DNA of 64,000 nt, from positions 62,001 to 126,000 of the forward strand of contig JAGLOP010000003.1 in assembly GCA_023138835.1 (NCBI GenBank). Direction: 5' to 3'. Source of the stretch: Arcobacteraceae bacterium (lineage in GTDB: Bacteria; Campylobacterota; Campylobacteria; Campylobacterales; Arcobacteraceae). Made by a program: the position numbers and the translations under genes. Positions within the stretch are counted from its first letter, which is position 1; each line of letters begins with the position of its first letter. Under the pieces are notes generated by a model, which worked only from the letters and a program-made list of their open reading frames with translations, did not search any database and had not been told where the DNA came from. Below, piece after piece: positions 1-64,000 of the stretch.

Positions 1-4
1 ACTA

Positions 5-80
5 TGGCGACCCCAGCAAGATTTGAACTTGCGTTTTTAGGAGGAAATCCGAATGTCCTTGGCCGCTAGACGACGGGGTC
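5..80 (-). tRNA. tRNA-Glu (anticodon UUC)
   Basis: The reverse complement folds as a complete 76-nt tRNA with an encoded CCA end (window 5-7). The acceptor stem is GACCCCG/TGGGGTC with one G-U pair. The D stem is GTCT/GGAC with the U13-G22 pair usual for tRNA-Glu. The T stem is GCAAG/CTTGC. The anticodon TTC lies at window 44-46. The anticodon arm is slightly odd: it has a C-U mismatch in the stem and C instead of the usual A just 3' of the anticodon. Identity rests on manual folding. Confidence 0.85.
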
Positions 81-108
81 AATTTAAAAATGGCATTATA
101 GTATAAGT

Positions 109-846
109 TTAGTTTATCTCTTCTTTAATCTGTTTGGCTATTGCTGTAATTTTAGATATTTTTTCACGATTACTTAAACTATCATCAACTAGATGCTTTA
201 CAAAAGCACTTCCTACGATAACTCCATCTACATCTTTAGCTTTTTCTTTTGCCGTCTTTTCATCAACTCCAAAACCAATATAAAGAGGTGTAGTATTACA
301 ACTTCTCACATTTTCAATAACTTGTGTCAAATCTTCTTTTGCACCACTTCCTGTAATTCCGGCATAAGCAACCAAATAAATAAATTTAGAACTATTAGCG
401 GTAATTGTTTTAATTCGCTCTAAACTATCTGTAGGGGCTACAAAATCTATTAAAGCATTATCATATTTTGCAAATAAATCTTTATACTCTTTTGCTTCTT
501 CATAAGGTAAATCCGGAATAATTGCACCTTGAATATTGAACTCTTTTGCTTTTTGTAAAAACTTTTCCATCCCATAATGAAAAAACGGGTTCATATATCC
601 CATCCATAAAGTATCCATATAAGGAGCAATTTTACTTGATACTTCAAATAAATCTTTTAGTTTAAAACCATTTTCCAGTGCTTTTAAACTGGCTTTTTCT
701 ATAATTGGTCCATCTGCCACCGGGTCTGAAAAAGGGATACCTAACTCAAGAGTATCAACTCCGGCTTCTTTCATACTTAATGCTAAATCTACTGTAAAAT
801 TATTTTCTGGCAGACCAGAGGTAATAAATCCAACTAACTTCTTCAA
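109..846 (-). CDS. trpA: Tryptophan synthase alpha subunit
   Basis: Converts indole-3-glycerol phosphate to indole and glyceraldehyde-3-phosphate and passes indole to TrpB. The 245-aa protein is a TIM barrel with the family signature ELGIPFSDPVADGP. Its catalytic pair is Glu34 and Asp45, spaced as in enterobacterial TrpA (49 and 60). Later conserved loops (GYMNPFFHYG, YAGITGSG, GFGV, GSAFVK) are present. It is a little shorter than the usual ~265 aa, and the start sits directly before the first barrel strand. No trpB or other trp gene lies nearby in the window. It is divergent from panB, with an inverted repeat between the two starts. Confidence 0.95.
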   Translation of the reverse strand: MKKLVGFITSGLPENNFTVDLALSMKEAGVDTLELGIPFSDPVADGPIIEKASLKALENGFKLKDLFEVSSKIAPYMDTLWMGYMNPFFHYGMEKFLQKAKEFNIQGAIIPDLPYEEAKEYKDLFAKYDNALIDFVAPTDSLERIKTITANSSKFIYLVAYAGITGSGAKEDLTQVIENVRSCNTTPLYIGFGVDEKTAKEKAKDVDGVIVGSAFVKHLVDDSLSNREKISKITAIAKQIKEEIN

Positions 847-861
847 TGGAAATCCTAATAT

Positions 862-887
862 TAATATGATATAATCATATCATATTA
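862..887. promoter_or_regulatory. 11-bp inverted repeat between divergent trpA and panB
   Basis: TAATATGATAT (862-872) is perfectly complementary to ATATCATATTA (877-887) around a 4-nt centre. A TATAAT hexamer (870-875, plus strand) lies inside the dyad about 45 nt before the panB start, so a bound protein would block that promoter. The dyad ends 16 nt upstream of trpA. Operator function is inferred from position and symmetry; no regulator is identified, and AT-rich dyads also arise by chance. Confidence 0.45.
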
Positions 888-920
888 TTAATAACAGACT
901 TATGATACCAAAGGACATAC

Positions 921-1709
921 ATGAACAAACAAACTATTACATCAATACAAAAAGCAAAAGGGATAAAAAAGCTTTCTATGATTACGGCTTATGATACTTT
1001 GTTTGCCAAACTTTTTGATGGTGAAGTTGATCTTATATTAGTAGGAGATAGTTTAAACATGAGTTTTGCAGGTTGTAATGATACCTTGAGTGCAACTATG
1101 GATCAGATGATTTATCATACAAAAGCTGTTTGCAACGGTGCAAAAAACACTTTTATAATCTGTGATATGCCTTTTGGAACCTATACCAATAAAAAAATGG
1201 CTTTAAAAAACAGTGTGAAAGTATATCAACAAACAGCAGCTGATGCAGTTAAAATAGAAGGTGGTGAAGAAAAAGCTCATATTATTAAATATCTTACATC
1301 AAATTCTATTGCTGTTGTCGGTCATATTGGATTAATGCCTCAAAATTTCAGAAGTGAAGGTGGTTATAAAATTAAAGGCAAAGACAATAATAATATTTCT
1401 AAACTGATTTTGGATGCTAAAGCGGTTGAAAAAGCAGGTGCTTTTTTACTTGTAATTGAAGGTGTTAAAAGTGAAGCTGCACAAGCTGTTACAAATGCGG
1501 TAAATATACCCGTCATTGGAATTGGCGCAGGAGTTGATACAGATGGTCAAGTTCTTGTTTGGTCAGATATGCTTGGTTTCTTCGAAGATTTTAAACCAAA
1601 ATTTGTAAGAGAATATCTTAATGGTGCAAGTTTGGTAAAAAATAGTGTTAGACAATATGTAAAAGATATTGAAGATAAAACATTCCCATCAAATACTGAA
1701 ATATATTAA
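921..1709 (+). CDS. panB: 3-methyl-2-oxobutanoate hydroxymethyltransferase (ketopantoate hydroxymethyltransferase)
   Basis: First committed step of pantothenate synthesis: transfers a hydroxymethyl group from methylene-tetrahydrofolate to 2-oxoisovalerate. At 262 aa it matches the family length (~264). Family signatures appear in order: MITAYDTLFAKLFD, LILVGDSLNM (metal-binding Asp), CDMPFGTY (second Asp), AVKIEGGEE (Glu), VVGHIGLMPQ and the C-terminal VIGIGAGVDTDGQVLVW. A good ribosome-binding site (AAAGGA) precedes the ATG. No panC or panD is adjacent. Confidence 0.96.
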   Translation: MNKQTITSIQKAKGIKKLSMITAYDTLFAKLFDGEVDLILVGDSLNMSFAGCNDTLSATMDQMIYHTKAVCNGAKNTFIICDMPFGTYTNKKMALKNSVKVYQQTAADAVKIEGGEEKAHIIKYLTSNSIAVVGHIGLMPQNFRSEGGYKIKGKDNNNISKLILDAKAVEKAGAFLLVIEGVKSEAAQAVTNAVNIPVIGIGAGVDTDGQVLVWSDMLGFFEDFKPKFVREYLNGASLVKNSVRQYVKDIEDKTFPSNTEIY

Positions 1710-1784
1710 TAAACCCTCTGTTTTGTATAATTAATAAAGTTCTATTTAGATATAATTTTTTAGAAAATAACGGAGATATAAATA

Positions 1785-3590
1785 ATGGATACAAAAAAAA
1801 GTATTTTTACTACTATTGGTTTAATAATGGTAGTTATGTTTTTAGCAATGATTATAAACATAACGATAAGCTTAAGAGACTTTGGAATAGACAGTGCCAA
1901 AACAAAAGCTCAATTAGTTGCCCAAAGTGTAAAAAACGGATTAACCGCACATATGGTTAACGGAATGATGGAAAATAGAAATTTTTATATTACCCAAACA
2001 AAAAATCTTGACCATATTGATGATCTGTGGATAGTTAGATCTGATACAGTTGAACAACAGTATGGTAAAGGTAGAGAACTTATACATGATGAGATCGATA
2101 AAAAAGTTTTAAAAAGTGGAAATAGTATTGAAGATATCAACGAAAATTTTCTAGGACACAGCACATATAGAATTACAATCCCTTATAAAGCAGAGGTAAC
2201 TAAAGATATAAATTGTATATCTTGTCATGAGTCTAATGAAGGTGATATTTTAGGTGTTATTTCTATGGTTATAAGTGTAGACGATTTAAAGTTAACAAGT
2301 ACAAAAATCATTGGATATACTTCTGCTATATCTTTTATTTTAATCCTTATAATTTTATGGTTTATTAGACATCTCATTATTCCATATCTTTCTATTTTTG
2401 AATCTATTCAAGATGTTATGAAAAAAGCAAATACCGGTGATTATAGTGGCAGAATCAATGATATTACCAGTGGTCAGGCAAAAAATGTTGCACACTGGAT
2501 AAATGAACATATGAATAAATTACAGACTAGTTTAGTATCCATGGAAGATAAAATAGATATATTTTTAACCGCGCATAAATCAGAAGATGTTAAAGACCCG
2601 ATTATTGATGTTGAAAATACCGTAACCAGACTTGCAGATATTTATAAATTTAAGAAAACTATTGAAAATGATGAGCATATAGAAGATGTTTATAAGCGAA
2701 TTTCCGTAGTTTTAGAACATAAATATAATATTTGTGATTTTAATTTTATAGAAGCGGATACAACCAATAAAAGTACTCAAATAGTATATGTAAATAAAAC
2801 AATTTTATGTGATCCTTTATCCGGTGGATGCAGAGCGGATAGAACAAATACACTAATTGATTCATGTCAGTTTATTGATGTTTGTGATAAATTCAATTCT
2901 GATAAATATTATATATGCATCCCTCACTCTATCTCTAATGATCTTGATTTTATTATTTCAATAGTTTGTGATACAGTTGAAGAACATGAAAGAATTAGAA
3001 GTTTACTTCCATTTATCAAAGATTATATTGACACTGCAAAACCGGAAATTGTAAGTAAAAAATTAATGCAAATACTAGAACGTAGTGCTCAAACAGACCC
3101 TCTGACAGGGCTTTATAATAGAAAATTTCTTGAAAACTTTATAGATAATACACTGTATAACGGTGCTTTAAAAAACACACCTTGCGGGGTGATGATGGTT
3201 GATATAGATTTCTTTAAACTAATTAATGATAATTATGGACATGATATAGGTGATATTGCTATTAAAACCATTGCAAATACTTTAATTGATGTAGTTTCAA
3301 AAGAAGATATTGTTATAAGATTTGGCGGTGAAGAATTTATTGTTGTTGTTTCTGATTGTACAGAAGAACAATTGATAAAAACAGCAGAAGAGATTAGAAT
3401 TGCATTTTCTCAACAAAAAATTCAAGCAGGGGCAGAAACTTTTAGTAAAACTGTAAGTATTGGAGTATCTTTATTTCCAAATAAAAATAAAGATTTCTGG
3501 AAATATGTGAAACAAAGTGATATAGCATTATATGAAGCAAAACAAACAGGAAGAAATAAAGTTATTAAATATGAAAAAGGTATGGAATAA
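1785..3590 (+). CDS. Membrane diguanylate cyclase with periplasmic c-type heme motif
   Basis: Predicted to make cyclic di-GMP. The 601-aa protein has an N-terminal membrane segment (about 9-30), a periplasmic region of about 140 residues with a CISCH heme-binding motif (Cys144, Cys147, His148), a second membrane segment (about 175-197), a HAMP-like linker, a cytoplasmic GAF-like region with a cluster of cysteines (around CDPLSGGC, DSCQF, DVCDK), then a GGDEF domain with active-site GGEEF near residue 512. The RxxD inhibitory site is not intact: Ser replaces Arg (SKED). The periplasmic part resembles the Tll0287-like (DUF3365) heme sensors. It may report redox state, NO or oxygen; the ligand is not evident. 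The ATG follows a CGGAG ribosome-binding site. Confidence 0.88.
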   Translation: MDTKKSIFTTIGLIMVVMFLAMIINITISLRDFGIDSAKTKAQLVAQSVKNGLTAHMVNGMMENRNFYITQTKNLDHIDDLWIVRSDTVEQQYGKGRELIHDEIDKKVLKSGNSIEDINENFLGHSTYRITIPYKAEVTKDINCISCHESNEGDILGVISMVISVDDLKLTSTKIIGYTSAISFILILIILWFIRHLIIPYLSIFESIQDVMKKANTGDYSGRINDITSGQAKNVAHWINEHMNKLQTSLVSMEDKIDIFLTAHKSEDVKDPIIDVENTVTRLADIYKFKKTIENDEHIEDVYKRISVVLEHKYNICDFNFIEADTTNKSTQIVYVNKTILCDPLSGGCRADRTNTLIDSCQFIDVCDKFNSDKYYICIPHSISNDLDFIISIVCDTVEEHERIRSLLPFIKDYIDTAKPEIVSKKLMQILERSAQTDPLTGLYNRKFLENFIDNTLYNGALKNTPCGVMMVDIDFFKLINDNYGHDIGDIAIKTIANTLIDVVSKEDIVIRFGGEEFIVVVSDCTEEQLIKTAEEIRIAFSQQKIQAGAETFSKTVSIGVSLFPNKNKDFWKYVKQSDIALYEAKQTGRNKVIKYEKGME

Positions 3591-3599
3591 TTTTATAAT

Positions 3600-4613
3600 A
3601 TGGAAAGATTAGTAGAGATAGAACAAATATCTTTTGAGGATGAATCAAATGAGAATTTGCTTCGCCCATCTATTTGGGATGATTATATCGGTCAGGAAAA
3701 AATAAAAAAGAATCTTCAAGTTTTTATAAAGGCCAGTATAAAAAGAGATGAAGCGATTGACCATATTTTACTTTTTGGACCTCCTGGTCTTGGTAAAACT
3801 ACTTTAGCATATATCATTGCCAAACAAATGAATTCAAACATCAAAGTAACGGCAGCCCCTATGATAGAAAAGTCTGGAGATTTAGCGGCAATACTTACAA
3901 ACTTAGAAGAAGGTGATATACTCTTTATAGATGAAATTCATAGATTAAGTCCTGCAATTGAAGAGATACTTTATCCTGCTATGGAAGACTTTAGACTGGA
4001 TATTATTATTGGAAGTGGACCGGCTGCTCAAACTGTACAAATAGATTTGCCAAAATTTACTTTAATAGGGGCAACTACAAGAGCTGGAATGATTAGCAAT
4101 CCTTTAAGAGACAGGTTTGGTGTTACTTTTCGTTTGCAATTTTATAACAATGAAGAGTTAAGTAAAATTGTATCAAAAGCATCTGTCAAACTTGGCAAAA
4201 AAAGTGAAGAGAGTGCCAGTCGTGAAATTGCACGAAGAAGCAGAGGAACACCAAGAATTGCACTTAGACTGCTAAAAAGAGTAAGAGACTTTGCCGAAGT
4301 GGAAGATGAAATGAAAATAGATCTATCAAGATGTCAATTTGCTTTAGATGAATTAGGGGTCAATGACCAAGGATTTGATGAGTTGGATTTAAAACTTATT
4401 GAACTTTTATTGTCAAACAAGGGTAAACCGATTGGATTAAGTACCATGGCAGCTGCTTTAAGTGAAGATGAGGGGACAATTGAAGATGCAATTGAACCAT
4501 ATCTTTTAGCAAACGGATATATTCAAAGAACTGCTCGGGGAAGAATAGCTAGTGTAAAAAGTTATGAACTTTTTAGATTAACTCCACCTGCAACTTCTCA
4601 AACACTATTTTAA
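3600..4613 (+). CDS. ruvB: Holliday junction branch migration ATPase RuvB
   Basis: Motor of RuvAB, driving branch migration of Holliday junctions in recombinational repair. The 337-aa protein has the family length. It shows Walker [12 protein letters not shown], Walker [10 protein letters not shown], sensor 1 GATTRAG, arginine finger RDRFG and a C-terminal winged helix ending in [11 protein letters not shown]. It begins 9 nt after the diguanylate cyclase stop and ends 12 nt before the receiver-PAS gene, so the three genes probably share a transcript. ruvA and ruvC are not in the window. Confidence 0.98.
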
Positions 4614-4625
4614 GGTGATATAAAA

Positions 4626-5468
4626 ATGGATTTAAATTTACAACATCTCAAAACAATAACAGTTCTATATGTGGAAGATGAGGAAAGTGTTAGAAATATA
4701 ATCTCACAAACATTTGAAAGACTTTTTAAAAAAGTATATTTAGCTGTTGATGGTCAAGATGGTCTGAATATTTTTAAAGAACATCAAAATGAGATAGAAG
4801 TTGTAATATCTGATATAAATATGCCTAATAAAAATGGTATGGAGATGGCAAGTGACATCCTAGCTATCACACAAGTACCGATTATCATAACAACTGCACT
4901 TGATGATAAAGAGTATTTATTAAAATCCATAGAACTTGATATAAATAAATATATTACAAAACCTATTAAAACAAAAGAACTTATACTTGATATTTCTAAA
5001 ATTGTAGAAATAAGCAGAAAAGCAAAACATATAAAACTAGCAACGATATCTTTAGCAACGAAAAGTAAAAATGTTAATAATGAAAAAAAAGAATTAGAGA
5101 AAAAAGTTAATAGAATATATAAAGAACTCAAGCTGTTAAGAGTATTGTCAGATCACTATATAAGTATTATCTATACAGACAAAAACGCCGTTATCACAGA
5201 TGTATCAACAAAATTCTGCAACCTTTATGCCTATAAAAAAGATGAGCTAATTGGTCAAAAAATTACAGAAATACAAGATGAAACTCATAATAATGAAATA
5301 CAAAAATATATGTTGGAAGCTATTCATAATAGAACCTCAATTACAACTATACATAATTTTGAAACAAAATATGGAAAAGCATTAAAATGTAATATGACGC
5401 TGAATCCACACTTTGGAACAGATGGATATATAGATGGTTATACTTTTTATCTGGATTTATTACCCTAA
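4626..5468 (+). CDS. Response regulator receiver-PAS protein, no output domain
   Basis: The 280-aa protein has an N-terminal receiver domain (about 10-125) with acidic pocket VEDEE, phospho-acceptor Asp63 in ISDINMP, Thr in IITTA and Lys in YITKPIK. A short coiled linker and a PAS domain (about 160-275) follow. There is no DNA-binding, kinase, GGDEF or EAL domain, so it probably works by protein-protein contact or feeds a separate kinase. It is 12 nt behind ruvB. Its stop codon overlaps that of the convergent rhomboid gene. Confidence 0.85.
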   Translation: MDLNLQHLKTITVLYVEDEESVRNIISQTFERLFKKVYLAVDGQDGLNIFKEHQNEIEVVISDINMPNKNGMEMASDILAITQVPIIITTALDDKEYLLKSIELDINKYITKPIKTKELILDISKIVEISRKAKHIKLATISLATKSKNVNNEKKELEKKVNRIYKELKLLRVLSDHYISIIYTDKNAVITDVSTKFCNLYAYKKDELIGQKITEIQDETHNNEIQKYMLEAIHNRTSITTIHNFETKYGKALKCNMTLNPHFGTDGYIDGYTFYLDLLP

Positions 5469-5986
5469 AGAATATACCCTAGCAGCCAGCCAATTATAAA
5501 TCCTATAATATGCGCATACCAAGCAATTGGAAACCCAAGTAATACCGGTGCAAAAGAGATTAAAAGCACCCAAATAATCAATCCTTTGCGGTTATACTTA
5601 TCTCTTAATGCAATAAATCCTATCAATACACAAATTGCGCCGCTGGCACCTACTAAATTTGCCCAATTTCCACTCATATACATATATACAAAACTACCAA
5701 TTGAAGTTAATAATCCACCAACAAAATATAATAGAATATATTTTACTTTTCCAATTGCTTTTTCTATTTCACTACCAAATTGAAAAAGTATAAACATATT
5801 CATAAAAATATGTGCAACCCCTCCATGAACAAACATCGTAGATATAAGCTGATACCAAAGTTCATATTTTAAAAAATAAATATTTAAGCCAAAAATTAAA
5901 ATACCATTTTCTATCATATTTTGAACCGCAAACATTATGATGTTTGCTAATATAATTATGTTGGTTATTGTTAAGTTTTTTTTCAT
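5465..5986 (-). CDS. Rhomboid-family intramembrane serine protease
   Basis: Six-helix integral membrane protein with the rhomboid signatures in order: HxxxN in AHIFMNMF, catalytic serine in GASGA, and catalytic histidine in AHIIGFIIGW near the C terminus. The ATG at 5986 (MKKNLT) is preferred. A TTG at 5998 is the only earlier option, and neither has a strong ribosome-binding site. The gene almost abuts the upstream 68-aa membrane protein gene. Substrates cannot be read from sequence. Confidence 0.9.
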   Translation of the reverse strand: MKKNLTITNIIILANIIMFAVQNMIENGILIFGLNIYFLKYELWYQLISTMFVHGGVAHIFMNMFILFQFGSEIEKAIGKVKYILLYFVGGLLTSIGSFVYMYMSGNWANLVGASGAICVLIGFIALRDKYNRKGLIIWVLLISFAPVLLGFPIAWYAHIIGFIIGWLLGYIL

Positions 5987-5994
5987 TTTATAAA

Positions 5995-6201
5995 TCAAGA
6001 CTTCGTCTTATGTTCTGTTTTAATTTTATTGGCTTGTTGAGCCGGTACTACATAGTTTACATATATAATTATAGCAATTGAGATAATAACAATAGTGATT
6101 AGTGAATAAAAGTTATTTACTATCGCACTGGGCTTTCTGCTTGTTTCAAACTGTTTATTATGTAAAGTTTGTATATACTCTTCAAAATCTTCTTGTTTCA
6201 T
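5995..6201 (-). CDS. Small single-pass membrane protein, unknown function
   Basis: A 68-aa protein with a charged N-terminal half (MKQEDFEEYIQTLHNK), one hydrophobic segment at about residues 32-50 and a short basic tail. It matches no family I recognise. It lies between lon and the rhomboid gene in the same orientation and ends 8 nt before the rhomboid ATG, so it is probably co-expressed with the protease. Confidence 0.65.
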   Translation of the reverse strand: MKQEDFEEYIQTLHNKQFETSRKPSAIVNNFYSLITIVIISIAIIIYVNYVVPAQQANKIKTEHKTKS

Positions 6202-6223
6202 AATGATAAATTCCTGATATACT

Positions 6224-8593
6224 TTAAACTAAAGACTCTTTTAGAACTTCAGATATATTATTTACGGCAATTATTTCTAAACTTTCTTTAACTTCATCTG
6301 GAATTTCACTTAAATCTCTTTTATAATTTTTCTTAGGAATCAATACTTTTTTCATCTTAGCTTTATGTGCTGCTATTAATTTTTCTTTTAACCCGCCAAT
6401 AGGTAAAATCTTTCCTGTTAAAGTTAATTCACCCGTCATAGCAACATCTGCTTTAATCTTTTTATTTGTCAAAATAGAATATAAAGTTAAAGCCATCACA
6501 GCACCTGCACTTGGTCCGTCTTTTGGAGTTGCACCTTCGGGAATATGCATATGAATATCAAAAATACTGCTTTTATCATCTTTGACTTTAAGGAGGTTTT
6601 TAACTACGCTGTAAGCTATTTTTGCTGATTCTTTCATAACTTCACCCATATTTCCCGTGAGTTGTAAAGTACCCTTACCTTTAAACTTAATAGTTTCTAC
6701 CTTAAGAACATCACCGCCGACAGCTGTCCAAGCAAGTCCATTTCCGACCCCTATACTATTTCTCTTTTCTGCCGGGTCTATTTCAAAAATAGGCTGGTCA
6801 AGATACTCTTCTAAATTTTTAGTATTAATAACTATTTTTTTAGTATCTTTATTTAATACAAATTGCTTAACAGCCTTTCTAAATAGTTTGGCAAATACTC
6901 TTCTTAAATTTCTCACCCCGGCTTCACGGGTAAACTTCTCAATAATTAATTTAATAGTTGGGCTACTAAGGTTTACTTCACTCTTTTTCAAACCATGTTT
7001 TTTAAGTTCTTGAGGTATCAAATAATCTTTGGCTATATTAAACTTTTCACTTGGAGTATAACTGCTAATCTCAATAAACTCCATTCTATCTCTTAATGGT
7101 GCTGGAATCGAACCCAAACTATTTGCAGTTGCAATAAATACACAACTGCTTAAATCTATACTAAAATTTAGATACAAATCCCTAAACTCATTATTTTGTT
7201 CAGGATCCAAAATTTCCAACATCACTGCAGTAGGATCACCTCTATGATTTGATCCTACTTTATCTATCTCATCAAGTACAACAACAGGATTCATTCTTTT
7301 GGCAGATACAAGCCCGCTTACAAGACGACCGGGCATAGCACCGACATAAGTTCTTCTATGCCCTCTTAATTCATTAACATCTTCCATACCACCTAAGGCA
7401 ATTCGCACAAGTGGTCTTTTTAAAGCTTTTGCAATAGAGTTTGCCAAAGATGTTTTACCGACTCCCGGAGGTCCTACAAAACATAATACAGTACCACTGT
7501 TTTTAACATCTTTAATATTTCGCTGCTCTAAAAATTGCTTAACTGAAAAAAATTCTACTATTCTGTCTTTTGGTTTTTTCAGTGAAAAATGATCTTCATT
7601 TAACTGAGCTTCAACTTGATTTATATCTATCGTTTGTTCTGCTTCGGGTAAATTTCTATCATCAGAATATTTACCAAAAGGAATCTCAAGCACTTGCTCT
7701 ATATAAGTTTGCAACATCGAAGCATCACCACTGTCAGGATGCATACGTCTTAATTTTTCAATTTGCTTTTTAACCTCTTTAAAGCCTTGTATTGGCATAA
7801 AAGGTTTCAGTTTTTTTAATCGCTTATTAAAGACGTCTATCTCTTTATCTCTTTGATCATCAGTACCCAATTCTTTTTGAATGGTTTTCATCTGTTCTTT
7901 TAAAAAATAATCTTTATGAGTTTTCTCTATTTTTGAATTTACTTTTTTATTAATTTCACTTTGTAATTTAAAATTATTAATCTCTTTTTTAATATATCCG
8001 ATTAAAGATATTAACCTTTTTAAAATATTTTGCTCACGAAAAAGTTGATAAGAATCTTCTTTGCCAATAGCAAGTACAGAAGATATTAAATCAACCACCC
8101 GACTTGCATCTGTTGTTTCCTCCGTAGTTTTCAATAAATCAACCGGAAATTTTGTATTTAATTTTGATAAGGTTTTTATATTTTTATGTAAAACATTAAG
8201 CGTAGCTTCAACTTCATTTTGATCACACGATTCTGCAGTCATAATATCAACAATGGCAATCAAAGGTGAACCGCCTACAACTTCTTGTATAAAAACTTTT
8301 TCCAAACCTTGAAAAAGGACTTTAATTCTTCCATCAGGTAAAGTTACTTTTCTCATAACATTTCCAACTACACCAACATTATAAAATGATGTTGCACCTC
8401 TTTTCCCCTCATTTGTAGGGGTACTGACAACTACTGTTAAAAGTTTATTATTATCTATTGCATAATTTACGGCATTTATATTTTGTTCATCACTCATAAA
8501 AAGCGGTGCAATCATAAAAGGATATAAAAACATATCATCTTCAATAACTATAGGTAACTTATCAGGAAACTGATCGTAATTGGTTAACTCCAT
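6224..8593 (-). CDS. lon: ATP-dependent protease Lon (La)
   Basis: Cytosolic AAA+ protease degrading misfolded and short-lived regulatory proteins. The 789-aa protein has an N-terminal substrate-binding domain, a coiled region, an AAA+ module (Walker A GPPGVGKTSLA, Walker B VVLDEIDKVG) and a C-terminal protease domain. The Ser-Lys dyad is Ser695 (DGPSAGAV) and a lysine about 43 residues later in GGLKEKL. Length agrees with bacterial LonA (~780-810). It is followed by the small membrane protein and rhomboid genes, and preceded 16 nt upstream by bamD. Confidence 0.98.
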   Translation of the reverse strand: MELTNYDQFPDKLPIVIEDDMFLYPFMIAPLFMSDEQNINAVNYAIDNNKLLTVVVSTPTNEGKRGATSFYNVGVVGNVMRKVTLPDGRIKVLFQGLEKVFIQEVVGGSPLIAIVDIMTAESCDQNEVEATLNVLHKNIKTLSKLNTKFPVDLLKTTEETTDASRVVDLISSVLAIGKEDSYQLFREQNILKRLISLIGYIKKEINNFKLQSEINKKVNSKIEKTHKDYFLKEQMKTIQKELGTDDQRDKEIDVFNKRLKKLKPFMPIQGFKEVKKQIEKLRRMHPDSGDASMLQTYIEQVLEIPFGKYSDDRNLPEAEQTIDINQVEAQLNEDHFSLKKPKDRIVEFFSVKQFLEQRNIKDVKNSGTVLCFVGPPGVGKTSLANSIAKALKRPLVRIALGGMEDVNELRGHRRTYVGAMPGRLVSGLVSAKRMNPVVVLDEIDKVGSNHRGDPTAVMLEILDPEQNNEFRDLYLNFSIDLSSCVFIATANSLGSIPAPLRDRMEFIEISSYTPSEKFNIAKDYLIPQELKKHGLKKSEVNLSSPTIKLIIEKFTREAGVRNLRRVFAKLFRKAVKQFVLNKDTKKIVINTKNLEEYLDQPIFEIDPAEKRNSIGVGNGLAWTAVGGDVLKVETIKFKGKGTLQLTGNMGEVMKESAKIAYSVVKNLLKVKDDKSSIFDIHMHIPEGATPKDGPSAGAVMALTLYSILTNKKIKADVAMTGELTLTGKILPIGGLKEKLIAAHKAKMKKVLIPKKNYKRDLSEIPDEVKESLEIIAVNNISEVLKESLV

Positions 8594-8609
8594 ATTTTAT
8601 TCACCCAAC

Positions 8610-9248
8610 TTATTCAAATATAGCTCTATACCAAGGTACATCTACTTTATCTACACTTTTCATATCATCCCAACTTTCTTTTGCCCGTGATGAATACACT
8701 TCACTCGCTTTTGGTTTATCCATCCTTGTATACAGTTCTGAAATTTCTTGGTCAAATACAGCCTTTGCCATATCCAATCTACTTTTTATTGTTTTAACCA
8801 TATGTATATATTTTGAATCAGGATATGCTTCTATAAACATTTTAGCATCTTCAATTGATTCTGATACTAGTTCTTGTTCTCTAAATTGATTTTTAAATCC
8901 CATAAATTTTGCTTTAACTTTTAAATATCTTACATAATCTACATTATTTGCCATTCCAAATTTTTTAAGATATTCATCAAAATAATAATTTGCCATAGCA
9001 TATTCTTCTTGTTCCATATGTGCTGTTGCTATTATCATAAGTGCTGATGGTAAAAGTGGTGAATTTTTATGTTCTGATTCTAGTGATGTATAAGTATCAT
9101 CCGCTTCATCTATATTATAAGAAGCTACTTGTTTAAGCATTTTATTATACCAATAAACTGCCGGCTTATTATATTCTAGATCTTTTTGTTTACTAGAACA
9201 AGCAGTAAATATAAATATTGCTAGTACCAAAGTAATGATTTGTCTCAT
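8610..9248 (-). CDS. bamD: Outer membrane assembly lipoprotein BamD
   Basis: Lipoprotein partner of BamA in outer-membrane protein insertion. The 212-aa precursor has a signal peptide with lipobox FTAC (Cys17), then TPR-like helical pairs as in BamD/YfiO (for example YAMANYYFDEYLKKFG). The position directly upstream of lon is a familiar arrangement in Campylobacterota. The ATG is divergent from proC across 118 nt. Confidence 0.9.
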   Translation of the reverse strand: MRQIITLVLAIFIFTACSSKQKDLEYNKPAVYWYNKMLKQVASYNIDEADDTYTSLESEHKNSPLLPSALMIIATAHMEQEEYAMANYYFDEYLKKFGMANNVDYVRYLKVKAKFMGFKNQFREQELVSESIEDAKMFIEAYPDSKYIHMVKTIKSRLDMAKAVFDQEISELYTRMDKPKASEVYSSRAKESWDDMKSVDKVDVPWYRAIFE

Positions 9249-9366
9249 ATTTTATTGTCCTTTAATTATTAATAAAAGAGATTTTATCTAATTTTTTATT
9301 AAAAACTACCTATATTTTTAAGCATTAACAAGCTACAATCTTTTATTAAAAATCAAAGGTTATAAA

Positions 9367-10134
9367 TTGGAAATCACAATTATCGGCAATGGCAATATGG
9401 CACAAGCAATTATTAGCGGATTGGTTAAATCTTCACATCAAATTCAAGTTGTAGGCAGATCTTTAGAAAAATTAGAAGCTTTAAAAAAACAGATACCCCA
9501 AATTACGATTTGTGAATTAGATAAAGCTTATGACATAACTAACCAAAATATAATTTTTTGTGTAAAACCATATAATTTAACTGAAGTAGGTGCAAAACTA
9601 ACCGGAACTGCCAATACATTATACTCTGTATTAGCAGGCACAACTATTCAAAGTTTGAGCCAAAATATCTCATCAAAAAGTTATGTTCGGGCTATGCCGA
9701 ATGTATCGGCAAAATTTTGTAAATCTATGACCACTTTAACAGGTGATGAAAATATAAAAAAAGAAGCGATTGATATTTTTAATTGTATTGGACAAACTTT
9801 ATGGGTGGATACACAAAATGAGCTAGACATTGCAACAGCAGTAGCAGGAAGCGGACCTGCATTTTTAGCTCATGTGGCTGATGGAATAATTGAAGGTGCA
9901 ATAAATGCAGGGCTTAAAAAAGAAGATGCGATTACTTTAACAACAGCACTTTTTGATGGCTTTACACCGCTTTTAGAAGATGATGAGCCAAAAGATATTA
10001 TTAAAAAAGTGATGAGTCCCAACGGTACAACACAAGCCGGATATGATTATTTAGTTAAAAATAAAGTAAAAGACAAGATCAGCCAAACTATTCAAACAGC
10101 TTATGACAGGGCTTTGGAACTTGCAAAGAGCTAA
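9367..10134 (+). CDS. proC: Pyrroline-5-carboxylate reductase
   Basis: Last step of proline synthesis, NAD(P)H-dependent. The 255-aa protein has an N-terminal Rossmann motif IIGNGNMAQAI, a central CVKPYNL motif, and the family signature GSGPAFLAHVADGIIEGA followed by MSPNGTTQAG. The start is TTG, since no ATG precedes the Rossmann strand; AAAGG lies a few bases upstream. The 3' end overlaps the start of a pseudopilin-like gene. Confidence 0.95.
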   Translation: MEITIIGNGNMAQAIISGLVKSSHQIQVVGRSLEKLEALKKQIPQITICELDKAYDITNQNIIFCVKPYNLTEVGAKLTGTANTLYSVLAGTTIQSLSQNISSKSYVRAMPNVSAKFCKSMTTLTGDENIKKEAIDIFNCIGQTLWVDTQNELDIATAVAGSGPAFLAHVADGIIEGAINAGLKKEDAITLTTALFDGFTPLLEDDEPKDIIKKVMSPNGTTQAGYDYLVKNKVKDKISQTIQTAYDRALELAKS

Positions 10135-10321
10135 GAGCTTCTCTTTACTTGAAACACTGATCTCACTTATTATTCTTTCAATTGTAATAAGTGGTTTTAG
10201 TCAAGTTCTAACTTCTAATATCTCTTATCAAACATATAAAGATTTACAAATTTGCGAAAATGATTTTTACCTGACCGGTCAAATTATCAATAGTGATAAA
10301 ATCAAGTTTGTTCAATACTAA
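10121..10321 (+). CDS. Prepilin-like protein 1 (minor pseudopilin)
   Basis: A short protein (66 aa from the chosen start) with a type IV prepilin N terminus: a basic leader ending in AKS, then FSLLETLISLIILSIV, with the conserved Glu at mature position 5. The TTG at 10121 gives a normal six-residue leader; an in-frame ATG at 10103 would give a longer, less typical one. The residue before the cut site is Ser rather than Gly. It overlaps proC by 14 nt and abuts the next gene. It is probably a component of a pilus- or type II secretion-like apparatus encoded elsewhere. Confidence 0.72.
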   Translation: MQRAKSFSLLETLISLIILSIVISGFSQVLTSNISYQTYKDLQICENDFYLTGQIINSDKIKFVQY

Positions 10322-10677
10322 TGAGAAGATCACTAATTTTACTTGAATTAATATTTTCTATAGTTTTATTATCAATTATATTTTTAACTACAACTAAAGT
10401 TTTGTTTGAAGTAAATAAAAAAAATAAATCAGATTTCACTACAAATCTTACAAAAATAGAATTTGAAACCACAAAATTGTTTTTAATCACAACTTTACAA
10501 AAAGATAAAAATCTAAATCAAATAATATATAATGACAATAAACTTTTTTTTAACGAGAACCTGCTTCAAGACAATATAACAGCTTTTTCAATAAAACAAA
10601 ATAATCAAATATATACTATTGATATTTGTATAGATTTGTACAATAATATCTGTCAAACTTGGATTATAAAACAATGA
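10321..10677 (+). CDS. Prepilin-like protein 2 (minor pseudopilin)
   Basis: A 118-aa protein with leader MRRS and mature start LILLELIFSIVLLSI, again with Glu at position 5 and Ser at -1. The C-terminal domain is short and contains two cysteines (DICIDLYNNICQTW). Its ATG immediately follows, and shares one base with, the stop of pseudopilin 1. The downstream gene starts within its stop codon (ATGA), which indicates translational coupling. The target apparatus is not in the window. Confidence 0.75.
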   Translation: MRRSLILLELIFSIVLLSIIFLTTTKVLFEVNKKNKSDFTTNLTKIEFETTKLFLITTLQKDKNLNQIIYNDNKLFFNENLLQDNITAFSIKQNNQIYTIDICIDLYNNICQTWIIKQ

Positions 10678-11000
10678 AACAATCTTTTGCCTTATTTATG
10701 ACTATCATTGCATTAACATCATTTTCATATCTCAGTCTTTCTATAATCGAAACAAATTCAATATCATCAAATATAGACACTCTTAAATATCTTCACCTGC
10801 AAGCTAACATTCATATAAAATATATAAAAGAATATATTACAACTCATACTAAAGAAGAGATTGAAAATTTAAATTTAAATGATGCAAGATTTAACTTAAT
10901 CATTACACCAAAAGAAGACAACAATATAACAACTTATAATATATCAATCCAAACCAAAGATGATACTACGATTAGAATTTGCTCGAGTGTAAGTAAATAG
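10674..11000 (+). CDS. Prepilin-like protein 3 lacking Glu5 (GspK-type candidate)
   Basis: A 108-aa protein starting at the ATG that overlaps the previous stop as ATGA. The leader MKQS is followed by FALFMTIIALTSFSYLSLS, a pilin-like hydrophobic helix in which position 5 is Met instead of Glu. Lack of Glu5 is a known trait of GspK/PilX-like tip subunits in type II secretion and type IV pilus systems, so a tip role is a reasonable guess. The remainder is small and polar. Probably one operon with the two genes before it. Confidence 0.68.
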   Translation: MKQSFALFMTIIALTSFSYLSLSIIETNSISSNIDTLKYLHLQANIHIKYIKEYITTHTKEEIENLNLNDARFNLIITPKEDNNITTYNISIQTKDDTTIRICSSVSK

Positions 11001-11160
11001 TATTTGTAAAATATATGACATAATATCAGGTATTTTAAGGCTATGTTGTATAAAATGTATAACTAATAATTAGTTAAGCTAAAAGGATAAATAAAATTGA
11101 TGAAACGAATAATTTTTATATTGACAATACAGTATTCAATAAAAAACTTAGGAGTTAACA

Positions 11161-11958
11161 ATGTCTTATAAACAACCTAAAAATTTTGTTAGTGAAATGA
11201 TAGAAGCTGGAGAATCAAAAGTTTTTATGTCTATTCAAGATACTTTGATTAGATCATATATGGCTGGTGCTATTTTAGCATTATCTGCAGTTTTTGCACT
11301 TACTGTTAGTATTACAACAGGTTCGCCATTATTAGGAGCTATTTTATTTCCTGTAGGATTTATAATATTATATTTAATGGGTTTTGACTTATTAACGGGA
11401 GTGTTTGTATTGATACCTCTTGCATTAATGGACAAAAGAAAAGGAGTAACATTAAAATTTCTAATAAAAAATTGGAGTTTGGTATTTTTAGGAAACTTAC
11501 TAGGTTCATTAACTATAGCATTTATGATCTCTTTTATATTTACATACGGATATCAAACCGATCCAGGTATATTAGGAAATAAAATAGCATTAATTGGAGA
11601 GTCTAGAACTATCGGATATTCAGAGCATGGAATTTTTGGTTGGTTTACAATATTCATCAGAGGAATGTTATGTGGATGGATGGTTTCTATTGGAATTGTA
11701 GGTTCTGTAATGGCTACTTCTGTTACGGGAAAAATTGTAGTAATGTGGATGCCAATAATGTTATTCTTTTTTATGGGATTTGAACACTCCATAGTTAATA
11801 TGTTTTTATTTCCATTTTCTATAATTATGGGTGGTAACTTTACTATATCAGATTATATTTTTTGGAATGAAATACCAACTATTTTAGGAAATTTATTAGG
11901 CGGGTTAGTATTTACAGTATTAACGCTATATTCAACTCATCATGCAAAAAAAAATTAA
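11161..11958 (+). CDS. Formate/nitrite transporter (FNT) family channel
   Basis: A 265-aa integral membrane protein with six predicted helices and FNT-family features: the N-terminal amphipathic segment, GFDLLTGVFV in the second helix region, NLLGSL, and GFEHSIVNMFLFP carrying the central-pore His. It moves small monovalent anions such as formate or nitrite across the inner membrane. Sequence alone does not separate FocA from NirC, so no symbol is given. A good ribosome-binding site (GGAG) precedes the ATG. It appears to be a single-gene unit. Confidence 0.88.
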   Translation: MSYKQPKNFVSEMIEAGESKVFMSIQDTLIRSYMAGAILALSAVFALTVSITTGSPLLGAILFPVGFIILYLMGFDLLTGVFVLIPLALMDKRKGVTLKFLIKNWSLVFLGNLLGSLTIAFMISFIFTYGYQTDPGILGNKIALIGESRTIGYSEHGIFGWFTIFIRGMLCGWMVSIGIVGSVMATSVTGKIVVMWMPIMLFFFMGFEHSIVNMFLFPFSIIMGGNFTISDYIFWNEIPTILGNLLGGLVFTVLTLYSTHHAKKN

Positions 11959-12038
11959 ATGTATCACATTAAGACAAGAAAACAACTTAATGAGTATTTT
12001 AATATGGAACGAAAAGTGTTTGGAAAGCTTTGATAAAA

Positions 12039-12052
12039 GTTCCTTAAGGAAC
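12039..12052. terminator. Short palindrome between convergent FNT channel and rdgB genes
   Basis: GTTCCTTAAGGAAC is a perfect 14-bp palindrome in the 100-nt gap between two convergent genes, preceded by an A run. It could form a small hairpin ending either transcript, but there is no strong T run on either side, so termination is only a possibility. Confidence 0.35.
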
Positions 12053-12058
12053 GTGTGA

Positions 12059-12652
12059 TTACAATATCACATCCAAAACTTTTTTAGCCAACTCTAAAGC
12101 TTTAGTTCTGTGACTAAACTCTTTTTTAATTTGAAAATCTAGTTCACCTAAAGTTTTATCATATCCATCTGGGATAAACATAGGATCGTATCCAAAACCA
12201 CCCTCACCTATCTCTTTATCAATAACATCTCCATACATCCAACCATGAACTGTATAAATTTCTTCTTTGTACATAATAGCAATACAAGCAGTATAAAATG
12301 CAGCTGTTTTTTTAAGATTTTGTTTTTTTAATTTTAAAATTAATTTTTCATTATTTTGTTTATCAGTTGCTCCAACACCGGCATATCTGGCACTATAAAT
12401 ATTTGGTTCATTATTTAAAACAGGTACAGAGATACCACTATCATCTGAAATCACAATCACATCACTGGTATCTTCTAACTTTTCATAAATAGCTTTTACT
12501 TTTATAATTGCATTAGCAGCGAAGGTATCTCCATTTTCAATTATATCCATATCACCAACTACCTCTTTAAAAGGTACCACTTCATCATTGGGCATAAGTG
12601 CCTTGAATTCCTTAATCTTTCCTAAATTTCCTGATGCAATAATAATCTTCAT
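12059..12652 (-). CDS. rdgB: XTP/dITP pyrophosphatase (non-canonical purine NTPase)
   Basis: Hydrolyses deaminated purine triphosphates (XTP, dITP, ITP) to keep them out of DNA and RNA. The 197-aa protein has the Ham1/RdgB signatures [12 protein letters not shown] (nucleotide-binding), [11 protein letters not shown] with [16 protein letters not shown] and C-terminal SHRTKAL. Length is typical. It is divergent from the MFS transporter gene. Confidence 0.95.
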
Positions 12653-12717
12653 AGTTCTTTACCTTTTTTGTTGTATAATCCGCAAATATTTTAGAATTTT
12701 ATCATAGAGGATATTAA

Positions 12718-14046
12718 ATGTTTAAATCAATCGCACCGCTTAGTGCAATTATTGCATTAAGATTTTTCGGTCTTTTTGTTGTATTACCTGTTATTTCAGT
12801 TTATGCTTTAAATTTACCGGGGGCAACTCCTACTTTGGTTGGTATTGTTATTGGTGGATATGCTATTACACAAATGATTTTTCAAGTACCTTTTGGGATA
12901 ATGAGTGATAAGCTTGGACGAAAAGGCACGATTATAGTGGGGCTTTTACTTTTTGCTATCGGTTCTATAATTTGTGCGATTTCTGTAGATATACTTGGTT
13001 TACTTCTTGGTAGATTTTTACAAGGTGCAGGAGCCATTGGAGCTGTTGTTACAGCGATGATTAGTGATATAGTAAGAGAAGAGCAGCGACCAAAAGCTAT
13101 GGCGGTTATGGGAGGGATGATAGCTATGAGTTTTGCACTTGCTATGGTAGTTGGTCCAACTATTGGTGCATTTTTTGGGATACATTCTTTATTTTATTTA
13201 ACAGCAGTTTTGGCATTAGCCTCTATTTTTATTTTAGTTAAAATAGTACCAAATCCTCCGCAAGTTATACATACATATCATGATCATAGTAAATTATCAT
13301 TTCTAGCACATCCTGAACTAATCAAAATGAACATCACAAACTTTTTACAAAAAGGGATGATGACTTTTGCTTTTATGATGATACCTATTATTTTAACAAG
13401 AAGTTATGGCTGGGAGTTATTTGACCTTTGGAAAATATATCTTCCTGCTATGATTGCAGGTGTCTTTGCAATGGGACCAGCAGCTGTGATGGCAGAAAAA
13501 AAAGGCAAATTTAAAGAAATTTTACTTATAGGAATAGTATTTTTTGCACTTTCTTATTATTTAATTGGAAATGCAAATAGCGAAACTTTATTTTTAATTG
13601 GTATTGTTGTATTTTTTATTGGTTTTAATATGCACGAACCAATTATGCAAAGTTTAACTACCAGATATATCAAAGTTCATGAAAAAGGAAAAGTGCTTGG
13701 CGTATTTAACTCTTTTGGTTACTTTGGAACATTTATAGGTGGATTTGTCGGCGGCTTATACTTTAAAGAGGTTGATGGAAGCTTTTTACAAAGTTTAAGT
13801 GATATTTCGATGGTAATAGTATTTATTTCTCTTGCCTGGCTTTTGTTAATTATTACATTGCCAAATCCATTAAATAAAAAGAATATTTATATTAATTTAG
13901 ATGAAACCAATAAAGACAATCATATTAAATTAGATACTTTAAACGGTTGTGATGAATGGTATATTAATAATACAGAAAATATTATAATTGTCAAATATGA
14001 TGAAGAACTTCTTAATGAAGATAAAATAAAACAAATTTTAAGTTAA
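12718..14046 (+). CDS. MFS transporter with C-terminal cytosolic tail
   Basis: A 442-aa major facilitator protein with about 12 membrane helices, an MFS motif A in the loop after helix 2 (GIMSDKLGRKG) and a VVGPTIGAFFG motif in helix 5. A His-containing central loop (HTYHDHSK) sits near residue 186. After helix 12 there is a soluble tail of about 55 residues ending in a small alpha-beta segment (NTENIIIVKYDEELLNEDKIKQIL) that resembles an HMA-like fold without its CxxC. The substrate is unknown; drug efflux is the common annotation. The RND pump gene follows 57 nt later. Confidence 0.85.
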   Translation: MFKSIAPLSAIIALRFFGLFVVLPVISVYALNLPGATPTLVGIVIGGYAITQMIFQVPFGIMSDKLGRKGTIIVGLLLFAIGSIICAISVDILGLLLGRFLQGAGAIGAVVTAMISDIVREEQRPKAMAVMGGMIAMSFALAMVVGPTIGAFFGIHSLFYLTAVLALASIFILVKIVPNPPQVIHTYHDHSKLSFLAHPELIKMNITNFLQKGMMTFAFMMIPIILTRSYGWELFDLWKIYLPAMIAGVFAMGPAAVMAEKKGKFKEILLIGIVFFALSYYLIGNANSETLFLIGIVVFFIGFNMHEPIMQSLTTRYIKVHEKGKVLGVFNSFGYFGTFIGGFVGGLYFKEVDGSFLQSLSDISMVIVFISLAWLLLIITLPNPLNKKNIYINLDETNKDNHIKLDTLNGCDEWYINNTENIIIVKYDEELLNEDKIKQILS

Positions 14047-14103
14047 CACTTCGTTAATAGTTTTATTATACAATTTATATATTATATGCTTTTAGGAAAA
14101 TAA

Positions 14104-17100
14104 ATGTTTGAAAGATTTTTAAGATTTTTTGTAGAAAACTCGCGGATGAACTATACTTTATTTGTGATGGTTTTTGCTGTTGGTATTTGGTCATACAACA
14201 ATACAGCTAAAGAGATATTTCCAGCATTTGAACTTGATATGATTTCTATTAAAGGCTCATATACAGGAGCTAGTGTTGATATCTTAGATAAAATGGCTGT
14301 TATTGAAATAGAAGACAATATTAAAAGTATAGAGGGTGTTGATGTAGTTTCTACTATCATAAGTCCCAGTCGTTTTTCAATTATCATTGAGCTTAAAAAA
14401 GGCTACAACAAATACAATATCTCAAACAAAGTAAAAGATGCAGTTACACTTATAAAAGGAAATCTTCCCTCAGATATGGATGAACCAAGTGTAAATGTAC
14501 TTGAACGAACAAAAGATTTAATAGATATATCTTTAACTTCAAGCACTTTATCCACAGACCAGATGAAACCTTTTGCTGCGAAATTCAAAAGTAAAATTTT
14601 AGCCATACAAGGTGTCAGTGATGCTACTATTTATGGTGACAGTGACCAATATTTTGAAATTTTGATTGATGAGAAAAAGATTTTAGCCTTAGGGCTTAAT
14701 CAAAGTGAAGTTTTAATGGCAATCTCTACTTTATCTTATATCTTTCCAGTAGGTACTATTGAGGGTAAAAATAAACACTTTTATATTTCAACAAACAATG
14801 GGGCTAAACTATCAGAAGATTTGGCAAATACTCAAATAAAACTTGGTGATAAAGGGGTATATTTAAGAGATATTGCATCTATTTCTAAAAAATATGAAGA
14901 CTCTTCAACTTTATATTCATTTAACGGTAAAAATGCTTTATCAATCTCTGTATCACAACAAGATACCGGAAATGCAATAAAAATTGCCAAAAATATATCT
15001 CAACTTATTACTCAAGTAAATAAAACAAATGACACTATTACAATAGCAATAAGTGATGACAACAGTAAAAGGATCAAAGACAGATTAAATATAGTTGTAT
15101 CAAATATTATGCTTGGTATTATTTTAATCACAATTTTAGTTGTGATTTTGATCAACTGGAGAATGTCATTTATCATTGCTATTGGTATCCCTACCTCTTT
15201 TGTGATTGCCGCTGTTTATTTTTATTTTAGCGGATATACTATCAATATGATCTCTTTAGTTGGTGTGCTTATTGCTTTGGGTATCGTTGTCGATGATGCT
15301 ATTGTTGTAAGTGAAAATATACAACAACATATTGAAGAGGGATACGAGCCAAAAGAAGCTGCTATAAAAGGAGCTTCTGAGATGGTAAAACCAGTAAGTA
15401 TAGCATCCCTAACTACTCTGTTTTCATTTTTACCAATTTTAATGATAAGTGGAACTATGGGTGAAGTTATGAAGTTAATACCCATTGCACTTTCTGCTTT
15501 ACTTGTAGCTTCTTTAATAGAATCATTTTTATTTTTACCAATTCATGCAGCACATACACTTAAAAATGGAGCAAAGGTTACCTCTTGGGAAACAGCAAAC
15601 AAATACTACAGTAAAATCATACACTTTTTTATGAATTGGAAAAAAACTTTTTTAGTTTTATTTATCGTAATCGTACCTTTGCTTATAGTTGTAAATCTAA
15701 ATAATTCTAAATTTCAGATGTTTCCAAAATTTGATTCAACAGATGTAAAAATATCTATGAAAGCAAATCAAAATACAACTTTAGAAGATGCTTTTGATAT
15801 AGTTCAAAGTATTGAAAAAGATTTAATGCTTAAAAAAGATGAGTTTTTTATAAAAAGTATAGATTCAGTTGCAGGGTATAGGAGAGACAGTGGAAATACG
15901 AGTGAAAACTACCCTTATGTAATGTATATGACAATTGAATTGCAAGAGCTAAAAGCAGACAATCCAATAGATAAATATGTCACACCGTATCTTAGTTTTT
16001 ATTATGATGACACAAATAGAAACAGAACCCAAAAATCACAACAAATAGCAAAAAGACTGCAAAAGTTTCTAGATAAAAAAGATTATAAGCAAAAATTTAA
16101 TTTAGATGATTTAGCTATTTTAGAGAAAAAAGTAGGACCTATTAAATCAGATATAAAAATAGGACTTGTATCACAAAATAATGAAAAAATAGTTAAATAT
16201 ATTGATAAATTAACTAAAGAATTAGAAAATATAAAAGGGATTAAAACTATTTCAAATACAGTTAAATTTGGTGTTGATGAGATAAAACTAAAAGTAAACG
16301 CTAATGGTGAGAGTTTAGGTGTAGATGAAGCATATATAGGACAGTATCTGTCAAATATGTATATGTTAAAAAAACTATCAGTATCTTTTGATAATTCAAA
16401 TATGCTTGATATAAAAATCCAAAGTAAACATAAAGATGACTTTGAAAACTTTAAATATAGTGAGATACTTCTAAAAGATGGAACAGTAGTAAGACTAAAT
16501 GAAATTTGTGAATTTAACATCAAAAAATCTTTGGAAAAACTGATAAAAGATGATGGGGAAACAAACTTTTATGTTTTTGCAAATGTAAATCCGGATATTA
16601 TAACAGCAAATGAAGTTTTGGAAAAAATTCAGACAACATTAGATGAGATTCAAGAAGATAATGTCAAAGTTGTATTAAAAGGTGAAGCACAAAAAAACAA
16701 AGAGTTAAAAGATGATATGATTTTGGCTTCTGCATTGGCAATAATACTTATTATGTTAGCTATGCTGTATCTATTTAACTCTTTTAGAGAAACTTTTATA
16801 CTTATGAGTGTTATACCTTTTTCACTATTGGGAGTTCTTGTAGGACATAAACTAATGGGGATAAATCTTAGTATGTCTGCTATGATTGGAGCTTTAGGAC
16901 TTGCTGGAGTTGTTATCAATGACGGTATTATTATGATGACTTATCTTAAAAAAGCAAAAAATCTTGAAGATATTTTTTATAGAGCAACAAAAAGATTTAG
17001 ACCAATTATAATAACAACAGTTACAACACTTATAGGTATGAGTTCATTGATATTTTTTCCAACCGGTCAAGCAGTTATTTTCCAGCCAATTGCAATTGCA

Positions 17101-17184
17101 CTTGGTTTTGGACTTGCATGGGGAACTGTTTTAAATCTTATATATTTACCAGTTTTATATACTTTTGCACATAAGATTAAATAG
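14104..17184 (+). CDS. RND efflux transporter permease subunit (orphan, paralogue 1)
   Basis: A 1026-aa inner-membrane RND pump of the AcrB/HAE class. It has an N-terminal helix, a large periplasmic porter loop, a helix cluster containing the proton-relay Asp pair in GIVVDDAIVVSENIQQ, a second porter loop and a terminal helix cluster (NDGIIMM, RFRPIIITTVTTLIG). No membrane-fusion protein or outer-membrane channel is encoded next to it, so it must recruit partners from elsewhere or work alone. It is strikingly similar along its whole length to the pump at 55501-58581, pointing to gene duplication. The substrate is unknown. Confidence 0.92.
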   Translation: MFERFLRFFVENSRMNYTLFVMVFAVGIWSYNNTAKEIFPAFELDMISIKGSYTGASVDILDKMAVIEIEDNIKSIEGVDVVSTIISPSRFSIIIELKKGYNKYNISNKVKDAVTLIKGNLPSDMDEPSVNVLERTKDLIDISLTSSTLSTDQMKPFAAKFKSKILAIQGVSDATIYGDSDQYFEILIDEKKILALGLNQSEVLMAISTLSYIFPVGTIEGKNKHFYISTNNGAKLSEDLANTQIKLGDKGVYLRDIASISKKYEDSSTLYSFNGKNALSISVSQQDTGNAIKIAKNISQLITQVNKTNDTITIAISDDNSKRIKDRLNIVVSNIMLGIILITILVVILINWRMSFIIAIGIPTSFVIAAVYFYFSGYTINMISLVGVLIALGIVVDDAIVVSENIQQHIEEGYEPKEAAIKGASEMVKPVSIASLTTLFSFLPILMISGTMGEVMKLIPIALSALLVASLIESFLFLPIHAAHTLKNGAKVTSWETANKYYSKIIHFFMNWKKTFLVLFIVIVPLLIVVNLNNSKFQMFPKFDSTDVKISMKANQNTTLEDAFDIVQSIEKDLMLKKDEFFIKSIDSVAGYRRDSGNTSENYPYVMYMTIELQELKADNPIDKYVTPYLSFYYDDTNRNRTQKSQQIAKRLQKFLDKKDYKQKFNLDDLAILEKKVGPIKSDIKIGLVSQNNEKIVKYIDKLTKELENIKGIKTISNTVKFGVDEIKLKVNANGESLGVDEAYIGQYLSNMYMLKKLSVSFDNSNMLDIKIQSKHKDDFENFKYSEILLKDGTVVRLNEICEFNIKKSLEKLIKDDGETNFYVFANVNPDIITANEVLEKIQTTLDEIQEDNVKVVLKGEAQKNKELKDDMILASALAIILIMLAMLYLFNSFRETFILMSVIPFSLLGVLVGHKLMGINLSMSAMIGALGLAGVVINDGIIMMTYLKKAKNLEDIFYRATKRFRPIIITTVTTLIGMSSLIFFPTGQAVIFQPIAIALGFGLAWGTVLNLIYLPVLYTFAHKIK

Positions 17185-17202
17185 GCGGTAATTTTTACCG
17201 CT
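17184..17202. terminator. Bidirectional hairpin terminator
   Basis: GCGGTAA and TTACCGC form a 7-bp GC-rich stem around a 3-nt TTT loop, placed between the stop codons of two convergent genes (the RND pump on plus and the flavoprotein on minus). A and T residues flank it, so it could serve both directions. Confidence 0.65.
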
Positions 17203-17208
17203 TATTAC

Positions 17209-18441
17209 TTATAACCCAATTATACTATTCGCACAAACATATCCACTAGCCCAGGCCCAATGAAGATTATACCCGCCGCATTGACCATCTACATCTAAAA
17301 CTTCACCTGTAAAATAAAGTCCTTTTTGTAATTTTGACTGCATAGTTTTAGATTCAACTTGCGATACATCAACTCCGCCGGCACTTACCTCCGCTGTTTC
17401 AAATCCTTTTGTATCATTAATATTTATTTTCATATTTTTCATAAAATAAACCAAACTCATAATATCTTTTCTATTTAATTCATCAGCTTTGGATTTGTCT
17501 TTTTTAATACCGCAGTTATCAATCACAAATTTAATAAGCTTTTTGTGTATAAATCCCTCAAGCCAGAAATACTTATCTTTATCATTACTGTTTTTTAGTC
17601 TTTTAGTTAATTTTGATATTAAAATATCTTTACTGATATTTGGAAAAATATCAAGATTAACAACAACTCTGCTTCCTATACTTAAAGAATAAGAAGCTTC
17701 TCTGCTTATATCCAAAATTGCATTACCTGATATACCGTATACAGTAAATAAAACATCCCCTAATGCACTTTGACTAAACTCTTTATTTATCTCCAAATCG
17801 ACTTTAGAATCAATTTTTACACCACTTAAACTTTTTGTATCTATACAATCACTTTTTAACTGTACAAGTGAAGCAAAAGGCTTGATTATATTATGTCCGA
17901 AACTTTTAGCAAATTTATAGCCGCTGTCACTGCTTCCCAATTTTGGCATTGCATTTGTACCGCTTGCTATAATAACTTTGGTAAACTCTTTTTGATTTTT
18001 GCCATACTCCAAAATAAACTTATCATTTTCAAACTTTACTAGCTGTATTTGGGTATTTAAAATAAATTCAACACCAACTCTTTTAGCTTCATAAACTAAT
18101 AAATCAACTACACTGGAAGCTTGCAAAGACATAGGATAGACTCTGCTGTTTTCCCCTGTCACCAAATCTAATCCTAATTGTTCAAAGAATTGTTGGAATT
18201 TTTGATAATTAAATTGTGAGAGAGGATACTTTACAAATTCTATATCTGTAGAGTTGAAATTTGATAATGATACATTTTGATTTGAGATATTACATCTACC
18301 ATTACCCGTAGCTAATATTTTCCTACCTATTTTGGTATTCTTTTCATATACACAAACTTTAAATCCAGCTCGAGAGAGCATAATAGAACACATCAACCCA
18401 GAAGCACCGCCCCCTACAATGGCAATTGATAAATTATTCAA
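17209..18441 (-). CDS. YhiN/HI0933-family FAD-dependent oxidoreductase
   Basis: A flavoprotein of about 410 aa with an N-terminal FAD-binding Rossmann motif (IAIVGGGASGLMCSI), the ATGNGRCNISN motif of the HI0933/YhiN group, and the C-terminal TGEVLDVDGQCGGYNLHWA signature. The family is called aminoacetone-oxidase-like but its reaction is not settled. Start choice: a TTG at 18441 puts the Rossmann strand at the N terminus. The upstream ATG at 18477 would overlap the preceding gene by 44 nt but has a plausible ribosome-binding site, so the extended form (422 aa) remains possible. Confidence 0.88.
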   Translation of the reverse strand: MNNLSIAIVGGGASGLMCSIMLSRAGFKVCVYEKNTKIGRKILATGNGRCNISNQNVSLSNFNSTDIEFVKYPLSQFNYQKFQQFFEQLGLDLVTGENSRVYPMSLQASSVVDLLVYEAKRVGVEFILNTQIQLVKFENDKFILEYGKNQKEFTKVIIASGTNAMPKLGSSDSGYKFAKSFGHNIIKPFASLVQLKSDCIDTKSLSGVKIDSKVDLEINKEFSQSALGDVLFTVYGISGNAILDISREASYSLSIGSRVVVNLDIFPNISKDILISKLTKRLKNSNDKDKYFWLEGFIHKKLIKFVIDNCGIKKDKSKADELNRKDIMSLVYFMKNMKININDTKGFETAEVSAGGVDVSQVESKTMQSKLQKGLYFTGEVLDVDGQCGGYNLHWAWASGYVCANSIIGL

Positions 18442-18763
18442 TATTAAAATTTGTTTTAAATTCTTCTTCCCCGTCAACCACTTTAAAAGTCCAAGTACCC
18501 TGCATACGACCTTTTATATATCTATAATCATATATAGAACCATGACCGGCTGGTATAACCAATTCTTTTATTCTTGTAACTTCTCCATCCGGTTCTATCC
18601 AAATAAAAGATACATTTTTATCATAATTGACTCTTTCATGGTTATACTTACAAATTATTGAATTTTCATCTTCTAAGATTATACAATCTACACTTTTATC
18701 TTGAGCGAATAAACTACCATTTATAAAAATAATCATCAACGCTATATAGAAAAATTTATTCAC
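18434..18763 (-). CDS. Exported small protein, unknown function
   Basis: A 109-aa protein with a clear signal peptide (MNKFFYIALMIIFINGSLFA) and a mature part of about 88 residues containing two cysteines (VDCIILEDENSIICKY) that could form a disulfide. The rest looks like a compact beta-rich domain (SFIWIEPDGEV, GTWTFKVV). I do not recognise a named family. It lies between the 153-residue acidic protein and the flavoprotein on the same strand and overlaps the latter's start. Confidence 0.7.
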   Translation of the reverse strand: MNKFFYIALMIIFINGSLFAQDKSVDCIILEDENSIICKYNHERVNYDKNVSFIWIEPDGEVTRIKELVIPAGHGSIYDYRYIKGRMQGTWTFKVVDGEEEFKTNFNIE

Positions 18764-18785
18764 AACCCACCCCTATTAAGTTTAT

Positions 18786-19226
18786 TTAATACACTTCTAA
18801 ATCAAAACTATCAACATCTGCTTCAATCATACAATGTTTAACACCATCTTCTACTATTATATCAAATAAAATTTTATAATATACTTCGTCAGTTTTAATA
18901 TTAGTAAATTTATACGATGAATGTTCCATTAAAGCGTTAAGAAGTTTATTACGTATTTTATTTGCCCGTTCTAACACTTCATCCGCTTCTTCCATATTCA
19001 TACCCATCTCGTCATACTCAAAACTATTAAATTCTAAACAAAAATCATAAAATCTTTTTACTAATCTTGCTTCTTGAATTAAAGAAACTCTTAACTTTTC
19101 AAATATTTCATCTTGTAATTCATCTATAACTTCTTCGTCACCTAGTTCATCAGAATTAACTTCATCCAATATTTCAGTTTTTCTTGACTCTTTGACTTTA
19201 TCTATCTCTTTAATTTCTTTACTCAT
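18786..19226 (-). CDS. Conserved acidic helical protein, unknown function
   Basis: The start at 19226 (MSKEIKEIDKV) is chosen because GGAG lies 7 nt upstream; it overlaps the end of bpt by 8 nt. The protein is about 146 aa, soluble, very acidic (many Glu and Asp) and apparently mostly helical in its first two thirds, with a short beta-like C terminus. No catalytic motif or recognised domain is seen. Probably co-transcribed with bpt. Confidence 0.7.
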   Translation of the reverse strand: MSKEIKEIDKVKESRKTEILDEVNSDELGDEEVIDELQDEIFEKLRVSLIQEARLVKRFYDFCLEFNSFEYDEMGMNMEEADEVLERANKIRNKLLNALMEHSSYKFTNIKTDEVYYKILFDIIVEDGVKHCMIEADVDSFDLEVY

Positions 19227-19953
19227 AATTTCTCCAAATTGTTTTTTCATCTATCCCTGCCCTATTAACTAAAACTTCAAATGGTTTATAATCTTCTTTG
19301 TATCCCATGCTATGATGATCTTTTATCCAATATCCAAGATAAAGGTAGGGTAATTTCATCTGTTTTGCCAAACTAATTTGTGCTAAAATAGAATATTTTC
19401 CAAGCGACAAATCTTTGAAATCATGGTCATAATAACAATAAATAGCTGACATTCCATCTTCAAATACATCTACTAAGGCAACTGCAACTAATTTTTCATC
19501 TCTAAAATAAAGTAATTCTTTACCGTATTTATTTGCCCCTGTTACATAAGACTGATAATAATTATCAGGAGTAATAGGCTCATACTTCCAATTTTTCTTA
19601 TCATGCATATGTGAGTGATATTTATCAAATAAATTTAAATGATCGATACTTATGGTTGGTTCTTGAATATAAACTTCAGTATTTTTATTTTTATTTATCA
19701 CTCTTTTTTGTGATCTTGAAAACTTGAATTTATCAATATCTATTCTAATAGTTACACATTCGTTACAAGTTTTACATTCAGGAACAAAATGCATATTTCC
19801 AAATCGTCGCCAACCCCGTTCACACATCTGAGAATGTTCACCTACAGTACACTTATCCATGTACTTATACCGCATATCAGAACTCTTGTCATCAAAGTAG
19901 GGACATTGCTTACCCTCTTCTACAACTTCAATTATATTATCATCTTTTTTCAT
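19219..19953 (-). CDS. bpt: Aspartate/glutamate leucyl(arginyl)-protein transferase
   Basis: Transfers leucine (or arginine) from aminoacyl-tRNA to proteins with N-terminal Asp or Glu, tagging them for ClpAP (N-degron pathway). The protein (~244 aa) has the ATE N-terminal cysteines in CPYF, CERGWRRFGN and CKTCNECVTIR, and the C-terminal acetyltransferase-like half (LYFRDEKLVAVALVDV, IYCYYDHDF, YLGYWIKDH). The ATG at 19953 is preferred over an in-frame TTG at 20001, which adds unrelated residues. It overlaps the downstream gene by 8 nt. Confidence 0.9.
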   Translation of the reverse strand: MKKDDNIIEVVEEGKQCPYFDDKSSDMRYKYMDKCTVGEHSQMCERGWRRFGNMHFVPECKTCNECVTIRIDIDKFKFSRSQKRVINKNKNTEVYIQEPTISIDHLNLFDKYHSHMHDKKNWKYEPITPDNYYQSYVTGANKYGKELLYFRDEKLVAVALVDVFEDGMSAIYCYYDHDFKDLSLGKYSILAQISLAKQMKLPYLYLGYWIKDHHSMGYKEDYKPFEVLVNRAGIDEKTIWRNYE

Positions 19954-20060
19954 CAATAATTGTAACACATTTTTATAAAATTTATAGTACAATACAGACA
20001 AACTTAACTTAAGTAGATAATTTTTTTAAACTACTAAGGTATAAAATACAAGGATATATA

Positions 20061-21416
20061 ATGAGTATTTCAGATGATACAATAGAAAAAATCAGGAAAA
20101 GCAATTGTTCAACAGATAAAACATTTTTTCAAGCAGTTGAGGAGGTTTTAGATAGTTTAAAACCGGTTTTAGACAGCAATCCAATCTACGAGAGACACGC
20201 TATTATAGAGAGATTAACTACACCTGATAGAGAATTCAAATTTAAAGTTGTATGGATGGATGATAATCAAAATATTCAAGTTAATACCGGATATAGAGTT
20301 CAATTCAATAATGCTCTAGGACCATATAAAGGTGGGTTGCGATTTCATCCAAGTGTAAACAGTGGAATTTTAAAATTTTTGGGATTTGAACAAATCTTTA
20401 AAAATTCACTTACAGGGCTTCCTATTGGCGGTGGAAAAGGTGGAAGTGACTTTAATCCTAAAGGAAAGTCAGATTTTGAAGTTATGAAATTTTGTAGTGC
20501 TTATATGACTGAACTTCATAAATATATAGGACCTCGTATTGATGTACCTGCCGGTGATATTGGTGTAGGAGGCAGAGAAATTGGATATTTATTTGGTGAG
20601 TATAAAAAAATCACATCATCTTATGAAGGTGTTTTAACAGGTAAACCATTTATGTTTGGTGGAAGTTTAATGAGACCGGAAGCTACAGGATATGGTTGCG
20701 TTTATTTTACAGATGAAATGTTAAAATTTGCCGGTGTTGATGGTTTCAAAGATAGAGTTTGTACTGTAAGTGGAGCAGGTAATGTTGCAATTCACACTAT
20801 TGAAAAACTTTATGCTTTGGGTGCTAAACCTGTTACTTGCAGTGACAGTAAAGGGACTATTTATGACTCAAGAGGAATTGACTTAGAACTTTTAAAAGAG
20901 TTAAAGATAAACCAAAGGGTTTCATTAGAAGAATATTGTACTACAAACAGTGATGCTGTTTATACTAAAGTTGAAGATTATCCTGAGGGTGGTCATGAGG
21001 TATGGAATATACCGTGTGACTGTGCATTTCCTAGTGCTACACAAAACGAACTGACAGATGTAGATGCCAAGCATCTAATAGAAAATGGATGTATTTCCGT
21101 AAGTGAAGGTGCAAATATGCCGTCAACACCTGAAGCAATAGATTTATTTAAAGAAAATAATATTTTATTTGCTCCTGCAAAAGCTGCAAATGCCGGTGGA
21201 GTAGCTGTAAGTGAATTTGAAATGTCTCAAAATGCTGCAATGGCAAAATGGTCGTATGAAATAGTTGATGAAAGATTAGAAAAAACCATGAGAGCTATTT
21301 GTAAAAGGGTACATTTAACTGCAAAAGATTATGGTGTTGATGGTAACTATGTAGATGGGGCAAATATTGCCGGATTTAAAAGAGTTGCTGATGCTATGAT
21401 AGCTGAAGGGATATAA
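20061..21416 (+). CDS. gdhA: NADP-type glutamate dehydrogenase
   Basis: Reductive amination of 2-oxoglutarate to glutamate. At 451 aa it matches the hexameric bacterial class I enzymes. Seen in order: the substrate site GLPIGGGKGGSDFNPKGKSD with its active-site Lys, PAGDIGVGGREIGYL, the Rossmann motif VSGAGNVAIH followed by a Ser-containing loop (CSDSKG) consistent with NADP, and the C-terminal AANAGGVAVSEFEMSQN. The ATG follows AAGGA. The next gene starts directly at its stop codon. Confidence 0.97.
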   Translation: MSISDDTIEKIRKSNCSTDKTFFQAVEEVLDSLKPVLDSNPIYERHAIIERLTTPDREFKFKVVWMDDNQNIQVNTGYRVQFNNALGPYKGGLRFHPSVNSGILKFLGFEQIFKNSLTGLPIGGGKGGSDFNPKGKSDFEVMKFCSAYMTELHKYIGPRIDVPAGDIGVGGREIGYLFGEYKKITSSYEGVLTGKPFMFGGSLMRPEATGYGCVYFTDEMLKFAGVDGFKDRVCTVSGAGNVAIHTIEKLYALGAKPVTCSDSKGTIYDSRGIDLELLKELKINQRVSLEEYCTTNSDAVYTKVEDYPEGGHEVWNIPCDCAFPSATQNELTDVDAKHLIENGCISVSEGANMPSTPEAIDLFKENNILFAPAKAANAGGVAVSEFEMSQNAAMAKWSYEIVDERLEKTMRAICKRVHLTAKDYGVDGNYVDGANIAGFKRVADAMIAEGI

Positions 21417-21734
21417 TTGACCCTAGCAGCTGTCCAAAATATTATTAAAGAAAACTCTGCAGTTTTACTATATTTTAGCGGTGAAAATTGCGGGGTTTGT
21501 AAAGCCTTACAACCTAAAATAAAAGCCTCTTTTGATGAATACTTTCCTAAAATCGAACAAATTTATTTGAATGCAAAAACAAATCAAGATATTTCTATAA
21601 ATTTTAACGTATTTTCAGTACCTACTATTTTAGTATTTCTAGATGGTAAAGAACAGTTACGAAAAGGTCGTAATATATCTATTCCTCAATTTATAGAAGA
21701 GGTAAAACGACCTTATAATTTATTTTTAAGCTAG
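21417..21734 (+). CDS. Thioredoxin-like protein
   Basis: A 105-aa thioredoxin-fold protein with active site ENCGVCKAL and the cis-proline segment SVPTILVF. It starts with TTG immediately after the gdhA stop, with GAAGGG about 7 nt upstream, so it is translationally coupled to gdhA. It has no signal peptide, so it is cytosolic. It could be a general disulfide reductase; its pairing with gdhA is not explained by sequence. Confidence 0.85.
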   Translation: MTLAAVQNIIKENSAVLLYFSGENCGVCKALQPKIKASFDEYFPKIEQIYLNAKTNQDISINFNVFSVPTILVFLDGKEQLRKGRNISIPQFIEEVKRPYNLFLS

Positions 21735-21746
21735 AGATTAAAGATT

Positions 21747-22169
21747 ATGAAAAAATTATTATCAATTATTGGTCTAATGCTGCTTTCATTTCAATTAATA
21801 CAAGTGGATCAATTAAATCCTCAATATAATAAAAAAGATGAGATAAAAGTACCAAAAGAAATAATGACAATATTCAAAAGAGCTTGTTATGACTGTCATT
21901 CTAATGATACGGTTTGGCCTTGGTATGGAAAAATAGCACCAATATCTTGGAGTGTGGCAAGACATGTTAAAAATGGTCGTGCCTATGTAAATTTTTCAAT
22001 TTGGGAAACATATACAGCTGAACAAAAAGATAAAAAGCTGGAAGAAATTTATAGAACAATGTATAAAGCTATGCCGCCGCAAAGTTATATTCAATGGCAT
22101 GAAGAAGCAAAAGTTACACAAGAAGATATAAAATTAATTAGAGATTGGACAGGTAAAGCTCCTTATTAA
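21747..22169 (+). CDS. Heme-binding domain protein (CxxCH)
   Basis: A 140-aa protein with a hydrophobic N-terminal segment (signal or anchor, about 4-20) and a single c-type heme site CYDCH (Cys47, Cys50, His51), followed by the SNDTVWPWYGKIAPISW region characteristic of the small Haem_bd family (PF14376-like). It acts in the periplasm, possibly as an electron carrier or heme sensor. It lies 12 nt behind the thioredoxin gene and is likely in the gdhA transcript. Confidence 0.82.
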   Translation: MKKLLSIIGLMLLSFQLIQVDQLNPQYNKKDEIKVPKEIMTIFKRACYDCHSNDTVWPWYGKIAPISWSVARHVKNGRAYVNFSIWETYTAEQKDKKLEEIYRTMYKAMPPQSYIQWHEEAKVTQEDIKLIRDWTGKAPY

Positions 22170-22251
22170 TAGATTTTTATATCATGATTTAAATCAACTA
22201 ATTGAATTTACAATTATGATACTATCATGGTACTATATTTAAGGAAGAAGT

Positions 22252-25200
22252 ATGTTTAAAAATATGTCTATTAAAGCAAAATTATCTTTGCTTGTTATTA
22301 TCCCGGTTATTGCATTATCTATAATTGCGGGTAATTCTATTATTACAAATATCGATAAAGCTTCATCATTTGAAGATTTACAAAAAGTTGTAGTATTATC
22401 TACTAAAGTATCAGCTTTAGTTCATGAAACTCAAAAAGAGAGAGGCGCAACGGCTGGATTTATAGGCAGCAAGGGTAAAAAATTTGCAGATACTTTGCCA
22501 AAACAAAGAAAACTTACAAATAAAAGAGTTACTGAACTTAAAAAAATTTTATCATCTATTGATTTAAACAGTATAAATAAAAATATTGCAAATACCATTA
22601 ATAGTGCTATGAGTGATATGTCAAAGATTGATAATATTAGAACTCAAGTTAGTAGTTTGTCTATACCTACGCCTAAGGCAATTGGATATTATACAAAAAT
22701 GAATGCAAAGTTTTTAAACTCCGTAATTGAAATATCTAAAATTTCACAAGCTCCTGAAGTAACTAAACAACTTGTAGCCTATGCAAACTTTTTACTTAGT
22801 AAAGAGAGAGCTGGAATTGAGAGAGCAGTTGGGACAAATACATTAGCTAGAGATACTTTTGGTCCGGGTATGAGAATTAAATTTAACAATCTTATCGCTG
22901 CACAAGATAGTTTTATGAATAACTTTTTACAATATGCTTCAAAGGATGCAAAATCTTTTTATAATAAAACATTAAAAGGTGATGCCGTAAATGAAGTAAA
23001 TAGAATAAGAGAAGTACTTTTAAATGCACAAGAAGTTGGTGGATTTAATATTGTAGCTACTTATTGGTTTGATACTATTACAAAAAAGATAGGACTTCTT
23101 AAAAAAACTGAGAATTATATAGTTCAAAATTTACGGATCACTGATAAAAATTTAGAAAAACAAGTTAAACTTGTAGTTGCTGTTAGTAATTTACTTCATG
23201 AAACTCAAAAAGAGAGAGGTGCAACAGCAGGATTTATAGGAAGCAAGGGTAAAAAATTTGTAAAAAAACTTCCAAATCAAAGAGAGCTTACCAACAGCAG
23301 AGTTAATAAGTTAAAAGATACTCTTCAAAAATATAAGAGATTACTCAGTCCAGAAGCTTCTAAATATTTAGATAAAGCATTAAATCAACTAAATAAAATA
23401 TCAGATATTAGAAATAAAGTAAATACTTTATCAATTCCGGCATCAAAGGCTATTGGATTTTATACAAATATGAATGCCGCTTTTTTAGATACTGTAGGGG
23501 CAGTTACAAAAGTTGTGACAAATAAAGATGAATCAAGAGATTTAACAGCACTGTATAACTTTATAATGAGTAAAGAAAGAGCCGGTATTGAAAGAGCAGT
23601 TTTATCAAATACATTTGCTAGAAATAAATTCTTACCGGGGATGAAAGATAAATTTATTAAGCTTATGACTGAACAAAACAGTTTTTTAACCAGTTTTAAA
23701 AAGAGTGCAAATCCTAATTTTATTAACTTTTATAATAAAACATTAAAAGGTGATGCCGTAGATAAAGTAAATTCAATGAGAAAGATTGCAAAAGATGCTG
23801 TAACTATAGGTGGATTTGGAGAGGATTCAGGCTATTGGTTTAAAACAATCACTGCTAAAATAAATCTGCTTAAACGAATAGATGATAATTTGGCAAAAGA
23901 ATTACTGGTAACTATAAAGTCAGAATTAGATGAAGTAAATACCGCTTTAATTACTGCTATTATTTTTAATATACTATTTATAATTATATCAATAGTTATT
24001 GCCTTAATTATTATGAAAGGTATCACATCTTCAATTAAAATATTTCAAACAGGTTTATTAGATTTCTTTAAATATATAAATAAAGAGATAAATGACGTAA
24101 ATGATATAAAAATAGAATCAAATGACGAGATAGGTCATATGGCAGAAGTTGTAAATGAAAATATCTCTAAAACAAAAGATTTAATAGAACAAGATAAAAA
24201 AGTTATAGATGAGATTGATGATGTTATTGAAAAAGTAAATAATGGTTTTTTCCAGTACAACATTAAACAATCTACAACAAATCTTCAAGTAGAAGAGTTA
24301 AAAAATAAAATTAATGACATGATAATCTCTACAAATAAAAAGCTTAAAGTTATAAACAAAACATTAATTGAATATGGTCAATCTAATTTTGCTTATCAGA
24401 TTCCTATCAGTGATGACCTAAACGGAGAGTTTGGAACAATTGCTGCCGGGTCAAAATTGTTGGGAAATAATGTATCTGAACTAGTAGCTATGATTAAACT
24501 TAGTGGTAACGCTTTAAATGACGATACAAAAATTTTAGCACATTCTTCAAGTAATCTTTCAAATGCAAGTAATCAACAAGCAGCAAACTTGGAAGAAACT
24601 GCCGCTGCTTTAGAAGAGATAACTGCAAATATATCAAGCAGTACTCAAAGTGTAACAAAAATGGCTCAATATGCCAATAGCGTAACCACATCTGTAAGTT
24701 CTGGTCAGGTTTTGGCAAACAAGACGGCTAATTCTATGGAAGAGATAAATAAAGAAGTAAGTTCTATAAGTGAAGCAATAACTGTTGTAGATCAAATAGC
24801 ATTTCAAACAAATATTCTTTCACTTAACGCAGCAGTAGAAGCAGCAACAGCAGGAGAAGCCGGAAAAGGATTTGCAGTTGTTGCACAAGAAGTAAGAAAC
24901 TTGGCATCAAGAAGTGCAGATGCAGCAAATGAGATAAAAGCTTTAGTAGCAAATGCCAATATTAAGGCAAATGAAGGTAAATCAATTGCAGATGAGATGA
25001 TAGATGGCTATTCATATTTAAATGAGAGTATATCAAAAACTTTAGAACTTATATCAGATGTAGAAACTGCAAGTAAAGAGCAACAAACTGCAATAATGCA
25101 AATAAATGATTCAGTATCCAGCTTGGATGGAGCAACCCAGCAAAATGCAATGGAAGCTGCAAATATTAAAGCTTTAGCAGATAAGGTATCAAACTTAGCT

Positions 25201-25773
25201 ACAAATCTAACCGATATTTCAGAACATACTCAATTTAAAGAGGAAGCTATGCAGCAAATATGTAATGCAGAACTTTCACATATAACATCGAATCTTAAAA
25301 ATGATCATCTCAAATTTAAAGAAACCAACTATGCAAAACTTGGAACAAATCAAGTATGGAAAGTGGTAGATCATCATTCTTGTAATTTAGGTAAATGGAT
25401 TGATAAATCAGAAGCAGAAAATAAAGAGTATACACAAACTCAAAACTGGACTGAGCTAAAACAAATACATCAAGATGTGCATAATGGTGTACAAAACTAT
25501 ATAAATGAAGATGCCAAATTTGCAACAAATGAGATATTAAATAAAATTGCAGTGGGTGTTGAACGATCAATAATAGGTGTATTTGATCACCTAAATATGG
25601 TAAAAGCAGATAGTTGTAAGGGACAGGAAACTAAAAAAAGAAAACAATTTAGGAAAAAAACTGTAGATACATCATACACTGGACCTGATAGAAGAGAGAT
25701 AGAAAAGAATATAAAAGAACATCATAATACTTTTGTACCTAAAAAAACAGATGATGATTGGTCTTCTTTCTAA
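22252..25773 (+). CDS. Methyl-accepting chemotaxis protein with two NIT-like sensors and a CZB tail
   Basis: A large (1173-aa) chemoreceptor. After an N-terminal membrane helix come two consecutive nitrate/nitrite-sensor-like (NIT) domains sharing the same motif [20 protein letters not shown] at residues 58 and 316 (258-residue period). A second membrane helix follows (about 562-585), then HAMP-like segments, a methyl-accepting signalling hairpin with tip [18 protein letters not shown], and a C-terminal chemoreceptor zinc-binding domain (about 1004-1096: [32 protein letters not shown]). The ligand may be nitrate or nitrite; CZB domains bind zinc and can sense oxidants. The ATG follows AAGGAAGAAG. 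Confidence 0.92.
22957..22989 (+). repeat. 33-bp direct repeat, copy 1, within NIT-like domain 1
   Basis: Identical to 23728-23760. It encodes [11 protein letters not shown] in both sensor domains of the chemoreceptor. Identity at third codon positions shows that the duplication is recent or kept uniform by recombination. Confidence 0.85.
23728..23760 (+). repeat. 33-bp direct repeat, copy 2, within NIT-like domain 2
   Basis: Second copy of the repeat at 22957-22989, in the equivalent position of the second sensor domain. The remaining parts of the two domains have diverged more. Confidence 0.85.
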
Positions 25774-25863
25774 AATGTGATTAATTAGTCCAAAAAATAT
25801 ATTAAGTTATTTTATCTATCAAAAGTTACACTTTTTAGACAAAAAATATAATATAATGATTTT

Positions 25864-26514
25864 ATGAAGATATTTATAGTCGAGGATGATTACAGATTAA
25901 ATAAAGTAATAACAGAAAACTTGGAATCGTTGGGTTATAAAGTAACAACATTTACTGACGGACAAGAAGCATTTGATAATATTGGTAGAAATTTTGATAT
26001 CTATTTAATTGATATTAATTTGCCGAATATTAATGGTCTAGAGCTTGTAAAGCAAATAAAATTAGTAAATATTGATGCAAAAGTTTTCATTATAAGTGGT
26101 GATACCAACATAGAAACTATTATTAATGCCTATGACTTAGGTTGTGATGATTATATGAAAAAACCACTTGATATTAGAGAAATAGTTGTAAAAATAAATC
26201 ATTCGTTATTAAGATCCTCACAAGTAATAAAACTATGTGATAATTGTACTTTTAGTCCAATTAACAAACTAATGTATTATAAAGATAGTGTTATACAACT
26301 TACCAATAAAGAAACTCTACTTTTAGATATACTAATTAAAAATATTGGAAATACAGTTTCAAATGCAGAAATAGAAAATTATGTCTGGGGTGAAACAGTA
26401 GGAAACGGTTATATAAGACAACTTGTCTCTAAACTTAGAAAATCATTGCCCTGCTTAGTTATAAAAAATCATGCAGCAAACGGATATAGAATTGAGAAGT
26501 ATGGCAACGATTGA
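25864..26514 (+). CDS. OmpR-family response regulator
   Basis: The 216-aa protein has an N-terminal receiver (acidic pair in VEDD, phospho-acceptor Asp50 in YLIDINLP, Lys in YMKKPLD) and a C-terminal winged-helix DNA-binding domain (about 125-214; NKETLLLDILI, NAEIENYVWG, GYIRQLVSKLRK). No partner kinase is adjacent. A TATAAT box ends only 6 nt before the ATG and there is no ribosome-binding site, suggesting a leaderless transcript. The next small gene overlaps its end. Confidence 0.9.
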   Translation: MKIFIVEDDYRLNKVITENLESLGYKVTTFTDGQEAFDNIGRNFDIYLIDINLPNINGLELVKQIKLVNIDAKVFIISGDTNIETIINAYDLGCDDYMKKPLDIREIVVKINHSLLRSSQVIKLCDNCTFSPINKLMYYKDSVIQLTNKETLLLDILIKNIGNTVSNAEIENYVWGETVGNGYIRQLVSKLRKSLPCLVIKNHAANGYRIEKYGND

Positions 26515-26701
26515 AGATATAAACAATATTGATTTTGGTCCAATATTCAATTATGAATTGGAAGATGATGCAGTTTTTTATGCCTTAAATGATACAAGCT
26601 TGATCACTCAAGAACTATGTAAAATCACAAATATTTTAAAAAATTTAGATATAAAATATGCAATTGATGAAAACTATAATATACAAGTAGAAATAATATA
26701 A
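26501..26701 (+). CDS. Small acidic protein, unknown function
   Basis: A 66-aa protein starting at the ATG at 26501 (GAGAAG just upstream), overlapping the end of the response regulator by 14 nt. It is acidic with no membrane segment; it alternates short strands and helices (FNYELEDDAVFYALND). I recognise no family. Overlap with the regulator suggests coupled expression and perhaps a role as its partner. Confidence 0.6.
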   Translation: MATIEDINNIDFGPIFNYELEDDAVFYALNDTSLITQELCKITNILKNLDIKYAIDENYNIQVEII

Positions 26702-26756
26702 TTTAAATAATAAAATACTTAATTATTAAATAAAGAGTATTTTAGTACAATAGATA

Positions 26757-27353
26757 ATGATAAAATTTATATGTATTTTCATTTTGACTGGATTTGCTTA
26801 TTTGCCATTACAGGCAAATGAGAAGATAAAATCAATCAGTACAAAAACAGCGGTTATCTTTAATACATTGTGTGCAAAATGTCATGAGGGTGGATGTAGC
26901 GGCAGACTTAGTTTTTACGGTGGTCATAAATCAGCAAGCAGTCATATAAAACGATATGCAGGCGATTCAAAGCTCAGCGAAAATGAAACAAAAGATTTTT
27001 TCACTCTTCTAAATTATATGAAAACAGAATGTGCTTTATTGATGCCAAATAACGGTGCTTGGGAACAGCAAAATCTATCACACTTTGCTTTACCTTCCAA
27101 GAAAGGTTATTTTATCCCTCTGGGTAATCTGAAAAATGGTAAATATAACCTCACTTTTACCACAGAAGAAAATATCTCTTTTAGAGTAGAAGTGATTTCA
27201 AATCATCTTAATCATTATATAGATAAATCTGTTTGTTCCCATCAAAAAGAATATATATTCTCTTTTACTGTTGATGAGTCAGCAAATAGCTTTTTGCGAA
27301 TCTTAAGTCACAAGCCTTTACATTTGATGGGACTAGAACTTAAAAAATATTAA
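26757..27353 (+). CDS. Exported c-type cytochrome-like protein
   Basis: A 198-aa protein with a signal peptide (to about LPLQA, residue 20), a single heme motif CAKCH (Cys39, Cys42, His43) followed by a Cys/Gly-rich stretch (EGGCSGRL), and a candidate distal Met (ALLMP near residue 96). The C-terminal half (about 110-198) is beta-rich and unlike ordinary cytochromes c. A TACAAT box ends 5 nt before the ATG. Its electron partner is not apparent. Confidence 0.75.
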   Translation: MIKFICIFILTGFAYLPLQANEKIKSISTKTAVIFNTLCAKCHEGGCSGRLSFYGGHKSASSHIKRYAGDSKLSENETKDFFTLLNYMKTECALLMPNNGAWEQQNLSHFALPSKKGYFIPLGNLKNGKYNLTFTTEENISFRVEVISNHLNHYIDKSVCSHQKEYIFSFTVDESANSFLRILSHKPLHLMGLELKKY

Positions 27354-27382
27354 TATTTATCAACTATATATACATTTTGAGC

Positions 27383-27388
27383 TATAAT
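27383..27388 (+). promoter_or_regulatory. Candidate -10 box giving a leaderless mutS-like mRNA
   Basis: TATAAT lies 7 nt upstream of the ATG at 27396, so transcription would begin at or next to the start codon. No ribosome-binding site is present. No clear -35 is seen. Confidence 0.45.
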
Positions 27389-27395
27389 CACAAAT

Positions 27396-30347
27396 ATGAA
27401 AGCACAAGCACAAGAGATATTAGAAGATAGATCACTATTATTAACACAAGCCTATTTTAAACTTCAAAAACTATTTGAAAAAAAGTACGGAAAAGATACT
27501 GTAGTATTAATTGAGATTGGTACATTTTTTGAAACTTATGAAGTAAATAATGATATTGAACAAATTGGAAAAGCTAAAGAAATAGCTGAACTTTTAAATA
27601 TCCAGCTAACACGCAAAAACAAATCAATTTTAGAAAATTCCCAAGAAAATCCGCTTATGGCAGGAGTTCCTGTAGTATCTTTTGAAAAGCATTTAATCCG
27701 CATAATTGCGGAAGAAAAATATACAATAGTTATTATAAAACAGCGAGGCACTCCACCAAATGTCAAAAGAGTTTTAGAAGCTATAATTTCTCCGGGAACT
27801 AACTTTGATTTTGTTTTAAATTCTGATGAAAACAATACAACTTCAATCATCATAGACCAAGTAAAAGGTAACTATTTAGTTGGATACAGTGCTATTGATG
27901 TAACTACGGGTAAGTGTTATTTCAATGAAGTATATGGAACAAGCGAAGATCCAAGTTTTGCTCTTGATGAAGTATTTAACTATATGAATATGCATAAAAC
28001 AAATGAAATTATTATCACTTTTGCTTCCAAAGATATAAATCAAAAAGAGATTATTAATTATCTTGAATGTGAGAATAAAACTTATCATATCAGTACCTTA
28101 AAAGCAAAAGTGGGTTATCAAAATGATCTGTTTAGAAATGTATTTAATATCCAATCACTTCTTACACCAATTGAACATCTTGATATGGAAAGATATGCTC
28201 TTGCGAGTGAAAGTTTGGCTATTTTAATTGATTTTATAATTACACATGATAGTAGTATTTGCCAGAAATTATCATATCCTGTTAAACTGGATGTTAGTCG
28301 TTATGTTTATCTAGGAAACAATGCTTTAGAACAATTAAATATTATTGAATCTGCACATCAAATCAGTATAAGTAAACTTATAAACAACACTTCTACAGCA
28401 ATGGGAAAGCGGCTTTTAAAAGAGAGACTAACACATCCTATTAAAGATGAAAAAGAACTCCTAAGAAGATATGCTCTATCAAAAGAACTTTATGATTATC
28501 ATACCCCAATAGAGGGTGAACTATCTAATATTTATGATATTGAAAGACTCACACGAAGGATTAAACTTAATCGTCTGCACCCTTTTGAGCTTAGTTATCT
28601 TTATGATTCACTTTTAAGTATAAAAGAAATTGTTAAATTTATGGAAAGCTACAAGTTTTTTAAATCTCCTTGTAAAAGTGGTGAATTAGAGTTGTTCCTT
28701 GAAAATATTTCTAATACTTTTAATCTAGATATTTGCGGTCGTTATATGTTAAAAGACGTTGATACTAATATGATTCAAGATGGAATCAATGTCCAAATCG
28801 ATGAACTTTTAACTGAAAATGAAGCCTTAAAAGAAAAGCTGAATATATTTAAATCGCATATTTTAAAATATCTAAATACAAGTGACAGTAATTTTGTAAA
28901 TATAAACAGACTTGATAAAGAAGGTTTTTTTATTCAACTTACAAAAACAAGATACTCTTTAATCAAAGATGAATTAGAAGAATCTCATCTGATAATTGAT
29001 GATGAGTTATATTTGTTTAAAGATTTTAAAACAAAAATACAAACAACAAATGTAAAGATATCAAATAAATTAACTGAAACTATCTCTGATAAGTATGTAC
29101 ACAATTTAAAGAAAATAATTGAACTTAATAAGATGGTTTTTAAAGAACAAATTAAACTCTATGAATCTAAGTATTCTAATATATTGTCTGACTTATGTAT
29201 GTTTATTGCAGAAATTGATTTAACAGTCTCAAATATTAAAACAGCTAAAAAATATAACTATGTGTGCCCAAAGATTGTTAAAACTGATGATAAGAACAAC
29301 TTTTTAGAACTCATAGACTTAAGACATCCTCTAATTGAAAATAACCAAGAGGTAGGGCTTTATGTACCAAATGACATCATCTTAGGTGATTTAAACTTAA
29401 TAAGTGATGATTATAAAAACAATATTATCATACAAAATAGTAAATACGATAATATAAATGATAATAAAATGCACGGTATATTGTTGTATGGAATAAACAG
29501 CAGTGGTAAATCTTCACTGATGAAATCTATTGGTATTGCGGTATGTTTAGCACAAGCTGGATTTTTTGTACCAGCGAAGTCTATGAGATTCTCTCTTTTT
29601 GACAGTATATTTACTAGAATTAGCGGTGCTGATAATATTAGCAAAGGCTTGTCTTCATTTGCCGTTGAGATGTTGGAATTAAAAAATATCTTCAATCGAG
29701 CAACTTCAAATGCACTTATATTAGGTGATGAGATAAGTCATAGTACAGAAACTACAAGTGGTGTCAGTATCGTTGCATCTGCTATTTTAAAACTCTCATC
29801 ATTAAAATCTATTTTTATATTTGCCACACACTTGCACCAACTTCCACAACTAGAAGAAATTGAACAACTTAAAAATATAATTTGCCTGCATTTAAGTGTT
29901 ATGTATGAAGATAAGGAAGACAAACTAATATTTGACCGAAAACTAAAATATGGAAGCGGAAGTAGTGTTTATGGATTGGAATTTGCTAAATCTCTTCATA
30001 TAGATAAAGAGTTTTTAGATACAGCGAATGCTATTAGAAAAAGAATCACTGATGATTATAATACAATTGAACGACTTAGTCAAAAGAAATCAAGCAAATA
30101 TAATAAAGATTTATATGTAACAAGCTGTGCTATTTGTGGGGCAAAAGTTGATGATATTCATCATATACAGGAGCAACACAAAGCAGATGATAAAGGCTTC
30201 ATAGGTCATATAAATACAAATCATAAGTTTAATCTAATTCCACTTTGTAAAAAACATCATAAGATGGTACACGATGGAAAGATAAATATTAATGGATTTG
30301 TAACTACTTCTAAAGGACTTGAATTACATTATACAAGTGTAGAGTAA
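27396..30347 (+). CDS. MutS7-type mismatch-repair-like ATPase with C-terminal HNH domain
   Basis: A 983-aa MutS homologue. The N terminus has a mismatch-binding-like domain with a Phe-x-Glu-type motif (GTFFETYE, about residue 47). Connector, lever and clamp regions follow, then the ABC-type ATPase with Walker A GINSSGKSS (about residue 700) and Walker B-like ALILGDEIS. After the ATPase comes a zinc-type HNH nuclease domain (about 908-967: CAICG, IHHI, LIPLCKKHH, MVHDG). This architecture matches MutS7, known from octocoral mitochondria, some giant viruses and Campylobacterota. No mutL is nearby; the HNH may replace a separate endonuclease. Confidence 0.92.
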   Translation: MKAQAQEILEDRSLLLTQAYFKLQKLFEKKYGKDTVVLIEIGTFFETYEVNNDIEQIGKAKEIAELLNIQLTRKNKSILENSQENPLMAGVPVVSFEKHLIRIIAEEKYTIVIIKQRGTPPNVKRVLEAIISPGTNFDFVLNSDENNTTSIIIDQVKGNYLVGYSAIDVTTGKCYFNEVYGTSEDPSFALDEVFNYMNMHKTNEIIITFASKDINQKEIINYLECENKTYHISTLKAKVGYQNDLFRNVFNIQSLLTPIEHLDMERYALASESLAILIDFIITHDSSICQKLSYPVKLDVSRYVYLGNNALEQLNIIESAHQISISKLINNTSTAMGKRLLKERLTHPIKDEKELLRRYALSKELYDYHTPIEGELSNIYDIERLTRRIKLNRLHPFELSYLYDSLLSIKEIVKFMESYKFFKSPCKSGELELFLENISNTFNLDICGRYMLKDVDTNMIQDGINVQIDELLTENEALKEKLNIFKSHILKYLNTSDSNFVNINRLDKEGFFIQLTKTRYSLIKDELEESHLIIDDELYLFKDFKTKIQTTNVKISNKLTETISDKYVHNLKKIIELNKMVFKEQIKLYESKYSNILSDLCMFIAEIDLTVSNIKTAKKYNYVCPKIVKTDDKNNFLELIDLRHPLIENNQEVGLYVPNDIILGDLNLISDDYKNNIIIQNSKYDNINDNKMHGILLYGINSSGKSSLMKSIGIAVCLAQAGFFVPAKSMRFSLFDSIFTRISGADNISKGLSSFAVEMLELKNIFNRATSNALILGDEISHSTETTSGVSIVASAILKLSSLKSIFIFATHLHQLPQLEEIEQLKNIICLHLSVMYEDKEDKLIFDRKLKYGSGSSVYGLEFAKSLHIDKEFLDTANAIRKRITDDYNTIERLSQKKSSKYNKDLYVTSCAICGAKVDDIHHIQEQHKADDKGFIGHINTNHKFNLIPLCKKHHKMVHDGKININGFVTTSKGLELHYTSVE

Positions 30348-30400
30348 AATACTCATAATTTCTTATAGAGTTCTTATATATTCTTTAACAGTCTGTATAA

Positions 30401-30862
30401 TTAACTCTTACCAAAATCATCATACTTTAAAAAAACTTTTAACTGGGATATAAATTTATCATCAAGAGTACTCAAAGACTTTTCTAATCTTTCAAATCTC
30501 TTAAAATTACCCTCTTCCTTACATTTTCCAATATCACGAAGGATATAGTGATACCGTACAATATTCTTTGTCCAATCACTAAGGAAAGGCCAATTTTTAA
30601 TTATTTGATAACTTTTCTCTTCATGGTCAGTAAAAGAATATTCATTCACAGGTATATCTTCGGGCTTTTGATATGCAACAACCGGCTTACCTATATCATG
30701 AAACAATGCTGAAGATATAAACTTATAATCTCCAGCTTTAAGCACACTGTATAAAACTTTAAAAGTATGTAACAATACACCATATTTATGGTATTCATTT
30801 TGTTTAAATAATAGGGTTATCCAAAATACTTTTGAAAATATAGAATTATTAGTTTGGTTCAT
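30401..30862 (-). CDS. HD-domain phosphohydrolase
   Basis: A 153-aa protein with the metal-binding HD signature: an N-terminal histidine (LLHTFKV), then the HD pair in ALFHDIGKP, and later His residues (FTDHEEKSYQI, RYHYILRD) in a helical fold. The family hydrolyses phosphate esters of nucleotides; the substrate is unknown. Its ATG shares a base with the hisA stop (TAATG), so it is coupled to hisA. Confidence 0.85.
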   Translation of the reverse strand: MNQTNNSIFSKVFWITLLFKQNEYHKYGVLLHTFKVLYSVLKAGDYKFISSALFHDIGKPVVAYQKPEDIPVNEYSFTDHEEKSYQIIKNWPFLSDWTKNIVRYHYILRDIGKCKEEGNFKRFERLEKSLSTLDDKFISQLKVFLKYDDFGKS

Positions 30863-31569
30863 TAAAGAACTTTAAATGCTTCCTCTAAATCAAGAGTTCC
30901 CTCATAAAATGCTTTACCCACAATAACCCCGGCAATATTACCGTTTTCTTTACAATTAGTAATATCATCTATATCTTTAACACCACCACTGGCAATTGTA
31001 TCAACACCGCTTGCCAAAGCTATCTCTTGGGTCCACTCAACATTCACACCACATAACATTCCATCTTTTGAGATATCAGTACAAATAATAGCTTCAACAC
31101 CGGCATTTGCAAATTCTTTAGCTAAATCAGTTGCTCTCATAGAACTAACTTCAGCCCAACCCTCAACAGCAACCATACCGTTCATAGCATCAATACCTAC
31201 AGCAATTGGATACTTAGAAGCCATATCTTTTACAAACTGCGGATCTTTAACTGCAATAGAACCCAAAATCAATCTATCAACACCAAGTTCAACATACATC
31301 TTAATAGTCTCTTCATCGCGAATACCACCACCAAGTTCAATTTTTAAATTACAATTCTCTCGTATCTTTCTAATCTGTTCAAGATTTGCAGGTTCTCCCG
31401 CAAATGCACCATTTAAATCAACAATATGAAGCCACTTAGACCCCAACTCTTCAAATCTCTTAGCAACCTGCCAAGGCTCATCAGAGTAAATCTTCGCACT
31501 TTCCATAAGACCTTTACTTAGTCTTACTGCTTTTCCGTCTTTTAAATCTATTGCCGGTAGTATATCCAT
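30862..31569 (-). CDS. hisA: Phosphoribosylformimino-5-aminoimidazole carboxamide ribotide isomerase
   Basis: Fourth step of histidine synthesis: isomerises ProFAR to PRFAR, the substrate of HisH-HisF. At 235 aa it is a TIM barrel of usual length. Catalytic Asp8 sits in [13 protein letters not shown] and the second catalytic Asp in [10 protein letters not shown], with phosphate-binding GGGIRDE and IASGGV. hisH lies upstream but is separated by a DUF3800 gene and a hairpin. Confidence 0.97.
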
Positions 31570-31624
31570 CTAAATTTCCTTTTTTATTTTTTATTAAGTT
31601 TATTCATTATATAATCAAATATTC

Positions 31625-31677
31625 AAAGAGAGTTGCCGTAGTTTTTGCGGTAGGTAGTTTTTGCCGTTACTCTCTTT
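31625..31677. terminator. Stem-loop between DUF3800 gene and hisA
   Basis: AAAGAGAGT (31625-31633) pairs perfectly with ACTCTCTTT (31669-31677). The loop contains an 11-bp direct repeat GTAGTTTTTGC at 31638-31648 and 31654-31664. On the plus strand the stem is followed by a long T run, as in an intrinsic terminator, yet there is no plus-strand gene upstream. On the minus strand it lies in the hisA leader and just after the DUF3800 stop. It could end the DUF3800 transcript or mark the edge of an insertion. Confidence 0.5.
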
Positions 31678-31679
31678 TT

Positions 31680-32681
31680 TTATTTTAAATAACTACATAC
31701 ATCTTTAAAATTAGCACTAAAGTTGCTACCTATAAAATTTATATCATTGTCTTTACCTATTATTGATAATTTAATGTCATTGTTATTCTTTGAGAATAAT
31801 AAACTAGAATCTATAGTCTCAACCAACTTGTTTAAGTTTTCATTTTCTATTATTTCATTACTATTATTTACTTCCAACACTTTTCTTAAAATAAATAACA
31901 TAAAATCAGCTACTTGATTCATAATTGAATCTTTAGATTTTGTATAGTTAATATTATCAAGCAAAAATAAGCTTTTAGATTCAAACTCATATTTTAAAGG
32001 TGCTATATTATCAAAATCTTCACTATTATTAGTTTTCCAAAGCATCGATTCATGTAAAGTTCGCAAAATTACCAATTCTTTATGTGTACCATCTTTTGTT
32101 GCTATATTTTCATCTTTTATTCTTTCATAAAAAGGTAAACTGTTTATTTTACTTGGTGTTTGATTTTCAAAGGCATCTACTATTAATAATGCCTTTTCAT
32201 TTTTTGATGATAAAAATCTGTCAATAGTATTTAAAAACATTTTAAAAGAATATGCTATAGCACTAACCTCTTTATTTAATCTATGTTTAGTATGTATTTC
32301 GTCAGTTTTATTTACAACTGAAACCATTAAAGGTATATTCATCTTTGTTAAAAATTGTATTAATTCATCTGTAAAATTTATAAAATCATCTACACTTACA
32401 TTTTGAAGTAACTGCTTTAATTCTTCACAATACAATTTGTCTTTTTGTTTTCTTTTTGATTGGCAATCAAAGTTTTCATGAAATAATATAGTAAATATTT
32501 CACTTGTATGTAGTTCAACTTTTTTAACATCATCAAGTCCTAAAAACTTGGCTATCATCTGTTCTAATTGAGATTCTAATATATTTACTTTTGATTCATG
32601 AACTACTAATCCACCATATAAAAGATATGGACTTTTTTCACTAAAATTTGTTCCTGTTTCATCAGCATATACTAAATACAC
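31680..32681 (-). CDS. DUF3800-domain protein
   Basis: A 333-aa protein with the DUF3800 N-terminal signature (YLVYADETGTNF, then LLYGGLVV) and the later acidic motif LLIVDAFENQ, an arrangement that resembles an RNase H-like metal site. Function is unknown; members are often found near mobile elements and defence genes. It starts 3 nt after hisH and splits hisH from hisA, so it looks like an inserted cargo gene riding on the his promoter. Base composition is at least as AT-rich as its neighbours. Confidence 0.8.
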   Translation of the reverse strand: MYLVYADETGTNFSEKSPYLLYGGLVVHESKVNILESQLEQMIAKFLGLDDVKKVELHTSEIFTILFHENFDCQSKRKQKDKLYCEELKQLLQNVSVDDFINFTDELIQFLTKMNIPLMVSVVNKTDEIHTKHRLNKEVSAIAYSFKMFLNTIDRFLSSKNEKALLIVDAFENQTPSKINSLPFYERIKDENIATKDGTHKELVILRTLHESMLWKTNNSEDFDNIAPLKYEFESKSLFLLDNINYTKSKDSIMNQVADFMLFILRKVLEVNNSNEIIENENLNKLVETIDSSLLFSKNNNDIKLSIIGKDNDINFIGSNFSANFKDVCSYLK

Positions 32682-32684
32682 TTT

Positions 32685-33293
32685 TTATATCTCCATAAAG
32701 TTTCTTAAAATTTGTATCCCATTATCATGAGATTTTTCGGGGTGTGGTTGAAATCCGTATATATTATCTTTTTGAACTGCACTTACAAAATCATAGCCAT
32801 AATGTGTAGTTCCTATTGTGTATTTATCTTCTGTGACTGCATGAAAAGAGTGTACAAAATAAAGGTATGGATTTTCTAAGCCATCAAAAAGTTTGTTTTC
32901 TTTATTAAATAATTTATTCCAACCTACATGGGGTACTTTGTGGTCATCCATATCCATTCTTGATTTATCAAAAGCTACAACTTTTCCCGGAATTAGTCCT
33001 AATCCTTTTGTATTTCCAAACTCTTCACTGCTGTCAAATAAAAGCTGCATCCCTAAGCAAATACCAATCATAGGCTTCCCACTTTTAGCAAACTGCTTTA
33101 CAGCTTCAAGCATACCGGTAGTTTCCAAATGTTCCATAGCATCGGCAAATGCTCCAACACCTGGAAGTATCACTCTATCATAATTTTGAAGTTCTTGTGG
33201 ATTTGATACAATTGCGGCATCTGCACCTATTAGTTTACAAGCATTATAAACACTTGCCAAGTTTCCCATATTATAATCAACTATTGCTACCAA
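32685..33293 (-). CDS. hisH: Imidazole glycerol phosphate synthase glutaminase subunit
   Basis: Releases ammonia from glutamine for HisF. At 202 aa it has the class I amidotransferase triad: nucleophile Cys in GICLGMQLLF, and His and Glu in FQPHPEKS. The family motifs VDYNMGN (N terminus), PHVGWN and YFVHSFHA are also present. hisF is not in the window. The DUF3800 gene follows with a 3-nt gap. Confidence 0.97.
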   Translation of the reverse strand: MVAIVDYNMGNLASVYNACKLIGADAAIVSNPQELQNYDRVILPGVGAFADAMEHLETTGMLEAVKQFAKSGKPMIGICLGMQLLFDSSEEFGNTKGLGLIPGKVVAFDKSRMDMDDHKVPHVGWNKLFNKENKLFDGLENPYLYFVHSFHAVTEDKYTIGTTHYGYDFVSAVQKDNIYGFQPHPEKSHDNGIQILRNFMEI

Positions 33294-33350
33294 ATCAATT
33301 CCTTGCTAAAATATATCTATAAGGGTAGCATAATATAAGTAATAAAGCAG

Positions 33351-34253
33351 TTAAATAAAGTCCTCTGTTGCCATTTGTCCTAATTCCCAAAATAGCCTAT
33401 GCAACAATTTTTTATCTTTTATTTTTGTTTCTAACTCTTCAAAATCATCATTAAATCTTTCTATATATTTAAAAATCTTAGATAATATATATTGTGGATC
33501 TTCATGATATGTTTTATTTTTAAATCCAGCAGCAACTATTTGCTCATCAAATATTTTTACTTTTGACAAAATTTCTATATCATTTATAACTGTATAAGAT
33601 ACAAAAACAACATCACCTCTGAATTTTTCACATAAACCGTCAAAACAACCTAATTTGCTGACAAATCTTTTATCATTTAACAAGTCTTGATTTATATATT
33701 CTAACACTTTATATCTCTTGTCGTCTTCATATATAAAATTAATCATATCAACAATAAAATATTTATTATTTTGTAATAGTTTGGCAAGTCTTAAATTTTC
33801 AAGATTTCTTGTAGTTGCCATGATAGATATCTCACCATCGTTTCTAAATATTTCAGGCATATATTCTAATATAGGACTGTTGTGCGGATGTTCATCTGTT
33901 TCATATCTTGAAGCTAAAGCAGCCAATTCTTTACTTGCTTGTAAACTTTTATCCAAAAATATATAAGTTCTATTATATTTTGCAATCGCCATTTTTGCAA
34001 AATCAAAATCTTTTAAAATATCAGGATTTACATTTCTTAATATATCATCGCCCATATTATACTTGTTGATTTGATGATTCCACATATCTTTTTTAGCTTC
34101 ATTGCCAGGAGATACAAGAGCAGATGAGACACCCAAAAGTTTAACAATCATATTTTTATCATTATAAAAATCCGATCGAATAGCCTGCAATAACAGTTTT
34201 TTATCTTGCCAATAACTAACATTAGAAAAGATATTATCAATAACCTGTGTCAT
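33351..34253 (-). CDS. Conserved hypothetical protein, helical
   Basis: A 300-aa soluble protein, rich in Asp, Lys and Asn, with no signal peptide. It shows recurring units of the style 'NDKRFVSKLG', 'NDKNMIVKLLG', 'KDFDFAKMAIAKY' and 'NNKYFIVDMINFI', reminiscent of DUF4116-like helical repeats, which suggests a repeat-based protein-binding scaffold. This is a weak resemblance. It lies between comF and hisH on the same strand, with gaps over 50 nt on both sides. Confidence 0.6.
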   Translation of the reverse strand: MTQVIDNIFSNVSYWQDKKLLLQAIRSDFYNDKNMIVKLLGVSSALVSPGNEAKKDMWNHQINKYNMGDDILRNVNPDILKDFDFAKMAIAKYNRTYIFLDKSLQASKELAALASRYETDEHPHNSPILEYMPEIFRNDGEISIMATTRNLENLRLAKLLQNNKYFIVDMINFIYEDDKRYKVLEYINQDLLNDKRFVSKLGCFDGLCEKFRGDVVFVSYTVINDIEILSKVKIFDEQIVAAGFKNKTYHEDPQYILSKIFKYIERFNDDFEELETKIKDKKLLHRLFWELGQMATEDFI

Positions 34254-34327
34254 ACTTAATTTATAAACCCCACTTACATTATAAATCTATGTTAACAATA
34301 AACCCTCTAGTAAGTATTATACAATTT

Positions 34328-34900
34328 TTATATTTTAGCATCACTTAAAGTTAAAGCAAATAATACTTCGCAACCATTTTGTTCTAATATTTCTTTCGCT
34401 TCAAGTATCGTTAAGCCACTTGTAACCAAGTCATCTACTAAGATTACTTTTTTGTTTTTTTTACCGGTATATTGAAATTTTCTTCTATTATTTTGTCTAA
34501 ATAGCAAGTCTTTTCCAGCATATTTTACTATATTTGCAGCTTTTAATGTTGCATATTGAGGTGTAATAAATTGTGATTTTAAATGCTTAGCCAAAATTGC
34601 ACTTTGAGAAAATTCATGTCTGACATGGTCATCAATGGCAATGGCAATTATTTGTTCTTCAAGTTCAAAATTTAATGCAAATTTTTTAAAAGATAATTGA
34701 CCTAAAATATTAAAAATCTTATCGCCATAAAATTCATATTTTGTGTTAAGTAATTTTTTTATATCTTCATATCCATAAAAAGAATATACAAAAAAATCTT
34801 TAGATAATTCTCGTTTATGAAAATGTGGTTCCAGCAGGTTTTTTTGGCAAGTTTTACAAATTATCTGCCAAGATAGATTTTCACATGAGATACATCGCAT
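34328..34900 (-). CDS. comF: ComF-family phosphoribosyltransferase-like protein
   Basis: A 190-aa protein with an N-terminal zinc-knuckle-like set of cysteines (MRCISCENLSWQIICKTC) and a C-terminal phosphoribosyltransferase fold with the PRPP-binding loop VILVDDLVTSG. ComF proteins support DNA uptake in naturally competent bacteria; their biochemical role is unclear. The pseudopilin genes at 10 kb could belong to the same DNA-uptake apparatus, though this is only a guess. Confidence 0.87.
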   Translation of the reverse strand: MRCISCENLSWQIICKTCQKNLLEPHFHKRELSKDFFVYSFYGYEDIKKLLNTKYEFYGDKIFNILGQLSFKKFALNFELEEQIIAIAIDDHVRHEFSQSAILAKHLKSQFITPQYATLKAANIVKYAGKDLLFRQNNRRKFQYTGKKNKKVILVDDLVTSGLTILEAKEILEQNGCEVLFALTLSDAKI

Positions 34901-34982
34901 AGTAGTTCTTTATTAAATAAGTTTTAGAATTAATCTTAGTTTTAAAATTTATCTTGGTATAGAAATTAGGCAAATTTAGGTG

Positions 34983-35089
34983 AGACAAATTTAAGACGGA
35001 GGAAAAAAATTAGCTGGGAGCTTACTAAAGTAAGTGACTATCTAATTTTTTTTCGACAACGCCGAAGTTGTCCACATAAATTTAGTCTA
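34983..35089. repeat. Nested inverted-repeat element between comF and lepA
   Basis: Three nested or adjacent dyads are visible. GAAAAAAATTAG (35002-35013) pairs with CTAATTTTTTTTC (35042-35054) and encloses CTTACT/AGTAAG (35021-35034). GACAAC/GTTGTC forms a separate perfect hairpin (35055-35072). Outer arms AGACAAATTTA (34984-34994) and TAAATTTAGTCT (35078-35089) nearly match and reach into the lepA 3' end. It may be an elaborate lepA terminator, a small structured RNA or a dispersed repeat; only one copy was noticed here. Confidence 0.55.
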
Positions 35090-36872
35090 ATTTCAATACC
35101 GCCATGAATGCTTCTTGTGGGACATTGACCTTTCCAATTGCTTTCATTCGCTTTTTACCTGCTTTTTGTTTTTCTAGCAGTTTTCTCTTTCTAGTAATAT
35201 CTCCACCATAACATTTAGCAGTTACATTTTTACCTGTTGATTTAACAGTTTCCCTAGCAATAATATTACTACCAATACTAGCTTGAATAGCAACCTCAAA
35301 AAGCTGTCTAGGGATAAGCTCTTTTAATTGCTTAACAAACACCCTACCCCTGCTTTGAGCTTTCTCTTCAGGTACTATAATACTTAATGCATCAACAGGC
35401 TCACCGGCAACCAATACATCAAGTTTTTTAAGATTACCGGGTCTAAAACCAGTAACTTCATAATCAAATGAAGCATACCCTTTTGTAATTGATTTTAATT
35501 TATCATAAAAATCCATAACTATTTCATTCATAGGAATATCATATTCTAATAAAACTCTTTTTTGAATATAATCCATCTTTTTTTGAAGACCTCTTTTATC
35601 ATTAAGAAGTTTAATTACATTTCCAAGAAATTCATCAGGCACTAAAATAGTAGCTTTTACATAAGGTTCAAAAATAGTTTCTATTTGGTTTACTTTTGGC
35701 AAGTCATAAGGATTTTGAATCATTATTTCACTACCATCAGTTTTAAGAACTTTATATACAACTGTTGGTGCTGTTGCTATTAGTTCAAGATTAAATTCTC
35801 TCTCTAATCTCTCTTTAATAACTTCCATATGAAGCATACCTAAAAATCCTGTTCTAAAACCACTTCCAAGGGCAACTGAACTTTCTGGTTCAAAACTAAT
35901 AGAACTATCATTTAAACTAAGCTTTTCAAGAGCCTCTCTTAAATCCTCAAATTTATCAGTTTCAATAGGATAAAGTCCTGCAAATACAAATGGTTTAGCA
36001 GGTTCAAATCCATCTATTACATTTGCCGCTGGATTTTTGGCATCTGTCATAGTATCACCAACAGCAATCGCTTCTGTTGTTTTAAGACCAAGAACTACAA
36101 TTCCTATTTCACCGGTTTCTAACTCATTTGTTTTTTCTTGTTTTATAGGATGTGGATACATTAAGTCAAGAACTTTATGTTCAAATCCTGTATTCATCAT
36201 ACGAAGCATTTGACCTTTTTTAATAGAACCGTCATAAACTCTCACAAGTGCCAAGGCTCCTAGATAATTATCAAACCAACTATCATAAATAAGTGCTTTT
36301 GTAGAAGCTGTTTCATCTCCAGTAGGAGGAGGTAATCTATCAACAATAGAATCAATTAAATCACGAACGCCAAGTCCTGTTTTTGCAGAAATCAGATTGT
36401 TTTCCGTACAGTCAAGTCCAATAGCTTCTTCAACTTCTTCTAAAACTCTATCAGGATCTGCTGATGGTAAATCTATCTTATTTACCACAGGTAAAAGTGT
36501 AAGATCATTATCCATTGCAATATAAACATTTGCAATAGTTTGAGCCTCAACACCTTGTGTACTGTCAATAATAAGCAAAGCACCCTCAGAGGACGCTAAA
36601 CTTCTACTCACCTCATAAGAAAAATCAACATGCCCCGGAGTGTCAATAAGGTTTAATATATAATGTTCACCGTCTTTTTCATAATTCAATCTAACAGATT
36701 GAGCTTTAATAGTGATACCTCTCTCTTTCTCGATATCCATAGTATCCATAACCTGAGCTGACATCTCTCTATCACTAACTGAACCACACTCTTGTATAAT
36801 TCTATCTGCTAGTGTACTTTTACCATGATCAATATGAGCGATGATACTAAAATTTCTTATATTTTTTTGCAA
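35082..36872 (-). CDS. lepA: Elongation factor 4 (LepA), back-translocating GTPase
   Basis: Ribosome-associated GTPase that aids translation under stress and 30S maturation. The 596-aa protein has the full family length. Its G domain carries [11 protein letters not shown] (G1), DTPGHVDF (G3) and NKIDLPSAD (G4), followed by EF-G-like domains and the LepA-specific C terminus ([20 protein letters not shown]). It starts 12 nt after prs. Confidence 0.98.
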
Positions 36873-36884
36873 TTAAATCCTTTA

Positions 36885-37814
36885 TTATATAAATATACTT
36901 TGAATTGATTCATTAGTATATATTCTGTTAATTGTTTTTGCTGTAATTTCAGCAGAGGTTAAAATAGTGATTTTATCATTAGCCTCTTTTAATGGAATTG
37001 TATCTGTAATTACCAATTCATCTAAAGCACTATTAGTAATTCTGTCAAGTGCAGGACCACTAAGAACTCCATGGGTACAGCATGCCATAACACTTGTAGC
37101 ACCCATAGCTTTAAGTACATCAGCAGCTTTGGTTAAAGTTCCGGCAGTATCAACCATATCATCTAAAATAATTACATCATACCCCTCAACATCACCAATA
37201 ATATTCATCACTTCACTAACATTTGCTTTTTCTCTTTTTTTATCAACGATTACTAAACCATATCCCAATTTCTCAGCATAACCTCTAGCTCGTGCAACTC
37301 CACCAACATCAGGAGATGCAATAATTGGATTTTTAAGATTTTTATTTTTAATATACTCTACAAAAAGCGAAGCACCCACTAAATGATCCACAGGAATATT
37401 AAAAAATCCCTGAATCTGAGAAGCATGTAAATCAATAGTAATAACTCTTTGAACTCCAGCAGTTTCCAGCATATCAGCAACTAATTTTGCAGTAATAGGA
37501 ACTCTGGGAGCTGCTTTTTTATCTTGTCTTGCATATCCAAAATATGGTATCACTGCATTAATAGTTCCAGCACTGCTTCGCTTTAAAGCATCAACAATTA
37601 TTAATAATTCCATTAAATTATCATTTGCAGGAGCACATGTGGGCTGGATGATAAATACATCTTGACCACGAACAGACTCAGGAATAATTACATTTATCTC
37701 ACCATCACTAAATTTATTCACTTGAATATCTGCTAACTCTTTACCTAAAGATTCGGCAACTTTTTGAGCAAATGCAGGATTTGCACTACCACTAATTAAT
37801 TTATATCCACTCAT
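36885..37814 (-). CDS. prs: Ribose-phosphate pyrophosphokinase
   Basis: Makes PRPP from ribose-5-phosphate and ATP for nucleotide, histidine and tryptophan synthesis. The 309-aa class I enzyme shows FSDGEINV near the N terminus, RQDKKAAPRVPITAK (ATP and flexible loop region), the metal and catalytic motif DLHASQIQGFF and the PRPP-binding loop ILDDMVDTAGTL. Its promoter region is shared with the divergent NosL-like gene across about 190 nt. Confidence 0.98.
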   Translation of the reverse strand: MSGYKLISGSANPAFAQKVAESLGKELADIQVNKFSDGEINVIIPESVRGQDVFIIQPTCAPANDNLMELLIIVDALKRSSAGTINAVIPYFGYARQDKKAAPRVPITAKLVADMLETAGVQRVITIDLHASQIQGFFNIPVDHLVGASLFVEYIKNKNLKNPIIASPDVGGVARARGYAEKLGYGLVIVDKKREKANVSEVMNIIGDVEGYDVIILDDMVDTAGTLTKAADVLKAMGATSVMACCTHGVLSGPALDRITNSALDELVITDTIPLKEANDKITILTSAEITAKTINRIYTNESIQSIFI

Positions 37815-38005
37815 AACTTATCCTTGCATATTATTTAATATTTCGCGATTATATCACACATTATCTTTAGATAATTTATAAATCAAATATAACATGTGTG
37901 ATTCATAAATTTTTACTTATAATATATATAATATTTTATTAATTAACAATTATTTAACAACTTTTAGATAACCTTTTCCTAATTCAAAACAAAAGGAGAA
38001 AAGTG

Positions 38006-38731
38006 ATGAGAAAATTATTACTTAGTTTATTAACAATAAGTGCTTTACTGGTATCTGCTAGTTTGAGCGTTCAAGCTATGCAAAAAGATGGTGCAAGTCC
38101 TAAAAAAGCATCTATGAAAATGTACAGAATGGTACCAAAAGGTAAGGCTGCACTACTTCAAGATGGTAAAAACAAAGCATATTGTCCAACTTGTGGTATG
38201 ACATTACCTATGTTTTACAAAACAAACCATGCAGCTAAACATGCGGGTCATAATAAACAATACTGTTCAATTGTATGTTTAGTTGAAGATGCAATTGTAA
38301 ACGGAACAAAACTTACAGATTTTAAAGTTGTAGATAATTCAACACTAAAATTTATTGATTCAAAAAAAGCATTTTTCGTTGTAGGAAGTAAAAAACCGGG
38401 AACTATGAGTGTAGTAAGTAAGTATGCATTTGGTACAAAAGGTGCTGCTGATAAATTTGCAGCTGCTAATGGCGGTAAAGTTATGAAATTTGATGCACTG
38501 TATAAACTTGTAGTTAACTCGTCAGCTAAAGATATGGCTGCTACTAAAAAAAGACAAGCTATGGCTATCAAAAAAGGTGCAATGATGTACAAGAAAATGT
38601 GTAAAAAAACTGATAAAAAGTTTGCTTCAACTGCAGACGCAAAATCATTTTTAATTGAAAGTGGAATTTGTGGAAAAATTAAAGGTAAAAAGCATCAAGC
38701 TATTGCTTTATATTTAAACAGCAGAAAATAA
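38006..38731 (+). CDS. NosL-like copper-site protein with cytochrome-like C terminus
   Basis: An exported 241-aa protein: signal peptide (to about VQA, residue 24), then a NosL-type domain with CPTCGM (Cys60, Cys63, Met65), a second cysteine pair CSIVC (Cys87, Cys91) and the conserved DFKVVDNSTLKFID, AFFVVGSKKPGTM region. NosL proteins handle Cu(I) for nitrous oxide reductase; no nos gene is nearby, so the metal target is open. The last 70 residues (KKGAMMYKKMCKK, ESGICGKIKGKKHQAIALYL) look like a cytochrome c fold that lost CxxCH. The ATG at 38006 follows AAGGAG; a GTG at 38003 is the alternative. It closely resembles the NosL part of the 61645-63999 protein. Confidence 0.83.
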   Translation: MRKLLLSLLTISALLVSASLSVQAMQKDGASPKKASMKMYRMVPKGKAALLQDGKNKAYCPTCGMTLPMFYKTNHAAKHAGHNKQYCSIVCLVEDAIVNGTKLTDFKVVDNSTLKFIDSKKAFFVVGSKKPGTMSVVSKYAFGTKGAADKFAAANGGKVMKFDALYKLVVNSSAKDMAATKKRQAMAIKKGAMMYKKMCKKTDKKFASTADAKSFLIESGICGKIKGKKHQAIALYLNSRK

Positions 38732-38739
38732 TTAATATA

Positions 38740-38769
38740 AATCAAGGCTATTAATTTATAGCCTTGATT
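38740..38769. terminator. Bidirectional terminator hairpin
   Basis: AATCAAGGCTAT and ATAGCCTTGATT form a perfect 12-bp stem with a 6-nt loop, placed 9 nt after the NosL-like stop and 31 nt past the tonB stop on the other strand. Its position between convergent genes and its AT flanks fit a shared terminator. Confidence 0.75.
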
Positions 38770-38800
38770 AAAACTCTCTATCTATAAAATCCATTATTTC

Positions 38801-39547
38801 TTAATGTAAATTATATTTTATACTTATAAACAAATCTAAATTATTTTTAAAAAGACCTTTTGGTGCTTCTAGAGGGAAACTATTTTTAATCGCTATTACC
38901 ACTGATTTCTTAAATATTTTTTTACCTTCAATAATTTTATAAGATATAAGTTCACCTTTTGGTGATATAGTAAATTTAATCTTCACTTCGCCTTGGATTC
39001 CTCGTCGTATAGCTATTTTAGGATATGATTTATTTTTATTAATAGTATTTTTTATTTTAGTATAATACTGATTTCTTAATATTGTTTGTTTTTCTATTAA
39101 TAAAGTATCTATAGCTTTTTTAACTACTGATTTATTTTGTTTAATCTGTGTTTTTTGTACAATTTGCTTTTTATATTCTTTCTTAATTATCTCTTTTGGT
39201 TTTTCAATTGGCTTTGGTTTCGGCTTTACAATTGGTTTTGGCTTAGGTTTCGGCTTTGGCTTTTCAATTGGCTTCGGTTTCGGCTTCGGCTTTGGCTTTA
39301 CAATTGGTTTTGGCTTAGGTTTCGGTTTTGGCTTTACAATTGGTTTTGGCTTTGGCTTTGGTTTTTCTATTTTTTTAGGTTCCGGTTGAGGTCTTTGCTG
39401 TACAATAACTGTAAACTTAACTGTTTGCTCACTTTTCTTTGTTACAGATTTTATAATTTTTTGATTATCTAAAGAGTACAAATAACTAGCTATTAAAATT
39501 ATATAAAGAAATGCAGTTATCAAAAAAGAGGAAAAATACCTATTCAT
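38801..39547 (-). CDS. tonB: TonB energy-transducing protein
   Basis: Transmits inner-membrane proton-motive force to outer-membrane receptors for iron, cobalamin or other metal chelates. The 248-aa protein has an N-terminal membrane anchor (about 5-25), a long periplasmic Pro/Lys spacer (about 61-117) and a C-terminal TonB domain (about 155-248: [20 protein letters not shown]). exbD overlaps its start by 8 nt and exbB precedes that, forming a standard three-gene unit. No TonB-dependent receptor is encoded in the window. Confidence 0.93.
39197..39367 (-). repeat. In-frame KPKPKPKPI(V/E) repeats in tonB
   Basis: About 57 residues made of degenerate copies of a ten-residue unit ([10 protein letters not shown] or [10 protein letters not shown]; 30-bp DNA period) form the stiff spacer that spans the periplasm. 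The near-identical DNA units make copy number likely to vary between strains. Confidence 0.85.
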
Positions 39548-39920
39548 ATTTAGTAATAATTCCTAAATTTTTATATCCTTTTTGTTTTAATATATCTATA
39601 ATATAAACAAAATTTTCAAACTTGGTATTTTTATCACAATTTATACTAATAGCCGTATTGATTTTGAAATTTTCCAACTGTAATATAATTTGTTCTTTGG
39701 TTATTTGTTCTTTATTAAAAAACATATCTCCATTTTGTTTAATTGTTATAATTAAAGTTTTATTTTTTGTAATTTTTGTAGAACTATTTGCCTCACTTAG
39801 ATCAACAGGTATGATACCACGGGCAACAAAAGTAGCTGTAGTAAGTACTATAACTAAAAGTACAAGCATAATATCTATAAATGGAACAACATTCATAGAA
39901 TCAAATTTTTTAATTTGCAC
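39540..39920 (-). CDS. exbD: ExbD biopolymer transport protein
   Basis: Proton-channel partner of ExbB. A GTG start at 39920 ([14 protein letters not shown]) is preferred: AAAGGA lies 6 nt upstream, the protein (126 aa) then begins like other ExbDs, and the overlap with exbB drops to 11 nt. A longer frame from ATG 39953 would overlap exbB by 44 nt. The single membrane helix carries the essential Asp in [16 protein letters not shown]; a periplasmic domain follows. Confidence 0.9.
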
Positions 39921-40353
39921 TTTGTTCCTTTTGTTCAATCTCCCAAAGTGCAATTATAACTTCAATTTTTCGCGCCAAATGATTATAAAACATCATAGAT
40001 GGAATTGCAACAACTAATCCCATAGCTGTTGCTTTAAGCGCAAGAGCCAATGAACTCATAATTATTTTTACATCAATATCTCCACCATGCCCCATAGTAT
40101 AAAATGTAACAATAATACCAAAAACAGTCCCAAGCAACCCAATATACGGTGCATTTGAACCAAATGATGAGATGATTGATATATGGTTTGTTACATCAAT
40201 CTCTAGTCTTTCTTTTTGTTTATATTTAACTAAATCAATTTTTTTAAAAAACATAAGTCTTTCTATATAAAACCAAATTGACAGAAAACTCATCAATCCC
40301 AAAATACCTAATATTCCATAATCTATTATATCTTTTATAAATTCTATATCCAT
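39910..40353 (-). CDS. exbB: ExbB / MotA-TolQ-ExbB family proton channel protein
   Basis: A 147-aa protein, compact for ExbB, with three membrane helices: about 10-30, then a central NAPYIGLLGTVFGIIVTF segment and LALALKATAMGLVVAIPSMMFYN. These are the hallmarks of the MotA/TolQ/ExbB channel. With the overlapping exbD and tonB it forms the energising complex for outer-membrane import. Confidence 0.92.
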   Translation of the reverse strand: MDIEFIKDIIDYGILGILGLMSFLSIWFYIERLMFFKKIDLVKYKQKERLEIDVTNHISIISSFGSNAPYIGLLGTVFGIIVTFYTMGHGGDIDVKIIMSSLALALKATAMGLVVAIPSMMFYNHLARKIEVIIALWEIEQKEQSAN

Positions 40354-40464
40354 ACTTTAATTTTTCCTTATTTAAATATATATAATTTTACCATTTTGTT
40401 GTTAATTTATTGTTAATTATCTCTTTTTTATAACAAGGTTTTTTGTATCAAGTGTCTTACTAGA

Positions 40465-40734
40465 TTATTGTTTTTTGTCCAATATCTTCTCTCCCTTCTT
40501 TATTAGTAAAGAGATAATTTTAAGTTCCTCTTCCAATTCTCTTTTTTCTTTTTTGATTAATCTCTTCTTTAATGATTTACCAATTTTTTTTTCTTCTTCT
40601 TTTAGCTTTTTCAGAATACTTTTTACCAATTTCTTTTTATCTGATTTTTCACATACTAATTTATCAAATTGATTTATAAATTTATCCAATCCTAAAAATT
40701 CTTTTACACTATCAATAAACTTTGCTACACCCAT
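40465..40734 (-). CDS. Small basic coiled protein, unknown function
   Basis: An 89-aa protein starting at the ATG that overlaps the stop of the Na/Pi transporter (TGATG). It is very rich in Lys and Glu with long predicted helices (KKLVKSILKKLKEEEKKIGKSLKKR), so probably a coiled coil, and has one cysteine. No family is recognised. Tight coupling with the transporter suggests a linked function. Confidence 0.6.
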   Translation of the reverse strand: MGVAKFIDSVKEFLGLDKFINQFDKLVCEKSDKKKLVKSILKKLKEEEKKIGKSLKKRLIKKEKRELEEELKIISLLIKKGEKILDKKQ

Positions 40735-42551
40735 CAATTATCCTTTTTCTCTAAAATTGAATCAATATCTTCATCACTGACAACCATATCAGCACCAAGA
40801 CTCCTCATATCACCACACCTATTAATAAATATCACTTCTGCCATCGCTGTAAATTTTTGACTGATATCATAAGCATAAACAGTATCATTCATCAGTGATG
40901 TAGCCATTTCATTGGTAATTAAACTATTCCTAATTAAATTATCAAGTGTTCCATTTGCGATTATATCGTATTTCTCAGTATGTACTTTAGTTTTTGAAAG
41001 TAATAATATAATTACATCTTCCTCGTCCGTAGTTGCAATGATATTAATATTTCGTAAAAGTTCAGCTAAATCTTTTCTTATAGTATCGTATTGCTTTTTT
41101 ATATGCTTATTTGTACTCTCAGTGTATTTTATTAAATTCTTTTGCAAATGCTTTATATCTTTTACGGCTTCTACAATATCCCTGTTGGCAAGTTTTAATT
41201 TGTATAACTCTTCAATATATTCAGGTGACATATTTGATTGAGCTTTGGTAGAAAAGTCTATAATCTCACCATAAATACCTTTTATTTTGCGATTATAAAA
41301 ATTATCAATATCAACTGCTGTTTGGCTATATACTTCACTTACAACTTCATCTAAATTCATAGAAGATACAATATTACCTTTTTTTACATTTATACCTTGA
41401 GCTATAATCTCAAATGCATTTTCATATAAATGCTTAGTTTCTCTTATAATTGCTGCCATAGAAGTTTCCTGAATTTCTAATACGGAATCATTAAGATATT
41501 TGACTTTATCAAAATTTTTGTCTCCTTGTAAATCTTCTTCTTTAAGTGCAAATTCTAGAAAGTTTACAAGACTATTTATAAATGGTATCATTACAATCAC
41601 ACCAATTAGATTAAATATAGTATGAAATACAGCCAGTTTTAAAGTATAATCATCGCCGGCTATACCAACTGCATCACTTATAAAATCAACAGAATATATA
41701 ATCTGACTCATAAAGATTATGGCAATTAACCCTGTAACCACATTGAAAATCAAATGAGCACCTGCTAGTCTTTTACCTATAATATTAGAACTCATAGATC
41801 CAATAATAGCAGTGATCGTTGTACCTAGATTTGCCCCTATTGCTAAAGCTAAAGCATTTTCATAAGAGATTTGTCCAGCAGCAAGTGCAGTGATAATAAG
41901 TACTAATGTAGCATGAGATGATTGCATAACTACAGTTGCGAATATACCAATACTAGTAAATATAAAGAGTCCCTTTAATCCGCTAACTGCATAAGAAGCT
42001 AAATCAATAGTACTTTTAAATGCTTCAAACCCATCTTTCATATAGTGGATTCCAAGAAATAAAAATCCAAGTCCAGCTAGTATATATCCCATACCTTTTA
42101 AAGATTTACTTTTTTGAAAGATTAAAATTACACCAAATACAAGCATTGGCATAGCATAAGCAGAAATTTTTACTTTTAATCCAAATCCAGCTACTAACCA
42201 AGCTCCAGTAGTTGTTCCAATATTTGCTCCAAAAATTATTCCAATACCCTGTGCAAGACCTATTAAACCAGCTCCTAAAAATGAGATAGTTAAAACTGAA
42301 ACCAAAGAACTTGATTGCATGACAGTAGTTGTAATAACTCCAAACCCTATACTTTTATAAAGCTTATTAGTAGATTTTTGTAAAATCCTTTCCAGTGTAC
42401 CGCCTGAGAAAGCCTTAAAGCCCTCTTCAAGGAATAACATTCCAAATAAAAATATAGCAACACCTGCTGATATCTCTTTAAAATCCGGGCTTATCCAAAA
42501 TCCATAAGATAAAATAATAAAAATACTAGGTAGGAATATTCTCTTTAGCAA
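40734..42551 (-). CDS. Na/Pi cotransporter family protein with PhoU-like tail
   Basis: A 605-aa protein. The N-terminal ~330 residues hold two inverted membrane repeats with the QSSS-type motifs of the family (TVMQSSSLVSVLTISFLGAG and VVMQSSHATLVL) and EEGFKAFSGG. A cytosolic helical domain (about 345-600) resembles PhoU and may control transport. It is predicted to carry phosphate with sodium. Its location beside the arsenic genes is notable because arsenate is a phosphate analogue, but no direct link is shown. Confidence 0.88.
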   Translation of the reverse strand: MLKRIFLPSIFIILSYGFWISPDFKEISAGVAIFLFGMLFLEEGFKAFSGGTLERILQKSTNKLYKSIGFGVITTTVMQSSSLVSVLTISFLGAGLIGLAQGIGIIFGANIGTTTGAWLVAGFGLKVKISAYAMPMLVFGVILIFQKSKSLKGMGYILAGLGFLFLGIHYMKDGFEAFKSTIDLASYAVSGLKGLFIFTSIGIFATVVMQSSHATLVLIITALAAGQISYENALALAIGANLGTTITAIIGSMSSNIIGKRLAGAHLIFNVVTGLIAIIFMSQIIYSVDFISDAVGIAGDDYTLKLAVFHTIFNLIGVIVMIPFINSLVNFLEFALKEEDLQGDKNFDKVKYLNDSVLEIQETSMAAIIRETKHLYENAFEIIAQGINVKKGNIVSSMNLDEVVSEVYSQTAVDIDNFYNRKIKGIYGEIIDFSTKAQSNMSPEYIEELYKLKLANRDIVEAVKDIKHLQKNLIKYTESTNKHIKKQYDTIRKDLAELLRNINIIATTDEEDVIILLLSKTKVHTEKYDIIANGTLDNLIRNSLITNEMATSLMNDTVYAYDISQKFTAMAEVIFINRCGDMRSLGADMVVSDEDIDSILEKKDN

Positions 42552-42566
42552 TTAACCGGTTCCCCT

Positions 42567-43391
42567 TTATTTAATCAATAATTTATAAACATCAATTGGC
42601 ATTAGGTCTAATTCATCTGCAATATTTTTTATTTTACTATCAGAATTAATATCATCCAATCCTTTTAACTTTAAAATATTAATAGCTTTGTCTAAATCAA
42701 TTTTTCTCATATCACTTAACTCTTTTAATGTTTTTCTTCCTAGTCTAGATGGTATGTCAGAATCTTTGCTTGTTGAAGATTTATACTTAATACTTTCAGT
42801 TTTTGCATCTGTACCGATTAGTTTATAAACATAGCTTGGACTAATATTATTATTTTTCCCAATACTTAGTAGAGTTTCATCATCTTTAAATATAATATTA
42901 TTATCAGATAAGATTTTACTCGCAATATTAAAATCTATATTTAACTTTCTGCAAAATACTTTTAACTTTGATTCTTCGGCATGTCCATAAGGCGGTTCAC
43001 CATATTGTTCAGTCCAAGAATCTTTTATAGTCTCACCCATTTTCATAAAAGCTTTCATTGGGTGTACTGGATACAATGTTCCAACAACAAAAAATATATT
43101 TATTAAAAGTGCAATTAAAAATTCTTTTTTTGTAAAAGATATTTTTCTATTAACATCTTTTAAATAATTTAAAATTGGATTCCAGTTATAATAAGTATGA
43201 TATACTCCAAAAAACAAAAATGTTATCATTGAAGTTGTATGGATATCTCCATATTGAGTTTTTGATAGACCAAATAGATGCCAATCAGCCCAATAAGCAA
43301 CTTTCCCTTTAGGACAAAGAAATAACATAATCCCTGTATAACTCATTATTAAAAATGAGAAGCCTAAACTTAAAGAAGTAATCTTTTTCAT
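42567..43391 (-). CDS. DUF4405-like membrane protein
   Basis: A 274-aa protein with three or four membrane helices in the first ~110 residues, including candidate heme-ligand histidines (WHLFG, DIHTTSM, VYHTYYNW) as in DUF4405 / b-type cytochrome-like proteins. A soluble C-terminal half (about 145-274) contains repeated short helical motifs (FNIASKILSDNN, INILKLKGLDDINSDSKIKNIA). Likely an inner-membrane electron-transfer component; unproven. It lies between the small thioredoxin and the Na/Pi transporter. Confidence 0.68.
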   Translation of the reverse strand: MKKITSLSLGFSFLIMSYTGIMLFLCPKGKVAYWADWHLFGLSKTQYGDIHTTSMITFLFFGVYHTYYNWNPILNYLKDVNRKISFTKKEFLIALLINIFFVVGTLYPVHPMKAFMKMGETIKDSWTEQYGEPPYGHAEESKLKVFCRKLNIDFNIASKILSDNNIIFKDDETLLSIGKNNNISPSYVYKLIGTDAKTESIKYKSSTSKDSDIPSRLGRKTLKELSDMRKIDLDKAINILKLKGLDDINSDSKIKNIADELDLMPIDVYKLLIK

Positions 43392-43399
43392 GGTATCTC

Positions 43400-43633
43400 C
43401 TATGCTTTTATTATATCTACAATCTCATCCACGCTCAAAAGTTTTCCCGTGCTTTTTACAACACCATCTATCACTAATCCAGGTGTACTAACAACACCAT
43501 AATCCATAATTTTCATTATATCTTCAACTTTTTGGATACTGTGAAATCCACCAATTTTTGCCACTGCTTGTTTTACAGCATCTTCAAGTGCAATACATTT
43601 TGCACAACCTGTTCCTAATATTTCAATCTTCAT
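43400..43633 (-). CDS. Small thioredoxin-family protein (TM0996/MTH895 type)
   Basis: A 77-aa redox protein with the N-terminal site GTGCAKC, directly comparable to archaeal mini-thioredoxins, and cis-proline segment VVSTPGLVIDG. The ATG at 43633 (MKIEIL) has GGAGG just upstream; the in-frame TTG at 43645 is less likely. Such proteins often sit next to DUF318/ArsP-like permeases, as here. Confidence 0.86.
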   Translation of the reverse strand: MKIEILGTGCAKCIALEDAVKQAVAKIGGFHSIQKVEDIMKIMDYGVVSTPGLVIDGVVKSTGKLLSVDEIVDIIKA

Positions 43634-43679
43634 CTTCCCCTCCAACTATGCTTACAGCATATAACACACGGTTCCCAAC

Positions 43680-44624
43680 TTATAAAATAAAATTAAATAA
43701 ATATCCTATAGCTATTATACCTAAACCAACTATTCCAAAAAATAAAGCGATAAGTTTAATATGTAATATTCTTTTAAGTATCATAGCTTCAGGAAGACTA
43801 AGTGCTACTACAGCCATCATAAAACTAAGTGCAGTTCCAAGTAACATCCCTTTACTTGTAAGCACTTCAACAAGTGGCATAACTCCAGCTGCATTAGAAT
43901 ACATAGGTATCCCCATCAAAACTGCAATAATTACAGAAAATGGATTGTTCTCTCCTGCATATTTAGCTATAAAATCAGCTGGTATATATCCATGGATAAA
44001 TGCTCCAATACCAACGCCCACCAAGACATAGATATAAATCTTTTTAAAGATATCAATTGTATAGTCAGATGCTTCTTTTATCCTTTGTTTAAAAGTAAGT
44101 TTTATATGAACCTCATCTAGTTCACCCTCCATAGGTTTTACATCCATTAAAACATATTTTTCCATATTCATTCTACCTATAAAGTATCCGCCAAATATTG
44201 CAACTAATAATCCAAATCCAATATAAATAGCCGTAATTTTCCAACCAAATATTCCAAATAAAAGTGCTATTGCTATTTCGTTGTTCATAGGAGAGCTAAT
44301 AAGAAAAGAAAAAGTTACACCAATGGGAATTCTTGCTTGAATAAATCCTAAAAATAATGGTATAGCTGAGCAACTGCAAAAAGGGGTAATAATACCAAAT
44401 AATGAAGCTAATACATTACCAAAAAAAGGTGACTTATTTTGCAAGTATGACCTTACATATTCTGTATTAAAATGTGTTCTTAAATATGATACAACAAAGA
44501 TAATAGTGATTAATAAAAAATATATCTTAATAGTATCATATATAAAGAAATTGACAGCTTCACCTAGATGTCCCTCTAGTTTTAAAACATCATATATGAA
44601 ATAATCAACTGTCTCTTTCCACAT
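43680..44624 (-). CDS. ArsP-like permease (DUF318 family)
   Basis: A 314-aa membrane protein with about eight helices and the paired-cysteine motif FCSCSAIPLFLGF, followed by ISSPMNNEIAIALLFG, both characteristic of the ArsP/DUF318 permease group. In Campylobacter jejuni ArsP exports trivalent organoarsenicals. Together with arsM, arsR and acr3 in this window, a role in exporting methylated arsenic is likely, but other substrates are possible. No symbol is given because family members vary. Confidence 0.85.
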   Translation of the reverse strand: MWKETVDYFIYDVLKLEGHLGEAVNFFIYDTIKIYFLLITIIFVVSYLRTHFNTEYVRSYLQNKSPFFGNVLASLFGIITPFCSCSAIPLFLGFIQARIPIGVTFSFLISSPMNNEIAIALLFGIFGWKITAIYIGFGLLVAIFGGYFIGRMNMEKYVLMDVKPMEGELDEVHIKLTFKQRIKEASDYTIDIFKKIYIYVLVGVGIGAFIHGYIPADFIAKYAGENNPFSVIIAVLMGIPMYSNAAGVMPLVEVLTSKGMLLGTALSFMMAVVALSLPEAMILKRILHIKLIALFFGIVGLGIIAIGYLFNFIL

Positions 44625-44635
44625 AGTTTATTAAA

Positions 44636-45268
44636 CTAATTTCTTCTTGATTGATTTGCCAAAAATTCATTTTTACTTACTTTTCCATCATTGTCTGTAT
44701 CTATATCTGAAAAAGGTGTATTATTTCCTGCATTTCTCATCATTTTACCTTGTTGTGCATTTTGTGACATTCTATTGTTTCTAGCTTCATTCATCTCACT
44801 TTCCGTAAGATATCCATCACTATTTAGATCATAACTTTCAAAAGTTGGCATATTTCGTCTCATACCTCTTGCGCTATTTGTTTGATTATTACTACGACCT
44901 TGACCCATACCTTGTCTATTTCCTCTTTGACCTTTGTTCATATTTCCTTTATTTGAACGATTTTTTTGCATTTGTGAATTTTGACCTTCAAGTAGTTCTA
45001 GTTTAGTCAACTTTCCATCTTTATTTGTATCAAATAGTTCAAAATCTGGAGCATTTCCTGCTTTTCTCATAGGCATTCCTTGATTTGCTCTAATAGACTG
45101 TCTTTTTGCTCTAGCATCATAAAATTCACTTTTGCTAACCAAACCATCATTATTTGTATCATATATATCAAAAGATATTGGACCTCTTTGTGATAAATCA
45201 GCACCATTCGCTAAACTTCCCATTAAACATAACGCACCTATTGTTGTGAGTAATTTTTCTGTTTTCAT
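44636..45268 (-). CDS. Exported EF-hand calcium-binding protein (paralogue A)
   Basis: A 210-aa protein with signal peptide (to about ANGA) and four EF-hand-like loops: DTNNDGLVSKSEF, DTNKDGKLTKLEL, DLNSDGYLTESEM and DTDNDGKVSKNEF. A Met/Asn/Gln/Arg-rich linker separates pairs 1-2 and 3-4 (MNKGQRGNRQGMGQGRSNNQ). The ATG at 45268 follows GGGGAGGAG. It may buffer or sense calcium or another cation in the periplasm. A perfect ArsR-like palindrome lies upstream. A paralogue sits at 54792-55406. Confidence 0.88.
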   Translation of the reverse strand: MKTEKLLTTIGALCLMGSLANGADLSQRGPISFDIYDTNNDGLVSKSEFYDARAKRQSIRANQGMPMRKAGNAPDFELFDTNKDGKLTKLELLEGQNSQMQKNRSNKGNMNKGQRGNRQGMGQGRSNNQTNSARGMRRNMPTFESYDLNSDGYLTESEMNEARNNRMSQNAQQGKMMRNAGNNTPFSDIDTDNDGKVSKNEFLANQSRRN

Positions 45269-45297
45269 AACTTTCTCCTCCCCTGTTTTATACTGAA

Positions 45298-45303
45298 AGT
45301 ATA
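45298..45303 (-). promoter_or_regulatory. Candidate -10 box for the EF-hand gene A
   Basis: TATACT on the minus strand about 30 nt upstream of the ATG at 45268. The palindrome at 45322-45337 sits where the -35 region would be. The same geometry is seen at arsR. Confidence 0.45.
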
Positions 45304-45321
45304 TCATAGTTTAATTAATAT

Positions 45322-45337
45322 ATCAAGATATCTTGAT
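45322..45337. promoter_or_regulatory. Second ArsR-type operator, upstream of EF-hand gene A
   Basis: ATCAAGATATCTTGAT is a perfect 16-bp palindrome, extended with one mismatch on both sides. It shares the ATCAAGATAT core with the dyad upstream of arsR. It lies between the acr3 stop and the EF-hand gene, so the arsenic regulator probably also controls a second transcription unit there. This is inferred from similarity and placement. Confidence 0.65.
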
Positions 45338-45383
45338 GTATTGTAAATTTCTTAAACTTATTCTCAAGAGAATTCACACACAA

Positions 45384-46505
45384 TCAAGTTTGATTAGGTG
45401 ATCTATCAGCCTTACATTTTGGATCATCCAAATGACAATCATTAAACAGATAACAGCTTTTTTTACATACTGACACAAGCATAAGCATTAAAGGCACTTC
45501 AATTAAAACACCCACCACAGTTGCCAATGCCGCTCCAGAAGATAACCCAAAAAGCATAACAGCAGTTGCTATTGCCACTTCAAAATGATTAGAAGCTCCA
45601 ATCATAGCAGCAGGTGCTGCATCATGGTAAGAAAGTTTTAACCACCTTGCAAATACAAAATAACCTATAGAAAAAATAAAGATTGTTTGTATGAAAAGAG
45701 GAATTGCAATCCATAAAATAGTGAGTGGATTATTGATGATAACTTCACCCTTAAACGAAAAAAGCAAAATTAATGTTAAGAGTAATGCTGTTATACTAAT
45801 AGGTGTAAGCCAATGTAAAAACTTTTCATTGAACCACTCAATACCTTTATGTTTGATTATCCACTTTCTTGATAAATAACCTGCAATTAACGGTAATGCC
45901 ACATAAATTGAGACAGAAAGCAACATAGTTTTCCAAGGTACGGGCATAGAATTTACATTGAGCAACAGTCCCCCTAGTGGACCATATAGAAAAAGCATTA
46001 TTAAAGAATTAATTGCAACCATCACCAAAGTTAAACCATCGTTACCTTTTGCAAGATAACCCCACATTAGAACCATTGCAGTACACGGTGCAATGCCCAG
46101 CAAAATTGTACCGGCAATATAGCTTCTCCATAGCTCTACCTCTTCACCATTAGCAAGAATTTCTGTACCGGGTAAAAAGTCTTTAAATAAATAACCTAAA
46201 AAGAAATAAGCAATTGCAAACATTGTAAACGGCTTAATAGCCCAGTTAATAAACAGAGTTAATAAAACTGGTTTTGGTGTTTTTGCTGATTTTATAACCT
46301 GAGTAAAATCTATTTTTACCATAATAGGATACATCATGAAAAAAAGGCAAATAGCAATAGGGATAGATACTTGATAAATAGAAAAATCATTTAGTGTTGT
46401 GGCAACATCAGGAGCCATTTTTCCCAATAAAATTCCGATTACGATACAAAGTAACACCCAAACAGTTAAATACCTCTCAAAAATAGATAAATTTTTCTCT
46501 GACAT
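45384..46505 (-). CDS. acr3: ACR3-family arsenite efflux transporter
   Basis: Exports As(III) using the proton gradient. The 373-aa protein has ten membrane helices and the ACR3 motif [18 protein letters not shown], with the essential cysteine, plus [18 protein letters not shown]. The C terminus adds a Cys-rich tail ([19 protein letters not shown]). It lies 27 nt behind the periplasmic thioredoxin gene in the arsR-led operon. Confidence 0.94.
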
Positions 46506-46532
46506 ATTGTTAATTCCTCTTTTTTTTATAAC

Positions 46533-46934
46533 TTATAGTACCTTTAAAGTTTTTAACTTTTTTTCTAACTCTTCTTGTTCTATAACTCCCATATGAGCAT
46601 CAACTATATTACCTTCTTTATCTAAATATTTTTGTGTTGGTATCATTCTTATTTTAAATTTTTTAGCTGTGTTCATATCTTTATAAATATCTATAAAGTA
46701 AATATTTGATTTTGGATATTTATTTTTTATTTTATAAAGTAATTTACCCATCACTACACAACCGTGGCAACTTGTAGATCCAAATTCTAACATCATAGGA
46801 ACTTTTCCTATTTTATCTTTTATTTGTGAAAAAGGTGTTGCTTCTAGCATTGGCTCATCAGAAGAAGCATTTGCACTACTTAATCCAAATATTGTTAAAA
46901 ATACAATAAGCATTTTTGAAACTATTTTTCCCAT
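46533..46934 (-). CDS. Periplasmic thioredoxin-like protein
   Basis: A 133-aa precursor with a signal peptide (about 1-23) and a thioredoxin fold with active site TSCHGCVVM and cis-proline RMIPTQKYL. It follows ccdA by 13 nt, so CcdA probably feeds it electrons from the cytosol. It could reduce disulfides or heme-site cysteines in the periplasm; its place in an arsenic operon is unusual but is seen in other Campylobacterota. Confidence 0.88.
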   Translation of the reverse strand: MGKIVSKMLIVFLTIFGLSSANASSDEPMLEATPFSQIKDKIGKVPMMLEFGSTSCHGCVVMGKLLYKIKNKYPKSNIYFIDIYKDMNTAKKFKIRMIPTQKYLDKEGNIVDAHMGVIEQEELEKKLKTLKVL

Positions 46935-46947
46935 TTTATCTATCCTT

Positions 46948-47649
46948 TTAGAAATTTAATGAGGCTTTATAAATAAAATAAAACCCAATAACAATTAACA
47001 TTAAAATAAAAAAGGTATTTATATATTTACCTATTTTATTTAAAAATTTATTTGAAACTATACTTTGTGTAAAACCTATAGAGATACCTGCAAATAAAAG
47101 TAGACTAGCATGTCCTATTGCAAATACTAAAACTAAAATATAAGAGTAAATCCATCCCGTTTGTTCTGCAACAGTTATAATTGCAACTAATGGAGCAGAA
47201 GCACATGGACTACTTACAAGACCAAAAATAAGTCCAATAATAATTGCTCCATAAAGTTTATATTTTAAAAATCTATTTGTGATTTTATTTTTATCAAAAC
47301 TTCCAATCCATCCAAGAGAGAAAGCCACCACAATAAAAGTTGCAATTGAAGCTAAACCATAGGCCCAAAATGGAGCGACACTTAGCATCATTCCTACTTT
47401 TGCAACTATTAACATAAGAATTGAAAAGCTAATAATAAGTCCAACTACAAATAAAAATGAATATTTATAAATAAATAATTTCTTTTGTTTTTCATTTAAA
47501 TCACTACTTAAAGTTACTGCACTTCCTACTAAAAGAGGAAGTGTTACTATACTACAAGGAGCAAGGGCTGTTAAAATTCCAATACCAAAAGATGCTAATA
47601 TTGCATATATATCATAATTTTGTACATACTCTATTAAAATATTTTCCAT
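46948..47649 (-). CDS. ccdA: Cytochrome c biogenesis protein CcdA (thiol-electron transporter)
   Basis: A 233-aa membrane protein with six helices and the paired cysteines of CcdA/DsbD in ALAPCSIVTLPLL (helix 1) and LVSSPCASAPL (helix 4). It moves reducing equivalents from cytosolic thioredoxin to periplasmic partners. It begins immediately after the arsR stop and precedes the periplasmic thioredoxin gene, a likely redox pair. Confidence 0.92.
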   Translation of the reverse strand: MENILIEYVQNYDIYAILASFGIGILTALAPCSIVTLPLLVGSAVTLSSDLNEKQKKLFIYKYSFLFVVGLIISFSILMLIVAKVGMMLSVAPFWAYGLASIATFIVVAFSLGWIGSFDKNKITNRFLKYKLYGAIIIGLIFGLVSSPCASAPLVAIITVAEQTGWIYSYILVLVFAIGHASLLLFAGISIGFTQSIVSNKFLNKIGKYINTFFILMLIVIGFYFIYKASLNF

Positions 47650-47979
47650 CTATTTATCTTTTAATATTTCTTTTAATTTACACTCTTTATTTAATATGGG
47701 CATCTCTAGTTCCAAATAACTAATCTCTTCTAATACATTTTGTCTAAATTTATCAAGAGGTTTTCTAATACTGTAATAAGCCCAGCGACCTTTTCTATTC
47801 ACTTTTAAAAAGCCCGCTTCTTTTAATATTTTTAAATGTCGTGATATTCTTGATTGAATCATATCAAATGAATTTTCTATATCACATACACAAACTTCAT
47901 CATTTTCATTAATAAATCTAAGTATTTTTAATCGTGTTTCATCATTTATTGAACTAACTGTTTTAAGAAATATATCCAT
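47650..47979 (-). CDS. arsR: ArsR-family arsenic-responsive repressor
   Basis: A 109-aa winged-helix repressor. The metal-sensing motif EVCVCDIE (Cys30, Cys32) matches the ELCVCDL motif of As(III)-binding ArsR, and the recognition helix region is SRISRHLKILKEAG. The ATG follows AAAGGA. It heads the operon arsR-ccdA-trx-acr3. A dyad (48031-48052) lies just upstream of its -10 box, so it is presumably autoregulated. Confidence 0.95.
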   Translation of the reverse strand: MDIFLKTVSSINDETRLKILRFINENDEVCVCDIENSFDMIQSRISRHLKILKEAGFLKVNRKGRWAYYSIRKPLDKFRQNVLEEISYLELEMPILNKECKLKEILKDK

Positions 47980-48009
47980 AGATACTACATCCTTTTTTAA
48001 AATTTAGAA

Positions 48010-48015
48010 ATTATA
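48010..48015 (-). promoter_or_regulatory. Candidate -10 box for arsR
   Basis: TATAAT on the minus strand, about 30 nt upstream of the arsR start. The operator dyad begins 16 nt further upstream, overlapping the expected -35. Confidence 0.5.
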
Positions 48016-48030
48016 TCATAATATAGTCTA

Positions 48031-48052
48031 TATATCAAGATATATTGATATA
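48031..48052. promoter_or_regulatory. ArsR operator upstream of arsR
   Basis: TATATCAA and TTGATATA are perfectly complementary arms around GATATA, a 22-bp dyad with one central mismatch. It has the ATCAA-N6-TTGAT form typical of ArsR/SmtB operators and sits over the arsR promoter. Confidence 0.75.
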
Positions 48053-48092
48053 ATGTATAATATAAAATATTTCCACATTTTATTCAATTTCC

Positions 48093-48878
48093 TTATAGGT
48101 TATGTATCCCTGTTAAATTTGTATGACAAGTTGTACACTGCATTTTTCCTTGAGAATTATTTTTTACACTTGTTGTTCCTGTATGACATTTAAAACAAGA
48201 TTTTGTCTCTTGTGTAAATCTATACTGCGTTTTAAATGTGCCATTTAGTTCGGCATTTAAAAGTTCTACTGTTTTTTTTGCAACAGAAGCTGCACTTTGA
48301 GAGCATCTTTGTTTTTTTTCATAAGAATCTATCCCTTTTTTACTTTTTTTACACCATTTAGCCACAATGATATGACAAAGAACAGAACCTGAAATTGATG
48401 AAACTCCTTTTACTGGATTGGGAGTATTACTGTTATTTGAACTTAGTATAGCAACATCAACATTAGGTAGTGCTGTCTCTTCACTCCATATATAAAGTTC
48501 ATTAATGAGTTTTCTTGGATTTTTTGAAACCAATCCAATAGCAGCAGCTGCACCATTTAATGTTCCACAAAGAGTTCCCCAGCTTGCAACTCCACTTGCT
48601 CCATAGGACATCATCTCAAAAGGAAATGTTGAATACGGTGTTCCAAATCTATCTGCTAATTCACCTATGATAGCTTCAAAAACGGCGTACATACATCCAT
48701 GCTTATGATATCCTCTATAAGCCCTTGCTGCAACCAAATTAGAATCTAATTCTTTATATTCCCAAGGTACAGATGATACTTTTTCATTTGAGAAAACCGG
48801 TGCTGCAAGAAGAGTTGATGTAGCACTAAGAGCTAAACCACCAATTCCAGTTAAAGCCTTTCTTCTTGAATTATCCAT
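48093..48878 (-). CDS. Tat-exported split-Soret-like cytochrome c (C_GCAxxG_C_C family)
   Basis: A 261-aa precursor with a twin-arginine-like leader (NSRRKALTGIGG, cleavable to about LLAAP). The central domain resembles the C_GCAxxG_C_C redox family (KHGCMYAVFEAII, GASGVASWGTLCGTLNGAAAAIG). Two c-type heme motifs are at the C terminus: CFKCH (228-232) and CTTCH (248-252). This matches the split-Soret cytochrome of Desulfovibrio. It is located between arsM and the arsR operator, in the same direction as both. The electron partner is unknown. Confidence 0.85.
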   Translation of the reverse strand: MDNSRRKALTGIGGLALSATSTLLAAPVFSNEKVSSVPWEYKELDSNLVAARAYRGYHKHGCMYAVFEAIIGELADRFGTPYSTFPFEMMSYGASGVASWGTLCGTLNGAAAAIGLVSKNPRKLINELYIWSEETALPNVDVAILSSNNSNTPNPVKGVSSISGSVLCHIIVAKWCKKSKKGIDSYEKKQRCSQSAASVAKKTVELLNAELNGTFKTQYRFTQETKSCFKCHTGTTSVKNNSQGKMQCTTCHTNLTGIHNL

Positions 48879-48927
48879 AATTAACTCCTTTTATGAAATA
48901 AATTTATTTTTTGCTACAATTTATAGT

Positions 48928-49704
48928 TTATTTAACAGCTTCAATATTAGATGAAACAATATAATTTTCAATATTGTTAGACCAATCTTTTAAAAACTCT
49001 CTACTTTCGTTTTTTGGTGTAATTTTAATATTTTTAAATCCAGAATTTTGTAGCATGATTTTTAAATCATCTATAAAAACAGCTCCCGCAATACAGCTGC
49101 CATAACTATCCAAATCAATCATATCACTTGGTATATCTTTGGTTAAAACCACATCCGATATTGCCAATCTTCCACCTGTTTTTAAAACTCTATATGCTTC
49201 GTTAAAAACTCTTTGTTTATCAAGTGATAAATTAATAACGCAATTTGATATTATCACATCAATACTATTATCTTTTACAGGTAGATTTTCAATCTCTCCT
49301 AGCCTAAAATCTACATTTTGATACTTGTTGTCTTTGGCATTTTTTCTAGCTTTTTGTACCATTTCTCTTGTCATATCTACACCAATTACAAAACCCGTTT
49401 CTCCGACAGATTGCGAAGCTAAAAAACAATCCAACCCTGCACCACTTCCTAAATCTAAAACATTTTCACTTTTTTGAAATGATGCTATAGCAGATGGGTT
49501 ACCACAACCAAGACCCATATTGGATATATCAGGAATTGAATTTAACTGCTCTTGTGAGTATCCAAGATTAACAGAAGTATCATTGCTATTTATACTGCCG
49601 CCACAACAACTTGTATTGCATCCACAATCATCATTTGATACGGCAATCTTTGCATAGTTATTTACTATGGACTTTTTTTTTTCCTCTACTGTAAAATTTT
49701 TCAT
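48928..49704 (-). CDS. arsM: Arsenite S-adenosylmethionine methyltransferase
   Basis: Methylates As(III) to volatile or exportable methylarsenicals. The 258-aa protein begins with a Cys-rich stretch (CGCNTSCCGG), then LGCGNPSAIA (Cys67), SAM-binding motif LDLGSGAGLDCFLAS, ISNCVINLS and GSCIAGAV, giving the cysteines used by ArsM to hold arsenic. It lies upstream of the split-Soret-like gene on the same strand (49 nt gap). Confidence 0.93.
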   Translation of the reverse strand: MKNFTVEEKKKSIVNNYAKIAVSNDDCGCNTSCCGGSINSNDTSVNLGYSQEQLNSIPDISNMGLGCGNPSAIASFQKSENVLDLGSGAGLDCFLASQSVGETGFVIGVDMTREMVQKARKNAKDNKYQNVDFRLGEIENLPVKDNSIDVIISNCVINLSLDKQRVFNEAYRVLKTGGRLAISDVVLTKDIPSDMIDLDSYGSCIAGAVFIDDLKIMLQNSGFKNIKITPKNESREFLKDWSNNIENYIVSSNIEAVK

Positions 49705-49777
49705 AATTATCTCCTACATATATCTCTCATATATTTAATCGTCAATTCAAATTTTATAAAAGATACCTTTATAAAAT

Positions 49778-50194
49778 TTATAAGGTTATTAAAAGGTCAA
49801 GTTGCTCTTGTGTAAGTACTTTTTTAGTCTCATAAACACATTTTAAATGCACTTTAGTAGCTTGTACTTTATATGCAGCAATCTGCTCTAAAATTGTATC
49901 AAACTCTTTAAGTTCACTATCAAATTCAATTTGCTCAATAACTTTATTTTTAAACGGTGCAATCTTTTTTTTCATAGATATGATACCTTGCATAGTCTCT
50001 TTTCTGATTTGTAAAAGTTTTACTTTTTGCTCTTTAGTTAATGCAAGATCTTTATTATCCCAATTCATTTGGATTATACCCGTATAATGTGGTATCCCAC
50101 TTAAGATTAAAAACGGTGGTTTTTGTGCTGCTTGAGCAAATGTTGCTGTGACTAACAGTCCGATAAATATCGTTGCTAAATATTTTTTTAACAT
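49778..50194 (-). CDS. Periplasmic Spy/CpxP-like (LTxxQ-type) protein 2
   Basis: A 138-aa precursor with a signal peptide (about 1-22) and a helical mature part with LTKEQKVKLLQIRKET and a C-terminal LTQEQLDLLITL, in the style of Spy/CpxP/ZraP periplasmic proteins. Such proteins act as chaperones or metal buffers and tune sensor kinases. It lies just downstream of the kinase gene, with another Spy-like gene upstream of the regulator. Confidence 0.75.
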   Translation of the reverse strand: MLKKYLATIFIGLLVTATFAQAAQKPPFLILSGIPHYTGIIQMNWDNKDLALTKEQKVKLLQIRKETMQGIISMKKKIAPFKNKVIEQIEFDSELKEFDTILEQIAAYKVQATKVHLKCVYETKKVLTQEQLDLLITL

Positions 50195-50261
50195 AATTTT
50201 TCCTTATAATTTATTGTAGTATAAAATAAAAATACTTAAAAAGAAGTATAATTTTATCTTA

Positions 50262-51476
50262 TTATATATCAATAACAAAAACATTAAATCCATCATCATA
50301 AAAATATGAAAAATCAAAGTTATGTTTATCCAAAATTCTTTTTACCAAACTAAGCCCCAAGCCATAACCTTTTTGCTTTCTTGAATTGTCACATTGAGTA
50401 AAAACTTCACAGTAAAACTCCAAAGGTTTATCTAGTTTTTCACCTTTGCTTTTAATTGATATCTTTTTATCTTCTACAACTATAAATATAGGTTTTTGCG
50501 TGCTATATTTAAGTGCATTGTCTATTAGATTTTTTAGTGCAATTGAAAGGTAACTTAAGTCTGCCTTTATATCAAACTTTGACACAATTTTGATATCGAT
50601 AAGTGTTTCATCTTCTATAAAAAGTTTTGATAAAGCTTCACTAATCAGAGTTTCTATATTGAATTTCTCAAGTTTTAATTTATACCGATTCGCATTTAAT
50701 TTCTCAAGATGTAAAAGCTCACTTGTCATATCATCCATTTGTACCAATGCTTTATTTAATATTTTTTTATATTTACTATCTTCTATCATCTCTATAGCTA
50801 ATTTTGATTTAGCAATTGGTGTTTTTAGTTCATGCCCAATATCTCGTAATAATCTTTGTCTTGATGTGATTAACTCTTCAATATTAGAAGCCATTGAGTT
50901 AAAAGTGGTTGATACCTCTCCTATCTCATCATTGGTAATAATTTTAACTCTTGAACTATAATCTCCCTCTCCAAACTTTTTTATACTTTTTGAGATATTT
51001 TTTAAAGGATATATTATTTTTAGAATTATCAAAAATAAGATTATCAATATCGATATATCAGCTAAAATAAGATAATTTAGAAACTCTTTCTCCTCAAAAT
51101 TTTTATCTTGTGATAAATCTATCACTAAAATATCATCGTCAAGATACTTCATATAAAGTAAATATTTATCATCTTCATGTCGTAAAATTTTTATACTTGA
51201 TAAAGTAGTTTCATAATTGTATATAGTTTGAGATAAGTCAAAATAGTGTTGTTTATTTGTAATAATTTTAAATTCCAACTCTTTTAGTTTTCTTTTCAAA
51301 GAGTCTTGGTCGTTATTCGTTAGATATTTAAATAGTTCATCTGAGACTTGAATATATTTTTCTTTCAATAAAGATTCAAGCGTATCTTGTGTTAATTTAT
51401 TTGTTTTATTTGATACAAAAATCATCAAAGACAAACTAATTAAAAAGAGAATTAAAACTTTATTAAAAATTGACAT
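50262..51476 (-). CDS. ArsS-like sensor histidine kinase
   Basis: A 404-aa kinase with two membrane helices (about 5-22 and 136-155) flanking a ~110-residue periplasmic sensor, a HAMP domain, the dimerisation helix with phospho-His215 (DIGHELKTP), and a catalytic ATPase domain with N box NLIDNALKYS and G box KGYGLGLSLVK. Small periplasmic loop and HAMP follow the ArsS type of Campylobacterota, known for acid or metal response. It lies 3 nt behind its response regulator. Confidence 0.9.
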   Translation of the reverse strand: MSIFNKVLILFLISLSLMIFVSNKTNKLTQDTLESLLKEKYIQVSDELFKYLTNNDQDSLKRKLKELEFKIITNKQHYFDLSQTIYNYETTLSSIKILRHEDDKYLLYMKYLDDDILVIDLSQDKNFEEKEFLNYLILADISILIILFLIILKIIYPLKNISKSIKKFGEGDYSSRVKIITNDEIGEVSTTFNSMASNIEELITSRQRLLRDIGHELKTPIAKSKLAIEMIEDSKYKKILNKALVQMDDMTSELLHLEKLNANRYKLKLEKFNIETLISEALSKLFIEDETLIDIKIVSKFDIKADLSYLSIALKNLIDNALKYSTQKPIFIVVEDKKISIKSKGEKLDKPLEFYCEVFTQCDNSRKQKGYGLGLSLVKRILDKHNFDFSYFYDDGFNVFVIDI

Positions 51477-51479
51477 ATT

Positions 51480-52148
51480 TTAACATATAAATTTATACCC
51501 GATACCCCATACAGATTTTATGTATTGCGGGTCTTTTGGGTCATCACCTATTTTTTGCCGTAAATTACTTATATGCATATCTATTGTTCTGTCTTTTGTA
51601 TTATACTCTATGCCATTTACAGCATTTGATATAACTTCTCGGGACATTACTTTGTCACCATTTTGTAAAAACAGATGTAAAATATCATACTCTATTTGTG
51701 TCAAATCAACTAAATAACCATCTACTTTTATCTCCATTTTATCTTCGTCTATCTCAAAGTCACCTATAATTCTGCTTTTATTTATAGTCCTTCGTAAAAT
51801 TGCATTTATCCGAATCACCAATTCCCTTGGCTCATAAGGTTTAGCTAAATAATCATCAGCTCCCAAATCAAAGCCTAATATTTTATCACTTATCTGGTCA
51901 CGCGCAGAAGATATTATGATGGGTATAGTAGATATTTGTCTTATTTTTTTACATACATCAAAACCATCCATTTGGGGCAGCATCAAATCAAGTACAACTA
52001 GAGAGTAGTTGTTTTTATTATTTTCAAGATGTGCTAAAGCCTCTTTAGGTTTAGTAAAGGCTTCTACTTTAAAATCATAGTTTTGTAAATAATCAGTGAT
52101 AAGTTCTTGCATATCTAAATCATCTTCAATAAGTAAGATCTTTTGCAT
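51480..52148 (-). CDS. OmpR-family response regulator
   Basis: The 222-aa protein begins at the ATG at 52148, which overlaps the stop of the Spy-like gene (TGATG) and has GGAGGTGGAG upstream. The receiver has phospho-acceptor Asp54 (VVLDLMLP) and Lys in YLAKPYEP; the winged-helix DNA-binding domain contains DRTIDMHISNLRQKIGDD and ends with WGIGYKF. Cognate kinase follows. It probably controls the adjoining cytochrome and Spy-like genes. Confidence 0.94.
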   Translation of the reverse strand: MQKILLIEDDLDMQELITDYLQNYDFKVEAFTKPKEALAHLENNKNNYSLVVLDLMLPQMDGFDVCKKIRQISTIPIIISSARDQISDKILGFDLGADDYLAKPYEPRELVIRINAILRRTINKSRIIGDFEIDEDKMEIKVDGYLVDLTQIEYDILHLFLQNGDKVMSREVISNAVNGIEYNTKDRTIDMHISNLRQKIGDDPKDPQYIKSVWGIGYKFIC

Positions 52149-52519
52149 CACTCCACCTCCCAATCATCAAAATAGTGTATAAATTGTATTCTTTGTTTTA
52201 GGTTTAAAATAGTGTGTATTCTTTTTAATAACTTATTTTCTATATCATGTGCTTTTGTATCTAAAGTTAGATTGAGTTTATTTAACTTTTTTGTATCAAA
52301 AATCTCTTTTAAAAATATATCTTTTCTTTTATCTTCTATCTCTTCTTTTAGTTCTCTATATTCTTTTAGTTGGACTCTAAACTCTTTTAAAATCTTTTTT
52401 ATCTGTCTACTTTGTTTTTTCGATAAGTTTAGATGAGACAACTCTTTATTTATATGTCTATGATAACTATCAGATGCAAATAGATTAACAAAAAGTAAAA
52501 GTATAATCATAAGTTTCAT
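52148..52519 (-). CDS. Periplasmic Spy/CpxP-like protein 1
   Basis: A 123-aa precursor with a short signal peptide (about 1-15, ending LFA) and a long, charged helical mature protein (LSKKQSRQIKKILKEFRVQLKEYRELKEE, split here by type, and LNLKQRIQFIHYF) of the Spy/CpxP kind. It starts 3 nt after the cytochrome b561 gene and overlaps the response regulator by one base, joining the cytochrome cluster to the two-component genes. Confidence 0.78.
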   Translation of the reverse strand: MKLMIILLLFVNLFASDSYHRHINKELSHLNLSKKQSRQIKKILKEFRVQLKEYRELKEEIEDKRKDIFLKEIFDTKKLNKLNLTLDTKAHDIENKLLKRIHTILNLKQRIQFIHYFDDWEVE

Positions 52520-52522
52520 AAT

Positions 52523-53629
52523 TTATCCTCTAGGTATTTTAATATCTTTATCATTTAATAAACCTTGTTCGATATTATTGTGACAAGCTTTACAATTTGA
52601 TATTTTACCTACTTTTTTATTTTCAAATATTTTTTTATCAATATCATCATGTTTTCTTTTCCAATATAAAGTTTTTGTCATAGCTATTATATCTTTATCT
52701 TTAATACTTTTTAATATTTTATATGCTGATTCTTTTGTTGAATTTTCAGCACTATGAAGTATAAGATAAGCTTTTATAGATTCTTTATCTTCAACATCCA
52801 GTGAAGCATCATCACCAAAATGATTTTCTAAATTATCCATCATTTTTACCCAAGATTTTTTTGGTAGCAAAAATGGTGGATAGAGTGTATGGCAGCTTAT
52901 ACATTCATCATGGAACAATTTATGTTCCACTTTATAGTCAACAGGCTTGTTTGCATCAGCTATTAAAACATTTGAAGGTGTCATTAAAAGATAAACCAAT
53001 AAAGATATAGATAAACCTATCCATAAAATACCGAATAGTTTTTGAAATATTGTAAGCTCTAAACTTTCCTTATTGCCATCTTTATATCCAGTTATCATAG
53101 ATTCAACTGCTTTTGAATTATGAAAAAATCTATCTAATAAAACACCTGCAATATGGGCAAAAATTACAACCATAAAAGCATTTGCAAACAGTTCATGAAT
53201 ATCTTCAAATAAATCCATATCTTTAAACATTGAGATATTCAAAAAAGAAAGAACTCCCATTCCTTCTTGAGTACCATAAACAACCATTCCACTTAAAACT
53301 GATACTAAACCTAATATAATCATAGCCATAATAGCCCAACTTGAAGCTGGATTGTGACCTGTATATTGTTTTTTATTGCCAAAGATATTAAATATATACT
53401 CTTGCAAATCTTTCAAGTTAAAATTAAAATCTTTAAAATTTGAATATTTGACATCTAAAAATCCCCAGCCAATTCTAAAGATAAAAAGCGATGCTATAAC
53501 AAATCCAACTATTGCATGATATTCAAGAAGATTATCAAACTCTGCTGATATAAAAACTAGCCCTACTAAAATTACAATTAAAGTATGAAATAGCCTTGTA
53601 GGCAGGCTCCATACATATAACCTAGTCAT
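52523..53629 (-). CDS. Cytochrome b561 fused to a diheme cytochrome c domain
   Basis: A protein of about 368 aa. The N-terminal 225 residues are a b561-type membrane domain with four histidines suited to two b hemes (in numbering from the longer start: His19, His42, His149, His163). The C-terminal periplasmic domain has two c-heme motifs, CISCH (247-251) and CKACH (350-354), and is clearly homologous to the separate diheme cytochrome upstream. It likely carries electrons from quinol to the periplasm. The ATG at 53629 (MTRLYVW) is chosen; the ATG at 53641 is also possible. Both overlap the diheme gene. Confidence 0.9.
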   Translation of the reverse strand: MTRLYVWSLPTRLFHTLIVILVGLVFISAEFDNLLEYHAIVGFVIASLFIFRIGWGFLDVKYSNFKDFNFNLKDLQEYIFNIFGNKKQYTGHNPASSWAIMAMIILGLVSVLSGMVVYGTQEGMGVLSFLNISMFKDMDLFEDIHELFANAFMVVIFAHIAGVLLDRFFHNSKAVESMITGYKDGNKESLELTIFQKLFGILWIGLSISLLVYLLMTPSNVLIADANKPVDYKVEHKLFHDECISCHTLYPPFLLPKKSWVKMMDNLENHFGDDASLDVEDKESIKAYLILHSAENSTKESAYKILKSIKDKDIIAMTKTLYWKRKHDDIDKKIFENKKVGKISNCKACHNNIEQGLLNDKDIKIPRG

Positions 53630-54143
53630 CCCATTTTCCATAATTTGGAATTAGTATATCTCTTTCCCGATATATACCTTTATCTGCTGTTGTATGACAA
53701 GTTTTACAGTTGGCTAATGAACTTACCTCTTTTTGTTTGATAAGTTTTATAGGGATTTGCTTATGTTTTTTTATCATATATGGTGTTTTTGTAATAGCAA
53801 TAGGGGTAGAATATCTTGATATACTATTATTTATCCTTTTGCTTCTTTTATAGTTTGTAAACTTTTCAGCTGAATTATCAACTAAATATTTTAATATCTT
53901 TTGATTATCTTCAGGTTCTAAAGATGCATCGGTACCAAAATGGTCATCTAAACCACTCATAACTTTTTTCCAAGATCTGCTTGGAAGCAATCCAGCTTGA
54001 TAACCAAAATGACAACTTGCACACTCCTCTATATACAATTTATCAGTAGCCGGTGCTACACCTTTTCTTTGATTCCAACCCCATGAATCAGCTGCCAATA
54101 AATTACTAAAAATTAATATTCCAACAATAATTAAACTTCTCAT
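53622..54143 (-). CDS. Diheme cytochrome c (DHC family)
   Basis: A 173-aa precursor with a signal peptide (to about LLAA, residue 18) and two heme motifs, CASCH (41-45) and CKTCH (146-150). Between them is the DHC signature GLLPSRSWKKVM, DDHFGTDASLEPED. DHC is the redox partner of the SHP cytochrome in Rhodobacter-type clusters, and an SHP-like gene lies 10 nt upstream. Confidence 0.9.
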   Translation of the reverse strand: MRSLIIVGILIFSNLLAADSWGWNQRKGVAPATDKLYIEECASCHFGYQAGLLPSRSWKKVMSGLDDHFGTDASLEPEDNQKILKYLVDNSAEKFTNYKRSKRINNSISRYSTPIAITKTPYMIKKHKQIPIKLIKQKEVSSLANCKTCHTTADKGIYRERDILIPNYGKWDD

Positions 54144-54153
54144 AACTTATCCT

Positions 54154-54573
54154 TTACTTTTTATTGATGATATAAGTTACTACATCACCTTTTTCTTGTG
54201 CGGTTCCAACTCTATTGTAAACATCTCTAAAATTTCTTCTGAGCCATTTTTTGACATTTTTAACTTTTGTAAATCTTGAAGAATCTGCCAATGGAGAGAG
54301 CGGTTCAATCACTTTATTGGTATTTACATTTATACCTTTCTTTGATAAATCACTTGAATGGCAGCTAACACAAGAGATAAGTTTACCCTTTTTGCCAATA
54401 TACTTAGTTGTGAAAATCTTTTCACCTCTTATGTAGTCAAATCCTTTAAATTTTGGATTTTCTTTTTGTGCTTGTGTCTCTAAAGTTTTCATATATTCTT
54501 TCATTGAGGTATTTAACTCAACTGCATGAACTAATGAAACCATAATAACCAAAGCTGTTAATATTTTTTTCAT
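54154..54573 (-). CDS. DUF1924 c-type cytochrome (SHP-like)
   Basis: A 139-aa precursor with a signal peptide (about 1-17) and one heme motif CVSCH (Cys68, Cys71, His72), followed by INVNTNKVIEPLSPLAD, RFTKVKNVKKWLRRN and GDVVTYI, as in the DUF1924/SHP family. SHP is a high-spin cytochrome c that can bind oxygen or NO. It is first in the three-gene cytochrome run and its ATG follows AAGGAG. Confidence 0.88.
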   Translation of the reverse strand: MKKILTALVIMVSLVHAVELNTSMKEYMKTLETQAQKENPKFKGFDYIRGEKIFTTKYIGKKGKLISCVSCHSSDLSKKGINVNTNKVIEPLSPLADSSRFTKVKNVKKWLRRNFRDVYNRVGTAQEKGDVVTYIINKK

Positions 54574-54720
54574 CTTCTAACTCCTTTTAACTTTTTGATA
54601 TTAAAAGTATAAGGGAAGTTTGTCAATATTGTATTTACTGTTATTTACAGTTTCTTTACAAATAGAAGAAAGATTTTGATTTTATATTTTTGATGATATT
54701 TATTTAGTATGATAATAAAT

Positions 54721-54752
54721 ACAGATAACACTTCAAAGTTGGTGTTATCTGT
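54721..54752. terminator. 11-bp hairpin between EF-hand gene B and the cytochrome cluster
   Basis: ACAGATAACAC (54721-54731) pairs perfectly with GTGTTATCTGT (54742-54752), loop 10 nt. It lies about 40 nt past the EF-hand gene B stop on the minus strand, followed there by AT-rich sequence but no clear T run. Termination or regulatory use is possible. Confidence 0.5.
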
Positions 54753-54766
54753 ACGTTAGATGTAGA

Positions 54767-54786
54767 GACTATCTAAATTGATAGTC
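54767..54786. terminator. 7-bp hairpin directly after EF-hand gene B
   Basis: GACTATC and GATAGTC form a perfect stem with a 6-nt loop immediately downstream of the EF-hand gene on the minus strand. Together with the hairpin at 54721-54752 it forms a double stem-loop. Confidence 0.4.
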
Positions 54787-54791
54787 CTTAT

Positions 54792-55406
54792 TTACCTTTT
54801 TCTCATTTGATTTGCAATAAACTCTTGCTTGTTTACTCTTCCATCATTGTTTCTATCAATATCCGAGAATTTAGTCTGATTACCACTGTTTCTCATCATT
54901 TTACCTTGTGATGCTTGTTGTTGCATTCTTTGAGCTCTAGCCTCATTCATCTCATTGCTAGTTAAATATCCGTCACCGTTTAAATCGTAACTTTCAAATG
55001 TCGGCATATTTCGTCTCATACCTTGCTTATTTCCTTGTCTATTATTCATCTTCCCTTGTTTTTTAGAACCTCTATTGGCTCTGTTTTTTTGCATCTGTGC
55101 ATTTTGCCCCTCTAACAATTCCATTTTAGTTATTCTTCCATCACTATTGGCATCAAAAACTTCAAATTCAGGAGCATTTCCAGCTTTTCTCATAGCTTTA
55201 CCTTGAGCTGCTTTTTTTGACATTCTCCTAGCTCTTGCATCATAAAATTCACTCTGACTTACAAAATTATCATTATTGCTATCATAAACTGAAAATGAAA
55301 TAGGACCTCTATCAGGTATATTTTGTGCTACTAAACTACTAGACACCATTGATAAAGCACCAACAACCACAAGACTTAAATTCACTTTTTTTACTAAATT
55401 TTTCAT
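54792..55406 (-). CDS. Exported EF-hand calcium-binding protein (paralogue B)
   Basis: A 204-aa protein with a signal peptide (to about SSLVA) and four EF-hand-like loops (DSNNDNFVSQSEF, DANSDGRITKMEL, DLNGDGYLTSNEM, DRNNDGRVNKQEF), separated by the same Met/Gln/Arg-rich linker as paralogue A. The first loop has Asn in place of the central Gly (DSNNDN). A G8 tract occupies the ribosome-binding site. It lies between the RND pump and the cytochrome cluster. Its periplasmic role is unknown. Confidence 0.88.
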   Translation of the reverse strand: MKNLVKKVNLSLVVVGALSMVSSSLVAQNIPDRGPISFSVYDSNNDNFVSQSEFYDARARRMSKKAAQGKAMRKAGNAPEFEVFDANSDGRITKMELLEGQNAQMQKNRANRGSKKQGKMNNRQGNKQGMRRNMPTFESYDLNGDGYLTSNEMNEARAQRMQQQASQGKMMRNSGNQTKFSDIDRNNDGRVNKQEFIANQMRKR

Positions 55407-55413
55407 AATTTCA

Positions 55414-55421
55414 CCCCCCCC
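55414..55421 (-). promoter_or_regulatory. Poly-G (G8) tract at the ribosome-binding site of EF-hand gene B
   Basis: Eight consecutive G on the minus strand, ending 7 nt before the ATG, where the Shine-Dalgarno sequence should be. Such runs are rare in this AT-rich sequence and are typical slippage sites in Campylobacterota, so length changes could alter translation. Confidence 0.6.
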
Positions 55422-55500
55422 ATGTAGATATTATACTAAGTATATCATTAACAAAATAATAAAGTCGTGAAAAAAATAGCTGTTTCTTAAAACTTTTAAG

Positions 55501-58500
55501 TTAGCTTTTCTTCAATCCATGCAAAAAATTATACATAACAGGAAGATAAAAAAGATTTAATATTGTTCCCCATAAAAGCCCAAATCCAATAGTAACCGCA
55601 AGCGGCTGAAAAGTCACTGCTTGAGCAGATGCAAAAAATATCAATGATGAAAGACCTATAATAGTTGTGATAGATGTAAGTATAATAGGTCTGAATCTTC
55701 TTTTTGCAAGATCAAATATATCATCTTTATGTTTAGCAGTTTTTATTGTAGCCATCATAATAATACCGTCATTTACAATAACTCCAGCAAGTCCCAATGC
55801 ACCTATCAAAGATGGCAGAGAGATATTTAATCCCATTATATAATGACCTATAAATACCCCTAGAAAAGAAAATGGTATTACTGACATAACTATAAAAGTT
55901 TCTCTTAAAGAATTAAAAAGATAAAGCATAGCCATAAAGATTAAAATTATAGCAAGTGCAGAGGCTAAAACCATTTCAGCTTCTAAAGTTTTCTTTTGCT
56001 CTGCTTCCCCTTTAAACTTTAATCTTATCCCCTCTTTCTTTAATTTTTTTATAATAGGTTCTATTTTTTCCATAACTTCACTTGCCGTTATAACAGACGG
56101 ATTTACATTTGCAAAAACATAAAAATTTGTTTCACCGTCATCTTTAACCAATCTTTCTAAAGAGTGTATCTTTTCAAATTTACATATATCTTTTAGAAGT
56201 ACAAATGAACCATCTTTTAGAGGAATTTCAAGTCTATTAAAATGTGAGAAATCATCTTTATTGAGTGATTTAATTTTTACATCTAAAAGCTCTTTATCAT
56301 CAAATATTACACCACTGGTCTTTGAAAGGTAGAGGTCTGAGATATAAGTACCTAGATATTTTTCTGTAATTCCCAGTTTTTCACCATAACTGTTTATTTT
56401 TAATTTTATCTCATCCGCACCCATTTTAATATTATCTCCAAAATATTTTATCCCTTCAATATTCTCAAAACCATTTTCTATATCTCTAACCGCTTTTATA
56501 GCTTTTTGATAATTATCACTTACAACACCAATTCGAATATCAGCTTTTACATGACCCATTCGTCTCTCAACAACCATTAGATTGCTTAATTTAAATCTTT
56601 TTTTATATTTTTGTTTTTTTAGCCATGATCTTAGACTTTTTGATATTTTTTGTGAAGATATATCTCTTGTTCTATCTTTATCATCATAGTAAAAGCTTAA
56701 ATATGGAGTGATATAAATATCAACAAAATTTGAAGGCTTTTTCTTATAAAGTTCAATTGAGATATATCCAACATAAGGATACATTTCTGCACTTCCTGTG
56801 GCACTTCTTCTATATCCGGCAGTTGAACTTACATTTTTAACAAAAAATCTATCTCTGTTTTTTAATATATCTTTCTCTATAGTTTGTACTATTTCTAATG
56901 ATTCCTCAAGAGTGGTTGTAGGTTTTGCTTTAAATGTTATATTTATTGACGTTGCATCAAAAGATTGGAACATTTGAAATTTAGAATGCTTGATACCGCT
57001 ATAAATTAAAACAGGTACTATTATTATAAAAACAAGTAAAAAACTTTTTTGAAATCTTACAAATATTCGTAATAGTTTCGAATATAGCTCGTTTACCCTA
57101 TCCCACGAAAGCGTTCTTGAATTTTTACTTAATGTATGAGTAGCATGGATGGGCAAGAAAACAAATGACTCTATAAGCGAAGCAATTACCAAGGCACTAA
57201 ATGCAATAGGTACAAGCTGTATTATCTCTCCTAATCTTCCACTTAACATCAATAAAGGTATAAAAGCAAACAAAGTTGTCAAAGTTGCAAGAGTTACTGG
57301 CTTTGCCACCTCTTTTGTACCTAAAAATGCAGCCTCTTTTGCTGAATACCCTTTTTCAATATATTGTTGTATATTTTCACTGACCACTATGGCATCATCA
57401 ACAATAATACCAATAGCTATTAAAACACCTATTAAAGAATTTACATTTATACTGTATCCTGTAAAATAAAAATAGATGCTCCCTATCATAAAAGATGTCG
57501 GTATACCCAGTGCTATGATAAATGCCATACGGATATTTATAAGTAAAAAGGTTAAAAAAGTTATAAGTATCACTGCTAATAAAATATTTGAAATAACAAT
57601 ATTCAGCCTGTCTTTGATTATAGTAGATTGATCCCTTCTAATATCAAAATCAACATCTTTAACATCCATTTTAGATATAAGTTTATTTATATTGTCAGCT
57701 ATTTTTATCGCATCACCTTTTGGGTTTTGTGAAACTGCCAAAGTTATGGAGTTTTTACCATTCATACTGGCTAAGGTTGCAGAGTCTTCATAGCGTTTAT
57801 TAATTTTTGCTATATCTTTTAACATAATCATTTGGTCATTGATATTTAAGATGGTATTTTCAAATTCATTTGCAAATTTTTTACCATTAGATGTAGAGAG
57901 ATAATACTGTTCTTTAACATCTTCAATTTTACCCAAAGGATATATATATGATAATTCAGAAATTATCTGTAATATCTCCTCCAAAGAAAGATTGTATGCA
58001 TCAATTTTTTTCTCATCAATCAAAATTTCATAAAAGCGGTCAGAGTCCCCAAATATCGTTACATCAGAAATATCTTTTAGTGAAAGAAGTCTGCTTTTAA
58101 AACTTTTTGCCAAATCTTTTAATTTGTAATTCGGCAACTTTGTGGAAAGTATGGATACATGCATTATACTTCTTGAATGAGCTGCAGTTCTTACAACAGG
58201 TTCATCCATATCACTTGGAAGATTTGATTTAATAGAAGTTATAGCATCTTTAACATCTTCGGTTACTTTTAATTTATCAGCCCCTTTATCAAGTTCTAAA
58301 ATTATAGTAAATCTACCTGGAGATATAACGGAGGTAATGGAATCTACGCCATCAATATTTTTTGTTTCATCCTCTATTTCTTGAACTGCCATTTTGTTTA
58401 ATATATCAACAGAAGCCCCGCTGTAACTTCCTCTAACAGTTACAGAATGAGGCTCAATAGTAGGAGAGATCTCTTTTGGTATTTGAGTATAAGAATAAAT

Positions 58501-58581
58501 TCCTACTGCAAAAAGTAGGAAAAATAGAGTATAGTTTATTTTGTAGTTTTCAATAAAAAATTTTAATACTCTATCAAACAT
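55501..58581 (-). CDS. RND efflux transporter permease subunit (paralogue 2)
   Basis: A 1026-aa RND pump, similar along its full length to the one at 14104-17184 (same length, shared GSYSGASVDILNKMAV, proton-relay GIIVDDAIVVSENIQQ and terminal NDGIIMM, RFRPIILTSITTIIG). It starts 5 nt after the stop of the double-cubane activator gene, so it appears to belong to that operon. No membrane-fusion or outer-membrane partner is encoded here. The substrate may relate to the operon's redox chemistry, but nothing in the sequence shows what it is. Confidence 0.92.
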   Translation of the reverse strand: MFDRVLKFFIENYKINYTLFFLLFAVGIYSYTQIPKEISPTIEPHSVTVRGSYSGASVDILNKMAVQEIEDETKNIDGVDSITSVISPGRFTIILELDKGADKLKVTEDVKDAITSIKSNLPSDMDEPVVRTAAHSRSIMHVSILSTKLPNYKLKDLAKSFKSRLLSLKDISDVTIFGDSDRFYEILIDEKKIDAYNLSLEEILQIISELSYIYPLGKIEDVKEQYYLSTSNGKKFANEFENTILNINDQMIMLKDIAKINKRYEDSATLASMNGKNSITLAVSQNPKGDAIKIADNINKLISKMDVKDVDFDIRRDQSTIIKDRLNIVISNILLAVILITFLTFLLINIRMAFIIALGIPTSFMIGSIYFYFTGYSINVNSLIGVLIAIGIIVDDAIVVSENIQQYIEKGYSAKEAAFLGTKEVAKPVTLATLTTLFAFIPLLMLSGRLGEIIQLVPIAFSALVIASLIESFVFLPIHATHTLSKNSRTLSWDRVNELYSKLLRIFVRFQKSFLLVFIIIVPVLIYSGIKHSKFQMFQSFDATSINITFKAKPTTTLEESLEIVQTIEKDILKNRDRFFVKNVSSTAGYRRSATGSAEMYPYVGYISIELYKKKPSNFVDIYITPYLSFYYDDKDRTRDISSQKISKSLRSWLKKQKYKKRFKLSNLMVVERRMGHVKADIRIGVVSDNYQKAIKAVRDIENGFENIEGIKYFGDNIKMGADEIKLKINSYGEKLGITEKYLGTYISDLYLSKTSGVIFDDKELLDVKIKSLNKDDFSHFNRLEIPLKDGSFVLLKDICKFEKIHSLERLVKDDGETNFYVFANVNPSVITASEVMEKIEPIIKKLKKEGIRLKFKGEAEQKKTLEAEMVLASALAIILIFMAMLYLFNSLRETFIVMSVIPFSFLGVFIGHYIMGLNISLPSLIGALGLAGVIVNDGIIMMATIKTAKHKDDIFDLAKRRFRPIILTSITTIIGLSSLIFFASAQAVTFQPLAVTIGFGLLWGTILNLFYLPVMYNFLHGLKKS

Positions 58582-58586
58582 AAATT

Positions 58587-59408
58587 CTAATTATCCTCAT
58601 CTTTATTTGTAATTTCATACTCATACGATTCATGTGCTAATATTGCAGCTCCGTATGAAGTGGTAATTTGTGGAAACTCAGGGATAAAAATCTCTTTTCC
58701 CAATTCATTTTCAATAGCATAAACCAAACCACCATTAAGTGCAGGTCCACCATCAAAATATATTCCCTCTTTTATACCAACTCTTTTTACAAGTTTTATA
58801 ACTCTTTTTGCAATAGAGTAGTGAACCCCGGCAACTATATCTTCAACACTATGGTTATTTCCTAAAAGTCCTATTATCTCTGATTCTGCAAATACTGCAC
58901 AAGTACTGTTAATTGCAAGTGGCGTACCTTCTGATTTAAAATGACACTCACCTAACTCATCAACTTCAAGTTCCAAATTCATAGCAACCACATCCAAAAA
59001 TTTTCCAGTTCCTGCGGCACATCTGTCATTCATAGCAAAGTTTACTACATTTCCCTCACTATCAAGTGAGATAGCTTTTGAATCCTGACCACCTATATTT
59101 ATAATGGTCTTTATTTCGCAATTCTGTCCGGCAGCTGCAACTGCACCAATTGCATTTGCTGTTATCTCACTTATATTTTCATCTGCTTCTTTAAATAATT
59201 TTCTTCCATATCCTGTTGAAACAGTATATACTAAATCTTTTTCATCAATACTTAACTCTTCAAGCATCTCTTTTAAACTTTGTTTTGCATACTTATAAAA
59301 CATACTACCGCTGGCACTTATTTTATGTCCTACTAATTGCTTACTTTCATCTACCAGTGCTACTTTTATAGCGGTTGAGCCTATATCTATCCCTGCGAAA
59401 TATTTCAC
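58587..59408 (-). CDS. ATP-dependent activator of a 2-hydroxyacyl-CoA dehydratase/double-cubane protein
   Basis: A 273-aa ASKHA ATPase of the BadF/BcrA/HgdC type. It has the phosphate motif GIDIGSTAIKVALVD, a second nucleotide motif INIGGQDSKAI, and cysteines Cys130 (NDRCAAGTG) and Cys170 (NSTCAVFAE) that hold a [4Fe-4S] cluster at the dimer interface. It uses ATP to push an electron to very low potential onto its partner. Its ATG overlaps the partner's stop by 4 nt (ATGA). Confidence 0.92.
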   Translation of the reverse strand: MKYFAGIDIGSTAIKVALVDESKQLVGHKISASGSMFYKYAKQSLKEMLEELSIDEKDLVYTVSTGYGRKLFKEADENISEITANAIGAVAAAGQNCEIKTIINIGGQDSKAISLDSEGNVVNFAMNDRCAAGTGKFLDVVAMNLELEVDELGECHFKSEGTPLAINSTCAVFAESEIIGLLGNNHSVEDIVAGVHYSIAKRVIKLVKRVGIKEGIYFDGGPALNGGLVYAIENELGKEIFIPEFPQITTSYGAAILAHESYEYEITNKDEDN

Positions 59409-60685
59409 TTCTGTTTCCTTCTTCTGTTTTTAAGCGACTCTACAAATGCCTCTATTCTAGTTGTTAGTTGTCCTAAGTGACTTGGAGAATAATCACTTTC
59501 AAGATAAAGTATAGGTATTTTTTCTTTTTCCATTGCCATTAAAACTGATCTTTGTTCCATCTCATATACTTGACATCCTGCAAATGCTTGATAAACAACA
59601 CCCTCAGCTTTATAGTCTTTAACTAAATCTATTATTCTTCTTATTCTATCATTATTTTTTGTAAAAATTGGACAGGTACACCCTTTTAAGTATCTATCAG
59701 CAACCGAATCAACCATATCATTTACAAACCACTCATCAACACTTACCATATCGTTAAACATTCTATTTGAACTGCAAGTTTCATCTGCAACAATTATAGC
59801 ATCTGATTGTTCAATCAAAAGTGGTATTTTTAGATTTGGAAATATTGGAGGGGAACCAGTATAAACAATTCTTGGACTTCTTTTATGTGCAGCATTTACT
59901 TCATCTTTAACTCTTTGTTCACACTCTTTTAAAAGTAGTTTTACAGCTTCCATCCAATTATCTATTTTATCAAAAAAGAATGCATTGGTAACTAAAAACA
60001 TATCTTTTCCTAAAATAGGTGATTTACTGTTTTTTCGCAAACTATTTAGTTGATGATAAAGGTATTGAGCATAACCAACTTTTTTAATGGCCTCTTTTAA
60101 TTTCTTTTTTGTCAGCTTTTTATTTAAATCAAGTGATAACTCTTTTGTAAATTTTCTTACACTTCTTCGCCAATACTCACGGCTCTCTGCACTCTCTTTT
60201 GTTCGTGGAAACTCCATATCATAAACACTATAACCCATATCTTCAATTATAGCTCCTGATTTTGCTTTTTGGTCACAAGTAGTTGGAGAGATTATCACAT
60301 CCGGTTTATCTGTAAAATTTTGTGATGCAAACTGTCCTACGGTTGCTTTTACCAAAGGACATGATTTTGCAGGAAGTAAGTCACTTCCAATTTCATCATC
60401 TGTATAAAAACCATTACATAATCTAACAGGTACAGCATCCAGTGCGTATATTACCTCTGAGGGCACTTGAATACACATCGTTCCAACTTTTGCTTTGTCA
60501 TCATGCAAAGACTCATGTTTGCAATGTACTTTTTCATAAAGATCATAAAAATAATTCATAGCTTTAGGGTGCTGGGTAAAGTCCTCTTTTATTGTATTAA
60601 GTACTTTAATAGCTTCCATCGCTTTATGGCGATTTTGCCTCTCTTTTGGAGTTTCTATTTTGTGTTTTTTAATATCTTTAGTCAT
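59405..60685 (-). CDS. 2-hydroxyacyl-CoA dehydratase-like / double-cubane cluster protein
   Basis: A 426-aa protein of the HgdB/DUF2229 group. Nine or more conserved cysteines are visible, including Cys55, Cys71, Cys90 (VRLCNGF), Cys109 (KSCPLV), Cys137 (TTCDQK), Cys304 (ETCSSN), Cys336/338 (KGCTCP) and Cys371 (AGCQVYE). Pairing of a single HgdB-like subunit with one activator, without HgdA or CoA-transferase genes, fits the double-cubane cluster proteins (DCCP) rather than a fermentative dehydratase. The true substrate is unknown. It overlaps the upstream ferredoxin-protein gene by 8 nt. Confidence 0.88.
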   Translation of the reverse strand: MTKDIKKHKIETPKERQNRHKAMEAIKVLNTIKEDFTQHPKAMNYFYDLYEKVHCKHESLHDDKAKVGTMCIQVPSEVIYALDAVPVRLCNGFYTDDEIGSDLLPAKSCPLVKATVGQFASQNFTDKPDVIISPTTCDQKAKSGAIIEDMGYSVYDMEFPRTKESAESREYWRRSVRKFTKELSLDLNKKLTKKKLKEAIKKVGYAQYLYHQLNSLRKNSKSPILGKDMFLVTNAFFFDKIDNWMEAVKLLLKECEQRVKDEVNAAHKRSPRIVYTGSPPIFPNLKIPLLIEQSDAIIVADETCSSNRMFNDMVSVDEWFVNDMVDSVADRYLKGCTCPIFTKNNDRIRRIIDLVKDYKAEGVVYQAFAGCQVYEMEQRSVLMAMEKEKIPILYLESDYSPSHLGQLTTRIEAFVESLKNRRRKQK

Positions 60686-61658
60686 CTTTTTTCTCCCACT
60701 TATCCATCTGCATCCTTTTTGTAAAACCGCCTTTAGTTGAAGTAAATACTTTCATATTTAAAATATCTACATGCAAAGCATCATCTTCAGGGCAGGCAGC
60801 TACACATTTCATACAAAGAATACAATCATCTCTTAAAATATTTTTACTTGTTATATCATCAGCTATATCTTTTATCTGCATATCACAGACATTGTAACAA
60901 TCGCCGCATTTAGTACATTTATCACCATCTTTTTTAAGTTTTATAAGTGCAGCATCACTAAAGATATAATGCATTGCACTCATAGGGCAGAAAAAACAGA
61001 AAAATCTTTTTTTGATAAATGACCCTACAAAAAACAAACCTGTAATAATCAATCCTAAAGAGGTCAAAATCATCGCACTTTTTGTTGAGAAATTTAAACT
61101 CCATTGTGAAGTATCGCCAACAAACAGAGGTGTTATCATACGTCCTGGACATATTTCACAAAAAGCAGTTCTCCACTCGCCGCCCAATAGTCCCATACCA
61201 ACACCCATAGGTGCTAAGATTACAAGGGCTAACATAAGATATTTTATTTTTTTGAGCTTTTGGAATTGAGGTTGAGTGTAAGTGCTGTATCTAATACCCA
61301 TTCTTTTTCGCAAACTTGTAAGCCAATCTTGCATAGTCCCTAAAGGGCAGGCATAACCACACCAAGCTTTATTAAATACGATAAACCATACTAAGAAAGT
61401 TATAAAACCAATTAAAACTGAGATACTAGCTACACTGAAAAGTACATCTAAAGGGCGGGCAAGTTGATGCTGTAATGGTAAAAAATAACACATTCCCCCA
61501 ACTTCTCTATCATATCCACATGAAAATATAGGGATACTATTTCCTAAATTTATAGAAAAATATCCCCCATATATAAAGATTATAAAAAAGAACAGCTGCA
61601 GCCAAAAACGAAATCTACTTATATCTGCATTGTTTATAAAATCTTTAATCTTTTGCAT
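60678..61658 (-). CDS. NapH/CcoG-like membrane polyferredoxin
   Basis: A protein of about 326 aa with four or five membrane helices, cytoplasmic CxxxCP motifs (WCGYACPLG, FCFFCPMSA, FCEICPG) and two C-terminal [4Fe-4S] ferredoxin sites (CTKCGDCYNVCD and CILCMKCVAACPED). It probably passes electrons between the membrane and the cytosolic cluster protein. The ATG at 61658 has AGAGGTG upstream; the longer frame from 61715 lies inside the neighbouring gene. It overlaps both neighbours (14 nt and 8 nt). Confidence 0.88.
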   Translation of the reverse strand: MQKIKDFINNADISRFRFWLQLFFFIIFIYGGYFSINLGNSIPIFSCGYDREVGGMCYFLPLQHQLARPLDVLFSVASISVLIGFITFLVWFIVFNKAWCGYACPLGTMQDWLTSLRKRMGIRYSTYTQPQFQKLKKIKYLMLALVILAPMGVGMGLLGGEWRTAFCEICPGRMITPLFVGDTSQWSLNFSTKSAMILTSLGLIITGLFFVGSFIKKRFFCFFCPMSAMHYIFSDAALIKLKKDGDKCTKCGDCYNVCDMQIKDIADDITSKNILRDDCILCMKCVAACPEDDALHVDILNMKVFTSTKGGFTKRMQMDKWEKKDD

Positions 61659-63999
61659 CAAAACGCACCTCTTGAAATGGCTTTTCTCTTCTTTTTCTAT
61701 ACCAATAAATAACAAATCCAGAGATAATCATAGCTGTTGTAGCTGCTAATAATCCATAAGCATACGATTTATATCCACTTACTTCAGGATAATAAACACT
61801 TGGATAAGTTGCAGTATATATTATCTTTTCATACTCTTCATCATCATACTTCCCTTTGATATCTTTTGTATAAGATGCAGTTAATAAAAATTCACTTTTA
61901 TGTCTTCTATCAAACTTATTCCATTGTGGAAAATAATCTTTTAAAAGGGTAAATGCAGCGATACCATCTTTATTTGTTTTTATAGTTTTTGACCATCCTG
62001 TTTTTGTTGATAGAGTCAGATCAGCTCCCTTAATAGGTTTGCCATCTAAGATAACTTTTATTCTCATTTTTTCACCAGAATATAAACGATGAAAAAAAGT
62101 TTCCCCTTTTTCTCTAATTCTTAAAATATCAAAAGGAACTTCTTTTATACTATGTTCTGACATCTTTTGTTCATCATAAACTGCATCATTACTATGGTTA
62201 AATCTTCTATATTCATATTTTGCAACTGTATTATATAAAATACCCTCATCAACCATTTTATCACTGTAAAAAAGATTATAGTATCCGTTGTCAGGCATTT
62301 TAAAACTTACTGTTTTACATCCTAGTTTTCTTCCCTGTCTAGCTTTTGTCACTTTTAAATTGAAATCTAGCAAATATAAATCGGCACTTATGTCTTTGAT
62401 ACAATTTAACTTGTTTGAATCATCTTTGAAAATAGGCCATACTTTTTTAGTAGGAACTTGTCCTCGTGAACCACCATGCATATGACCGCCACCGCCTCGT
62501 TTTTTCTTTGCAGCTGGATTTTTATCTACAAAATAGACAATATCTGCAGGTAATGGATTGTTTGCCATTCTATTTTCAGCAGTGTCAAAATCTTTCATTG
62601 CAATTTTTAAAGCAGTTTCAAAATCTACAACTTTTCCTTTGTATCGTTTTGAGAATACAATAGCATCTTTTTTATTTGCAAATGCATATTTACTAACTTC
62701 ACTCATAGTAGCTTTTTTCTTACTTCCAACAACATAAAATGCACTACTGGCATCTATAAATTTCAAGGTTTTAACATCAACCACTTTAAAATCTTTTATA
62801 GGCATTTTTTTAACATTTTTTTCCTCAGCCAAACAATGTATAGAACAATATTGTCTATCTTTTCCACCTAAATGTGCTGCATGATTTGTTTTATAAAACA
62901 TAGGAAGTTTCATACCACAAGCGATACATGAAGTTTTGTTTTTTCCTGATTGTAAAAGAGTTGCTTTATCATTTGGTACGGTTTGGAACATACCTGCACC
63001 GCCGTGATTTCCATGACCGCCAGATGCTCTTCCGTAAGTATCTATAATATAACCTCTGTATATATTAACACTTAAGAAGAAGATTATCAATGAAGCTGCA
63101 AAAGGATATGCTAATATTTTTCGCATTTTTGTTACATCAAGAAGTTTCATTCTTTTATAAAGTATGATTAAAGCCCAAGTAATAGCAACCCATTTTAATA
63201 GACCAAACATATGAAGCCAGCTGTCACCTCTTTTTGCCAATGATGCAACTTCAACTGTTAAACCAAAACCTTGAGCAAAACCTTCAACTATTTGTTTATA
63301 ACCTCGCATAAAAAATGTTTCAAGTGAGTGAGCAATTGAACCTAAAATAAATAAAGGAGCATAAGAGTACCCAAGATCATAAAATGTACTGCTAAAATCT
63401 TTTTTAAGTATTTTAGATGCTACAAACATACCAATTACAGCAGCTAAAACTGTAAACAATACAGCATATAAAAATGCAAACAATCCAATAGGATCAATTG
63501 AACCAAAACTGATATAACCTTTTAAAGTTTCAGCAGTTGTTGACCAGATCATATCCCCTGCTGCATTACTTCTACCAATACCGTGATGAAATGACATAGT
63601 TATAGGAATAGATGCTAAAATAAGAATAAATGCCCAAATTTCAGCTTTTACAATTTTGAATTTTGACCATAATGAAAATGATGGTTTTTTATATTTAAAA
63701 CTTACAGCTTCACAAGCATCACTACAATCCATACATAAAGTACAATCAGACATAGAATTTTTTTTATCAAATGTAAATGGTTTTAGATGATAAGGACAAG
63801 CTGTTGCACACTCAAATGTTTTACACTCATCACATGCACTTTTGTAAGTTCCAAGCCAAGTAAAAGATAGTTTTCCATAAGCACGGGTTAAAGTTCCAAT
63901 AGGACAGATATATTTACAATAACTCATATCTTTATATATAAAATAAATTACAAATGATACTAGAGTCAGTACAGTAAACATTATGGCAGTTCCCAATGG
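61645..63999 (-). CDS. Membrane polyferredoxin-NosL fusion with beta-domain tail (5' end outside window)
   Basis: Open at the window edge, so the N terminus is missing; about 784 residues are visible. Order: membrane segment; ferredoxin-type cysteines (CKYICP, CDECKTFECATACP, CTLCMDCSDAC); about five membrane helices; a Gly/His linker (SGGHGNHGGAG); a NosL domain near 355-460 with CIACGM and CSIHC; a second Gly/His stretch (GGGGHMHGG); a beta-rich region (about 560-720) resembling DUF4198; a final membrane helix and basic tail. The NosL part closely matches the protein at 38006-38731. The N-terminal part recalls NosR/CcoG. Electron transfer and copper handling are inferred. Confidence 0.85.
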   Translation of the reverse strand, partial: PLGTAIMFTVLTLVSFVIYFIYKDMSYCKYICPIGTLTRAYGKLSFTWLGTYKSACDECKTFECATACPYHLKPFTFDKKNSMSDCTLCMDCSDACEAVSFKYKKPSFSLWSKFKIVKAEIWAFILILASIPITMSFHHGIGRSNAAGDMIWSTTAETLKGYISFGSIDPIGLFAFLYAVLFTVLAAVIGMFVASKILKKDFSSTFYDLGYSYAPLFILGSIAHSLETFFMRGYKQIVEGFAQGFGLTVEVASLAKRGDSWLHMFGLLKWVAITWALIILYKRMKLLDVTKMRKILAYPFAASLIIFFLSVNIYRGYIIDTYGRASGGHGNHGGAGMFQTVPNDKATLLQSGKNKTSCIACGMKLPMFYKTNHAAHLGGKDRQYCSIHCLAEEKNVKKMPIKDFKVVDVKTLKFIDASSAFYVVGSKKKATMSEVSKYAFANKKDAIVFSKRYKGKVVDFETALKIAMKDFDTAENRMANNPLPADIVYFVDKNPAAKKKRGGGGHMHGGSRGQVPTKKVWPIFKDDSNKLNCIKDISADLYLLDFNLKVTKARQGRKLGCKTVSFKMPDNGYYNLFYSDKMVDEGILYNTVAKYEYRRFNHSNDAVYDEQKMSEHSIKEVPFDILRIREKGETFFHRLYSGEKMRIKVILDGKPIKGADLTLSTKTGWSKTIKTNKDGIAAFTLLKDYFPQWNKFDRRHKSEFLLTASYTKDIKGKYDDEEYEKIIYTATYPSVYYPEVSGYKSYAYGLLAATTAMIISGFVIYWYRKRREKPFQEVRFDAKD

Positions 64000-64000
64000 T

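Follow-up and report, generated by a model that had tools for sequence, protein, structure and literature searches.

The described protein closest to the reductase considered here is the double-cubane cluster protein (DCCP) of Carboxydothermus hydrogenoformans, known with its partner as DCCP/DCCP-R (PDB 6eno, 7yyl), in which one HGD-D-type gene is likewise accompanied by one ATPase activator. The cluster of DCCP itself is where acetylene, hydrazine and azide are reduced; as late as 2025 the protein's natural role was described as unknown (PMC11971306). The 2-hydroxyacyl-CoA dehydratases and class I benzoyl-CoA reductases share both the HGD-D fold and the type of ATPase activator. As for the membrane components, the nearest systems are those of NosR, NapH and NosL, with polytopic iron-sulfur proteins carrying CxxCxxxCP motifs and a NosL domain, and NapH-like proteins are held to move electrons across the membrane (PMC8238504). 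Finally, FoxB, HiuABC and the PepSY-DUF2271-DUF4198 siderophore reductases have a TonB receptor beside an inner-membrane electron conduit, often together with a DUF4198 protein, and periplasmic reductive metal release is their proposed or shown role (PMC12424826, PMC8238504); DUF4198 binds nickel with a Kd of 18 nM and is located near TonB receptors (PMC12537917), and it also turns up in PepSY gene clusters that serve to reduce iron in the periplasm (PMC8238504).

The genes presented below all run in one direction and make up a single conserved block. They encode a TonB receptor, DsbD_2, a periplasmic domain with the metal-binding DUF4198 fold, a NapH-like membrane ferredoxin, and a DCCP-like protein with its ATPase; ExbB, ExbD and TonB are often found with them. 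This gene set is so far undescribed, and is carried by many sulfur-oxidising bacteria and their relatives; the original prediction knew of no system of such composition, and our literature search likewise found none, nor, among the papers searched, any text joining "double-cubane" with "TonB-dependent". The conserved linkage suggests that the reductase helps to strip metal from imported chelates.

The Operon

The window, a stretch of 64,000 nucleotides from an Arcobacteraceae contig, contains five open reading frames on the minus strand, running from 55501 to the window edge. Their places and spacing, with overlaps of 14, 8 and 4 nt followed by a 5-nt gap, are exactly those given in the original prediction, and the five gene families named there were borne out by HMM search. 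The head of the operon is hidden by the window edge, beyond which the first gene and two upstream genes extend: a DsbD_2 protein of 219 aa lies in the same direction 25 nt upstream of the large ferredoxin gene, and a TonB receptor of 692 aa, also in the same direction, 14 nt upstream of the DsbD_2 gene. These two proteins, together with ExbB, ExbD, TonB and the DUF4198-like domain, had been missed, and it is the presence of the receptor, of its energising proteins, of DsbD_2 and of a metal-binding DUF4198 domain that suggests metal-chelate uptake.

The receptor is assigned by its Pfam plug and barrel; against the siderophore receptor model TIGR01783 it scores 207.2 bits, below the curated cut-off of 223.5, and the HMM for TonB copper receptors does not match it. 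Its closest solved relatives are PQQ receptors, and a second receptor type among the operons resembles Cir and BtuB alike. The solved structures, which lead to PQQ receptors, to Cir and BtuB or to no match, thus gave no ligand assignment, which counts against the metal-chelate reading. The probable energiser of the receptor is an ExbB encoded elsewhere in the window (39910..40353, minus strand; C22:101913-102353), which is the sole match in the genome, with 63% identity, to the ExbB of a relative's operon (L044). The adjoining reading frame (39540..39953, minus) is by inspection homologous to the ExbD of relatives' operons, and the one adjoining that (38801..39547, minus) encodes, also by inspection, a TonB-like protein with KP repeats.

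The DCCP-Like Reductase and Its Activator

The product of 59405..60685 (minus strand, 426 aa) matches PDB 7yyl and 6eno over its full length (E 1e-61), and its cysteines C71, C109, C137, C304, C338 and C371 align with C36, C73, C100, C263, C293 and C327 of BzdN, the six ligands of the [8Fe-9S] cluster (PMC11971306). These six cysteines are all kept with respect to the C. hydrogenoformans protein and are invariant across homologues. The score against NF040772 is 346.7 bits, 3.3 bits short of the curated equivalog cut-off of 350, and for this reason the product is classed, from its sequence, only as DCCP-like. The HMM scores, the PDB matches and the six conserved cysteines agree with the original prediction of a double-cubane-type protein distinct from the 2-hydroxyacyl-CoA dehydratases. 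The product does not group with the true dehydratases: for the dehydratase and benzoyl-CoA reductase families the scores are far lower, 72 and 81 bits against 347, and the genome (an assembly 86.6% complete) contains a single HGD-D (PF06050) gene; as there is no second such gene, the heterodimer of the dehydratases and benzoyl-CoA reductases is not formed here. The arrangement is that of a homodimer, with one reductase gene and the activator gene adjacent to it, overlapping by 4 nt.

The activator (58587..59408, minus, 273 aa), of the ATP-dependent HgdC/HadI type, scores 229.5 bits against TIGR00241 (cut-off 125.4) and matches PDB 4eht with an E of 1.7e-61; C130 and C170, the cysteines of the bridging cluster, align with those of 4eht and are invariant in 56 sequences.

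Membrane Ferredoxins and the DUF4198-Like Domain

The first of the five genes (61645..64000, minus, cut by the window edge; complete at L002:7646-10402) encodes a membrane protein of 918 aa in which Pfam recognizes two Fer4_5 domains, a NosL domain (aa 488-595, 51.9 bits) and, weakly, a DUF4198 domain (25.7 bits, below the gathering threshold of 34). Its cysteine motifs at 82/85, 162/166, 190-202 and 220-230 are invariant in 36 homologues. The NapH-like ferredoxin that follows (60678..61658, minus, 326 aa counted from the ATG) has Fer4_5 and two 4Fe-4S motifs, with every ferredoxin cysteine invariant in 61 sequences. In contrast to NosR, the large protein has no FMN_bind domain detectable by Pfam, and in contrast to the NosR, NapH and NosL systems in general, it is fused to DUF4198 and keeps company with a TonB receptor instead of the gene of a terminal reductase; operons of this type do not require NosZ.

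The C-terminal domain (aa 640-918; 61648..62484, minus) was modelled by AlphaFold2 with a pLDDT of 86, and its predicted structure retrieves 9mhl and 9gcb first. The best Foldseek matches are Zcp with Zn, Co or Cu (E 2.6e-9) and a Ni-bound DUF4198 protein (E 2.4e-6). The domain, predicted to be periplasmic, thus matches a DUF4198-type fold, and it has an HxHGG motif with H640 and H642, a further histidine H736, a C-terminal transmembrane helix and a cytoplasmic tail with the conserved motif KPF.EV.FDEK. Two types of DUF4198-like protein occur among the operons, and the predicted folds of both match metal-bound DUF4198 structures first; HxHGG and H736 are kept in type 1 only, the second type having cysteine pairs in place of HxHGG, which counts against a reading in terms of metal chelates.

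Conservation of the Gene Order

The order receptor, (ExbB-ExbD), DsbD_2, ferredoxin/DUF4198 protein, NapH, DCCP, ATPase and then often TonB is kept in all 19 DCCP loci of the subfamily, which belong to 17 of 298 Campylobacteria genomes in five families, and also in 68 named loci, including those of Gammaproteobacteria and an acidobacterium. Most of the gene order seen in the window is conserved far outside this genome, the opposite of what the original prediction had named as refuting it. Among 36 complete neighbourhoods the DUF4198-type gene is present in 36, NapH in 34, DsbD_2 in 32, and the activator and the receptor in 31 each, L120 and L129 having a divergent receptor besides those counted. 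One locus labelled Petrimonas (L084) was left out, since it is probably a campylobacterotal contig that was binned wrongly.

In the tree the linked DCCPs form one clade (71 rows, support 100/100), separated from the C. hydrogenoformans protein by a very long branch. They also differ from it in their neighbours, which are NapH, a DUF4198 protein and, in most cases, a TonB receptor; neither receptor nor NapH was found near any of the 22 more distant DCCP loci checked. In some operons (L047, L049 and L050) two receptor-DUF4198-NapH modules accompany one DCCP, and there exist receptor-ferredoxin(-RND) operons that have no DCCP.

Possible Function and Alternative Explanations

We consider that there is about an even chance that the operon serves a TonB-dependent uptake with a redox step, most likely of a metal chelate, in which the electrons of the DCCP pass via NapH to the periplasm; the linkage of the genes is observed, while which metal is concerned, which way the electrons run and what the pump does are inferred. 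The receptor would bring a metal-ligand complex into the periplasm, while the activator, hydrolysing ATP, would deliver very low-potential electrons to the cytoplasmic [8Fe-9S]-type protein, from which NapH, and the larger membrane ferredoxin where present, would take them across the membrane; the DUF4198 domain (and NosL) could hold the complex or the freed metal during reduction, and the RND pump, where present, could remove the empty ligand. Electrons of such low potential would be of use where the ligand, for instance a catecholate, forms ferric complexes that are beyond the reach of ordinary periplasmic reductases, and loci with only a receptor and a membrane ferredoxin would represent an unboosted form. 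Against this reading, DCCP is known for reducing small molecules at its own cluster and is not known to export its electrons. The more specific proposition, that a nitrogenase-like double-cubane reductase uses ATP to drive electrons out across the membrane, so that a metal chelate of very low potential, imported through the TonB system, is reduced in the periplasm, is put forward tentatively, as rather less likely than not.

The metal-chelate reading resembles the FoxB, HiuABC and PepSY systems. However, no PepSY, DUF2271 or FMN domain was found, nor any PepSY match among the scanned operon proteins, and the electron source would be iron-sulfur proteins together with an ATP-driven module. Nor was a Fur box found: in a scan, itself run without a positive control, of about 65 operon starts, the upstream regions showed no enrichment over shuffles. 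It also counts against this reading that a two-component system, not Fur, adjoins several operons, and that the solved DUF4198 structures have Ni, Zn, Co or Cu bound, and not Fe.

The inverse direction of electron flow, that of the original prediction, would have the compound imported by the receptor pass on into the cytoplasm, where the DCCP-like protein itself would reduce it with electrons supplied by NapH and the membrane ferredoxin. It seems to us unlikely, although it agrees with the conserved cluster cysteines, with the reduction of acetylene, hydrazine and azide at the cluster of DCCP (PMC11971306) and with the ability of NapH-like proteins to take quinol electrons (PMC8238504). Against it, the operons conserve no inner-membrane importer, DsbD_2 being the sole candidate, and the domain with a metal-binding fold is predicted to be periplasmic. 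The potential of quinol, moreover, is far from that of the usual feed of ATP-driven low-potential modules. The operons with two modules and a single DCCP suggest that one DCCP powers several modules, and because of them the outward flow, from DCCP to the membrane, fits better than the inward one.

Copper acquisition for nitrous oxide reductase or cytochrome oxidase, whereby Cu(II) in chelated form would enter through the receptor and, once reduced by the ferredoxins, be handed to NosL as Cu(I), would account for the fusion of NosL to the ferredoxin protein in the window and in at least 10 further operons (Pfam), for the second NosL gene set next door, for the clade II nos cluster that the contig carries at a distance of about 14 kb and for the copper-bound Zcp among the fold matches. 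Nevertheless we hold it to be improbable: NosZ is found in only 9 of the 17 operon-bearing genomes, and the link to NosZ was rejected on that ground, NosL is missing from most ferredoxin proteins, judged by their length, the receptor fails to match the copper-receptor model, and the reduction of Cu(II) has no need of low-potential electrons. The RND gene 5 nt after the activator and the arsenic resistance genes nearby in the window might suggest that the operon detoxifies or respires a small oxyanion or a metal, with the RND pump exporting it. The probability of this is very small indeed, since the pump is dispensable and goes with the receptor, not with the DCCP, no arsenic-type methyltransferase gene appeared in the operon loci of relatives, and TonB, ExbB and ExbD speak for import.

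That a deeply conserved operon pairs one DCCP clade with NapH and a DUF4198-fold protein, and in most cases with a TonB receptor too, offers a concrete and testable role for DCCP. If periplasmic reduction of imported chelates is true, a DCCP would for the first time have a natural role, and ATP-made low-potential electrons would constitute a third energy input to outer-membrane nutrient uptake, besides TonB and an importer. The metal nutrition of Sulfurimonas, Sulfurovum, Sulfuricurvum, relatives of Arcobacter and some Proteobacteria would then be tied to electron chemistry of the nitrogenase-like kind.

The RND Pump

The RND transporter (55501..58581, minus, 1026 aa; ACR_tran 481.7 bits) had been given the part of removing or importing the system's substrate or product. 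It is not a core partner: relatives of the pump lie directly downstream in 17 of the 71 loci (about 1 in 4), being missing from about three quarters, and accompany the receptor and ferredoxin gene even in loci that have no DCCP (L151, L152, L156). The pump is thus optional and accessory. A consensus scan for promoter-like sites yielded 76, where shuffled sequences yielded 69, and so speaks neither for nor against a promoter of the RND gene's own. No membrane-fusion or outer-membrane partners lie beside the gene at 54-59 kb; in one relative's locus (L057), by inspection, the tripartite partners are found beside the RND gene.

Organization of the operon

The original prediction described five genes in one direction, and all five reading frames were found on the minus strand where it had placed them, with the overlaps of 14, 8 and 4 nt and the 5-nt gap exact. 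The first of them continues past the window edge to give a full product of 918 aa, and ahead of it there lie two further co-oriented genes, for a DsbD_2 protein (219 aa, 25 nt upstream of the 918-aa gene) and a TonB-dependent receptor (692 aa, 14 nt upstream of the DsbD_2 gene). Four cysteines of the DsbD_2 protein are kept in 47 sequences, which is compatible with, rather than proof of, a redox protein. The genome (2.1 Mb, 28 contigs, 86.6% complete), in which the window spans positions 62001-126000 of one contig, has a sole ExbB gene at 39910-40353, adjoined by those for ExbD and TonB; in relatives these three are often within the operon itself.

In the opposite direction from the receptor gene run an OmpR-type regulator and a kinase, then NosL, DsbD_2, NosL, FtsX and ABC genes, this divergent set (L002:14924-19501, on the adjoining stretch) encoding a NosL-like protein of 170 aa, a DsbD_2 protein of 235 aa, a double-NosL protein of 381 aa with relatives widespread in the class, an FtsX permease and an ABC ATPase.

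The double-cubane-type protein and its linked block

The 426-aa protein (59405-60685) scores 346.7 bits against the double-cubane profile NF040772 (cut-off 350) and 81 and 72 bits against those of BzdN and HadC; the structures of the C. hydrogenoformans double-cubane cluster protein (DCCP) match it with an E value of 1e-61 (BzdN 1e-18, HadC 3e-12). The six [8Fe-9S] ligands of BzdN (PMC11971306) align with C71, C109, C137, C304, C338 and C371, all invariant. As the score falls slightly under the curated cut-off and the branch is long, the protein is called DCCP-like here. The 86.6% complete genome holds a single gene of the dehydratase/reductase superfamily, the one for this protein, which makes a dehydratase or benzoyl-CoA reductase of two subunits unlikely. 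The activator (58587-59408) clearly belongs to TIGR00241 and has the two cysteines conserved there, and NapH keeps all its ferredoxin cysteines across 61 sequences.

Among 298 Campylobacteria genomes, and setting aside one short 76% fragment in genome G252, the DCCP homologues form two groups, 19 (plus the window copy) at 64–85% identity and the others at about 34% or less. The ferredoxin/DUF4198 gene adjoins all 19 of the former, NapH and the activator nearly all, in five families. The same block recurs at the 68 loci of the named scan, in Sulfurimonas, Sulfurovum, Sulfuricurvum, Arcobacter, Hydrogenimonas and others, and also in Gammaproteobacteria, Rhodocyclaceae and Bryobacterales; most loci come from metagenome assemblies, and several operon-bearing genomes are single contigs. 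In 36 complete neighbourhoods the DUF4198-type gene is always present, NapH in 34, DsbD_2 in 32, and the activator and a same-strand receptor in 31 each; the two absences of NapH (L076, L114) look like artefacts of ORF picking, and at L120 and L129 the receptor is present in divergent orientation. The 22 distant DCCP loci examined all lacked NapH, ferredoxin and receptor, and a maximum-likelihood tree united all linked DCCPs in one clade of 71 rows (support 100/100). In one distant group (L146-L150) the activator gene stands ahead of the DCCP gene, not behind it. An operon copy of campylobacterotal type also stands on a contig labelled Petrimonas (Bacteroidota; L084), which is probably mis-binned.

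Optional parts

An RND transporter of the window type (55501-58581) directly follows the activator at 17 of the 71 loci, and a second type occurs at three more, at one of which (L057) inspection found outer-membrane and fusion partners. NosL is recognized by Pfam in the window protein, that of L052 and ten further proteins; most other ferredoxin proteins, judged by length, are without it. Operons of simpler make-up, receptor-(ExbBD)-ferredoxin-(RND)-TonB, are found at L151-L162, with no NapH, DCCP, activator or DsbD_2; the one at L159 lies directly behind a regulator and a kinase that share 55% and 44% identity with those beside the window operon. From these DCCP-less operons, the receptor and membrane ferredoxin look like the base, which the RND accompanies, and the DCCP like an add-on; such receptor-ferredoxin pairing merits study on its own account.

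The DUF4198-like domain

The C-terminal part of the 918-aa protein matches Pfam DUF4198 only weakly (25.7 bits, gathering threshold 34). For a model of aa 640-918, built from 39 sequences (pLDDT 86), the top PDB matches are Zcp in its zinc-, cobalt- or copper-bound forms (E 2.6e-9 to 1.5e-8) and DUF4198 of Ideonella with bound Ni (E 2.4e-6). Most Campylobacterota members of this type 1 keep the HxHGG motif and H736; the motif is likewise conserved in Gammaproteobacteria and an acidobacterium. Type 2 proteins are shorter, with a signal peptide and cysteine pairs (SCC, HHINCC); the members scanned gave no Pfam match, and their predicted structure leads to the same top structures. In both types the C-terminal end consists of a single membrane helix followed by a cytoplasmic tail, which is conserved.

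Possible function

DUF4198 proteins bind metals and are encoded near TonB receptors (PMC12537917), with which they are Fur-regulated in Caulobacter (PMC3751524), and they occur in PepSY clusters thought to reduce periplasmic iron (PMC8238504, PMC12004947); in HiuABC, a receptor is paired with a reductase of the PepSY-cluster type for xenosiderophores (PMC12424826), and NapH-like proteins are presumed to carry electrons across the membrane (PMC8238504). Taken together, these precedents suggest a route in which ATP-boosted electrons would pass from the DCCP-like protein by way of NapH to a metal complex in the periplasm, a direction that we infer from gene content alone.

Such low-potential electrons would be needed for ferric catecholates, whose potentials lie near -750 mV, but for neither copper nor hydroxamate complexes. 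Relative to the window copies, the receptors diverge most (median identity 38%) and the DCCP (72%) and activator (79%) least, as would be expected if the ligand varied and the chemistry were constant. Four operons (L047, L049, L050, L100) have two receptor-DUF4198-NapH modules with a single DCCP and activator, which would fit one power unit for several receptors. A scan of about 65 operon starts, run without a positive control, showed no enrichment of Fur boxes over shuffles. Supply of copper to NosZ is not a general role, NosZ being present in just 9 of 17 operon-bearing genomes. The contig of the window itself has a clade II nos cluster (L169:5652-18261), with NosZ and accessory genes, some 14 kb from the head of the operon on its upstream side.

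Elsewhere in the window, an arsenic-type cluster (43680-49704) comprises an ArsP_1 permease, an ACR3-like transporter, a thioredoxin, a DsbD_TM protein, an ArsR-type regulator and an ArsM-like methyltransferase. A further set (50262-55406) has a two-component system, two dihaem-cytochrome (DHC) domain proteins, one of them a cytochrome b561 fusion, and an EF-hand protein, to which a second EF-hand-like protein (44636-45307) is similar in design.
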